Shown here: positions 1-40,766 of the stretch, one piece after another
How the letters are laid out: every line of letters starts with the position of its first letter
Numbering within the stretch: position 1 is the stretch's first letter
From: Methanobacteriota archaeon
Lineage (GTDB): Archaea; Thermoplasmatota; Thermoplasmata; Methanomassiliicoccales; UBA472
Assembly: GCA_021372315.1 (NCBI GenBank)
Contig: JAJFUT010000117.1
Location: 1-40,766, forward strand
Direction of reading: 5' to 3'
DNA: 40,766 bases
Program-made: the position numbers and the translations under genes
Notes under the pieces: generated by a model
The model's database searches: none
What the model was told of the DNA's origin: nothing
Seen by the model: the letters and a program-made list of their open reading frames with translations, nothing else

Positions 1-1100
1 ATCGCCATCTCGATCGGAAGGCCTGCATGGTCCCTGATCACCCTCATCGAAGAGCCAGTGCCGCCCTTGTAGCCGTCTATCGTGATGAAGTCGGCCCCGG
101 CCCTGACGACCCCGGAGGCGATCGCGGCGATGTTGTGGACCGCCGCTATCTTGACGCCGATCGGCTTCTTGTACTCCGTCGCCTCCTTGGTGACGGAGAT
201 CAGCTGCGCCAGGTCCTCGATGCTGTAGATGTCGTGATGCGGGTACGGCGACAATGCGTCCGTTCCCTGCGGTATCATCCTCGTCTCGGAGATGAGGTTC
301 GTGACCTTCTCCCCCGGCAGGTGGCCGCCGTGGCCGGGCTTGGCACCCTGGCCTATCTTGATCTCGACCGCCGCCGCCTTCTTCAGATAATCGGGGTTGA
401 TCCCAAAGCGGCCGGAGGCGATCTCGGTGCAGATGTTGTCCGCGTACTGGTAGAAGTCCGGATGCAGCCCTCCCTCGCCGCTCCCGGCTATGATGTTCAG
501 CTCCTTGGCGGCCATGAAGAACGCCTTCTGCGTGTTGTAGGAGACCGAGCCGAGCGAGACATGCCCTATCATGAGGGGCATGTCCATCACTATGATCGGC
601 CCGTCCCCGCCCTCCAGCCTCATAGTATCTCCTTCGGAGACCCTGATCCTGCCGGGACGCCTGCCCAGCAACGTCTTCGTCTCGACCGGCTCCCTCAGCG
701 GGTCGATCGAAGGGTTGGTGACCTGGGCCGCGTCCAGCAGCAGGTCGTCGAAAATGATCGGGTAATCGCCGTCGGTGCCGCACGACGAGAGCAGCACTCC
801 GCCGCTTCCAGCCTGGGCGTAGATGGCGCGTCTCATCCTCTCGCTCCAGTTGCCGTGCGGAGGGAATTGGCTCGGCATGACGCGGACCTCTATCGAGTTC
901 GCCGGGCAGACGGACATGCATCTGCCGCAGGCGACGCAGCCTCCCGCCGGGACGACCTTCCCGTCCTTGAAGTCGAGCGCCTGGAACGAGCATTCGTTGA
1001 CGCATCTCTTGCAGACGCGGCACGTGCCGTAGTTCACGATCGGAACGAACTTCTCCGGGAGCTTGATGTCCATCTTCCTCGGTCCGGCCTGCTTGTTCAT
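1..1100 (-). CDS. gltB: Archaeal-type glutamate synthase, ferredoxin + FMN (synthase) subunit, 3' part missing
   Basis: Reading leftwards from an ATG at 1100, about 366 codons stay open to the window edge, so the C-terminus is outside. The N-terminus has two ferredoxin [4Fe-4S] motifs (CRVCKRCVNEC and CVACGRCMSVCP, about residues 23-65). The glutamate synthase central/FMN barrel follows: SGEGGLHPDFY, the QGAKPGHGGHLP 2-oxoglutarate/FMN-site motif and the DGYKGGTGS phosphate-binding region. In the family this domain reduces 2-iminoglutarate, formed from 2-oxoglutarate and channelled ammonia, to glutamate in the cytoplasm. The start overlaps the stop of the upstream amidotransferase gene by four bases (ATGA), so the two are surely co-translated. 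The GXGXG domain and any electron-input subunit would lie beyond the left edge. All key motifs are intact, unlike in the paralogue at 30386-31759. Confidence 0.93.
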   Translation of the reverse strand, partial: MNKQAGPRKMDIKLPEKFVPIVNYGTCRVCKRCVNECSFQALDFKDGKVVPAGGCVACGRCMSVCPANSIEVRVMPSQFPPHGNWSERMRRAIYAQAGSGGVLLSSCGTDGDYPIIFDDLLLDAAQVTNPSIDPLREPVETKTLLGRRPGRIRVSEGDTMRLEGGDGPIIVMDMPLMIGHVSLGSVSYNTQKAFFMAAKELNIIAGSGEGGLHPDFYQYADNICTEIASGRFGINPDYLKKAAAVEIKIGQGAKPGHGGHLPGEKVTNLISETRMIPQGTDALSPYPHHDIYSIEDLAQLISVTKEATEYKKPIGVKIAAVHNIAAIASGVVRAGADFITIDGYKGGTGSSMRVIRDHAGLPIEMA

Positions 1101-2389
1101 TGCTTCACCACCTTGAACGGATGCTCGGTGCCGTATCTCAGGATGCCTTTCCCCACCTGAGCGATCATCGGGCTTCCGGCGTTGGTCTGCCAAGTTTCGG
1201 CCGTCTCGTCCACTATCCTGATCGCGCACTCCTCGCTCGCGCAGTATGCCAGTCCTCCGTCCAATGACCTGCCGACGAGCATCGGGCGGAGCTTCTTCCG
1301 GTCCGCCAGCGTTATGAGCGTCGGAACAGGCTGGCTCCTCGCGACCAGGATGCTGAACGGGCCGTTGAGGAACGCCTCCCTGTAAGTGAACCTGAGCCAC
1401 ATGGCCAGCTTCCTGCTATCGGCGTCGAGATGTTCGATCTCGTCATATGTCCACGGGGCCATCGCGAAGGCGGCCGCGGCGATGGGAAGTCCGTGCTTCC
1501 TTACCAGCAGGTCCCACATGTACACGACGACCTCGGTGTCGGTCTTGACGGTGCAGCGGTACCCGGCCATCTCCACGAGCTTCCTGTTGACGCCGTAGGA
1601 GGTGATCTCCCCGTTGTGGCAGACGCTCCAGTCGATCAGCGACAGCGGATGCGCCCCTGCCCACCAGGCCGGAGAGTTGGTCGGGAACCTGGAATGGGAC
1701 GTCCACAGCGTCCCCTTGTATCTTGATATGTCATAGAAATCGGCCATCTCATAGGAGTAGCCGTTCCCCTTGAACACGGCCATGTCCTTCCCGCTCGAGA
1801 TGCACATGGCGCCCTCTATGTTCTCGTTGATGTGCATGACGAGGTCGATCACGAAGTCCTCCTCGTCATGGTATGACCTGCCGTTCAACCCCTTTGCGGT
1901 CCTCGGGCGCACGAAATAGCGCCAGACGATGGGATATGGAGGCCTGAGCGTATTGACGGTCTTCGTGAAGACCCTCTCGTCCTTGACGACCTCCGTCATG
2001 ACGGACAGAAGCTCCTCGACCTTCTGCTTCGCCCCCTCGTCATCGAAGAAGAACTGCATGCAGTAATCGTCCTTGTTCCTAGGGAAGAGGCCATAGCATG
2101 CGTATCCCGAGCCAAGGCCGTTCTCCCTCTCCTCCATGATGGTCAGCATGGAACGGATCCTGTCGCCCGCGACGAGCCGCCCATCCAGCGATATGAGGGC
2201 CGCTATTCCGCAGCCGCCTATCTGGCCATTCAGGCCCTGAGGTCCCTTTGCGAGGTAGGTCCTGCTGTTCCTGGGGAAGTCCCTTAGCTCATCGGACAGA
2301 TCGGGATCGCTGAAATTGTCGTTACGTTCCTGACCCAACGGCGATCGGCCCCCTTTCGAGATGTTCTGAGTGTCCATCGTTCGCAGCAT
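1097..2389 (-). CDS. Glutamate synthase amidotransferase (class II GATase) subunit
   Basis: This 430-residue protein is a stand-alone class II (Ntn-type) glutamine amidotransferase domain of the archaeal split glutamate synthase. The catalytic Cys is probably residue 60 in the GGCGIAAL motif, exposed after removal of a ~59-residue propeptide as in other GltS amidotransferases. Typical binding motifs follow: the SHSRFPTNSPAWWAGAHP region, HNGEI, and a DTEV loop. It would hydrolyse glutamine and pass ammonia to the FMN subunit encoded directly downstream with a four-base overlap. Starts at 2389 (ATG) and 2377 (ATG, MDTQ) are both possible; a GAAGGA sits immediately before the first and about 11 bases before the second, so the sequence does not decide. 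A ~150-base structured leader precedes it. Confidence 0.93.
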   Translation of the reverse strand: MLRTMDTQNISKGGRSPLGQERNDNFSDPDLSDELRDFPRNSRTYLAKGPQGLNGQIGGCGIAALISLDGRLVAGDRIRSMLTIMEERENGLGSGYACYGLFPRNKDDYCMQFFFDDEGAKQKVEELLSVMTEVVKDERVFTKTVNTLRPPYPIVWRYFVRPRTAKGLNGRSYHDEEDFVIDLVMHINENIEGAMCISSGKDMAVFKGNGYSYEMADFYDISRYKGTLWTSHSRFPTNSPAWWAGAHPLSLIDWSVCHNGEITSYGVNRKLVEMAGYRCTVKTDTEVVVYMWDLLVRKHGLPIAAAAFAMAPWTYDEIEHLDADSRKLAMWLRFTYREAFLNGPFSILVARSQPVPTLITLADRKKLRPMLVGRSLDGGLAYCASEECAIRIVDETAETWQTNAGSPMIAQVGKGILRYGTEHPFKVVKQ

Positions 2390-2419
2390 TCCTTCGTGGC
2401 CAGTCTTCGTTCTGCATCG

Positions 2420-2512
2420 TCATGCGAAGATCGTTCGTCCGCTGGCAGGGACGAACTTCTCCCGACGGGCCCTGTCAGGCCTGGATGCGGATCTTATCAT
2501 CATAGCCAGCAT
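2420..2512 (-). CDS. Possible 30-residue leader peptide upstream of glutamate synthase
   Basis: An ATG at 2512 opens 30 codons ending in TGA at 2420, just 30 bases before the amidotransferase start at 2389. The predicted peptide is arginine-rich (MLAMMIRSASRPDRARREKF at its start) and spans the hairpin at 2433-2456. No clear ribosome binding site was seen and homology cannot be checked here. It may be a chance frame in a structured leader. Confidence 0.2.
   Translation of the reverse strand: MLAMMIRSASRPDRARREKFVPASGRTIFA
2433..2456 (-). promoter_or_regulatory. 8-bp perfect hairpin in the glutamate synthase leader
   Basis: GTTCGTCC at 2433-2440 pairs perfectly with GGACGAAC at 2449-2456 around an 8-base loop. 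It lies 44-67 bases upstream of the amidotransferase start, inside the presumed 5' leader. It could be an RNA regulatory hairpin or a DNA operator; the sequence alone does not say which. Confidence 0.4.
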
Positions 2513-2816
2513 CGAGGGCTGCGGGTCCGTGCTTTTGCGACTACATTGGCGGTATTATTTGAGCATTTTCCTTTGACAACATTACATCCGTTGTGATTCT
2601 ACCATAATTCACGTACAAAATCGATAAAAGAATATCAGAGCTGAGAAAAATTCGAGTTATGTTCAGAATGTTCCATTTTTCAAGTCATTCATCTAGTGAG
2701 GTTGAAATATGAAAATATACATCCGGAAAATATTCCTGTGGGAATTAAAAAAGATAACTGGATGAATATCATTAAGTTATTAAGGAATCATCAAGGGAAC
2801 CACGGAGCGTCAATAA

Positions 2817-3452
2817 ATGTCCTCGGCGAGAACGGCACTCATACCACAGCTACCTGACCTCGACAAGATCAGACAGATGCGCAAGAGGCTAGGCCTCTCG
2901 CAGAGGGAGCTCGCCTCCCTGGCCGGCGTGAGCCAATCGCTCATCGCGAAGATAGAGAGGGGGAGCATAGACCCGTCGTACAGCAACGTCAGGAGGATAT
3001 TGTTCGCGTTCGAGGACGTCCTCAGGAAGAGGAAGGTCGAGGGAGTCCGCTCGGGGGCGCAGTTGACGGTCGGCGACCTCGCCACGAAGGGCGTGATCAG
3101 CGTCTCGCCGGACCAGACCGTCGGGGAGGCGACCGAGAGGATGATGAAGGGGCGATTCACGCAGCTGCCGGTCATGGTCGGGGAGAAGGTCATCGGGGCG
3201 CTCACGGACGACCGCCTCAGGGATTACACCATAGAGGCGACGAAGAACCGGACCAAATCCTACGAGGAGGTGATGAGGACGAGGATCGACGAGATGATGG
3301 GCGAGCCGTTCCCAATACTAAGCGAGGACACTCCGATCGACGTCGCATCGCTGCATCTGCAGAGGGAGGAGGCGATCCTCATATCGAGGAAGGGCGCGAT
3401 CATCGGGATCCTCACGAGCGCCGATTTCCTAAATCTCGGTCTGAACCAGTGA
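2817..3452 (+). CDS. XRE-family HTH regulator with two CBS domains
   Basis: The protein has 211 residues. An XRE-type helix-turn-helix occupies about residues 15-70, with the motif LGLSQRELASLAGVSQSLIAKIERG. Two CBS motifs follow at about 85-135 and 150-208, ending with the typical GIIGILTSADFL segment. Proteins of this architecture are archaeal DNA-binding regulators whose CBS pair probably senses adenylates or another nucleotide; the ligand here is unknown. The start ATG at 2817 has a GGAG at 2804-2807. It is divergent from the glutamate synthase operon across an AT-rich region, so it may regulate that operon, itself, or the RNA genes downstream; this is inference from position only. The next gene begins 31 bases after its stop. 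Confidence 0.9.
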   Translation: MSSARTALIPQLPDLDKIRQMRKRLGLSQRELASLAGVSQSLIAKIERGSIDPSYSNVRRILFAFEDVLRKRKVEGVRSGAQLTVGDLATKGVISVSPDQTVGEATERMMKGRFTQLPVMVGEKVIGALTDDRLRDYTIEATKNRTKSYEEVMRTRIDEMMGEPFPILSEDTPIDVASLHLQREEAILISRKGAIIGILTSADFLNLGLNQ

Positions 3453-3483
3453 TCGATCGGATCATCTTCCAAGGTAAAAAGAA

Positions 3484-4095
3484 ATGAAGCGCAAGGAGCT
3501 CGAGATGACCCTTCAGAGGGTGAAGGCGTTCGACATGCCCAGGGCCGACCTCGAGCAGTATCCCACCCCCGCGACGATAGCCTCGGAGATGGTGTTCCTC
3601 GCCTTCGCCAACGGAGACATCGAAGGTAAGACCGTTCTGGACCTCGGATGCGGGACCGGGATATTGTGCATAGGGGCGGCGCTGCTCGGAGCCTCAAGGA
3701 CGATCGGGGTGGAGTTGGACGGGAACGCAATTAAGACCGCGAAGGAGAACGCCGACATGCTCGGGGTCGAGATCGAGTTCTTGAAAGGCGACGTGTCCTC
3801 GTTCGAGGGCAAGGTAGATACGGTCGTGCAGAACCCCCCCTTCGGCTCTCAGAACAGGAACGCCGACAGGCCTTTCCTCGAGAAGGCCATGAGCTCCGCG
3901 GACGTGGTCTACTCGCTGCATATGAGCGAGACCCTGGACTTCTTGGCCAGGTACGCTTCGGAGCGCGGGTTCGCCGTCGAGTTCCAGAAAAGGTTTAAAT
4001 TCGACATCCCTCATACATTCGCGTTCCACAGGAAATCGAGTAGGAGCTTCGACGTTTCGTTGCTTTGTTTCCGCAGATGCGGTGATTCATTATGA
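3484..4095 (+). CDS. METTL5-like N6-adenine rRNA methyltransferase
   Basis: This 203-residue Rossmann-fold SAM-dependent methyltransferase has motif I DLGCGTGILCIGAALLG at about residues 54-70, an acidic motif II in GVELDGNA, and the catalytic NPPFG motif at about 117-121, followed by ADRPFLEKA. The NPPF tetrapeptide and overall length match the archaeal relatives of METTL5, the enzyme that makes m6A in small-subunit rRNA. A broader N6-adenine or protein-glutamine (HemK-like) methyltransferase is the alternative. An AAGGT at 3471 precedes the ATG. The stop overlaps the start of csl4 by four bases (ATGA), and other RNA-processing genes follow, which fits a role in RNA modification. Confidence 0.88.
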   Translation: MKRKELEMTLQRVKAFDMPRADLEQYPTPATIASEMVFLAFANGDIEGKTVLDLGCGTGILCIGAALLGASRTIGVELDGNAIKTAKENADMLGVEIEFLKGDVSSFEGKVDTVVQNPPFGSQNRNADRPFLEKAMSSADVVYSLHMSETLDFLARYASERGFAVEFQKRFKFDIPHTFAFHRKSSRSFDVSLLCFRRCGDSL

Positions 4096-4652
4096 AAGAG
4101 ACTAGAAAGGTAGTTCCCGGCGAGGAGGTCGCCGAGGTTGAGGAGTACATCCCCGCCGAAGGGACGTACGAGGAGGACGGGAAGGTGCTGGCCGCTCTCT
4201 ACGGAGAGCTAGAGCTGGACACCGAGGAGAAGACCGCGGTCGTCAGGGCGAAGAACCCTATGACGAATCTCCATCTGGGAGATCTCGTGTTCTGCACCGT
4301 CTCCGATGTCCGTGCGTCGATGGCCATATGCGAGGTCATCAGCGTCGAGGGAAAGAAGAGGGAGCTCACAGGCGACACGAACGGCACGATACACGTGTCC
4401 AAGATGTCCGCCGAGTATGTCCAGGACGCGACCAGGGAGATGAGGCCCAGCGACATCATCAGGGCGAAGGTCATCCAGGTAAGGCCGTCCATACAGCTCA
4501 CGACAGCCGGGCCGCACCTCGGCGTCATAAAGGCCCTATGCAGGAAATGCAGGCGCCCCCTGGTCCGTGTGGACAAAGGGCTCTACTGCAACAACTGCGA
4601 GAGGCCCGACTACAGGAAGCTCTCGGACGATTACGCGGCCGTCGAGTTCTGA
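4092..4652 (+). CDS. csl4: Exosome complex RNA-binding subunit Csl4
   Basis: The protein has 186 residues. Its N-terminal domain includes VVPGEEVAEVEEYIPAEGTY, the usual archaeal Csl4 opening. An S1-type RNA-binding domain occupies about residues 60-140 (LGDLVFCTVSDVRASMAICEV). The C-terminus is a zinc ribbon with CRKC (about 157-160) and CNNC (about 171-174). Csl4 forms part of the cap of the archaeal exosome and recruits substrates and DnaG for 3'-5' RNA degradation or tailing. The gene is translationally coupled to the upstream methyltransferase by an ATGA overlap. Domain order and length are standard. Confidence 0.95.
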   Translation: MKETRKVVPGEEVAEVEEYIPAEGTYEEDGKVLAALYGELELDTEEKTAVVRAKNPMTNLHLGDLVFCTVSDVRASMAICEVISVEGKKRELTGDTNGTIHVSKMSAEYVQDATREMRPSDIIRAKVIQVRPSIQLTTAGPHLGVIKALCRKCRRPLVRVDKGLYCNNCERPDYRKLSDDYAAVEF

Positions 4653-4725
4653 TCCTAGATCAGCGCATCGCGGCCGGAAAAGGAATAATACGAGCGATGC
4701 CGATTGAAATCGCAGGGGATGTACC

Positions 4726-4899
4726 ATGAGCAAGACCAACGAAGACCTGGCACGCGAGATCCGGGATCTCAGGGAAGAGATCAAGCAGATGAAGGAGATC
4801 GTCGGCGTCCTTTTTACCATGGTATTCGAGTCCGAGGACGAGGAGGAAGAGGCTGGACTCTTCCCTTCGGGGATGGAAATCCCGAGGATGAACAATTAG
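4726..4899 (+). CDS. 57-residue coiled-coil protein (hypothetical)
   Basis: A short gene runs from ATG 4726 to TAG 4899, preceded by AGGGGATG at 4713-4720, a reasonable ribosome binding site. The product begins MSKTNEDLAREIRDLREEIK and has a heptad pattern through about residue 27, then a hydrophobic stretch VGVLFTMVFE and an acidic run EDEEEEAG. This predicts a small coiled coil, perhaps a dimerisation or adaptor protein. It sits between csl4 and the ThiI-like gene on the same strand, and the clean SD and codon usage argue it is real. No function is recognised. Just after its TAG an in-frame ATG opens 16 more codons to a TGA at 4950, directly before the next gene. Confidence 0.7.
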   Translation: MSKTNEDLAREIRDLREEIKQMKEIVGVLFTMVFESEDEEEEAGLFPSGMEIPRMNN

Positions 4900-4951
4900 A
4901 TGTCCGTTCACGGAGAGGTCGGACCGCATCCTTCCAAGGGCGTGGTATGAG

Positions 4952-5605
4952 ATGAAGGTCGTCGCCCTCGTGTCCGGAGGCATCGATTCCCCCGTCGCAG
5001 CATATCTGATGGCCAAGAAGGGCGTTGACGTCATCGCCCTACACATGGACAACAGGCCATATTCCGCGGACGGAAGCGTTCTGAAGACGGCGAAGCTCAG
5101 CAGGATCGTCGCCGACGCCTCCGGCGGGAACGTCGAGTTCGTCTTCGCCCCGCACGGGCGCAACCAGGAGATCAACTCGAGGATGTGCACGAGGTCATAC
5201 CAGTGCGTCCTCTGCAAGAGGCTGATGCTCAAGGTCGCCAAGGCCGTGGCGCTGAAGAAGGGGGCGGAGGCGATCGTGACCGGAGAATCGCTCGGCCAAG
5301 TGGCGTCCCAGACGCTGCAGAACATAAGGTCCGAGCAATCCGGGCTCGAGTTCCCGGTGCTGAGGCCGCTGATCGGCCTGGACAAGCTCGAGATAGAGGC
5401 TATCGCAAAGAGGATAGGCACCTACGAGGTCTCGATCTCCGGTCTGAACGGACCGGCCTGCGGGATACTTCCAGAGCACGTCATCACGATGTCGCTGACC
5501 GACAGCGTCATGCGCGAGGAGGCGAAGGTCGACATCGCCGAGATGGTCGCCTATGCCGTAGACAATCTGAAAGGCATCAAAGATCTGGATACATCGAGCA
5601 GTTGA
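4952..5605 (+). CDS. ThiI-like PP-loop sulfurtransferase lacking THUMP domain
   Basis: This 217-residue protein is an adenine-nucleotide alpha-hydrolase. The PP-loop SGGIDSPVAAYLM lies at about residues 8-20, and the ThiI-type pocket has VTGESLGQVASQTLQN at about 110-125. A CTRSYQCVLC cluster at about 78-87 resembles the Cys motif that holds an Fe-S cluster in methanogen ThiI proteins, and PACGIL adds another Cys. ThiI makes 4-thiouridine at position 8 of tRNA. Full-length ThiI (about 380-480 residues) has an N-terminal ferredoxin-like/THUMP RNA-binding region, absent here, so a partner would have to bind the tRNA, or the substrate differs. The last 29 bases overlap the tail of the opposite-strand gene at 5577-5852. 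Confidence 0.85.
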   Translation: MKVVALVSGGIDSPVAAYLMAKKGVDVIALHMDNRPYSADGSVLKTAKLSRIVADASGGNVEFVFAPHGRNQEINSRMCTRSYQCVLCKRLMLKVAKAVALKKGAEAIVTGESLGQVASQTLQNIRSEQSGLEFPVLRPLIGLDKLEIEAIAKRIGTYEVSISGLNGPACGILPEHVITMSLTDSVMREEAKVDIAEMVAYAVDNLKGIKDLDTSSS

Positions 5606-5852
5606 GCCCTTCCTCGGAATCGTAGATCATGTCCTTCGTGACATGGCTGACGTAGCGGGCCTGGACCCGGGAGATGAAAAGCGTGCGGTCGCCGCACTTG
5701 ACCTTGAGGTCGTTGTCCTTCGGAGGTTTTACCGCGGTCGGGATTATTATCGGTCCGGAGCAAGACGTGGAAAGCCTGTAGTCCTCCCCGGACATCTTGA
5801 CGAACTCGACTACATCGGGATCTACCGTTATGGTGCTCATCATATCAACCAT
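5577..5852 (-). CDS. Conserved small protein of unknown function
   Basis: The product has 91 residues from the ATG at 5852, or 87 from the ATG at 5840, which has a GGTTGAT just before it. A TATA-like element at about 5871-5879 places the transcription start at about 5850, which favours a leaderless message beginning at 5852. The protein is mostly beta-rich, with cysteines in STSCSGP, VKCGD and GLNCS, and ends in MYPDL. The spacing of its cysteines is loosely reminiscent of IscA/HesB-type proteins, but the C-terminal CGC motif is missing and I do not claim that family. It lies tail-to-tail with the ThiI-like gene, overlapping it by 29 bases, and head-to-head with nob1. Confidence 0.65.
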   Translation of the reverse strand: MVDMMSTITVDPDVVEFVKMSGEDYRLSTSCSGPIIIPTAVKPPKDNDLKVKCGDRTLFISRVQARYVSHVTKDMIYDSEEGLNCSMYPDL

Positions 5853-5869
5853 GAGGGACAGGAAAAGTT

Positions 5870-5879
5870 GTATTTAATC
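5870..5879. promoter_or_regulatory. TATA-like element shared by two divergent genes
   Basis: GTATTTAATC reads as a TATA box on both strands. Its centre is about 25 bases from the minus-strand start at 5852 and about 33 bases from the nob1 start at 5908, so one element could serve both directions. Functional use is inferred from spacing only. Confidence 0.45.
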
Positions 5880-5907
5880 TAAACGCACTTATCGACAGGA
5901 AGCTGGT

Positions 5908-6378
5908 ATGAAACCGAAGATCGTGCTGGACACATCCGCGCTGTTCTCGATGGAGGACGTGCCGGCAGGCATCGACGCCTATACTACTGGTGGCGTCCTC
6001 GAAGAGCTCGAGAGGTACGGCGACAGGAGGGCGATCTACCTCGAGCACAAGCTCTCGATAGTCTCGTCGTCCCCTGAGTTCGAGGAGAAGGTTAACGTAG
6101 CGGCGAAAGGCACGGGCGACATCGCGAGGCTGTCCCCGACGGACAAAGGGCTCGTCGCCGTCGCGTTGGAGCTAAAGGCGGAGATCTGGACCGACGATTA
6201 TTCGATACAGAACATCGCGAAGGTCCTCTCAATACCTTACAAGGCCATGGGCGTTGGAGGCATCAAGAAGGTCGTCAGATGGAAGTATCGCTGCCAGGGC
6301 TGCGGAAGGATCTTCGACGAGCAACAGCCGGACTGCCCTATATGTGGAAGCCAGCTGCGGACGTCGAGAAGAAAATGA
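5908..6378 (+). CDS. nob1: rRNA maturation endonuclease Nob1 (PIN + zinc ribbon)
   Basis: This 156-residue protein starts with a PIN nuclease domain: VLDTSALF with the first catalytic Asp at residue 8, TTGGVLEELE with conserved acid residues, LSPTDKGLVAVALEL and IWTDDYSIQNIAK with the later acidic residues. A zinc ribbon CQGCGRIF...CPICG occupies about residues 130-148. The architecture and length are those of archaeal Nob1, which cuts the 3' end of 16S rRNA precursor. A GAAGCTGGT precedes the ATG. It is the last gene of the RNA-metabolism group and converges on proC with a 13-base gap. Confidence 0.95.
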   Translation: MKPKIVLDTSALFSMEDVPAGIDAYTTGGVLEELERYGDRRAIYLEHKLSIVSSSPEFEEKVNVAAKGTGDIARLSPTDKGLVAVALELKAEIWTDDYSIQNIAKVLSIPYKAMGVGGIKKVVRWKYRCQGCGRIFDEQQPDCPICGSQLRTSRRK

Positions 6379-6397
6379 GGATCTGATCCTTTTATTT
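6379..6397 (+). terminator. Candidate T-rich terminator after nob1
   Basis: GGATCTGATCC followed by TTTTATTT sits between the nob1 stop and the end of proC. The stem is short; the T-run is what archaeal termination mainly needs. Confidence 0.4.
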
Positions 6398-7195
6398 CGC
6401 GCCTAGCTCAGCGGACCTTCTCGCGCCGGCCTCGACCGCGTCGATGACCATGCCGCGGAACCCGCCCTCCTCCAGGACCCTGATCCCCTCGATCGTCGTT
6501 CCAGCCGGGGACGCGACCATGTCCTTCAGCTCGCCGGGGTGTCTCTTCGTCTCGAGGACCGCCTTTGCGGAGCCGAGCAGCGTCTGCGCCGCGAGCATCG
6601 TCGCCACGTCTCGGGGAAGACCGGCGAGCACGCCCCCGTCGGCCATTGCCTCGATCATCATGTAACAGTATGCCGGTCCCGAACCGCTGAGGCCGGTGAC
6701 GGCGTCCAGCAGCTTCTCTTCCACATGGTACGCGATGCCGACCGATTCCAGGACCTTCTGTACCGTCTCCTTGTCGGCCTTGGTCGCCGCCTTGCCGCTG
6801 GCGAACGCGGATGCGGACTCTCCGACGAGGCACGCGTTGTTCGGCATGACCCTGACGACCCTGACGGCCGGGTCCAGGTGCTGCTCGATCGCCGCGATCT
6901 TGACGCCGGCGGCGATCGAGATGATCAGGTGCGCGCCTGACAGGAACGGCTTCATGTCGCCGAGCACGACCGCGACGTGCTGCGGCTTGACGGCGAGGAT
7001 GATGACCTCGGACGCCTTGGCCACATCTGCGTTGCTGGCCGTCACTCGGACGCCCAGGGACCTACCGATGAACTCCCTTCTCTCCGGTACGACCTCACTT
7101 GCTATGATGTCCTCGACCTTTGCGAGCTTGGACGAAAGCAGCCCCTTCATGAACGCCTCCGCCATGTTGCCAGCCCCGATGAAACCGATCTTCAT
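6392..7195 (-). CDS. proC: Pyrroline-5-carboxylate reductase
   Basis: The enzyme has 267 residues starting at the ATG at 7195, where [19 protein letters not shown] gives the usual N-terminal Rossmann dinucleotide-binding motif. An upstream in-frame extension to 7252 lacks family similarity. Further motifs are ILAVKPQHV (about residues 70-78), [13 protein letters not shown] (about 115-127) and the C-terminal signature [24 protein letters not shown] (about 158-181), then [16 protein letters not shown]. It catalyses the last step of proline synthesis, reducing pyrroline-5-carboxylate with NAD(P)H. A GGAG lies 10-13 bases upstream. A TATA-like box at 7251-7261 and a perfect inverted repeat at 7209-7227 lie before it. 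No other proline gene is adjacent. Confidence 0.97.
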
Positions 7196-7208
7196 GTTGA
7201 CAGCTCCA

Positions 7209-7227
7209 CGAGCGTAAGATACGCTCG
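7209..7227 (-). promoter_or_regulatory. 8-bp inverted repeat in proC leader (candidate operator)
   Basis: CGAGCGTA and TACGCTCG form a perfect 8-bp inverted repeat around AGA. It lies between the TATA-like AATATTTAATC at 7251-7261 and the proC start, at about +4 to +22 of the expected transcript. It could be a repressor site or a short RNA hairpin. Confidence 0.4.
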
Positions 7228-7250
7228 GCAGCGGGCCATATGATGACCTC

Positions 7251-7261
7251 AATATTTAATC
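7251..7261 (-). promoter_or_regulatory. TATA box for proC
   Basis: Read on the minus strand this is GATTAAATATT. Its centre is about 60 bases before the proC ATG, giving an expected leader of about 35 bases that includes the inverted repeat. Confidence 0.5.
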
Positions 7262-7278
7262 AATGTCCGTTCAGGCCC

Positions 7279-7803
7279 TCACCTTTCGGCCAGGTGCTCC
7301 AGTATAGCCTTCATGAACGCTGGAAGGTCCTCCGGCCTCCTGGAGGTTATGAGGTTCCCGTCGACCACGACCTCTTTGTCCAGATACATCGCTCCCGCAT
7401 TGATCACATCGTCCCTTATCGAATGGAACGAGGTGACCTTCCTGCCCTCAAGGACGTTCGCCGAGACGAGGACCGACGGTCCGTGGCATATCGCGGCGAT
7501 CATCCTTCCCGAGTCGAACGTTCGTTTCGCGAACTCGTTCATGGAAGGATGCCTTCTCATACGGTCGGGTGCGAAGCCCCCCGGGATGATAAGTCCGACG
7601 TAGTCCTCGACCTTCGCCCTATCGATGACGATGTCTACGTTCGCCTCGATGCCGTGCTTGCTCCGGAACGTCTGCTTTGTGCCCGGCCCGATGACGACGG
7701 GTTCGAAAGAAGCCTCCTTCAATCGATAATATGGGTACCATAGCTCCATGTCCTCATAGTCGTCCTCGACGAATATCGCGATCTTGTCCGCAGGGTCGTT
7801 CAT
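7279..7803 (-). CDS. DJ-1/PfpI family protein
   Basis: A 174-residue protein from the ATG at 7803; a GTG at 7833 would add ten residues and is only about 8 bases after the expected transcription start, so it is an alternative. Motifs of the DJ-1/PfpI class I glutamine-amidotransferase-like fold are present: FVEDDYEDMELWYP near the start, GLIIPGGFAPDRMRR in the middle, and the nucleophile elbow AAICHGP with its Cys at about residue 106 and the following His. Characterised members are protein/nucleotide deglycases, glyoxalases or chaperones; the substrate here is unknown. It is divergent from the fpo operon with a TATA element at about 7863-7869. Confidence 0.88.
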   Translation of the reverse strand: MNDPADKIAIFVEDDYEDMELWYPYYRLKEASFEPVVIGPGTKQTFRSKHGIEANVDIVIDRAKVEDYVGLIIPGGFAPDRMRRHPSMNEFAKRTFDSGRMIAAICHGPSVLVSANVLEGRKVTSFHSIRDDVINAGAMYLDKEVVVDGNLITSRRPEDLPAFMKAILEHLAER

Positions 7804-7897
7804 CTTGATCGATGAATTGAGTGGGAACAACACCTAATTATGCTTTCAGGGTCGATTTATCGGTATATAAGATGCACCTCGAAATGGCATTTCCTGA

Positions 7898-7916
7898 GAG
7901 CATGTCCATCATGCTC
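7898..7916. promoter_or_regulatory. 7-bp inverted repeat between PfpI gene and fpo operon
   Basis: GAGCATG and CATGCTC are a perfect inverted repeat around TCCAT. It lies about 30 bases outside the PfpI TATA element and 50 bases upstream of the fpoA TATA box, a good place for an activator or repressor acting on either promoter. Confidence 0.4.
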
Positions 7917-7965
7917 GGAATTAACGATATTTAATAGCTGAGAAAGGGCTCTTTTTTGAGTGTAC

Positions 7966-7973
7966 TTTATATA
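7966..7973 (+). promoter_or_regulatory. fpoA: TATA box of the fpo operon
   Basis: TTTATATA lies 22 bases before the fpoA ATG at 7996, with no Shine-Dalgarno between. The expected transcription start therefore falls at or next to the start codon, implying a leaderless message. Confidence 0.7.
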
Positions 7974-7995
7974 GAGTTACATTATTCGGGATGCA

Positions 7996-8379
7996 ATGCT
8001 CGTAGATGACTATTATCCGGTAGCAATCTTCGCTCTCATATCGGTACTGGTCCCGCTAATAGCGTTTTTCGCGAATCGGTTGTTCCGACCCACGAACAGC
8101 ACGGCATTGCGCGAGACCACATACGAGTGCGGTGAGGAGCCAATCGGACAAGCACAGGTCCAGTTTCACGTTCAATTCTATATCTACGCCATCATCTTCG
8201 TGGTGTTCGATATCGTGACTGTCTTTTTAATGATCTGGGCATTGGCCTTTGACTCGTTTGGGATCGATTCTGACAACCTGACGAACAACCTGCCCCTGGT
8301 CTGTGCCTCCGCGTTCACTGGCACCATGCTTCTAGGGGTCTACTACGTGATCAAGAAGGAGAAGATATTATGGATCTGA
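7996..8379 (+). CDS. fpoA: Fpo/Nuo-like complex subunit A
   Basis: This 127-residue protein has three predicted membrane helices (about residues 9-29, 64-88 and 98-118). The conserved loop ETTYECGEEPIGQAQVQFHVQFYIYAI is at about 40-66, with the Cys of complex I subunit A. It helps form the quinone/methanophenazine-site region at the junction of membrane and peripheral arms. It is the first gene of the twelve-gene operon and overlaps fpoB by ten bases. An earlier ATG at 7991 is in another frame. The start is chosen from the TATA spacing and the family N-terminus. Confidence 0.93.
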   Translation: MLVDDYYPVAIFALISVLVPLIAFFANRLFRPTNSTALRETTYECGEEPIGQAQVQFHVQFYIYAIIFVVFDIVTVFLMIWALAFDSFGIDSDNLTNNLPLVCASAFTGTMLLGVYYVIKKEKILWI

Positions 8380-8930
8380 GCCTCGCACCGAACGCCATCG
8401 CGATGACCGCGAAAGAATTCCAGATCTGGTCCAAGAACTTCATGGTCGAGACCATGAAGGCCACCGGCGCGAAGAAGCTGCTCGATGGCATCACGGCCCC
8501 TATGTGGGCCTGGGGTCAGAGGAACGCCATCTACCCGCTGCACTTCGGCGTCGCATGCTGCGCGCTGGAGATGGCGGCCGCATCAGCGAGCAGATGGGAC
8601 TGCGAGAGGCTTGGGATGGTCTACAGGTCCTCCCCGAGACAGTCCGACGTACTTTTGATCAACGGATGGATATCACAGAAACTGCGCCCCGCTTTGAGGA
8701 AGCTCTACGAGCAGATGCCTGAGCCGAAGTGGGTCGTGGCGATGGGAGAGTGCTGCATCTCCGGCGGTCCATGGTACGATGGCTACAACGTCATCCAGGG
8801 CCTTGACACGTTCATTCCAGTAGACATATACATCCCGGGATGCCCGCCGCACCCCGAGGCGATGCTCGACGCGTTCCTGTTGCTCAACAAGAAGATCACT
8901 GCGGAACAGAAGGGCACGTTCCTGGACTGA
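8370..8930 (+). CDS. fpoB: Fpo/Nuo-like complex subunit B (N2 cluster)
   Basis: This 186-residue peripheral-arm subunit carries the terminal N2 [4Fe-4S] cluster. The ligands are visible as the tandem Cys in HFGVACCALEM (residues 63-64), GECCISGG (128-129) and PGCPPHPEA (158). It passes electrons to the membrane-embedded acceptor site. AAGGAGAAG precedes the ATG and the start overlaps fpoA by ten bases. The N-terminal extension of about 50 residues before the first motif is typical of the family. Confidence 0.96.
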   Translation: MDLSLAPNAIAMTAKEFQIWSKNFMVETMKATGAKKLLDGITAPMWAWGQRNAIYPLHFGVACCALEMAAASASRWDCERLGMVYRSSPRQSDVLLINGWISQKLRPALRKLYEQMPEPKWVVAMGECCISGGPWYDGYNVIQGLDTFIPVDIYIPGCPPHPEAMLDAFLLLNKKITAEQKGTFLD

Positions 8931-8939
8931 GGTGAAAAA

Positions 8940-9410
8940 ATGACGGAGAACACCAAGATGAACGAGGAACAGATTGCGGAGGCGATCAACAACGCCTTCC
9001 CGGACGGCATCACGAGCATTCAGGTCGCTCCGCGCCGCGTCTTCCTAACGATCAGCAAGGACATACTTCTGAAGCTCTGCACGACCCTCAAGAACGAGCT
9101 GGGCTTCGAGCACGTGAGCTGCGTCTGCGGCGTGGACATGAAGACCCATTTCCAGACGGTCTATCACATATCTTCTTACTCCAACAAGGTCGTCACCGAG
9201 ATCGTCGTAGACAACATCTCGAAGGACAAGCCCGAGGTCGATTCCATCGCACCCCTGTGGGGCGGTGCGAACTGGCATGAGAGGGAGACTTACGACATGT
9301 ACGGCATAATTTTCATTGGTCATCCAAGGCTGGAAAGGCTGTTGATGGCCGAGGATTTCAAGTTCTTCCCGCTAAGGAAGGATTTCGATGGTGGGAGGCG
9401 GGTAGCATGA
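8940..9410 (+). CDS. fpoC: Fpo/Nuo-like complex subunit C
   Basis: This 156-residue soluble subunit corresponds to the 30-kDa/NuoC family. Diagnostic segments are VYHISSYSNKVVTEIVVD, then PLWGGANWHERETYDMYGI and FIGHPRLERLLMAEDF...LRKDF near the C-terminus. It has no cofactor and scaffolds the peripheral arm with FpoD. GAGGTGAA at 8929-8936 is its ribosome binding site. It overlaps fpoD by four bases. It is separate from fpoD, as in methanogen and cyanobacterial types, rather than fused as in E. coli NuoCD. Confidence 0.94.
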   Translation: MTENTKMNEEQIAEAINNAFPDGITSIQVAPRRVFLTISKDILLKLCTTLKNELGFEHVSCVCGVDMKTHFQTVYHISSYSNKVVTEIVVDNISKDKPEVDSIAPLWGGANWHERETYDMYGIIFIGHPRLERLLMAEDFKFFPLRKDFDGGRRVA

Positions 9411-10492
9411 CCGAGATGTGGGTAAACATGGGCCCGCAGCACCCGTTCAACCACGGACTGTGGAACCTCAGGGTAAAGCTTGATGGAGAGAAGGTCACCG
9501 ACGCCGAGCCGGTCATCGGATATCTTCACCGCGGCTGGGAGAAGATGGTGGAATCGAGGGATTACCAACAGATCATCCCGATGTCGGACCGCCTCTGCTA
9601 TTGCTCTGCCCTGACATGGAGCCACGTCTACGTCTCCGCCGTCGAGAATCTCATGGAGGTGGAGGTCCCGGAGAGGGCCCAATGGATACGCGTCATCACG
9701 ATCGAGATCCAGCGTCTGGCCTCCCACCTGATGTGGCTCGCGGCCGTCGGAACTGACCTCGGTTCTTACACCATATTCCTATACGCGATGAGGGAGAGGG
9801 AACTGTTCCTCGACCTCCTGACGAACCTCACTGGCGCCAGGATGACCTACAACTACATGCGCATCGGAGGGGTGAGGAACGACCTCCCCGAGAACTTCGA
9901 GCGCGACACGCTCAGGGCCTGCGACCTCCTCGAGAAGAGGATCAAGGGAGAGTACTACCAGCTGATGGACCAGAACACGCCCTTCCGCATGAGGACCATA
10001 GACACCGGCGTCCTCTCGAAGGAGGATGCCATGAACCTCGGCGTCACCGGTCCGAACATGCGCGGTTCCGGCGTCGACTTCGACCTAAGGAGGGACGACC
10101 CGTACGAGAAGTACGACGAGATCGACTTCGAGGTCTGCGTCGAGAAGGAGGGCGATTCCTTCGCCCGATACCGCGTCAGGATGAGGGAGATGCTCGTCAG
10201 CTGCGATATTATCCGCGATGCGTTCAAGAAGATCAAGGAAGGCCCGGTCCGCGTCAAGACGCCTAGGAACGCGCCGGTCGGGACCGCCTTCGCTCATGTC
10301 GAGGACCCCCGCGGAGAGAGCCTCATGTACGTCATGGGCGATGGGACGAACCATCCCTACAGGCTCAAGGTGCGCAGCCCGATATTCGTCACCGTCTCGG
10401 CCGCGCCGAAGATGTGCATCGGATATAAGATGGCGGACATCCCGGCCATCATGGGAACGGTTGATATGTGCGTCGGAGAAACGGACAGGTGA
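9407..10492 (+). CDS. fpoD: Fpo/Nuo-like complex subunit D (49 kDa)
   Basis: This 361-residue member of the 49-kDa/NiFe-hydrogenase-large-subunit-derived family opens with MGPQHPFNHGLWNL, the conserved HxxxH loop of the quinone-type pocket. LHRGWEKMVESRDYQQ follows, and later the RIGGVRNDLP and MGTVDMCVGETDR segments. The C-terminal end corresponds to the conserved VDPxxxxxxR close of NuoD, with Asp and Arg retained. It has no metal site, as expected. The acceptor in a methanogen would be methanophenazine or a partner protein. The ATGA overlap with fpoC shows tight coupling. Confidence 0.96.
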   Translation: MTEMWVNMGPQHPFNHGLWNLRVKLDGEKVTDAEPVIGYLHRGWEKMVESRDYQQIIPMSDRLCYCSALTWSHVYVSAVENLMEVEVPERAQWIRVITIEIQRLASHLMWLAAVGTDLGSYTIFLYAMRERELFLDLLTNLTGARMTYNYMRIGGVRNDLPENFERDTLRACDLLEKRIKGEYYQLMDQNTPFRMRTIDTGVLSKEDAMNLGVTGPNMRGSGVDFDLRRDDPYEKYDEIDFEVCVEKEGDSFARYRVRMREMLVSCDIIRDAFKKIKEGPVRVKTPRNAPVGTAFAHVEDPRGESLMYVMGDGTNHPYRLKVRSPIFVTVSAAPKMCIGYKMADIPAIMGTVDMCVGETDR

Positions 10493-10497
10493 TCACA

Positions 10498-11616
10498 ATG
10501 GAACTGCACTTCGATTATTCGGGTCTCTATGAATTCCTGTACTCGGTCTCCTCCTGGCTCCTATGGTTGGTTGGACGAGCGTTCGAGTTCATCGGGGTCG
10601 ATTCAGACAACTTCTTCTATCCGGTCAGGCAGTTCCTGACCGACCAGCAGTTCGTCTACTTCGTCGCCCTGATATTGGTGGCGCTGATCTATCTGGTCGC
10701 TGGACTGTTGTTCGGTATTCAGTTCATATGGATGGAGAGAAAGTTCCTCGGGCGTTTCATGGACAGGCGCGGTACCCAGGTCGGGTTCCTCGGCTTCTTC
10801 CAGAACTTCGCAGACGCGTTCAAGGTGCTGCTGAAGGCCGTCATCATTCCGAAGGACTCGGACAAGAGGGTCTACCAGTTCGCGATCTTCGGGATCCTCG
10901 CGGTCTCGTTCATGCTCCTCGGGCTCGTCCCTTGGGACAACAACTTCTACGCCGTCAACGTCCCTCTCGCGCTGCTCCTCGGTCTCGCCGTCTTCTCGCT
11001 CGCCCCGTTCACCCTGATACTGGCCGGGTGGTCGTCGAACAACAAGTACACCGTGATCGGAGGCATGCGTGGCGCGGCTCAGCTGATCGCGTATGAGATA
11101 CCGATCCTGCTGGTCGTCGTCTCGGCCGTCGTGATGACAGGCACACTGAACTTCGCAGAGATGGTGGCCTGGCAGCAGAACAATGTCCTGCTCTTCATTC
11201 CCCTGTTCATCGGCGCGATCACGTTCTTCATCGCTGGCGTTGCAGAGAGCGAAAGGATCCCGTTCGACCTTCCAGAGGCCGAGTCGGAACTCGTCGAGGG
11301 CTGGCAGACCGAATACGGTTCGCTGGGATGGGGTCTGATCATGGCCGCGGACTATCTGCGAGCTTACATAGTCTGTGTTCTGTTCTCGATAATATTCCTC
11401 GGCGGATGGGCCGGTCCAGATTTCATCCCGGGGTCCGTGTGGCTGCTGACGAAGGCGGCGATCGTGTTCTTCTTCATGGTATGGCTCAGGGCAGCGACGG
11501 TACGTATCAGGACCGACCAGCTGCTCAAGTTCTGCTGGAACCGCCTGCTACCGTTGGCCGTGATCAACCTGGCCATTGCAGTGCTGATAAGGGTATACTC
11601 GGTAGGATGGTGGTAA
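10498..11616 (+). CDS. fpoH: Fpo/Nuo-like complex subunit H
   Basis: This 372-residue membrane subunit links the peripheral arm to the antiporter-like subunits. Key segments are WMERKFLGRFMDRRGTQVG with the downstream FADAFKVLLKAVIIP loop, the helix FIAGVAESERIPFDLPEAESELVEGW with its acidic residues, and a C-terminal WLRAATVRIRTDQLL. About eight to nine membrane helices are visible. The ATG at 10498 has a near-perfect AGGTGATC just upstream; an in-frame codon at 10468 inside fpoD is not used. Confidence 0.96.
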   Translation: MELHFDYSGLYEFLYSVSSWLLWLVGRAFEFIGVDSDNFFYPVRQFLTDQQFVYFVALILVALIYLVAGLLFGIQFIWMERKFLGRFMDRRGTQVGFLGFFQNFADAFKVLLKAVIIPKDSDKRVYQFAIFGILAVSFMLLGLVPWDNNFYAVNVPLALLLGLAVFSLAPFTLILAGWSSNNKYTVIGGMRGAAQLIAYEIPILLVVVSAVVMTGTLNFAEMVAWQQNNVLLFIPLFIGAITFFIAGVAESERIPFDLPEAESELVEGWQTEYGSLGWGLIMAADYLRAYIVCVLFSIIFLGGWAGPDFIPGSVWLLTKAAIVFFFMVWLRAATVRIRTDQLLKFCWNRLLPLAVINLAIAVLIRVYSVGWW

Positions 11617-11617
11617 G

Positions 11618-12379
11618 ATGGCCGAGGAGATCAAGAAGAGAACTACATACTTGAGCCGCGGCGCTCTGAAGCCGCGTGCGTACGTCGGCGATGGGCTGAA
11701 GGTCACGTTCAGGACGCTGGTCAGAACGACCATACACCGCCCGAACACCATTCAGTACCCATGGGAGACGCTCGTGAAGCCGGAGTGCTACCGCGGTCGC
11801 CCCGGCATAACCCTCGAGACGTGCATCGCATGCTCGAAGTGCGTCAAGATCTGTCCCAACAAGTGCATCGAGATGGTCCCGATCGACCACCCGACGCTTG
11901 GCAAGGTCAAGCGCCCGCAGGTCAACGTGGCCCGCTGCATGATGTGCGGCTATTGCGCCGAGGTCTGTCCGACCGACGCCATGATCGTCACGCCCGAGTT
12001 CGAGCTTGCGGCCTACACAAGGTCCGCCCTGATGTACGACCCGATCAAGCTTCAGCACGAGCGCAAGCCTGGATACATCGTCCACTCGCCCATGGTGACC
12101 CCGTCCGAGATGAAGTCCGGAAGGACCGATTCCCACGACAAGGGCGACATGGCCATCAAGGACACCGTCCAGCTCGATTCGAGGAAATGCATCAGCTGCG
12201 CCCGATGCTCGAAGACCTGCCCCGTCGGAGCCATAACGATGACCGACACGGGGGAGCTCAACCCGAAGACGAACAAGCCGGTCAAGAAGCCGGTGTTCGA
12301 CGACAACAAGTGCGTATCCTGCGAGCAGTGCGTCGATGTTTGTCCAAAGAGCTGCCTATCGATGAAGGAGGCGATGTGA
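11618..12379 (+). CDS. fpoI: Fpo/Nuo-like complex subunit I with four [4Fe-4S] motifs
   Basis: At 253 residues this is longer than most subunit I proteins, which carry two [4Fe-4S] clusters. The first two motifs are the expected ones: CIACSKCVKICPNKC (about residues 69-83) and CMMCGYCAEVCPTDAM (about 107-122). After a linker of ~65 residues rich in charged residues there are two more complete motifs: CISCARCSKTCP (about 191-202) and CVSCEQCVDVCP (about 232-243). The extra 2x[4Fe-4S] module could dock a ferredoxin-like donor or carry electrons where FpoF or NuoEFG would normally attach. AGGATGGTGG precedes the ATG. The reading frame is continuous, with no sign of frameshift or a separate start for the extra domain. 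Confidence 0.94.
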   Translation: MAEEIKKRTTYLSRGALKPRAYVGDGLKVTFRTLVRTTIHRPNTIQYPWETLVKPECYRGRPGITLETCIACSKCVKICPNKCIEMVPIDHPTLGKVKRPQVNVARCMMCGYCAEVCPTDAMIVTPEFELAAYTRSALMYDPIKLQHERKPGYIVHSPMVTPSEMKSGRTDSHDKGDMAIKDTVQLDSRKCISCARCSKTCPVGAITMTDTGELNPKTNKPVKKPVFDDNKCVSCEQCVDVCPKSCLSMKEAM

Positions 12380-12380
12380 G

Positions 12381-12653
12381 ATGGTTTTCGATCTAGCTCC
12401 AATATTGTTCATGGCGTTCGCCGGCCTCACGGTCGCCGCCGCCATATGCATCCTCGTGACCAAGGAGATCGTCAGGAGCGCAGTGTTCTTCGCCGCCGCT
12501 TTGATCGGCATAGCGATAACGTACATGTTCCTGAACTCGGAGTTCATCTCGCTCATCCAGATCCTGGTATACGTGGGCGCGATCAACGTGCTGATACTGT
12601 TCGGTATCATGCTTACCAAACGCAAGCTGATGGGAGGTGGGCCCTGTGAGTAA
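12381..12653 (+). CDS. fpoJ: Fpo/Nuo-like complex subunit J, N-terminal half
   Basis: This 90-residue membrane protein has three helices. It contains the conserved subunit J segment FISLIQILVYVGAINVLILFGIML, which in complex I includes the pi-bulge helix, and starts with the typical KEIVRSAVFFAAALIGIAITYMFL. It covers only the first half of a bacterial NuoJ. The C-terminal half is encoded by the next gene, which starts eight bases before this stop. Confidence 0.9.
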   Translation: MVFDLAPILFMAFAGLTVAAAICILVTKEIVRSAVFFAAALIGIAITYMFLNSEFISLIQILVYVGAINVLILFGIMLTKRKLMGGGPCE

Positions 12654-12915
12654 ATCTAGGTTCGCGATGAGCGACAAGGGGAAGATCGCGACGATGGTCA
12701 TCATCGCCGGCGCGCTCCTGGTCACCATGTTATACACGATCTATGAATGGATAGGCCTCGGCGAGGTCGGGACATACGGGATATTGTCCGACATGACCCA
12801 GATGATAGGCAACCTCCTCTTCACGGAGTGGGGCGTCGTCGTGCTGGTGCTCGGCCTCGTACTGTTCGCCGCAATGCTTGGCGGCGTATACATCGCACAG
12901 GAGGATGATGAGTGA
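12646..12915 (+). CDS. fpoJ: Fpo/Nuo-like complex subunit J, C-terminal half
   Basis: This 89-residue protein from a GTG at 12646 is preceded by a strong GGGAGGTGG at 12632-12640. It has two membrane helices (about residues 15-37 and 60-83) and the closing LVLFAAMLGGVYIAQ, which matches the C-terminal helix of NuoJ. Split subunit J is known from some other archaeal complexes (family knowledge, not verified here). Overlap with the preceding half is eight bases and with fpoK one base. Confidence 0.85.
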   Translation: MSKSRFAMSDKGKIATMVIIAGALLVTMLYTIYEWIGLGEVGTYGILSDMTQMIGNLLFTEWGVVVLVLGLVLFAAMLGGVYIAQEDDE

Positions 12916-13229
12916 TGGACACCACATCGATACCTATCAACTGGTTCCTGATGCTCTCCACCGCGCTGTTCGTGGTCGGCGTAGCTGGCGTGCTGATCAA
13001 GAAGAACGCGATCATCATACTGATGTCGATCGAGCTCATGCTGAACGCGGCCAACATCAACCTGGTGGCATTCTCGGTATACAACAACGATGCCTCCGGA
13101 CAGGTAATGGCCCTGGTCTCGATCGGACTGGCGGCGGCCGAGGTAGCTCTCGGGCTCGCGATACTGCTGAACCTCAACAAGCTGAGGGACACCGTCAATG
13201 TTGACGACCTATCGATCCTGAGGTGGTAA
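12915..13229 (+). CDS. fpoK: Fpo/Nuo-like complex subunit K
   Basis: This 104-residue protein has three membrane helices typical of the NuoK/MrpC family. The conserved segment IILMSIELMLNAANINLVAFS carries the buried Glu, and the second conserved Glu is in LAAAEVALGLAILL. Both lie on the hydrophilic axis of the proton path. The ATG at 12915 overlaps the previous stop (TGATG). A GTG three bases upstream is possible but less likely. Confidence 0.94.
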   Translation: MDTTSIPINWFLMLSTALFVVGVAGVLIKKNAIIILMSIELMLNAANINLVAFSVYNNDASGQVMALVSIGLAAAEVALGLAILLNLNKLRDTVNVDDLSILRW

Positions 13230-13230
13230 G

Positions 13231-15297
13231 ATGGACTTCACTTCATTGTACGAGGTCGCGTGGCTGGTCCCGCTGCTGCCGCTGATATCGTTCCTCATCG
13301 TAGGGTTCTTCGGCAAGAGGTTCAAGGACAAGGGCGGAATGGTCGCGATCGGTCTGGTCGGGGCCGCTATGGTCCTTTCCCTCATCATCGCCTACGGGGC
13401 GCTGACGGGCAATCTGCCCAGCGAAGGCTACTTCGAGACATCTATCGAATGGGTCGTCCTCGGGAGCGGCTTCGCTTTCGAGCTTGGCATCTACATCGAC
13501 ACGCTGACCGCGGTCATGCTGATCGTCGTCTCGTTCGTCGCTACCCTCGTCGTCATCTACTCGATCGGGTACATGCACGAGGAGGGCGAGAGGCGCAGGC
13601 GCTACTTCACCGAGATATCGCTGTTCGTCGGCGTCATGCTCGGCCTGGTCCTGGCGAACAACTTCCTAGAGCTCTTCATATTCTGGGAGCTGGTCGGTCT
13701 TTGCTCGTACCTGCTCATCGGGTTCTGGTTCGAGAGGCCTTCCGCGGCGTCCGCCGCCAAGAAGGCATTCCTCGTCACCCGCATCGGCGACGTAATGTTC
13801 ATGATCGGCCTGATCATCGTCTTCAACCTCTTCGGCAGCCTCACCTACACAGATGTCTTCAACGAGGTTGCGATGGCGAATGTGGACCAGACATGGCTGA
13901 TGTGGGGCCTGTTCTTCATGTTCGGCGGCGCGATAGGCAAGAGCGCTCAGTTCCCCTTGCACGATTGGCTGCCCGATGCGATGGAAGGCCCGACGACCGT
14001 TTCGGCCTTGATCCATGCGGCAACGATGGTCAAGGCAGGCGTCTACCTCGTCGCCCGCATGTTCCCGCTCCTCGTCTTCAACGGAGCGGTCAACGGCCCG
14101 AACGTGCTGATATTCATCGCGTGCATCGGCGGGGTCACCGCGTTCATCGCGGCGACGATGGCCCTGAACTCGCCGAACATCAAGCGCGTCCTCGCGTACT
14201 CGACCATCAGCCAGCTGGGATACATGTTCCTGGCGCTCGGCACCGGTGGTTACCTGTTGTCTCAGGGCGAGATCGAGTCTGGCGGGCTCGGATACTCCGC
14301 GGGAATGTTCCACCTGATGAACCACGCGTTCTTCAAGGCCCTGCTCTTCCTGAGCGCTGGCGCGGTGATACACCTCGTGGCGACCGAGGAGATGAGGAAG
14401 ATGGGCGGACTGCGCAAGTACATGCCCATAACCTCCCTCGTGATGCTCATAGGCGCCCTCTCGATCGCCGGTATCCCGCCATTCAGCGGATTCTGGAGCA
14501 AGGACGAGATCCTGGCGTCGGTCTTCGAGGCCGGCAGCATGAACGGCGTGTTCATGCTGCTCTACGTGCTGGGTATAGCTACGGCCTTCATGACCGCGTT
14601 CTACATGTTCCGCATGTGGTTCATGACCTTCACCGGGCCCGAGGGCGAAGCGACCAAGACGGTCGCCGAGCGCTCCAGCCACGGGCACGATGCTCACGAG
14701 CACAAGAAAGGAAGGTTCTCGGAGCACACCCCCAAGGTCATGACGGTCCCGCTGATATTGCTGGCCGTGCTGGCGATATTCTCCGGTATGGCCGCCCTGT
14801 TCTTCTTCGGGGACACGTTCTACGGCGTGGTCTACTTCGATGAGCCGAACCACGAGACCGCTCTCGAGCTGCTCGAGTCAATATTCACGCACGCGCTCAC
14901 CTACCTGTCGATCCTGGTCGCTGTCGCCGGAATACTCCTGGCGTACTTCGCGTATTACAAGAACAAGATCGACGTGAAGGCGATCGCCAACAAGCCAGCG
15001 GTGAAGCCGCTGTACGACATGCTCCTGGCCCGCTATGGGTTCACCAAGGGCTATAACTGGATCGGAGAGAAGGCCGTCTACGGCTTCTCCCTAGTGCTGG
15101 ACAAGTTCGACCGCTTCATAATCGACGGTCTGATCAACGGCATAGGAAAGGTATGCATGAAGACCGGGAAGGGCCTGCGCAAGGTCCAGACCGGATTCGT
15201 GCAGACGTATGCCGGGGTCGTCGTCGGAGGCGCCGTCGTGATGATGCTACTGATGTACCTTCTCATGACGGTGCTGGGGGTGGACCTTAGTCCTTGA
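13231..15297 (+). CDS. fpoL: Fpo/Nuo-like complex subunit L (antiporter-like)
   Basis: This 688-residue distal proton-pumping subunit has about 15-16 membrane helices. It shows the Mrp-antiporter core with FWELVGLCSYLLIGFWFE carrying the key Glu, GAIGKSAQFPLHDWLPDAMEGPTTVSALIHAATMV with conserved Lys and His residues, and SGFWSKDEIL with the second Lys. The C-terminal ~150 residues form the lateral helix extension and final helix. A His-rich cytoplasmic loop (SSHGHDAHEHKK, about residues 482-493) interrupts the later part. GAGGTGGTAAG precedes the ATG. Confidence 0.96.
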   Translation: MDFTSLYEVAWLVPLLPLISFLIVGFFGKRFKDKGGMVAIGLVGAAMVLSLIIAYGALTGNLPSEGYFETSIEWVVLGSGFAFELGIYIDTLTAVMLIVVSFVATLVVIYSIGYMHEEGERRRRYFTEISLFVGVMLGLVLANNFLELFIFWELVGLCSYLLIGFWFERPSAASAAKKAFLVTRIGDVMFMIGLIIVFNLFGSLTYTDVFNEVAMANVDQTWLMWGLFFMFGGAIGKSAQFPLHDWLPDAMEGPTTVSALIHAATMVKAGVYLVARMFPLLVFNGAVNGPNVLIFIACIGGVTAFIAATMALNSPNIKRVLAYSTISQLGYMFLALGTGGYLLSQGEIESGGLGYSAGMFHLMNHAFFKALLFLSAGAVIHLVATEEMRKMGGLRKYMPITSLVMLIGALSIAGIPPFSGFWSKDEILASVFEAGSMNGVFMLLYVLGIATAFMTAFYMFRMWFMTFTGPEGEATKTVAERSSHGHDAHEHKKGRFSEHTPKVMTVPLILLAVLAIFSGMAALFFFGDTFYGVVYFDEPNHETALELLESIFTHALTYLSILVAVAGILLAYFAYYKNKIDVKAIANKPAVKPLYDMLLARYGFTKGYNWIGEKAVYGFSLVLDKFDRFIIDGLINGIGKVCMKTGKGLRKVQTGFVQTYAGVVVGGAVVMMLLMYLLMTVLGVDLSP

Positions 15298-15304
15298 GGT
15301 GATC

Positions 15305-16867
15305 ATGATGTTGGAAAATGTACCCATATTATCCCTGTTGTTGATCTTGCCCCTCGTCGGGGCAATAGCAGCCTTCATGGTCGGACCAAGGGCCAAGCTC
15401 TCGAAGATGATCGCGTTGGTAGCTTCAGCTGTGACGCTGTTGCTCGCATCGCTCCTGATGTTCGAGTTCTTCGCGCTCGGAAGCGATCTGTTCGGCAGCT
15501 ACCAATATGTCGAGAGCTACGAATGGATAAAGGCGGCCGGTATCAGCTATACGCTCGGCGTCGACGGAATATCCGTCCCGATGGTCTGGTTGATCGCGCT
15601 GCTGTGCTTCCTGGCCATACTCTTCTCCTGGGACGTCGAGAACAGGACAAGCCAGTACATGGGCCTCATGCTCGTCCTAGAGGTAGGGGTCATGGGCGTC
15701 TTCACCGCGCTGGACTACTTCCTGTTCTACGTGTTCTGGGAGGTCGTGCTCATACCGATGTTCTTCCTCATCGCGATATGGGGAGGTCCGAGGCGTGACT
15801 ACGCGTCGATAAAGTTCTTCATCTATACCCACGTGGCATCGCTGGTGATGCTGATCGGGATCTTCGCCATGTACTTCGAGGCGGCGAAACCGGTGATCGA
15901 TGGAGGTCTTGGCTATAAGTCGTTCAGCATGGAGGACATCGCGCTCGTCTCAGGTAACTTCGGCATCGTTCTGCAGACGGCCGTGTTCGGCGCCCTGCTG
16001 TTCGGGTTCATCGTCAAGATGCCGATGGTGCCCTTCCACACTTGGCTGCCCGATGCGCACGTCGAGGCCCCTACCGCTGGGTCCGTCCTTCTGGCCGGCC
16101 TCCTGCTTAAGATGGGCTCATACGGTATCATAAGGGTCGCGATCCCGTCCTTCCCTGGCGCATGGGACACCAGCCTCGGCGCTTACGAGTCGAGCATGTT
16201 CCCCGGGCTCAGCTACATGCAGATCATAATGATCGTGCTGGGCGTGCTCTCGATGCTCTACGGCGCGATAATGTGCATCGCGCAGAAGGACATCAAGAAG
16301 ATGGTCGCGTACTCGTCCATCAGCCACATGGGAAGCGTCATGCTGGCCTTCGCGACGTTCACCGAGATCGGCCTCGCGGCCGGTGTGTTCATGATGTTCG
16401 CCCACGGTCTGATCACGGGCGTCCTCTTCATGATCTGCGGTGTCGTGCAGCACAAGACGGGCACAAGGATGATCCCAAGGCTGGGAGGTCTCGCCTCCAA
16501 GGTGCCGTACATCGCGACCTTCATGATGATCGGTTTCATGGCCTCTCTCGGCCTGCCCGGTCTGGTCGGCTTCATCGCCGAGTTCGCGATATTCATAGCG
16601 GCGTTCAATGCCTTCGAGTGGCTGCTGTTGGTCCCGATAATATCCGTCGCGCTGTCGTCGGCATATTACATATGGGCCATGCAGCGCGTCCTCTTCGGGC
16701 CGTTGACGAAGGATATCGACCTGGAACACATCCACGATGTGAACTGGTACGAGGCGGCGCCTCTGTCCGTGCTCGTGTTCTTCATCGTGCTGTTCGGTAT
16801 CTGGCCCGGTCTGATAATGGACTACATAACGCCAGCCGTGACCAAGGTCCTGACGGGAGGTTTCTGA
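15305..16867 (+). CDS. fpoM: Fpo/Nuo-like complex subunit M (antiporter-like)
   Basis: This protein of about 520 residues has some 14 membrane helices. The Mrp-type signature is present: FYVFWEVVLIPMFFLIAIWGG with the conserved Glu, FIVKMPMVPFHTWLPDAHVEAPTAGSVLLAGLLLKMG with the channel Lys, and AYSSISHMGSVMLA. The GAGGTGATC at 15296-15304 lies directly before two tandem ATGs (15305 and 15308); the second has the better spacing, so the true start could be either. Confidence 0.96.
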   Translation: MMLENVPILSLLLILPLVGAIAAFMVGPRAKLSKMIALVASAVTLLLASLLMFEFFALGSDLFGSYQYVESYEWIKAAGISYTLGVDGISVPMVWLIALLCFLAILFSWDVENRTSQYMGLMLVLEVGVMGVFTALDYFLFYVFWEVVLIPMFFLIAIWGGPRRDYASIKFFIYTHVASLVMLIGIFAMYFEAAKPVIDGGLGYKSFSMEDIALVSGNFGIVLQTAVFGALLFGFIVKMPMVPFHTWLPDAHVEAPTAGSVLLAGLLLKMGSYGIIRVAIPSFPGAWDTSLGAYESSMFPGLSYMQIIMIVLGVLSMLYGAIMCIAQKDIKKMVAYSSISHMGSVMLAFATFTEIGLAAGVFMMFAHGLITGVLFMICGVVQHKTGTRMIPRLGGLASKVPYIATFMMIGFMASLGLPGLVGFIAEFAIFIAAFNAFEWLLLVPIISVALSSAYYIWAMQRVLFGPLTKDIDLEHIHDVNWYEAAPLSVLVFFIVLFGIWPGLIMDYITPAVTKVLTGGF

Positions 16868-16868
16868 G

Positions 16869-18326
16869 ATGGTAGACTATACTGCAATAACGCCAGAGAT
16901 CGTTCTGGCCCTGTTCGCCCTCGCAGTGCCCGCCCTGGGCATGGTGATGAGGTCGTCGAAGGTCCTCGCGGCCTTCTCGCTCGTCGGCGTGGCGCTGACG
17001 GGACTGAGCGTTTGGATGATCACCGACGGATACTCCGGGCCGGTCGCCTTCCAGGACTTCGTGGTCGTCGAGGAGTTCTCGCTCCTGTTCATGTACATCT
17101 TCCTGGCGGTGGCGTTCTATGTCATACTCGCCTCGGCCGTATACGTAAAGGACGACAAGCACAAGCCCGAGTACTACTCGCTCATCCTCATGGCCACCGT
17201 CGGCATGCTGTTCGTGGCATCCGCCTCCGACCTGTTCGCGCTGTTCGTCGGCATCGAGCTGACGAGCATGTCCTCGTACGCCCTGGTCGCCTTCAAGAAG
17301 AAGGACGTCAAGAGCGCGGAGGCGGCGACCAAGTACCTGATCATCGGCGGTCTGTCGAGCGGGTTCTCACTGTTCGGCATTTCGCTCATGTACGGTTTCA
17401 CGGGGACGACCTCGTTCAGCGGCATCAACGATTACCTCAGCACGCTGGGCGCGGAGAACATCGAGATGGTCTGGCTAGCGATGATCATGATCGTCGTGGG
17501 CTTCGGCTTCAAGATATCGATGGTGCCGTTCCATATGTGGGCGCCAGATGTGTACGAGGGTGCGCCGACGCCGATCACTGCCATGCTTGCCGCAGGCAGC
17601 AAGAAGATGGGTTTCGTCGCGATGTTCAAGTTCTTCCTGATAGGCCTGATCGCGATCAAGGCGGACTGGCAGCTGCTCATGGCGGTCATGGCGGTCGTCA
17701 CGATGACGGCCGGCAACCTGATCGCCCTGAACCAGACGAGCATGAAGCGCATGCTCGCCTATTCGAGCATCGCCCAGGCGGGATACATCCTGATGGTCAT
17801 ACCTGTAGCGACCGACTACGCCCTCGCAGGGGGTCTGTTCCAGATCCTCACGCACGCGTTCATGAAGGGAGGCGCGTTCATCATCGTCGCAACTCTCGCG
17901 GTCGCCGCCGTCGGGGACAAGATCTCCGACTACAAGGGATTGGCCAAGAGGACGCCGTTCCTCGCCATCGCGATGACGCTTTTCATGCTGTCCCTTGCAG
18001 GCATACCGCCTCTGGCGGGGTTCGCATCGAAGTTCTTCCTCTTCTCCGCGCCGATCGAAGCGATGGGAGGCGGGAACGACTGGCTCATGTGGCTGGCCGT
18101 TGCGGGTATCCTCAACAGCGCCCTGTCCCTCTTCTATTACGTGCGCGTCATAAAGTACATGCTAGTGGAGAAGGGGGAGACCGAGGAGAAGCTCAAGCTG
18201 CCGATGAGCATGATGGCCGCGGTCGCGATATGCCTCGTGGCAGTGATCGTCATGGGCGTCTACCCGGAGCCGTTCTACCAGGCATGCCTTGACGCCGCAA
18301 AGAGCTTCTTCACGTTCCTAGCGTGA
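16869..18326 (+). CDS. fpoN: Fpo/Nuo-like complex subunit N (antiporter-like)
   Basis: This 485-residue protein is the last gene of the operon and has about 14 membrane helices. Motifs include FVGIELTSMSSYALVAF with the conserved Glu, FKISMVPFHMWAPDVYEGAPTPITAMLAAGSKKMGF with channel Lys residues, MLAYSSIAQAGYILM, and LAGIPPLAGFASKFFLF. GGGAGG precedes the ATG. No subunit O or F gene follows; the next gene is geranylgeranyl-diphosphate synthase after a T-rich terminator candidate. Confidence 0.96.
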   Translation: MVDYTAITPEIVLALFALAVPALGMVMRSSKVLAAFSLVGVALTGLSVWMITDGYSGPVAFQDFVVVEEFSLLFMYIFLAVAFYVILASAVYVKDDKHKPEYYSLILMATVGMLFVASASDLFALFVGIELTSMSSYALVAFKKKDVKSAEAATKYLIIGGLSSGFSLFGISLMYGFTGTTSFSGINDYLSTLGAENIEMVWLAMIMIVVGFGFKISMVPFHMWAPDVYEGAPTPITAMLAAGSKKMGFVAMFKFFLIGLIAIKADWQLLMAVMAVVTMTAGNLIALNQTSMKRMLAYSSIAQAGYILMVIPVATDYALAGGLFQILTHAFMKGGAFIIVATLAVAAVGDKISDYKGLAKRTPFLAIAMTLFMLSLAGIPPLAGFASKFFLFSAPIEAMGGGNDWLMWLAVAGILNSALSLFYYVRVIKYMLVEKGETEEKLKLPMSMMAAVAICLVAVIVMGVYPEPFYQACLDAAKSFFTFLA

Positions 18327-18354
18327 CCGCGCAAACCCCTTGAACAAACCCTAT

Positions 18355-18373
18355 CCTTCTCATTTTTTTCTCT
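18355..18373 (+). terminator. T-run terminator after fpoN
   Basis: TTCTCATTTTTTTCTC, with seven consecutive T from 18363, lies 29-47 bases after the fpoN stop. Archaeal RNA polymerase commonly stops at such U-tracts. Confidence 0.5.
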
Positions 18374-18412
18374 GGAAGATGACATGCTGGCTCGGTGCCG
18401 ATGACAGTAAGA

Positions 18413-18421
18413 AATATATGC
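18413..18421 (+). promoter_or_regulatory. TATA box for geranylgeranyl-diphosphate synthase
   Basis: AAATATATG is centred about 50 bases before the chosen ATG, giving an expected leader of about 25 bases. Confidence 0.45.
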
Positions 18422-18466
18422 TGGAAGGAACAACCGTTAAGTACGTCGTCATCATATCGACGGCCG

Positions 18467-19432
18467 ATGGTCCTCACTTGGGACTCGACCATCAGAAACG
18501 AACTGGAAATGGTCGAGCAGGAGATGCGTGATCGGGTATTCTCCGAACAGAGCATTCTTACCGAGATCTCATTATACGTCATCGGCTCTGGCGGCAAGAG
18601 GATCAGGCCTGCGATCGCGCTCCTTTCGTTCAGGTCCAACGGGGGGGAGGACCCGAACAAGGTCATCAAGATCGCCTCTGCCTTCGAGATGATACATGCT
18701 GCGACGCTCATCCATGATGACATCAACGACAACGGTGAGTTCAGGAGGGGACGCGAGGCCGCGTACAAGCATTACGGTACCCAGAGGGCGCTGATCGCCG
18801 GGGATTTCCTTTTCGTCAAATCGTTCAAGCTAGGCGGGATCTTCAACGAGGTCATAGTCGACATGATCGCCGACGCCTGCACATCGATCGCCGAGAGCGA
18901 GATGCTGCAGATCCTCCACGAGATGGAGACCGACACGACCATCAGCGATTACATCAAGATCATCGAGGGGAAGACGGCGAAGTTCATGGAGGCGGGGGCC
19001 AAGATAGGCGCCTACCTCGCCGGCTCGGATGCCAAGCGCATCGAGGAGATGGGGGCGTACGGCCTCAACATCGGGATGGCCTTCCAGATAATGGACGACA
19101 TACTCGACATCGTCGGGAACCAGGCATCGCTCGGAAAGCCCCGCGGGGTCGACTACATGGACGGCAAGCCGAACCTCGTGCTCCTTTACGCCATGGCCGA
19201 CGAAACGTACGGCAAGGAGATCTCCCGGTCCTTCCTTAAGAAGGATAAGACGCAGGAGGACCTAGGAACGGTCCTCGCTCTCGTGGCGAAGACCGACGCG
19301 GTCGAGAAGGCAAAGGCCCTTGCAAGGACGTACACGGCCGATGCGAAGGAGAACATCGCATCGTTGAACGATTCGGATTACAAGGCTTCGATGGCGATCC
19401 TGGCCGACACCCTTGTCGACCGGAGCACCTAG
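18467..19432 (+). CDS. Geranylgeranyl-diphosphate synthase (trans-prenyltransferase)
   Basis: This 321-residue protein begins at the ATG at 18467 (MVLTWDSTIRNELEMVEQEM). An in-frame upstream ATG at 18395 precedes the TATA element and is not used. GGKRIRPAIALL is the substrate-binding region. The first aspartate-rich motif is HDDINDN (D84-D85-D88), the second is MDDILDIVG (D210-D211-D214), and GKPRGVDYMDGKPNL carries the late Lys/Asp motif. It condenses isopentenyl diphosphate onto allylic diphosphates to give the C20 chain of archaeal ether lipids. Exact chain length cannot be read from sequence alone. It stops with TAG, and the reductase for the same chains follows. Confidence 0.93.
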   Translation: MVLTWDSTIRNELEMVEQEMRDRVFSEQSILTEISLYVIGSGGKRIRPAIALLSFRSNGGEDPNKVIKIASAFEMIHAATLIHDDINDNGEFRRGREAAYKHYGTQRALIAGDFLFVKSFKLGGIFNEVIVDMIADACTSIAESEMLQILHEMETDTTISDYIKIIEGKTAKFMEAGAKIGAYLAGSDAKRIEEMGAYGLNIGMAFQIMDDILDIVGNQASLGKPRGVDYMDGKPNLVLLYAMADETYGKEISRSFLKKDKTQEDLGTVLALVAKTDAVEKAKALARTYTADAKENIASLNDSDYKASMAILADTLVDRST

Positions 19433-19488
19433 ACGAAGTTTTTCAGCTCAATTTCAAATATTCAAATCGTGTGGCTCGGAGTGATCGC

Positions 19489-20580
19489 ATGGTCGAGAAA
19501 GTGAAGGTAGACATCGTCGTCATCGGGGCGGGACCTGCTGGAAGCACCACCGCCGAGCACGCCGCTATGAACGGGGCGGACGTCCTCGTCATCGAGAGGA
19601 GGAAGGTCATCGGCGTCCCTGTCAGATGCGGCGAGTACATGCCGAACATCGAGGAGATCGAGAGGATATTCCCCGACGCGCACGAGATCGGTTCACTTCT
19701 CGAGGTCCCGAACGACCTGCGCGTGCTCGACCAGGACACGATAAGGATATTCTCCCCTTCCATGAGGGCGTGGGACGTCCCGTTCGCAGGCTACACGACC
19801 GACAGGGACAGGTTCGACCAGCACCTGGCGAGGAAGGCGGAGAAGGCCGGGGCCAGGATCGTCACCGGCAAGGCCTTCCTTGGGATCAGGGACGGGAATG
19901 TCATCGTCGACGGGATGGAGATAGAGGCGAAGGTCATCGTCGGGGCGGACGGCCCGCTCTCGAAGGTCGGCAAGAGCGCGGGGCTGAAGAGGTCGACGGA
20001 CCTGTGCCCCGCCGTCACAGTGCAGGTCGAGGGGGACTTCGAGCCGATGTGCCAGATGTTCTTCGGCTCCGTCGCCCCCGGCGGCTATGGCTGGATCATC
20101 CCCAAGAAGGGCTCCGCGAACGTCGGCCTCGGCGTCGCCAACAGGTTCGCCAAGATGACCGTGGGCGAATATTTCGAGAAGTTCATGGAGATGAAGGGGC
20201 TAAGGACGGAGATGCATCCGATGGGCAAGTTCGACCCGATGTCCGGACCGGTCAAACAGGCCGTCAAGGGCAACGTCATGCTCGTAGGCGACGCGGCCGG
20301 GCAGGTCATGGCCGTGAACGGCGGCGGCATACCGATCGCCATGCTATGCGGGCGTTTCGCCGGAAGGGCGGCGGCAATGCACGTCAAGAACGGCTCCCCT
20401 CTGTCGGACTACGAATCGATGTGCAGGAAGCAGATCTACGGCCCGCTGATGACTGCGGTCCACACCAAGTATCTGGCCAACACGTGCTTCGGAAGCAGGT
20501 GGAGGCTGGAATGGGCGATGCGCATGCTCGGACAGCGCAGGATCAACAAGCTCATCCGCTGCAAGCCAGTGATCCCTTGA
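19489..20580 (+). CDS. Geranylgeranyl reductase family flavoprotein
   Basis: This 363-residue FAD enzyme starts at the ATG at 19489, preceded by GGAGTGATC. Motifs are the N-terminal GAGPAGSTTAEHAAMNGADVL (about residues 13-33), a CGEYMPN segment with the family Cys (about 46), YTTDRDRFDQHLA, and the second FAD motif VGDAAGQVMAVNGGGIPIAMLCGR (about 265-288). Archaeal members saturate the geranylgeranyl chains of membrane lipids (digeranylgeranylglycerophospholipid reductase). Placement directly behind the C20 prenyl synthase supports that role. Electron donor is not apparent. It converges on the radical SAM gene with a 19-base gap. Confidence 0.93.
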   Translation: MVEKVKVDIVVIGAGPAGSTTAEHAAMNGADVLVIERRKVIGVPVRCGEYMPNIEEIERIFPDAHEIGSLLEVPNDLRVLDQDTIRIFSPSMRAWDVPFAGYTTDRDRFDQHLARKAEKAGARIVTGKAFLGIRDGNVIVDGMEIEAKVIVGADGPLSKVGKSAGLKRSTDLCPAVTVQVEGDFEPMCQMFFGSVAPGGYGWIIPKKGSANVGLGVANRFAKMTVGEYFEKFMEMKGLRTEMHPMGKFDPMSGPVKQAVKGNVMLVGDAAGQVMAVNGGGIPIAMLCGRFAGRAAAMHVKNGSPLSDYESMCRKQIYGPLMTAVHTKYLANTCFGSRWRLEWAMRMLGQRRINKLIRCKPVIP

Positions 20581-20599
20581 ACTGATCGTTCGGACATGT

Positions 20600-22324
20600 T
20601 CACCTCTTTTTCTTACGGCCCTTGATCATTCCGATGACCACCCTCGGGGCGCTCTTGATGACGCTGCCTGCGTTCCACTCGAGATCTCCCTTCTGGCATA
20701 TCGTCGAGTCCATCAGGTCGATCGACCCGCGCCTGAGCTCTTCCAGCGCCCCCTTCCTGTTCGCCTCGCCGGGCATCGAGACTATCTCGTCGATGCGCCT
20801 CATCATTCCCCTGGCCGCGCCGGCCCTCTGCCTCCTCTCGTCGTACTCCTTGCGGTCGATGAGGCCGCAGTCGAAGCGTACCTGGTTCAATATCTCCGCC
20901 GCGTCGTAGGACGCCTCGGCGATGTCGTCCCTGGTCATCCATTTTGTCTCGTAGGACAGGACATATTTCCAGCTAGGGCTGACGAGCCTCCGCCTGTGCT
21001 CTTCCAGCGTGCGGGCGAGGGAAATGTAACCGAGCTTCTCGGCGTTCTCGAAGGCGATGCTGCCGGGGTCGAGGAACGGGGCAAGCGGGGATGTGTACAC
21101 GAAAAGCCTCCTGTCGTTCGAAACGACGTCGTAGAGATGCCTCGCGTACCTGGCGCTGTCCAATGCGGACTCCCTCGTCTGCTGCGGCAGCCCTATCATG
21201 AAGAACAGGTCGAAGCGCTTCGCGTCGTTGTCAAGGGCCTTCTTGACGGACATCTCCATCGAAGGCGTGTCGAAGTTGCGTCCAAGCGCCCTCCTGACGT
21301 TCTCGTCGTGCGAGTCCGGCGAGAACTCGATCGAATACGAGCTCAGGTGCGACCTCGCCTGATTGAAGAACTCCTCCGGGGCGGGGGTGAACAGTTCGAG
21401 GATGATCTGGTTGTCCACGCCGAGCTCCTTGGCCGCGGAGAAGAACCTGTCGGCGTAGTCCTTGCCCCCCTGCCTCAGGTCCCCGACGACGAAGGTCGGC
21501 GCCTTTAGGTAGTTCTGAATGTTGTATAGGTCCTCAGCGACCTTCTCGGGCGATCTGAACGCCGGTCTCGAACGTCCGAGGAAGCCCTTCATCGCGCCGC
21601 AGGAGCCTCCGCAAACGGCACACTGGACGCTGCAGCCCCTTACGGTGAAGGCGACGGTGAGCGGATATCTGTCCCAGTCCTTGAACGGCTTGGCCCCTTC
21701 AAGGTCCCTGTGGCGTATGACCGATCTGATGATCCATCCGTAATCTACATCGAGGTAGTCGATGTCCGTCGGAACGAACGTGAGGGGATTGAAATGCGCT
21801 CCTTCCCTGTCCTTCCATGTCAGGTTCTGGACCTTCGACAGGTCGTCACCTTTCTCGAGCGCGTCGAAGAGCTCGACTATCGGCACTTCGGTCGAATCCC
21901 CGCGGAGGACGAGGTCGACCTGGCCGTATCCTATAAGTTCCTCATGGAAATATGTCGAGGAATAGCCTCCGAAGAGTATCTTCGCCTCGGGATGCTTCTC
22001 TCGGACGATCCTCGCGATCTCGAGCGCCCCGTGGGCGTGAGGGAGCCAGTGTAGGTCTATGCCGAACACCTTCGCATCGAGCCTGGAGATGTAGCGCTCG
22101 ACGTCGAGCTTCGGGTCGTTGAGCATCATGCTCGCGAGGTTGACGATCCGGACCTTGTAGCCCTTGGCGTGCAGCGCCGTGGCCATGGTCATAAATCCCA
22201 TCGGATACATCTCGAAGACAGGCGTGGACGGCACCAGGTCGCTGACCGGTCCGTAGAAGAGGAACTCCTTCCTGAAATCATAGACGCTGGGGGCATGAAG
22301 CAGTATGAGGTCCTGTTTAGCCAT
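20600..22324 (-). CDS. B12-binding radical SAM protein (MJ_0865-like)
   Basis: This 574-residue protein has an N-terminal cobalamin-binding-type Rossmann domain (about residues 1-170; YPMGFMTMATALHAKGY, then LFGGYSSTYFHEELIGYG). A radical SAM domain follows with the CxxxCxxC cluster motif RGCSVQCAVCGGSCGAM at about 231-247. It resembles the methanogen-associated B12/radical SAM family named after MJ_0865, recalled from family knowledge. The classical B12 DxHxxG motif is not obvious, so cobalamin binding is uncertain. Later IELFTPAPEEFF and SPDSHDENVRRALG segments are barrel motifs. GAGGT lies upstream of the ATG. It is the last gene of a five-gene leftward run. Substrate is unknown. Confidence 0.88.
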   Translation of the reverse strand: MAKQDLILLHAPSVYDFRKEFLFYGPVSDLVPSTPVFEMYPMGFMTMATALHAKGYKVRIVNLASMMLNDPKLDVERYISRLDAKVFGIDLHWLPHAHGALEIARIVREKHPEAKILFGGYSSTYFHEELIGYGQVDLVLRGDSTEVPIVELFDALEKGDDLSKVQNLTWKDREGAHFNPLTFVPTDIDYLDVDYGWIIRSVIRHRDLEGAKPFKDWDRYPLTVAFTVRGCSVQCAVCGGSCGAMKGFLGRSRPAFRSPEKVAEDLYNIQNYLKAPTFVVGDLRQGGKDYADRFFSAAKELGVDNQIILELFTPAPEEFFNQARSHLSSYSIEFSPDSHDENVRRALGRNFDTPSMEMSVKKALDNDAKRFDLFFMIGLPQQTRESALDSARYARHLYDVVSNDRRLFVYTSPLAPFLDPGSIAFENAEKLGYISLARTLEEHRRRLVSPSWKYVLSYETKWMTRDDIAEASYDAAEILNQVRFDCGLIDRKEYDERRQRAGAARGMMRRIDEIVSMPGEANRKGALEELRRGSIDLMDSTICQKGDLEWNAGSVIKSAPRVVIGMIKGRKKKR

Positions 22325-22398
22325 CGTTCACGTACCTCGAGGATGCTGAAAAAGGAATTGGCATATTTGAACAATGGGGAATATGGACCATACCTACG

Positions 22399-23394
22399 TC
22401 AACGGCCTCTCATCAGCACTTCCAGGTTCCTCGGGAATATCGTCAGGTCCATGCCGTGCCTTTCGAGCTTCCTGCATATCTCATCGGCGGTCTTCCCTTC
22501 GAAGTTGCCTCTGAGAATGAAAGCCGTCTCCTCCTCCGAGAACGACTCCCCGTCCTCCGCCCGATCCCTCACCTTCTTGTCGTATGGGCACACGTTCTGG
22601 CACCTCACGCAGCCGATGAGGGCGTTATGCGAATCTGCGCCGATGGATACGGGGAACGCCCGGTCCGACGGCATCTCGTTGAAGTAGGTCAGGCACCTCT
22701 CGGCGTGGATCAGGAAGCGGTCCTCGACCATGGCCGAGACAGGGCACGCCTTCAGGCACATCCTGCAGGTAGAGCAGGCCTGGAGCATCTCCCTCTCCTG
22801 CCAGTCTTCCGTCTCAAGGTCCAGGTCGGTGTAGAACGCGAGCAGCCTGTGAAAACTTCCGCTCCCCTCCAGGTACGTTATGTTGTTCCTCCCATACTTG
22901 ACGAGCCCTGTGCGCGATGCCAGGGTCTTCAGCGGGAGCACGGCCCCCTCGAACTTGGCGCTCGAGTTGCCTGGCGCCTCGGTGAGCACTATCTTCACCA
23001 TGTCCATCATCTTCCAGGCGTTGGAACAGGTCGGAGGGACGACGACCTGAACGACATCGCTCTTCCATGCGAACTTAAGTATGAACTTCGGCTGCGGGAC
23101 CGCTACGACGATGATCGACCTCGCTTCCGACAGGGACTCCGGGACCGAGTACCTCAGGCCGCTTAGCTCCGCCTCGTAGAATGAACGGTCCAGAGAGCCG
23201 TTATCAAGCAGCGAGATCACATCGTTCCGAACGTCCTGCGATCTCGTCACCGGCACGATCCTTGCACGCAGCCCCGCGGACCTCAGGGCCTCCAACGTCG
23301 ATGAGGCTCTCATTCCTTTCTTCCCCGGGAATGCATTCGACCGACGGTGATAGAACAGTTCTGCCTTCGCAGGGCGGCCTGTCGGACCGATCAT
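22399..23394 (-). CDS. QueG-like double [4Fe-4S] protein
   Basis: This 331-residue protein is taken from the ATG at 23394, which overlaps the uppS stop (ATGA); longer starts would lie inside uppS. The C-terminal half has two [4Fe-4S] sets arranged as in epoxyqueuosine reductase: CSTCRMCLKACPVSAM, then a lone Cys in AERCLTYFNE, and IGCVRCQNVCPYDKKV. Just before them, GLVKYGRNNITYLEGSGSFHRLLAFYTDLDLE is the typical family segment. QueG is cobalamin-dependent and finishes queuosine in bacterial tRNA. Archaea make archaeosine instead, so the reaction here is probably different. Candidates include another cobalamin-linked reduction. The gene is coupled to uppS and upstream of a B12-type radical SAM gene. 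Confidence 0.85.
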   Translation of the reverse strand: MIGPTGRPAKAELFYHRRSNAFPGKKGMRASSTLEALRSAGLRARIVPVTRSQDVRNDVISLLDNGSLDRSFYEAELSGLRYSVPESLSEARSIIVVAVPQPKFILKFAWKSDVVQVVVPPTCSNAWKMMDMVKIVLTEAPGNSSAKFEGAVLPLKTLASRTGLVKYGRNNITYLEGSGSFHRLLAFYTDLDLETEDWQEREMLQACSTCRMCLKACPVSAMVEDRFLIHAERCLTYFNEMPSDRAFPVSIGADSHNALIGCVRCQNVCPYDKKVRDRAEDGESFSEEETAFILRGNFEGKTADEICRKLERHGMDLTIFPRNLEVLMRGR

Positions 23395-24173
23395 TTGCCG
23401 AACCTGCGCTTCCTCTGCTGATAGGCGCGAATCGCCCTCAGGAAATCGACGAGACGGAACCCTGGCCAGTAGACGTCCGAGAAGTACAGTTCGGAGTAGG
23501 CCAGCTGCCATAGCAGGAAGTTCGAGATCCTCTCCTCCCCCGATGTCCTCAGGATCAGGTCGGGGTCGGGCAGGTTGCCGGTGTACATGTAGCTCGATAC
23601 GAGCTCCTCATCGATCTGCTCGATGTCCAGTTCGCCGGCCTTGACCTGTTCGGCGACCTTCTTGACGGCCTGGATGATCTCCTGCCTGCTGCCGTAGGCG
23701 ATGGCGATGTTGTAGAAGTACGAATCGTAATCCTCGGTCGCCTTCAAAGCTATGTTGATCGCATCCTGGACGTTCTCCGGGAGAAGCTCGACCTGACCGA
23801 TGATCCCGAGCCTTATCCTGTTCTTGTGTATCCTCTCGTCCTTCGCCAGCTTCAGGAAGTTCTGCTCGAACATATCCATGAGGTACTCCACCTCGCTGAC
23901 GTCCCTCTTGAGGTTCTCGGTGCTGAAAGCATAGACCGTGAGTATCTTGATGCCGAGGCCAAGGCACCAGTCCATGACCTCCTCGAGCTTGTCCTTGCCT
24001 TTCACGTGCCCTTCGTTCGGGGACAGCCCGAACTCCCGGGCGAATCGGCGATTGCCGTCCATGATGATGGCGACGTGATGGGGGATCGGCCCTTCCATCA
24101 CTTCCTTGTATAGCTTCTTCTCGTAGGTCTGGTATGCCGTATTGGCGATGACCTTCGAGATCTCGTTGCGCAT
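23391..24173 (-). CDS. uppS: Undecaprenyl-diphosphate-synthase-type cis-prenyltransferase
   Basis: This 260-residue enzyme begins at the ATG at 24173 (MRNEISKV); a longer in-frame frame to 24299 lacks family similarity and runs into the upstream gene. The family signature is HHVAIIMDGNRRFAREFGL with the catalytic Asp, followed by LTVYAFSTENLKRD, the AIAYGSRQEI region, and the C-terminal DLILRTSGEERISNFLLWQLAYSELYF with the conserved Arg residues and RISNFLLWQ block. It makes the long polyprenyl carrier lipid used for glycan transfer. It lies 58 bases downstream of the marker-11 gene and is coupled to the QueG-like gene. Confidence 0.96.
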   Translation of the reverse strand: MRNEISKVIANTAYQTYEKKLYKEVMEGPIPHHVAIIMDGNRRFAREFGLSPNEGHVKGKDKLEEVMDWCLGLGIKILTVYAFSTENLKRDVSEVEYLMDMFEQNFLKLAKDERIHKNRIRLGIIGQVELLPENVQDAINIALKATEDYDSYFYNIAIAYGSRQEIIQAVKKVAEQVKAGELDIEQIDEELVSSYMYTGNLPDPDLILRTSGEERISNFLLWQLAYSELYFSDVYWPGFRLVDFLRAIRAYQQRKRRFGK

Positions 24174-24231
24174 TTCTTTCAGCTCTGTTCGAATTCGATC
24201 CTGATGTGCGAACTTAATGATTCCATATCTT

Positions 24232-25179
24232 TCAGAAGTCCTCTGGAAGACCCGCGGCCCTGATCCCCATGTCGAAGCATCCGATGCCAGCGACGGCACC
24301 GATCGTCCCGCGCCTGCCAGTGACCTCGATGAGCCTCAGTCCGTTCCTCTTCGCCACGTCCATGGCCACGTCGACGGTCAATATCTCCTTCTTGGCGCGG
24401 AGGCCGTACTGTACGACCTCCTCCGGGACCTTGAGTCCCTGGAACACGACGATCATCGTTTCCTTCGAGAACGTGGCCTTTCTGATGCTCTCTTCGAAAT
24501 ACGAGAGCAGCGACTCGACGTCCTTCTCCTCGACAGCGAACGAAACGCCTACCGCGACGCAGTTCGTCGTCTTCTCGGGCACGTTCGGATTCAGCTGCAC
24601 GATCTTGTGCTCCAGCATATGCCCGATCTTGCATTCCCTTGCGACGGACAATAGCATGGACCAGGACGCGCCCCTCTCCTTGGTGTCGGTGTCGTCGACG
24701 GCGATGACGATCCGGACCATCTTCGGAAGGGTCACGGTCACCTCGATCTCGTGCGCGCCGCCGATCTTGGCGTCGTCTGGGTACTCGGCCATTATCGTGC
24801 CCGGTCCCTGTGGCATGCATGCGCCGATCCCGACGCTTGCGCCAGCAAGTCCGACCCAGGTCGTCTTGACGACGTCCCCCTCGACCTTCAAGGCCTTGAT
24901 CCCCTGCCCGCCGACGTCCTTCGACGCGGGTCCGAAGCGGACCTCCTCCTCTCCGATGATCGTGTCCATTATGAGCGTCGTCCCTTCGACCCTGATGTCG
25001 CGGAGAACGCCCTTCGCGCGCTTCCTGTTGCAAGCATCCCATTCGACAGGCCCCTTCGCAGAGCATTCCTCGATTATCTGCGCGACTCCGTTCTTCTCAT
25101 CGACAAGGGCGTAGATCCCTCTGCAGAACATCTTTCCATACTTCTGCCTGATCTCGTCGGGCATCATCTTGACAGTCAT
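24232..25179 (-). CDS. Methanogenesis marker protein 11-like (TiaS-related)
   Basis: This protein of about 315 residues has the diagnostic MVRIVIAVDDTDTKERGASWSM at mid-protein. The DDTD motif is shared with TiaS, the agmatinylcytidine synthetase of archaeal tRNA-Ile, but the zinc-ribbon and OB parts of TiaS are missing. The N-terminal half (PVEWDACNRKRAKGVLRDI; GPASKDVGGQGIKAL) and the C-terminal GRRGTIGAVAGIGCFDMGIRAAGLPEDF match my recollection of methanogenesis marker 11, a family restricted to methanogens and relatives. Its function is unknown. The ATG at 25179 is chosen; an in-frame ATG at 25215 with GGAGTGC just before it is a serious alternative adding 12 residues. It is the main single-gene sign of a methanogen in this window. 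Confidence 0.85.
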   Translation of the reverse strand: MTVKMMPDEIRQKYGKMFCRGIYALVDEKNGVAQIIEECSAKGPVEWDACNRKRAKGVLRDIRVEGTTLIMDTIIGEEEVRFGPASKDVGGQGIKALKVEGDVVKTTWVGLAGASVGIGACMPQGPGTIMAEYPDDAKIGGAHEIEVTVTLPKMVRIVIAVDDTDTKERGASWSMLLSVARECKIGHMLEHKIVQLNPNVPEKTTNCVAVGVSFAVEEKDVESLLSYFEESIRKATFSKETMIVVFQGLKVPEEVVQYGLRAKKEILTVDVAMDVAKRNGLRLIEVTGRRGTIGAVAGIGCFDMGIRAAGLPEDF

Positions 25180-25228
25180 TTGAATACCAACATCCGAAGG
25201 CAATCGAACATGCACTCCAGCGATAAAA

Positions 25229-26101
25229 TCATTTTGCAGACAGAAAACGGCCAGGAAGGTCCGGCATATCGATGGCGCTCACGTTGCCAGCGTCGTCCCT
25301 GTAAACTAGGAACTTGCCCTTGAGGCCGACGACCTTTCCCTTATGGCGTCCGACCGTCTCCTTGAGGTCGACCTTCCCCTTCCCGATGTCCTTCAGGGGG
25401 TACCCGTCAAGTCGTTCGAGCGGCTCCCGCAGAACATCGTACTTCCCGGAAAGGTAATCGATGTGCTCCTTGTAGATCTGCTCGATCCGGTTCCAGGAGA
25501 CCGAACCCGACAGGAGGGCCACCGCCTTCTTCCTCGGGACGAACTGCGTGACGCGGAGAAGCTGGGATATCCCCTTCTCAGCCTTCCTCCCTTCGAGCCT
25601 GTTCGCCGCCCTGACAAGGGGGACGATGGCGTCCGCCCCCTGTTCGATGCCTCTCCCTTCCAGCCTTGTGCTTGTCGTCATCCCTATCTTCGCGTTCTCC
25701 CCGAAGAACGCCATATAGACCGTGTGCTCCTTCCTGCAGATGCCTGACGCGCACCTCTCGCCGTTGCACATCGGTTCGAATATGCACTGCTGATGCTCGA
25801 TCCACGCTGACGCGCATCGCGGGCATTGATCGAACTTGGAGACTGGCATGGCCTCGGGGCATCGATGATATCCGTCGTGGTCGAACCTACCTACGCACCG
25901 TTTCGTCGAGGAGACCTCCCAGTCTATCTCCGAAAGGGGGACCGTGTCCGCCTTGTCGTCCCTTTGGACGTACCAGAAAAGCATCGGGCGGTATTCCTCC
26001 CACTCGAAGTCGATGACGTGGTTCCCGCGCGGCATCGGAACTTTGGTTTGAAGGAGGGTGTCTGCCCTGACGAACATCGACCGAGGACGGTCATCAAGCA
26101 T
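25229..26101 (-). CDS. DUF2797 family protein
   Basis: A protein of up to 290 residues; an in-frame ATG at 26077 would give 282, and the sequence does not decide. It contains several Cys/His pairs: KRCVGRFDHDGYHRCPEAM, FDQCPRCASAW, QQCIFEPMCNGERC and GICRKEH, suggesting zinc or Fe-S binding in the first half. VYMAFFGENAKIGMTTSTRLEGRGIEQGADAIVPL follows, which resembles a GIY-YIG-type fold and is the signature of DUF2797. The C-terminus has a small beta-rich domain (GKVVGLKGKFLVYRDDAGNVSAID). Function is unknown. It heads the leftward run ending at the radical SAM gene. Confidence 0.82.
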   Translation of the reverse strand: MLDDRPRSMFVRADTLLQTKVPMPRGNHVIDFEWEEYRPMLFWYVQRDDKADTVPLSEIDWEVSSTKRCVGRFDHDGYHRCPEAMPVSKFDQCPRCASAWIEHQQCIFEPMCNGERCASGICRKEHTVYMAFFGENAKIGMTTSTRLEGRGIEQGADAIVPLVRAANRLEGRKAEKGISQLLRVTQFVPRKKAVALLSGSVSWNRIEQIYKEHIDYLSGKYDVLREPLERLDGYPLKDIGKGKVDLKETVGRHKGKVVGLKGKFLVYRDDAGNVSAIDMPDLPGRFLSAK

Positions 26102-26248
26102 TATGATGCTTTTCCATGGTCCTTCGAAAGTGAAAAAGTGATGATCCGTAGAGGAACGATCCCTGTCGATGCGATGAGCAGGACGAGGCCCTGGATCCGA
26201 GCCTTGCGGCGGAGTTTGAAAAATGACCGACCGTCGCCCTTTTCATCA

Positions 26249-26264
26249 TGCCAGCATGCTGGCA
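26249..26264. promoter_or_regulatory. 16-bp perfect palindrome
   Basis: TGCCAGCATGCTGGCA is a perfect palindrome in the 238-base divergent gap, about 40 bases upstream of the TATA box for the small membrane protein gene. It is a strong candidate operator for that gene or for the leftward DUF2797 run. Confidence 0.5.
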
Positions 26265-26298
26265 GAACATTATCAATATTGAGCGTGTTCCTAAAAAA

Positions 26299-26309
26299 AA
26301 TATTTATAG
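26299..26309 (+). promoter_or_regulatory. TATA box for small membrane protein
   Basis: AAATATTTATA is centred about 36 bases before the ATG at 26340, leaving a leader of about ten bases without a Shine-Dalgarno. Confidence 0.6.
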
Positions 26310-26339
26310 GATGTACGTAGCCTGGTAATCAGTCGTAAC

Positions 26340-26612
26340 ATGATGGACATAGCTATAAGCATAATATCGACAACGACGACATCGGCTTCGTCCGCGGTCT
26401 CTTTGACCACCGCGATCGGTATCGGTGTAGGCGGAGCGCTAATAGCCATCCTTTTGATCATGTTGCTATCCTCAAGGGAGATCATCACAGCATCGTCCAA
26501 GAGGTCCAGGAAGGTCCTGGCGATGATGGACGCGGTCATCATACCTTTGCTCGTCGTTTTCTCCCTGACGATCGTGTTCCAGGTGCTCGAGATCGTCGCG
26601 CCGATCGCGTGA
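26340..26612 (+). CDS. Small two-helix membrane protein (hypothetical)
   Basis: This 90-residue product (87-90 depending on which of two tandem ATGs is used) starts with a Ser/Thr-rich stretch (STTTTSASSAVSLTTA). A glycine-rich helix at about residues 29-47 follows, then a basic cytoplasmic loop SSKRSRKVLA and a second helix at about 62-84. The N-terminus is not a typical cleavable signal peptide. No family is recognised. The clear TATA box and upstream palindrome, together with its monocistronic arrangement, argue for a regulated, real gene. Confidence 0.7.
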   Translation: MMDIAISIISTTTTSASSAVSLTTAIGIGVGGALIAILLIMLLSSREIITASSKRSRKVLAMMDAVIIPLLVVFSLTIVFQVLEIVAPIA

Positions 26613-26693
26613 ACGCCGTCGGCAACTTCCATCAATCCGTTATTGCTCGATCCTAGCTCACGGGACGTTCTAGGGTCCTCTGCTTCTCCGATA

Positions 26694-26701
26694 CTTTAAA
26701 T
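26694..26701 (+). promoter_or_regulatory. TATA box for DUF6448 gene
   Basis: CTTTAAAT is centred about 37 bases before the ATG at 26735. Confidence 0.5.
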
Positions 26702-26734
26702 CATCACGAACCGAATCGATACCGATGATGTGTC

Positions 26735-27265
26735 ATGCCACCTCACTGCGATACGATGGACGGCCCTGTCGTAAAGGCGTGCAGAAAGGCCTTCGAGACC
26801 GATAATGTCAATCTAGTCCTTCCCTGGGTCCCTGAATCGGACGAGGGAGAGGTCAGAGAGGCCTTCAAGCGCGTCCAAAGGGTACGGAAGAAATGGGACA
26901 GCGAATCGAACGATATCGTCGAGCTCTGGTTCTTCGAGACGGTCGTGCGCCTCCACAGGGCGGGAGAGGACGAGCCTTACACCGGTCTCAAACCGGCCGG
27001 CCTCGATTGGGGTCCAGTGCTGCCGATGACCGAGAAGGCAACGGTATCGGGCGACCCAGGCGAAGTGATCAAGCTGATAACGGGGCAGGTCGAGCACGTC
27101 CTGTTCGAGCGGTTCATGAACATGGTGAACAAGGGCAAGTTCGACCCCAACGACGTCCACAAGGCAAGGGAGTACGTCCACGCCGAGCTCGGTTTCGTCC
27201 TGTACGCGCACAAGCTATGGTCTTACCTCGAGAGCGGAGGGGCGACGCTGGAGCATCACGTTTGA
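26735..27265 (+). CDS. DUF6448 family protein
   Basis: This 176-residue protein opens with the family hallmark PPHCDTMDGPVVKACRKA. It is otherwise mostly helical: VREAFKRVQRVRKKW, ELWFFETVVRLHRAGEDEPYTGLKPAG, and KAREYVHAELGFVLYAHKLWSYLE. The HCDTMDGP motif and scattered His residues suggest metal binding, but no biochemical function is known to me. Some relatives in bacteria carry signal peptides; this one does not. It converges on kptA with a 26-base gap. Confidence 0.8.
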   Translation: MPPHCDTMDGPVVKACRKAFETDNVNLVLPWVPESDEGEVREAFKRVQRVRKKWDSESNDIVELWFFETVVRLHRAGEDEPYTGLKPAGLDWGPVLPMTEKATVSGDPGEVIKLITGQVEHVLFERFMNMVNKGKFDPNDVHKAREYVHAELGFVLYAHKLWSYLESGGATLEHHV

Positions 27266-27271
27266 AAAAAA
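27265..27271 (-). terminator. T-run terminator for kptA
   Basis: On the minus strand this is a run of seven T, about 20 bases after the kptA stop. Confidence 0.4.
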
Positions 27272-27291
27272 TGATGTAGGAAGGCCACCGC

Positions 27292-27948
27292 TTATTGGAT
27301 GACCTCTTCCTCAGGCTCTTCGGCCCTCTTGAGGAACTCAGCTGGTATGCTGGCCGCGAGGAACACGGTCCTGCCAGCCTGGCCGATGACGAGGCCGCTC
27401 GCGATGGCCCCCTTCGCATCTATCTCTAGAATGACGGGTTGTTCGGTCCTCACCTTGCCAGCGCTCAACGCGTCGGCGTACGTCTTGGAAAGATGGACCA
27501 TCTTCCTGTCTGACGGCTTCAGGCCGGTCTCAAGGACGATGTCGGTCTCCTCCTCGGTGGTCGGATAGTAGAGGGTGTCTGGGATGTGCTCTGTCGGGAG
27601 CTTGAGGTCCAGCTCTATGGAGTGGCCGTACGTGGCCCTGATCTGGTCATTGCTTACCTGGTATCTTCCCTTCGGGTCCGTCTCGATGATCGCGATGATG
27701 TGATGGGGTCGGATCCAGTGGTTCCTGCGGCTCTGGTCCTTCATCGCGTTGACGAACTGCCTGAGGTCGACGAACCCCTGATCGTCCATCTCGAGGCCGA
27801 ACTTCTCTGGGAAGTGTCTCAGGACACCTGCCATCGTCCTTCCGATCTGCTCTAGCTCCTGATCGTTCATCAAGAACTTGCCTTCCTCGCCGCAGACGGG
27901 GCAGGACTCCCCGCGGAAATATCCATGATCGTCGCATTCCTTCAACAT
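27292..27948 (-). CDS. kptA: RNA 2'-phosphotransferase KptA/Tpt1
   Basis: The protein has 218 residues. The N-terminus carries the zinc-binding leader of archaeal KptA (CDDHGYFRGESCPVCGEEG, residues 5-23). The catalytic domain follows: LRHFPEKFGLEMDDQGFVDL, RNHWIRPHHI with catalytic Arg and His, QIRATYGHS, and TLYYPTTEEETDIVLETGLKPSDRKMVHLS for NAD binding. The family removes an internal 2'-phosphate from RNA using NAD, yielding ADP-ribose cyclic phosphate. The physiological target in archaea is unclear. A minus-strand TATA-like GATTTAAGCC at 27973-27982 lies about 29 bases before the ATG, so the message is probably leaderless or nearly so. Confidence 0.94.
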   Translation of the reverse strand: MLKECDDHGYFRGESCPVCGEEGKFLMNDQELEQIGRTMAGVLRHFPEKFGLEMDDQGFVDLRQFVNAMKDQSRRNHWIRPHHIIAIIETDPKGRYQVSNDQIRATYGHSIELDLKLPTEHIPDTLYYPTTEEETDIVLETGLKPSDRKMVHLSKTYADALSAGKVRTEQPVILEIDAKGAIASGLVIGQAGRTVFLAASIPAEFLKRAEEPEEEVIQ

Positions 27949-28072
27949 GACGGAGCCCTCAACAGAATTTTCGGCTTAAATCTTTTCGGGTGGGGTAGCG
28001 AATGATGATTAGGAAGGCGCTACGGCTCCGCTGAGGCGGTCCTCGGAGGCGCACGCTCGATGACGAACGTGG

Positions 28073-28109
28073 TCCGTTCGCCTGCCTGGACGCTGCTGGC
28101 GCGAACGGA
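28073..28109. ncRNA. Possible structured RNA: strong hairpin in the gap
   Basis: TCCGTTC-GCC (28073-28082) pairs with GGC-GC-GAACGGA (28098-28109): ten pairs with a two-base bulge. Smaller hairpins adjoin it (CGAAC/GTTCG at about 28064-28080 and CCGC/GCGG at about 28028-28038). This suggests an RNA gene or regulatory element, but no family is recognised and the strand is unknown. Confidence 0.25.
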
Positions 28110-28274
28110 GATGAGACTATGGGGCATGGAGGGCAAGGAAGGGCCGAAAAATGTTCAATTGTCTAATTTCAGCCCTCGGCGCAACATGAAAATCAATCAT
28201 ATGTACAGTGAATCATATTTTCATTAGGCATATATCTAATTATTAATGATTTAGAACAGGGACCATCTTAAGGG

Positions 28275-28403
28275 CTATTTGCCGTTCGTGGTGCGCTTGT
28301 ACATATCGTACGTCTGGCCGTTCATGCGGGTCGATCGCCGGCTGGCCGTCAGGATCGGGGCGGTATCGAAGGGAGGCCCCTGTCCGATAGTACACTTGCG
28401 CAC
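28275..28403 (-). CDS. Possible 42-residue microprotein
   Basis: A frame from GTG at 28403 to TAG at 28275 has high G/C at third codon positions like real genes here and encodes a basic peptide ending MNGQTYDMYKRTTNGK. There is no good ribosome binding site, and the same bases form the inverted repeat at 28290-28404, so it competes with the structured-leader interpretation. Confidence 0.25.
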   Translation of the reverse strand: MRKCTIGQGPPFDTAPILTASRRSTRMNGQTYDMYKRTTNGK

Positions 28404-28404
28404 C
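28290..28404 (+). promoter_or_regulatory. Inverted repeat enclosing a structured leader before the FAD oxidase gene
   Basis: GGTGCGCTTGTAC (28290-28302) and GTACACTTGCGCACC (28390-28404) can pair over eleven bases (GGTGCGC/GCGCACC plus GTAC/GTAC) with a small internal loop. Inside are CGATC/GATCG and GCC-GGCT-GGC hairpins. The closing stem ends 22 bases before the downstream ATG and just before its GGGAGGT, a position suited to a riboswitch or protein-binding RNA. Confidence 0.35.
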
Positions 28405-28425
28405 TTGTCCGGGAGGTAGAACTCG

Positions 28426-30393
28426 ATGGAATCTAGCGCTCAGGGGTGCACATCGGTCGAGGCCGGCGCACAGCAGTTCGATGCCAAGGAAGAGCCCAAA
28501 ACAGGTCTGGCCGTGGACATCGGTGCACAAGGGATACCGGGGCTCCGCGTCGTCTCCGGGAAGGGCGAGATGATGCTCTTCTCAAGGGACCAATCGGACA
28601 TACCCCAGTTGCTCAAGGACATGCTTCTCAACTACAGGCCGGACGCGGTCGTCCAGCCATCCACGGCCGAGGCCATCGTCGCCATTCTGGGTTACGCCGA
28701 GAGGCGGGACCTGAAGGTCGTACCGCGCGGCATCTCGTCCTCGCCGTTCGGCGGGGCGGTGCCAGTCGACGGAGGGATCGTGATCGACCTCAGTTCGATG
28801 AACGGGATCATCAACGTCGACCCTTCGCAAAAACGAGCCACGGTCCTCGCAGGGGCCAGATGGAGCGACATCGACCATGAGCTCGGCAAATCAGGGCTGA
28901 GGCTCATCACATCGCCATCGAGCAAGTTCTCGACGGTCGGAGGATGGATCGCAGGAGGGGGCATCGGCATAGGCTCTCTCGGCGGTGGGCATCTGAGCGA
29001 GAACGTTCTGACGGTCAAGGTCGCCAATCCGAAGGGTGTAAGGACGTACGTCAAGGGGGAGGAGGACTTCCGCCGCCTGTTCGGGAGCGAGGGGCAGCTC
29101 GGCGTCATCGTCGAAGCTACCATGATGGTCAAGACGAAGGACCCCAGCTCGAAGCCTCACCTCATCGTCCTGCAGGAACTGAAGGACGCGATCGACCTGG
29201 CCATCTCACTAAAACGCCTCGACCCCATACCCGAGGACCTCATCTACTTCAGCCCGAACAAGATGGCCTACAGCAACGACCTGCTTCATCTGGACATACT
29301 TCCCCAGGGGCACGCTCTCCTCGTCACGTCATCGAACGAGGCGTCCGAGAAGGCCATCGTCTCCTTGATGGCATCGAAGGGCGTGACCGAGGCGGGGGAG
29401 CATCTCGCAAGGCTCCTGTCGCACGACAGGTACTTCCCGATGAAGCTCAGGAGGATCGGGCCAGGGATGCTCGGCGCGGAGGTATTGACGCCGACGGCGA
29501 AGCTCGAAGACATGCTGGCGAAGGCCGAGGAACTGTGCGAGGCGTTCGCCCTCGACCCCCTTTTGGAGGTTCATTTCCTCCAGGGGAAGGACTCCCTCAT
29601 GCTCTGTTACTATCCGACCGACCAGGGGAATCAGATGCTGTACGCCCTCGACGCCGTCAAGTCCATGATCGTGACGGCCTCGCTGGTCGACATGGGCGCT
29701 AGGCCCTATTCCCTGGGCATATGGAACAACTCCTTCGTGGACTCGCTTCCCGAGGAGGAGATGACGGGCATGTCCCGATCGAAGAAGAGGATGGACCCGA
29801 GCCAGATGTTCAACTCGGGGAAGTACTTCAAGCTCAAGGGCAGGACGTTCGGCATCCCATCGATGCTCTTGACCCCGATGGTCGCCGGAAACGGGCTGAA
29901 GATCATGTCTTCGATGTCCAGCACGCTCTCTCCGTTCCTCAGGGCCGCAACGGCGGTCGCGAAGAGGACGATGGGACCGAAGAGCAGGGACCCGCTCAAG
30001 GAACTGGCCGACCAGTGTGCAATGTGCGGCGCCTGCGTCGCCGTATGCCCGGCGTACAACCTGATCGGCGACGAGAGGGTCACCGCCAGAGGCAAGCTCG
30101 TCACTGCAAGGACGCTGATCGACGGCGGCAAGATATCGGAGGAGCACGCGCAGAGGACGTTCCTATGCATGAGATGCAAGGCCTGCGAACAGGTCTGCCA
30201 GTCGAAGCTCGGACTGATGGACGCCTATGACGACCTTGAATCGCGGCTCGAGAAGCGTTACAAGAGGGACGCCAAGGAGATCGAGGCGTTCGTCAAGTTC
30301 GCGGAGTCATCGGACATCTACGAGGAGCTGATCGACAAGGGTCTGGTGCTTGGTTCACCCAAGAACGGCATGGGAGGTGAGCGCGATGTATGA
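28426..30393 (+). CDS. FAD-linked hydroxyacid-oxidase-type Fe-S flavoprotein
   Basis: This 655-residue protein has the GlcD/D-lactate-dehydrogenase layout. An FAD-binding type 4 domain occupies about residues 65-230 (RPDAVVQPSTAEAIVAIL; PRGISSSPFGGAVPVDGGIVIDLS; STVGGWIAGGGIGIGSLGGG; LFGSEGQLGVIVEATM), followed by an FAD-oxidase C-terminal substrate domain to about 460. Two [4Fe-4S] motifs close the protein: CAMCGACVAVCP (about 531) and CMRCKACEQVCQ (about 581). The last motif has Gln where Pro is usual. No CCG (heterodisulfide-reductase-like) domain follows, unlike many GlcF-type fusions. GGGAGGT precedes the ATG at 28426. It overlaps the next gene by eight bases. The likely role is electron input from a 2-hydroxyacid, or exchange with a soluble carrier, into the GltS-like subunits downstream; substrate is unknown. 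Confidence 0.88.
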   Translation: MESSAQGCTSVEAGAQQFDAKEEPKTGLAVDIGAQGIPGLRVVSGKGEMMLFSRDQSDIPQLLKDMLLNYRPDAVVQPSTAEAIVAILGYAERRDLKVVPRGISSSPFGGAVPVDGGIVIDLSSMNGIINVDPSQKRATVLAGARWSDIDHELGKSGLRLITSPSSKFSTVGGWIAGGGIGIGSLGGGHLSENVLTVKVANPKGVRTYVKGEEDFRRLFGSEGQLGVIVEATMMVKTKDPSSKPHLIVLQELKDAIDLAISLKRLDPIPEDLIYFSPNKMAYSNDLLHLDILPQGHALLVTSSNEASEKAIVSLMASKGVTEAGEHLARLLSHDRYFPMKLRRIGPGMLGAEVLTPTAKLEDMLAKAEELCEAFALDPLLEVHFLQGKDSLMLCYYPTDQGNQMLYALDAVKSMIVTASLVDMGARPYSLGIWNNSFVDSLPEEEMTGMSRSKKRMDPSQMFNSGKYFKLKGRTFGIPSMLLTPMVAGNGLKIMSSMSSTLSPFLRAATAVAKRTMGPKSRDPLKELADQCAMCGACVAVCPAYNLIGDERVTARGKLVTARTLIDGGKISEEHAQRTFLCMRCKACEQVCQSKLGLMDAYDDLESRLEKRYKRDAKEIEAFVKFAESSDIYEELIDKGLVLGSPKNGMGGERDV

Positions 30394-31759
30394 GCGGTAT
30401 CATATTCATCAGGAGGTGACGGCGCCCAGGTTCAGGCCCGTCCCCAAGTTCATCATACAGAGGGCAGGTAACTGCATCAACTGCGGGAAGTGCGAGAGGA
30501 ACTGCGTCTACGGCGTTCATATGAGGAGGGATGACGACCCGAGGCGCATGGCGGATCCGTTGAGCCAGTTCTGCAAGGACTGCTTCAGATGCATCGCCGG
30601 CTGTCCTCAGAGGGCGCTCACGATCTCCGTCGGCGCCGAGTTCACATCGCTTGGAAGCGGGGGCTGGACCCCCCAGAGGGTCACGACCGTCTGGAACGAG
30701 TCAGAGACTGGCAAGGTCCCTGTGTTCGGCGCCGGATACCGCGGGATGTTCTCCGGGCCCGGATACGATGCCATGTGGACCGACATGTCCGAGATCGTCC
30801 GGCCCACCAGGGACGGCATCCACGGCAGGGAGCACATATCGACGAACGTGCTGATCTGCAGGAACCCTCCATTCCTGGAGTTCGGGCCGAAAGGGGAGCT
30901 GCTGACGCCCATGGCCGAGAGCATAGACCTCCCTGTCCCGTTCGTGTTCGACCTGGCCGCACTGAAGGAGAGCACCAAGGGGATCATGCAGGGCCTGGAC
31001 CAGGCCGCCAAGGAGCTCCATACGCTCCTTATGGTCCCTGTGGACAAGGTCGAAGCCTATGGAATGGACCTTTCGTCGGGCAGGGTAGTGCCGATCGTAG
31101 GCGATGATGCGGGGAACGAGGTCAGCAAGATGCCCGAGCAGGTCCGGTTCATCGAGCTCTCCGACGCCAATCGGCTGAAGGAGAGGGTCAAGGCGGTCCG
31201 CGCGGCGAGGGGCGGCATGATCGTCGGGACCAGGGTCAAGGCCGACGCGGAGCTGGAATCCCGCCTCGTGGACATCGCCTGCGAGGCCGATGTCATCCAC
31301 GTACTGTTCGATGAGGAGGGCAGGGAGTCCGGCGGAAGGTATGCCAGGGACGCGCTGCGCTCCTATCACAAGGTTCTCGTGAAGGCGGGCATCAGGGACG
31401 AGGTCACGATCATCGCCGGAGGCGGCATAGCCGCGGCGGAGCAGGTGCCGAAGAGCATCATCTGCGGCACGGACGTCGTGTCGCTCGATGACGCGCTCAT
31501 GGTGTCGCTCGGATGCCGCATGTGCCACTCGTGCAAGGGCGAGTGCCCGGCCGACCTGGCCAACGCCCCGTCCGAGTACGTCAAGGGAAGGGTCGTCAAC
31601 ATGGCCAACGCCTGGAGGGACCAGCTCCTGGAGGTGCTGGGCGCCATGGGCATAAAGGAGGTCCGCCGCCTGCGCGGCGAGACCGGCAGGGCGATATTCC
31701 AGGAGGACGCCGAGCGAGATTCTTTCGCAGGCATCTTCAGAGGTGATGTCATTGGTTGA
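30386..31759 (+). CDS. Degenerate GltB-like ferredoxin/TIM-barrel protein
   Basis: This 457-residue protein has SD GGGAGGTGAG before the ATG at 30386. The N-terminus has two [4Fe-4S] motifs: CINCGKCERNC (30-40) and CKDCFRCIAGCP (63-74). The remainder aligns in layout with the glutamate synthase FMN barrel of the next gene, from the WxxxxVxTVWNxSETGKVP segment to VTIIAGGGIAAAEQVPKSIICGTDVVSLDDALMVSLGC, and ends with a Cys cluster CRMCHSCKGEC. However, the GAKPGxGG 2-oxoglutarate/FMN motif and the DGGxGGTG phosphate loop are absent. FDEEGRESGGRYARDA stands at the place of the latter. It therefore probably lacks glutamate synthase activity and serves as a structural electron-relay subunit of a complex with its neighbours. 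It overlaps both neighbours (8 and 14 bases). Confidence 0.85.
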   Translation: MYERYHIHQEVTAPRFRPVPKFIIQRAGNCINCGKCERNCVYGVHMRRDDDPRRMADPLSQFCKDCFRCIAGCPQRALTISVGAEFTSLGSGGWTPQRVTTVWNESETGKVPVFGAGYRGMFSGPGYDAMWTDMSEIVRPTRDGIHGREHISTNVLICRNPPFLEFGPKGELLTPMAESIDLPVPFVFDLAALKESTKGIMQGLDQAAKELHTLLMVPVDKVEAYGMDLSSGRVVPIVGDDAGNEVSKMPEQVRFIELSDANRLKERVKAVRAARGGMIVGTRVKADAELESRLVDIACEADVIHVLFDEEGRESGGRYARDALRSYHKVLVKAGIRDEVTIIAGGGIAAAEQVPKSIICGTDVVSLDDALMVSLGCRMCHSCKGECPADLANAPSEYVKGRVVNMANAWRDQLLEVLGAMGIKEVRRLRGETGRAIFQEDAERDSFAGIFRGDVIG

Positions 31760-33248
31760 GAGCAAGGAGAAATGCGTACCAGAGGCATCGTGGGTGCCTG
31801 CGGAGCGCCTCAAGATGATCAACAGGTACGTCGTGGAGAGGAAGGGATCGTGCATATCGTGCGGCCTGTGCGGGTCGCTGTGCCCTTACGGTGTGCACAA
31901 GCGCATCGAGGGGCATGCATCGATACTGCCGCCCTTCGACCAGAGATGCATCGGGCCCAGTTGCTCCTCGAACGACTTCTATTGCGTGAAGCGCTGCCCG
32001 ACGAGCTCGCTGTCCGTCAGTAACAGCGAGACGTTCCCCGCGCTGGGGGACGTTAGGTGGACCTCCGAGATGGTCCTGGGGACGTGGAAGATGGCGGAGA
32101 CGGGGAAGGCGTTGCCGCTCGACCACCCCGCCAACGTCGGCGCCTGCGGAGGCGGGTTCGACCAGCTTCACTTCAGACTGCCGAAAGGCAGCAAGCCAGT
32201 CAAGGACCATGAGTTCACGACGGCCATCGATCTCAACAGGCGGAGCAGGGGGCCAAGGGTCAAGATCGACCTGCCGATATACGGAGGAGGGATGTCCTAC
32301 GGGTCCGTAAGCCTGCACACGATGGTGGCCAAGGCCAGGTGCGCGCAGGCCTGGAACACGTTCACCTGCACCGGCGAGGGAGGATACCCTTCGGAGCTAT
32401 TGCCCTACCAGAAGCACGTCATAACGCAGGTCGCAACGGGCCTGTTCGGGGTCAAGGAGGAGAGCATCAAGAGGGCCCCGATCGTCGAGTTCAAGTACGC
32501 CCAGGGAGCCAAGCCAGGGCTCGGAGGCCATCTTCTTTACGAGAAGAACACCCCGCTCGTCGCGAAGATGAGGCAGGCCGTGCCGTACACGTCGCTGTTC
32601 TCCCCGTTCCCGTTCCACAGCGTCTATTCGGTCGAGGACCACAAGAAGCACCTTGACTGGATATCTTCGATCAATCCGAACGCCCTGCTATCGGTCAAGG
32701 TGTCCACGCCCAACGACGTCGAGATGGTGGCCGTGGGTTCCTACTTCGCCGGGGCCAACATAGTGCACCTGGACGGCGGATATGGCGGGACCGGCGCCGC
32801 GCCCGAGATCGCCAAGAAGAACATCGCCACCCCGATCGAGTACGCGATCCCGAAGGTGCACCGGTTCCTCACCAACGAAGGGATCAGGGACGAGGTGACG
32901 CTGATCGCTAGCGGCGGAGTGCGCACCGGGCTGGACATGGCCAAGGCGATCGCCCTAGGGGCCGACGGCGTCGTCATAGGCACCGCCGAGCTCGTGGCCA
33001 TGGGCTGCGTCCGCTGCGGCAACTGCGAGAGCGGCCGCGGATGCCCTCGCGGCATAGCTACGACAGACCCGGAGCTGATGATGCAGCTGGAGACCGATTG
33101 GGCCGCGCAGCGCCTGATCAATCTCTATGGCGCCTGGAGGCAGCAGCTCGGCGACCTGATGTCCCGCTTCGGGATGAAGGACGTGTCCGAGCTGAGGGGC
33201 CGCACGGACCTGCTCCGTTTCGACGGAGGGAAGGAGGTGAAGGCATGA
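31746..33248 (+). CDS. GltB-like glutamate synthase FMN subunit with N-terminal ferredoxin
   Basis: The protein has about 500 residues. Its N-terminus carries CISCGLCGSLCPYGVH, and a second, irregular Cys set CIGPSC...YCVKRCP replaces an ordinary ferredoxin motif. The complete synthase barrel follows: LPIYGGGMSYGSVS, TGEGGYPSELLPY, AQGAKPGLGGHLL, DGGYGGTGAAPEI, and LIASGGVRTGLDMAKAIALGADGVVIGTAEL. It closes with GCVRCGNCESGRGCPRGI, where glutamate synthases hold a 3Fe-4S cluster. It should bind FMN and 2-oxoglutarate. The ATG at 31746 sits inside the GAGGTGATG ribosome-binding sequence; a TTG at 31752 has better spacing and may be the true start. It overlaps both neighbours by 3-14 bases. Confidence 0.92.
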   Translation: MSLVESKEKCVPEASWVPAERLKMINRYVVERKGSCISCGLCGSLCPYGVHKRIEGHASILPPFDQRCIGPSCSSNDFYCVKRCPTSSLSVSNSETFPALGDVRWTSEMVLGTWKMAETGKALPLDHPANVGACGGGFDQLHFRLPKGSKPVKDHEFTTAIDLNRRSRGPRVKIDLPIYGGGMSYGSVSLHTMVAKARCAQAWNTFTCTGEGGYPSELLPYQKHVITQVATGLFGVKEESIKRAPIVEFKYAQGAKPGLGGHLLYEKNTPLVAKMRQAVPYTSLFSPFPFHSVYSVEDHKKHLDWISSINPNALLSVKVSTPNDVEMVAVGSYFAGANIVHLDGGYGGTGAAPEIAKKNIATPIEYAIPKVHRFLTNEGIRDEVTLIASGGVRTGLDMAKAIALGADGVVIGTAELVAMGCVRCGNCESGRGCPRGIATTDPELMMQLETDWAAQRLINLYGAWRQQLGDLMSRFGMKDVSELRGRTDLLRFDGGKEVKA

Positions 33249-35857
33249 GCAACGCGCGAGAACTGATGAAGGGAAGGGAATGGATGTCGAAGCTGGACGT
33301 CCCTACCTTCGATCGCCAGATGGAAGCGGAGGGCGGGTGCGGCGTCGTAGGGCTGGCCAGCACGATGGCCTTGCCCGGAAGGCACTTCTTCGAGTCCCTC
33401 AGGCAGATGCATAACCGCGGCAACGGCAAGGGCGGCGGCATAGCGGCGGTCGGGTTGTCCCCTGAGCAGATGAAGGTGTCGAAGGACGTGCTCGAGAACG
33501 ACTACCTGGTCCAGATAGCCTATATCGACTCGAGCGTCAGGAAGGAGCTGGAGGACAGGGTCCTCGCCAACTACGACGTCCACGCCACCTACATGGTCGA
33601 CGAGAGCGACGACCCCGCGGTCCTCGCGGACCTCCCGGTCCGTCCGCCGCAGGTCTGGCGCTACTTCTGCCGCGCCAAGAGGGACGTCATGGCGAAGTTC
33701 GTCGAGGAGAGGAAGCTCGGTTCGCTCGACGCGCGGAGGGCGGAGGACGAGTTCGTCTACCAGACGAACTTCGGGATCAACCTCGACTACTATGCCTCTG
33801 GCAAGATGAAGGCCTTCGTCATGTCCCAGGGAAGGAACATGATCATCATGAAGGTCGTCGGATACGCCGAGGACGTCATACGGTTCTACCGCATGGAGGA
33901 CTTCACGGCCCATGTCTGGATAGGCCATCAGCGCTATCCGACCAAGGGACGGGTATGGCATCCGGGCGGGGCGCATCCGTTCATGGGCCTGGACGAGGGC
34001 CTCGTGCACAACGGGGACTTCGCCAACTACCATTCGGTCAGCGAGTACCTGGCCCAGCGCAACATACGGACCCTGTTCCTGACCGACACCGAGGTCTCGG
34101 TCCTGCTGTTCGACCTCATGAACCGCGGTTACGGTTATCCGCTCGAGTACATCATCGAGGCCCTCGCCCCGACGACGGAGAGGGACTTCAACGAGCTGCC
34201 GGCCGAGAAGCAGAAGATATACCAGGCGATCCAGAGGGCGCATGTGCACAGCTCACCGGACGGGCCGTGGTTCTTCATCATCGCCCAGAACTGCTATTAC
34301 GAGAACAAGCAGAAGCTCATCGGCATCACCGACACGGCCATGTTGAGGCCCCAGGTGTTCGCCCTCGTCGAGGGGGACGTGCAGATCGGATTGGTCGCAT
34401 CAGAGAAGCAGGCGATCGACGCCGCACTTAGATCGATCAACGCAGACCACCCCGAGGTGCCTCGCCAGGCCGACGTATACTGGAACGCCAGGGGCGGAAG
34501 CCATACGGACGGCGGGGCGTTCGTGTTCAGCCTGGAGGACGAGAAGGGATCGAAGCGCCTGAAATGTTCGAACAAGTTCGGGGCGCCCGTCACGATCGAC
34601 CTCAAGTACGACAGGAAGGAGGACGCCAAGCTGTCGGCCCCGCTGCCGATCGCCAGCGTGACCTCGGACCACAACATCCACGCGATGGACGGCGACAAGG
34701 CCTTCGAGACGTTCCTCAAGGACGTGGGGACGATGGACCACGCGAAGGTCCAGGCGGTCTTCGCCGAAGCGGTCAGGCGCGGCAAGAACGGGGGGAAGGA
34801 CCTGGACGAGATGCTCAGGTTCCTCGACCTGGTCATCGACCGCCGGTACGATGCCGGCCGCGTTAGGAGGAGCAGGCTGACCGAGAAGTCCCTGGAGGCC
34901 GTCAACGCGATCTTCCGCTCGATGCCGCGCGTCGAAGGGGCGCAGGCGAACGGCGCCGCGCTGGTCGACTGGAAGGACCACGAGCTCCTGAAGGCCCCGA
35001 CGAAGCCGGGCTCCAAGCTCCTGGTGGATTGCAGGGGATTCCCGATGGAGGGGGAACTCGGCCCATCCTTCGTGATCAGAAGGGCGTACGAGCTGGGATG
35101 GCGGCACGTCATCATGTTCGATGCCCATGGCCAGAGGTTCTTCGGATGCGGGCTCGGACCCGGCACCGAGGGGATGAGGATCGAGGCCTACGGCAATCCA
35201 GGGGACTATCTGGCCTCGGGCATGTCAGGCGCCGAGATCGTCATACACGGCAACGCGCAGGACCAGCTCGGGCAGGTCATGGCGTCCGGGAAGCTCGTCG
35301 TCCACGGGGACGTCGGGCAGACGTTCATGTACGGGGCGAAGGGCGGGGACGCCTACATCATGGGCAATGCAGCCGGAAGGCCGCTCATCAACGCGGTCGG
35401 CAGGCCGAGGGTCATCATCAACGGCACCTGCCTCGACTACCTGGCAGAATCGTTCATGGCCGGGGACCCGCTCAACGGCGGAGGGTTCGTCATCCTCAAC
35501 GGCGTAGGCTTCAGCGCGGACGGAAGGCCGTTCGAGCTCCAGACGCCCTACCCGGGCAGCAACCTGTTCTCGCTGGCATCAGGCGGTGCGATATACATCC
35601 GCGATCCCGGCCACAGGGTGACGCCGGACCAGATCAACGGAGGCCGCATCGGCTCGTTCGGCAAGGCGGACTGGGACCTGATCCGTCCCTATCTGGAGGA
35701 GAACGAGAGGCTGTTCGGCATATCGGTCGAGGACTTCCTCCTTAAGGTCGACGGCAGGACCATCGCCCCCGAATCGGTCTATCGCAAGATCGAGGCGGTC
35801 CCGGTAAGATCGGCCAAGAAGGAAGCTGAGCTAGACGATGACGAGGCCAGCGCGTAA
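33245..35857 (+). CDS. Glutamine amidotransferase + GXGXG fusion (glutamate-synthase-type)
   Basis: This 870-residue protein starts at the ATG at 33245, overlapping the previous stop by four bases (ATGA) with GGAGGTGA upstream. A class II amidotransferase domain spans about residues 32-410, with probable nucleophile Cys32 in GGCGVVGLAS. WIGHQRYPTKGRVWHPGGAHPF and HNGDF follow, and a TDTEVS loop. A linker of about 170 residues leads to a GXGXG beta-helix domain at about 590-790 (repeats such as GAEIVIHGNAQDQLGQVM, GKLVVHGDVGQTFMYGAKGG, GDAYIMGNAAGRP). In bacterial GltB both domains flank the FMN domain in one chain. Here they are joined directly and the FMN domain is the previous gene, a circularly rearranged split. 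The ammonia tunnel would run between the two polypeptides. Confidence 0.92.
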   Translation: MSNARELMKGREWMSKLDVPTFDRQMEAEGGCGVVGLASTMALPGRHFFESLRQMHNRGNGKGGGIAAVGLSPEQMKVSKDVLENDYLVQIAYIDSSVRKELEDRVLANYDVHATYMVDESDDPAVLADLPVRPPQVWRYFCRAKRDVMAKFVEERKLGSLDARRAEDEFVYQTNFGINLDYYASGKMKAFVMSQGRNMIIMKVVGYAEDVIRFYRMEDFTAHVWIGHQRYPTKGRVWHPGGAHPFMGLDEGLVHNGDFANYHSVSEYLAQRNIRTLFLTDTEVSVLLFDLMNRGYGYPLEYIIEALAPTTERDFNELPAEKQKIYQAIQRAHVHSSPDGPWFFIIAQNCYYENKQKLIGITDTAMLRPQVFALVEGDVQIGLVASEKQAIDAALRSINADHPEVPRQADVYWNARGGSHTDGGAFVFSLEDEKGSKRLKCSNKFGAPVTIDLKYDRKEDAKLSAPLPIASVTSDHNIHAMDGDKAFETFLKDVGTMDHAKVQAVFAEAVRRGKNGGKDLDEMLRFLDLVIDRRYDAGRVRRSRLTEKSLEAVNAIFRSMPRVEGAQANGAALVDWKDHELLKAPTKPGSKLLVDCRGFPMEGELGPSFVIRRAYELGWRHVIMFDAHGQRFFGCGLGPGTEGMRIEAYGNPGDYLASGMSGAEIVIHGNAQDQLGQVMASGKLVVHGDVGQTFMYGAKGGDAYIMGNAAGRPLINAVGRPRVIINGTCLDYLAESFMAGDPLNGGGFVILNGVGFSADGRPFELQTPYPGSNLFSLASGGAIYIRDPGHRVTPDQINGGRIGSFGKADWDLIRPYLEENERLFGISVEDFLLKVDGRTIAPESVYRKIEAVPVRSAKKEAELDDDEASA

Positions 35858-35873
35858 AATCTAGAGAAGAGGC

Positions 35874-35890
35874 GCGGGGGCGATCCCCGC
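35874..35890. terminator. GC hairpin between convergent genes
   Basis: GCGGGG (35874-35879) and CCCCGC (35885-35890) form a perfect six-pair stem around a five-base loop, between the end of the amidotransferase fusion gene and the end of folD. Only a weak T-rich stretch follows, so a terminator role is tentative. Confidence 0.4.
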
Positions 35891-35923
35891 CTTCCACGTC
35901 TTTCCTCGCCATGATGTCGTAGG

Positions 35924-36811
35924 TCAGCCACCCTTCGCCCTCTCGGCTGCCGTCACGGTGTTCACCATGAGAATGATCCTCGTCATGATGCCTACGCCTC
36001 CAGGCACCGGCGTTATCGCGGAGGCCTTCTTGCTCACTGCCTCGAAGTCCACGTCGCCTACCAGCCTGTAGCCTTTAGGCGAGGTGTCGTCCGCGACCCG
36101 GTTCATGCCGACGTCGATGACGACGGCCCCCTCCTTCACCATGTCAGCCTTGATGAAGTTCGGCGCGCCCATCGCGACGATGAGGATGTCCGCCTGACGT
36201 GTGATCGACGGCATGTCCCTCGTCCTCGAATGGCAGACCGTGACCGTCGCGTCCGCGCACTTCCCCTTCTGCATGAGCAGCGCGGCCATAGGCTTCCCGA
36301 CGATGTTGCTGCGCCCGCAGATGACGACATGGCGCCCGGAGGTCTCGATGCCGTGCCTTTCCATGAGGACCTGTATGCCGTGCGGCGTGCAGGGAAGGAA
36401 CCCATCGGTCTCGCCTATGAGCATCTTACCGACGTTCACGGGGTGGAAACCGTCCACGTCCTTCTCCGGGCTGATCCTCATGATGACCTTCCGAGGGTCG
36501 ATGTGCTTCGGGACAGGCATCTGGACGAGCAGTCCGTGGATCAGCTTGTCGGCGTTGAGCTCGTCGATGAGCCCGAGCAGCTTCGCCTCGGAAGTGTCCG
36601 CTGGAAGCCTGATCGTCTTTGAGCGCATGCCGAGGTCGATGCACTCCTTCTCCTTCATCCTGACGTAGACGGCGGAGCCGGGGTCGTCGCCGACCATTAT
36701 GACCGCGAGACCTGGCCTGACGCCCTTCTTCGAAAGGTCCGATATCCTTTCCCTGAGATCCTTCCTAATCGCCTCGGCCACGGCGTTGCCTTCGATCAGC
36801 TTGGCGGTCAT
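35924..36811 (-). CDS. folD: Methylenetetrahydrofolate dehydrogenase / methenyl-THF cyclohydrolase
   Basis: This 295-residue bifunctional enzyme starts at the ATG at 36811 (MTAKLIEGNAVAEAIRKDL); a longer frame to 36895 reaches into the promoter region. Motifs are VGDDPGSAVYVRMKEKECIDLG with the Tyr and catalytic Lys, QMPVPKHIDPRKVIMRISPEKDVDGFHPVNVGKM, CTPHGIQVLM, VICGRSNIVGKPMAALLM for NAD(P) binding, and PVPGGVGIMTRIILMVNTVTAAE. It interconverts methylene-, methenyl- and formyl-tetrahydrofolate. It stands divergently next to fhs, the other enzyme of the same branch. A minus-strand TATA-like GTTTAAGATAA lies at 36844-36854. No Shine-Dalgarno is visible. Confidence 0.97.
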   Translation of the reverse strand: MTAKLIEGNAVAEAIRKDLRERISDLSKKGVRPGLAVIMVGDDPGSAVYVRMKEKECIDLGMRSKTIRLPADTSEAKLLGLIDELNADKLIHGLLVQMPVPKHIDPRKVIMRISPEKDVDGFHPVNVGKMLIGETDGFLPCTPHGIQVLMERHGIETSGRHVVICGRSNIVGKPMAALLMQKGKCADATVTVCHSRTRDMPSITRQADILIVAMGAPNFIKADMVKEGAVVIDVGMNRVADDTSPKGYRLVGDVDFEAVSKKASAITPVPGGVGIMTRIILMVNTVTAAERAKGG

Positions 36812-36947
36812 GTGAATCGTACCGCTGAGAAAATGCAGATGGATTATCTTAAACTTCCTGAAGGGGGCCTCTCTCGCCCTGAACATGCTGGACATGATGG
36901 GGTTTTAATAACCGGAATATTATTCGATGCTCCAAGTGAGCACGACC
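36812..36947. promoter_or_regulatory. Divergent promoter region of folD and fhs
   Basis: The 136-base gap has TATA-like elements in both directions: TTATCTTAAAC (36844-36854, for folD) and TTTTAATA (36903-36910, for fhs). They lie about 50 bases apart, so the two genes may be co-regulated. Confidence 0.5.
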
Positions 36948-38621
36948 ATGAGGACCAACATCGAGATCGCTCAGGACGCCAAGGCACGCCCCATCGGCGA
37001 CATCGCAGAGAAGATCGGGATCGAGGAGACGGAACTGGTCCCCTATGGAAGGTACATCGCGAAGGTCCCGCTCGACGTCCTGAAGAGGTTCGATTCACGC
37101 CCGGCCGGCAAGCTCGTTCTCATGACGGCGATAACGCCTACGCCCGCCGGAGAGGGAAAGACCGTCACGACCATCGGCCTCGTCCAAGCGCTGGGGAGGA
37201 TGGACAAGAAGGTCATGGGGGCGATACGCGAACCTTCTCTCGGCCCCGTGTTCGGCCTGAAGGGCGGCGCCACGGGCGGAGGCTTCTCGCAGGTCTATCC
37301 CATGTGGGACATAGACCTTCATTTCACCGGCGACATCCACGCGGTCGCGGCGGCGCACAACCTGCTGTCCGCCATCCTCGAAAATCACATCTCGAGGGAC
37401 AACTCGCTCGGCATAGACCCGACGCGCATCATGATCAAGAAGGCGATGGACATGAACTGCCGCGAGCTGCGGCACATCGTCGTCGGTCTCGGGGGCAGGA
37501 ACGACGGGGGGACGCCGCACGAATCGGCCTTCATCATCACCGCCGCGTCCGAGATAAGCGCCGTGCTGGCCCTGGCCACGTCCATGGCCGACCTCAAGCA
37601 GCGTCTCGGCAAGATCATCGTCGCTTACAGCTACAAGGGGAAACCGGTCTTCGCGTCCCAGCTGGGATGCGTCGGCGCCATGACGATGCTCCTGAAGGAC
37701 GCCATCTGCCCCAATCTCGTCCAGACGCTGGAGGGGGACCCGTTCTTCATACACGGCTTCCCCTTCGCAAACATCGCTCACGGCAACAGCTCCCTCCTGG
37801 CGACTAAGTACGCTCTCAAGCTCGCCGACATCGTCGTCACCGAGGCGGGGTTCGCCGCCGACCTGGGCGCCGAGAAGTTCTTCGACATAGTCTGCAGGGG
37901 GAAGGAGGTCAGGCCGGACTGCGCGGTGGTCGTCTGCTCGATCAGGGCGCTCAAGATGCACGGGGGCGCGTCGATCGACCAGATCTGCAAGGGCGACTGT
38001 CTCGCGCTCAGGAAGGGCCTCGAGAACCTCGACAAGCACGTGGAGAACAGTCGCAAGTTCGGCGTCCCGATCGTCGTGGCGATCAACTTCTTCGACACCG
38101 ACACGACCGAGGAGATCGAGCTTGTCAAGAAGCATTGCAGGGAGAAGGGCATCAGGTGCGCCGTGTCCCGGGTCTTCGCGGAGGGGGGCAAGGGAGGAAG
38201 GGAGCTGGCCGAGGTCGTCCTGGAGTCTCTGGAGAACGATCGCTGCGATTTCAGGTTCCTTTACGCGTCCGATCGCCCGCTGAAGGAGAAGATCAAGACC
38301 ATCGCCACCGAGATCTACGGGGCATCGGAGGTCATCTACGAGGGAGAGGCCGAGCGCAACCTGAAGCTCATAGAGACGTCGGGGTTCGGCGACCTGCCGA
38401 TATGCATGGCCAAGACCCAGCTGTCGATAACCGACAACCCGAAGCTCAAGGGCGCCCCGAAAGGCTGGACCCTCAAGATCAGGGAGATACACGTCTCCGC
38501 CGGAGCTGGATTCGTCGTTCCGATCTGCGGGCAGATAATGCTCGTACCGGGACTGCCGTCGGAGCCGGCCGCTCTCAAGATGGACATAGACGAGAACGGG
38601 AAGATCACCGGGTTGAACTAG
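36948..38621 (+). CDS. fhs: Formate-tetrahydrofolate ligase
   Basis: This 557-residue enzyme starts at the ATG at 36948; an ATG at 36927 would add seven residues but is too close to the TATA element. The length equals that of bacterial formyl-THF synthetases. The P-loop region TPTPAGEGKTVTTIGLVQALG lies at about residues 58-78. FGLKGGATGGGFSQVYPM follows, then MDMNCRELRHIVVGLGG, and the C-terminal GDLPICMAKTQLSITDNPKLKGAP and GAGFVVPICGQIMLVPGLP. It activates formate with ATP to give 10-formyl-THF, feeding purines and, with FolD, methylene-THF. The gene is of a type common in bacteria and sporadic in archaea. Codon use looks like its neighbours. Its TAG stop overlaps the DUF3786 gene tail by 17 bases. 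Confidence 0.97.
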   Translation: MRTNIEIAQDAKARPIGDIAEKIGIEETELVPYGRYIAKVPLDVLKRFDSRPAGKLVLMTAITPTPAGEGKTVTTIGLVQALGRMDKKVMGAIREPSLGPVFGLKGGATGGGFSQVYPMWDIDLHFTGDIHAVAAAHNLLSAILENHISRDNSLGIDPTRIMIKKAMDMNCRELRHIVVGLGGRNDGGTPHESAFIITAASEISAVLALATSMADLKQRLGKIIVAYSYKGKPVFASQLGCVGAMTMLLKDAICPNLVQTLEGDPFFIHGFPFANIAHGNSSLLATKYALKLADIVVTEAGFAADLGAEKFFDIVCRGKEVRPDCAVVVCSIRALKMHGGASIDQICKGDCLALRKGLENLDKHVENSRKFGVPIVVAINFFDTDTTEEIELVKKHCREKGIRCAVSRVFAEGGKGGRELAEVVLESLENDRCDFRFLYASDRPLKEKIKTIATEIYGASEVIYEGEAERNLKLIETSGFGDLPICMAKTQLSITDNPKLKGAPKGWTLKIREIHVSAGAGFVVPICGQIMLVPGLPSEPAALKMDIDENGKITGLN

Positions 38622-39234
38622 ACGACCTGAGCAGGGCCGAGAGAACGGCCGAGCCTACCTCGGAGTAGTCCTCCGTCGGCAGGATCGACCTGGCGCCGGG
38701 CGAGAACAGCATCGTCGCGTTGCCAGGCACCTCGTCGTCCCCTTGCCATACGGTCACGCGGACGTGCAACTTCGGAAGGAATGGAAGGACGATCGTCGCT
38801 GATCCGAACGTCTCTGTGCGGCCTTTCAGCTTAAGTCCGGAATCGATCAGTTCGTTCGGCCTCGACGAGAACCTTTCGGCGATGGCCTCCACGACCCTCT
38901 TTTGGAACGCCGACTGGAACGCCTCGCCCCCCGGCAGCTGCCTGAACAGGAGCCAGTCTCCCTTCGGAACGACCTCGTTATCGATGCACCCTTTCAGATA
39001 GTGAAGGATGACGATGTCGAGGAGGACGTCCTTCTCCGGGATGGACGTTACGATGCTCCGCTTCTTGAGATCGACGACCAGCATGTCGTCCAGCATCTTC
39101 AACGACAGCGTGTCCTCCTTGACCGTCCCACCGCTTCTCGCCGCCATCGTCGTTAGTTCGGGGGAACCGAGCATGTCCCATGCCCTTGTCAGGGAAGGGA
39201 AATAGCACGACCTTCGAGAAGCATCGTTCGACAT
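38605..39234 (-). CDS. DUF3786 family protein
   Basis: This 209-residue protein starts at the ATG at 39234, directly after the stop of the deacetylase gene (TGACATG) and preceded by GGGAGTGA. DUF3786 features are ILHYLKGCIDNEVVPKGDWLLFRQLPGGEAFQSAFQKR in the middle and VTVWQGDDEVPGNATMLFSPGARSILPTEDYSEVGSAVLSALL at the end. Relatives occur mainly in anaerobes, including acetogens and methanogens, often near corrinoid or C1 genes; function is unknown. Here it is translationally linked to a polysaccharide deacetylase and converges on fhs. Confidence 0.85.
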   Translation of the reverse strand: MSNDASRRSCYFPSLTRAWDMLGSPELTTMAARSGGTVKEDTLSLKMLDDMLVVDLKKRSIVTSIPEKDVLLDIVILHYLKGCIDNEVVPKGDWLLFRQLPGGEAFQSAFQKRVVEAIAERFSSRPNELIDSGLKLKGRTETFGSATIVLPFLPKLHVRVTVWQGDDEVPGNATMLFSPGARSILPTEDYSEVGSAVLSALLRSSSSTR

Positions 39235-39235
39235 G

Positions 39236-40072
39236 TCACTCCCGAACGCCGTTATCGGCCAGGTGATCATCTATCCTGACGAGCTCGATGCCCATGTCCA
39301 ATCCTTTCGACAGTAGTCCGTGCAGGAGGTCCTTCTGCCTCCTCGCCTCCTCCTTCGAATAGAGGCCGGTACCGAAGTTCTCGATCATGTGCCAGGTGTG
39401 CGTCGCGATGACCATCAGCCCTTCATCGGCCTGCCCCATCAGATGAACGTAATCGTCCACCGTCCGCTTGCCCTCGTGCATCGGCCAGAGGTACCCGACG
39501 ATCTTCTTGCCCCTTGGATCGATGCCTGAGGCGACGGGAACCTCGATGATGCCCGAGGGCGTCCTGTATGGCCAGATCGGCCCGTCCTGGAGCGATCGCA
39601 CCTTCGAGGAGTCGTAGATGAACCCCTTTTCGAAAAGGGCCTCCTCGATATCGCCGTCGCAAGCCTGGTACGGCGCCCTGAACCCGAACCTCATTCCCCC
39701 GAAGATCTCGCGCAGGACGGACATCGACCTCTCAAGGACGTCATCGACCTCGGCTCTGCTGAGCGGCATACCGCTCTTATGCCCCGTGAGGTCCTCGTGG
39801 TCGTATCCGTGGCACGCGATCTCGTGCCCCTTCATCAATGACGGAAGGTCGACCGTCCTCGATATCGCCAGGGCGGTCCTGGCCTCGAAGAAGAAAGTGC
39901 CCTTGACGTCCAGCGATTCCAGCACGCCGACTATCGTCTCCAGCCCCTTCGCCGAGGATGCGAAGCGAGGCGCGTCGCTGCCGTCCCTCGGGGCGGACAC
40001 GGCGCAGACCTGACCTTCGCACGCCTGATTGACATCGCGGTCGACGTCGACGGTGAACGAGCACTGGCGCAT
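39236..40072 (-). CDS. Polysaccharide deacetylase (NodB-like)
   Basis: This 278-residue protein has a NodB homology domain. FTVDVDRDVN near the N-terminus carries the catalytic Asp and metal Asp, HEIACHGYDHED the metal-binding His pair, FRAPYQACD the substrate-site Arg, and ATHTWHM the late catalytic His. There is no signal peptide or membrane helix, so it acts inside the cell. Likely substrates are N-acetylated sugars or related amides, such as precursors of a surface glycan or lipid. The TATA element at 40091-40099 is about 23 bases before the ATG, indicating a leaderless message. Confidence 0.92.
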   Translation of the reverse strand: MRQCSFTVDVDRDVNQACEGQVCAVSAPRDGSDAPRFASSAKGLETIVGVLESLDVKGTFFFEARTALAISRTVDLPSLMKGHEIACHGYDHEDLTGHKSGMPLSRAEVDDVLERSMSVLREIFGGMRFGFRAPYQACDGDIEEALFEKGFIYDSSKVRSLQDGPIWPYRTPSGIIEVPVASGIDPRGKKIVGYLWPMHEGKRTVDDYVHLMGQADEGLMVIATHTWHMIENFGTGLYSKEEARRQKDLLHGLLSKGLDMGIELVRIDDHLADNGVRE

Positions 40073-40090
40073 GCCGTTCAGATTAGTGCC

Positions 40091-40099
40091 GATATAGAT
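40091..40099 (-). promoter_or_regulatory. TATA box for deacetylase-DUF3786 pair
   Basis: Read on the minus strand the element is ATCTATATC, centred about 23 bases before the ATG at 40072. Confidence 0.55.
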
Positions 40100-40166
40100 A
40101 ATCCTTGCTCACAGCCGATCTCGCCGGCCCTCATCCTCCTCCGAGGCGAGACGTTGTTCCTGACCT

Positions 40167-40183
40167 GATAAATATCTTATATG
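40167..40183 (+). promoter_or_regulatory. TATA region for the HdrA-like gene
   Basis: GATAAATATCTTATATG contains two overlapping TATA-like elements 80-95 bases before the GTG at 40264, implying a leader of about 60 bases with a good Shine-Dalgarno. Confidence 0.45.
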
Positions 40184-40263
40184 CGGTCCAGGGTCCAAAG
40201 GGCAAGGTCGTTTCATTGATGTTCGGAACGAACGCAGGGGCCATCGTACAGGGAGGTCGTAGC

Positions 40264-40766
40264 GTGGCCCACGTCCTCATCCTCGGGGGTGGTACGACGG
40301 GGATATCGGCCGCCCTGACCCTGGCCCGGCTGGGCGTTCGTTCGACGATAGTTGACGTCTCGCCCTGCATAGGCGGACTCCCGAACGAGCTGGCGTGCAA
40401 GGGCGATAGGGAGTGCGTCAGGTGCGACGTGTGCCTCTCGACCGACAAGGTCGCCATGGCGATGCAGAACGAGCTCATCTCGTTCGTCAGGGACTCAAAG
40501 CTCGACATGCTGGAGAGGGACCTTGGAAGGTATAAGGCAACGATATCCATGCGTTCAAGGGCGATCGACGATCCGAAATGCACGCTATGCGGGAAATGCC
40601 TGGACGGCTGCCCTGCGGACGCGATCGTCCGGTGTGAATCGAGGGAGGGGGTGTTCTATCGCATCGACAGGGCGAGATGCCTCCACGAGAGCAACGGGTG
40701 CACGATCTGCGCCGACGCCTGCGGTGCGTTCAATATAGACCTCGATTCCGAGGAGGAGATGGCCGA
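40264..40766 (+). CDS. HdrA-like FAD/Fe-S protein, truncated at the window edge
   Basis: Open from a GTG at 40264 with GGGAGGT seven bases upstream; an in-frame ATG at 40219 is the alternative start. The first 167 codons encode VLILGGGTTGISAALTLARLG (FAD-binding Rossmann motif), then CIGGLPNELACKGDRECVRCDVC, the HdrA-type Cys cluster. Next come ferredoxin motif CTLCGKCLDGCPADAI and a second Cys set CLHESNGCTICADACGAF. In methanogens HdrA is the flavin-based electron-bifurcating subunit of heterodisulfide reductase; HdrA-like proteins also occur in other redox complexes. The C-terminal part is missing, so full HdrA identity is not shown. Confidence 0.85.
   Translation, partial: MAHVLILGGGTTGISAALTLARLGVRSTIVDVSPCIGGLPNELACKGDRECVRCDVCLSTDKVAMAMQNELISFVRDSKLDMLERDLGRYKATISMRSRAIDDPKCTLCGKCLDGCPADAIVRCESREGVFYRIDRARCLHESNGCTICADACGAFNIDLDSEEEMA

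Follow-up and report, generated by a model that had tools for sequence, protein, structure and literature searches.

Introduction

Glutamate synthase (GltS) is the main high-affinity route by which nitrogen enters organic matter. To our knowledge the donor subunits so far assigned to it are GltD, ferredoxin and F420 proteins, the last of these by prediction. N-methylglutamate synthase (MgsABC) has split amidotransferase (GATase), GXGXG and FMN subunits encoded in a methylamine operon. In the bacterial NADPH-dependent enzyme a linear Fe-S relay carries electrons to FMN from a distinct flavin subunit, and whether the GltB central domain arose by barrel duplication or independently has been described as open (PMC8097209). 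Putative F420-dependent enzymes, FGltS(I) and FGltS(II) of methanogens and an FrhB10-linked ANME type, have also been described (PMC3448663, PMC9012536). Replacement of GltD by another flavin subunit is, as these predicted F420-dependent forms illustrate, a known kind of change.

Here a block of four genes, A-B-C-D, is described from an archaeon of the order Methanomassiliicoccales, in which an FAD_4/GlcD-type protein is the candidate partner of glutamate synthase subunits. No description of such a partner was found in a literature search that covered few subscription journals. The window, that is the whole stretch of 40,766 nt that was analysed, is an entire contig of a 1.75-Mb host genome. 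Genomes, loci, contigs and taxonomic families are cited below by our own numbers, f1 being the family of the window.

Results

Organization of the four-gene block

The four genes lie on the forward strand. Gene A (28426..30393) encodes a GlcD/LctD-like flavoprotein of 655 aa with an FAD_binding_4 domain of the VAO/PCMH type (Pfam, 1.8e-32) and two C-terminal [4Fe-4S] motifs (Fer4_8, 1e-9). Gene B (30386..31759) encodes a paralogue of C that has a dicluster ferredoxin domain (Fer4) and the intact motif 'MSEIVRPTRDGIHGRE', and matches Glu_synthase weakly (3.2e-13); by alignment, the FMN/2-oxoacid segment of its barrel is gone. The predicted catalytic FMN subunit is the product of gene C (31746..33248), with an N-terminal dicluster ferredoxin domain (Fer4), a strong Glu_synthase match (5.9e-90) and a Cys4 motif after the barrel. 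Gene D (33245..35857, with an ATG start at 33245) encodes a fusion of a class II glutamine amidotransferase (GATase_6) to a C-terminal GXGXG domain, the latter above the Pfam cut-off at 7.7e-12, and is the putative ammonia-donating subunit. Consecutive genes overlap by 8 (A/B), 14 (B/C) and 4 (C/D) bases, and sites resembling the ribosome binding sequence GGAGGTG precede B, C and D. NCBIfam holds no equivalog for any of the four proteins, the matches falling far under the curated cut-offs, and the FrhB/FdhB family was absent from their domain matches in both Pfam and NCBIfam. Predicted structures, made from three-sequence alignments, were poor, with a mean pLDDT of 60.2 for A and 41.6 for B.

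The residues expected of the two catalytic subunits are conserved. The glutaminase residues of D (Cys32, Arg230, Asn256-Gly257 and Asp281) are invariant in 17 orthologues. C aligns to the FMN domains of GltB (7mfm, 1ea0 and 2vdc) and has His at the position of the substrate-site Gln, as does the archaeal form. The Lys of its KPG motif and a downstream Arg in an MR motif, also invariant in 17 orthologues, are presumably the 2-oxoglutarate-site residues of GltS structures. Near the substrate site, C reads 'PFHSVYSVEDH' where the conventional archaeal subunit reads 'PHHDIYSIEDL', a change that could mean a different 2-oxoacid substrate.

These results bear out an earlier sequence-only reading in its description of four overlapping genes, since the reading frames are found at the positions and on the strand that it gave and Pfam agrees on the domains; its assignment of the first gene to the lactate/glycolate oxidase type likewise holds, as a GlcD/LctD-type FAD subunit in the same operon. 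Its remark that no GltD is seen is correct for the window, in which no GltD gene was found, whether in the block, beside it or elsewhere, but the genome does encode an NfnA/NfnB pair of the GltD family on another contig. Its claim of a rearranged domain order stands for the GATase-GXGXG fusion and fails for the separate FMN subunit, which is ordinary for archaea. What is unusual about the block is that fusion and the duplicated barrel.

The genes adjoining the block in the window are a divergent pair for FolD (- strand) and formate-tetrahydrofolate ligase (+ strand), at 35924-38621 directly downstream; no such pair was seen beside the block in relatives. Further along, at 38605-40072 (- strand), a DUF3786 protein adjoins a polysaccharide deacetylase-like protein. 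The interval 7996-18326 (+ strand) holds an Fpo/Nuo-like complex I cluster, with polyprenyl synthetase and geranylgeranyl-reductase-like genes after it.

A conventional glutamate synthase in the same genome

The block is a second system, since a conventional split archaeal glutamate synthase lies at the left end of the window. Its amidotransferase subunit (1097..2389, - strand) is encoded by an open reading frame whose product is 75% identical to a stand-alone copy in genome G156. Its FMN and ferredoxin subunit (3..1098, - strand, ending at about 1098; Glu_synthase, 9.7e-82) is cut by the contig end, and the remainder, together with the GXGXG gene, is found on contig C79, at an end that shares 141 identical bases with the window. 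An Lrp/AsnC-like regulator gene adjoins this conventional GXGXG gene (L003, 132-575).

At least one of the two systems, the block and the conventional enzyme, was present in all 22 genomes of family f1. Three of these (G070, G388 and G496), each 99% complete, have the block without the conventional enzyme, and in 15 genomes of families f6, f23 and f25 no Glu_synthase system other than the block was found. Glutamine synthetase is present. Glutamate dehydrogenase (GDH) occurs in most f1 genomes, so that the genomes with the block alone are suggestive, and not proof, of the block as a source of glutamate.

Conservation of the block and its A-less relatives

Relatives were sought in 200 genomes of the class Thermoplasmata and, in depth, within the phylum of the window. 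Long homologues of D scoring above 700 bits occurred in 25 of the 200 genomes, the window not counted. In every locus uncut by a contig end (24 of 24, from several families) the genes are collinear as A-B-C-D, which argues against a chance association. Among genome contigs scanned, the only named relatives were Methanomassiliicoccaceae archaeon UBA472 and Euryarchaeota archaeon RBG_13_57_23, and a search of a plasmid collection returned distant relatives only. In a tree of C, the proteins from the block group in a single clade (support 99/98) that is separate from the glutamate synthases of archaea and bacteria.

With B as the query across the phylum, more distant homologues were recovered in families f54, f35 and f55, and 17 loci that were examined carry B-C-D without A. 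The expectation that all four genes always occur together was therefore confirmed for the 24 complete loci and not for these 17; the absence of the oxidase gene from orthologous loci, which had been named as grounds for rejecting the sequence-only reading, does arise among the relatives and not in the block of the window. A is missing from the entire genome in 19 of 20 A-less members, and in the twentieth (G236) nothing but a distant fusion of the GlcD-HdrD type, on another contig, was found. Two loci (L060 and L127) were left out of the A-less set; they seem to lack A only because each contig stops upstream of B or C, and they keep the ferredoxin cysteines. A-less B-C-D loci of f54 and f35 are represented by L096-L111, in which B has a single [4Fe-4S] ligand set.

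Joint presence and absence of A and the B and C ferredoxin domains

The strongest evidence of the analysis is the distribution of cysteines in loci with and without A. All eight ferredoxin cysteines of B and all eight of C are present in each of the 24 loci with A, and the cysteines of the Fe-S motif after the FMN barrel of C (421, 424, 427 and 433) occur in all A-bearing loci. The ferredoxin domain of C is missing from each of the 17 A-less loci, and in 16 of them B keeps cysteines 40, 63, 66 and 69 and has lost 30, 33, 36 and 73; in the seventeenth (L095, from G236) the cysteine set of B is lost. From the topology of dicluster ferredoxins, we take residues 30, 33, 36 and 73 to be the ligands of one cluster and residues 40, 63, 66 and 69 those of the other. 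In the tree of C the A-less loci nest beside A-bearing loci, a placement that suggests a joint loss of A and the ferredoxin domains.

These patterns suggest that A forms a single module with the ferredoxin domains of B and C, for which an electron-input chain is the simplest interpretation. Their joint occurrence makes A the probable electron-input subunit, and the earlier proposal that the oxidase is the input side of the complex gains support as a likely one. The input side as a whole appears to be a swappable module, consisting of A with the ferredoxin domains in the block, stripped in loci without A, accompanied by NfnAB in f6 and by EtfBA in G236.

B and C as a duplicated barrel

Profile comparison identified B and C as full-length paralogues (match 100%, E = 1.7e-50, 407 columns). 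In alignments with the conventional subunit, C keeps the catalytic segment (TGEGG...KPG...R) and has lost the motif 'TNPxIDPxRE', and B has done the reverse, keeping the motif as 'IVRPTRDGIHGRE' and losing the catalytic segment. In GltB, this motif is located in the central domain. As judged from these alignments, B and C split the ancestral FMN subunit between them, the catalytic segment going to C and the 'central-domain' motif to B.

In profile searches, B matched the GltB central domain at 80.8% (E = 1.3e-5), C at 4.3% and the FMN domain of GltB itself at 4.8%. The match of B to the FMN domain was closer still (97.9%). A 45-sequence profile matched the central domain at 68.6%, and a profile of the A-less B proteins alone at 7.4%. 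The B-half of a fused B-C homologue in G236 scored 36.1 bits against PF04898, for which the cut-off is 22.8. B is likely, on these profiles, the counterpart of the GltB central domain. It would then bear on the origin of that domain, being a barrel copy in which the central-domain motif was retained and the active site lost.

Relationship of A to known flavoproteins

By profile, the best solved relative of A is LctD (7qh2_C, 1.3e-37, profile positions 75-476), followed by AGPS and the D-lactate and glycolate dehydrogenases. Foldseek listed AGPS and D-lactate dehydrogenases for the model of A, which confirms the FAD fold family only. Among 16 orthologues, the cysteines of both cluster motifs are invariant (531/534/537/541, CxxCxxCxxxCP; 581/584/587/591, CxxCxxCxxxC), as are R335, the arginine of a WxxR motif, and H383. 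The metal-site motifs HxGDGNxH, of which the second histidine is gone, and SGEHG were found in none of the 16; the corresponding places read E-x-H-x(n) and (R/K)PYSxGxW. The FAD-oxidase_C match of A, at 20.8 bits, lies just under the Pfam cut-off of 21.2. The GlcD-HdrD-type fusion of G236, which resembles A more closely, also has neither metal-site motif. Because these motifs are lost in 16 of 16 orthologues, metal-assisted oxidation of a 2-hydroxyacid by A is unlikely, and A is probably not running the classical form of this reaction.

LctD belongs to a complex with an electron-transferring flavoprotein (ETF), and this type of partner was considered for A. An ETF domain was found in none of the 22 genomes of family f1, with 10 of 14 control genomes positive, which rules out LctBCD-like ETF coupling in that family; ETF was accordingly rejected as the partner of A there. 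The flavin-based bifurcation step that had been suggested for the complex is thus unsupported in its ETF type for the family of the window.

Gene neighbourhoods in relatives

At each of the five loci examined from genus g2 of family f1, proA-proB lie directly downstream of D, and in three of the five an aminotransferase gene lies upstream of the block. Conserved genes for proteins of 241 aa and 183 aa, neither with a match in Pfam, are found between D and proA-proB in this genus (L039, 14820-16134, and relatives).

In family f6, adjacency of NfnA-NfnB was examined by direct tblastn, loci with downstream sequence being testable. NfnA-NfnB were found downstream of D and on the same strand in 13 of 13 such loci, one of them with a 2.5-kb insertion; an example is L041 (14431-16761). 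The NfnB of these loci belongs to the GltD family (TIGR01316, 603.6 bits; cut-off 471.75), so a gltD partner near the block, another finding named beforehand as counting against the sequence-only reading, exists in f6 and not in the window. In f6, NAD(P)H or ferredoxin acting through this GltD-like protein could be the donor. NfnAB is not adjacent to the block in the family of the window, and in f1 genome G388, which is 99% complete, A-B-C-D is present with neither the conventional enzyme nor any GltD-family protein; the block is therefore not necessarily dependent on Nfn. An MttB-family (trimethylamine methyltransferase-like) gene lies about 2.4 kb upstream in seven f6 loci (L041, 2900-4333, and relatives).

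At the A-less locus L095 of G236 (1128-8310), B and C are fused into a protein of 840 aa with the domain order of bacterial GltB, central-like and then FMN. It is followed in a row by D, EtfB and EtfA with a ferredoxin domain, and an AsnC-type regulator gene lies divergently upstream. This system is possibly an ETF-linked glutamate synthase.

Discussion

We favour, with modest confidence, the view that the block encodes a variant glutamate synthase with A as its input subunit and with B and C as a duplicated, subfunctionalised barrel. From the evidence above we infer that the four products form a complex, that electrons run from A towards C and that glutamate is the product. The amidotransferase half of D would free ammonia from glutamine, the GXGXG half would help to connect the amidotransferase to the synthase part, and the FMN barrel of C would join the ammonia to 2-oxoglutarate and reduce the product to glutamate. 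As a duplicate of C without an active site, B would be a structural partner resembling the central domain and would take part in the Fe-S relay. Electrons would pass from the FAD of A through its clusters to the ferredoxin domains of B and C, then to the cluster beside FMN and finally to FMN itself. In a bolder version of this model, which we put forward only tentatively, the VAO-type FAD subunit of the glutamate synthase would oxidise a donor not recognised before, or in f6 electrons would bifurcate between A and NfnAB, and the duplicated barrel of B and C would preserve a step midway in the evolution of the GltB central domain.

The source of the electrons might lie elsewhere. B-C-D could be fed by ferredoxin or by an NAD(P)H module of the NfnAB type, with A as a second redox port serving as an exit or a bifurcation partner. 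The NfnA-NfnB genes directly downstream of the block at all 13 testable f6 loci and the NfnAB of the window's own genome are consistent with this arrangement, and the A-less homologues evidently work without A. However, G388 has the whole block and no GltD-family protein, none was found in the nine A-less genomes of f54 and f35 that were checked, and the distribution of the B and C ferredoxin domains follows that of A and not that of Nfn; we consider this arrangement rather unlikely. That A drives the amination by oxidising a 2-hydroxyacid (lactate, glycolate or 2-hydroxyglutarate, for example), as first suggested, is distinctly improbable. In its favour, LctD and the D-lactate and glycolate dehydrogenases are the closest solved proteins to A, and neither R335 nor H383 varies. 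Against it, every orthologue has lost both SGEHG and the second His of HxGDGNxH, FAD-oxidase_C falls short of its cut-off and no hydroxyacid gene was seen adjoining the block; the suggestion is not supported.

The product and direction of the reaction can be questioned in the same way. The residues changed near the substrate site of C, together with the coexistence of the block and the conventional enzyme in many f1 genomes, would suit an amidotransferase-linked reductive aminase that converts some other 2-oxoacid to an amino acid other than glutamate. Retention of the Lys and Arg equivalents of the 2-oxoglutarate site, the proA-proB neighbours and the standing of the block as the sole Glu_synthase system found in the 15 genomes of f6, f23 and f25 all argue for glutamate instead, and make a different product very doubtful. 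The half-reactions are in principle chemically reversible, and the sequence-only reading had allowed that the complex might run backwards, oxidising glutamate and releasing electrons through A. The glutaminase residues, which a glutamate oxidase would not need, are conserved in 17 orthologues; proA-proB beside the block in five relatives point to biosynthesis that consumes glutamate; and GDH is already present. With the glutaminase intact and these neighbours in place, reverse operation is highly improbable.

The variant glutamate synthase that we favour can be compared with several known systems. The split archaeal glutamate synthase has the same catalytic domains, its FMN subunit carries an N-terminal dicluster ferredoxin domain, and B and C each align with that subunit over their length; it differs in having one FMN subunit, separate genes for GATase and GXGXG, and no FAD_4 subunit. 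The bacterial NADPH-dependent enzyme (GltB and GltD; 1ea0, 2vdc, 6s6x and 7mfm) shares the glutaminase, the FMN barrel and GXGXG, and its central domain is possibly the equivalent of B, whereas the block has a VAO-fold FAD_4 protein in place of GltD, a rearrangement of domains over B, C and D, and extra ferredoxin domains. NfnAB, a ferredoxin:NADP oxidoreductase with a GltD-like NfnB, adjoins the block in f6 and is missing from some genomes that carry the block. LctD, from the electron-confurcating LctBCD complex (7qh2), and GlcD belong to the same fold family as A; in A the metal-site motifs are lost and two C-terminal [4Fe-4S] clusters are fused to the flavoprotein, and EtfAB is absent from the family of the window. 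The block also resembles the putative FGltS enzymes, which pair a glutamate synthase subunit with a flavin and Fe-S donor subunit other than GltD. Their donor subunits are FrhB-, FdhB- or FpoF-like, whereas A is FAD_4/GlcD-like and has no such domain; the block would illustrate a swap of power source in a central nitrogen-assimilating enzyme in a group of methanogen-related archaea.
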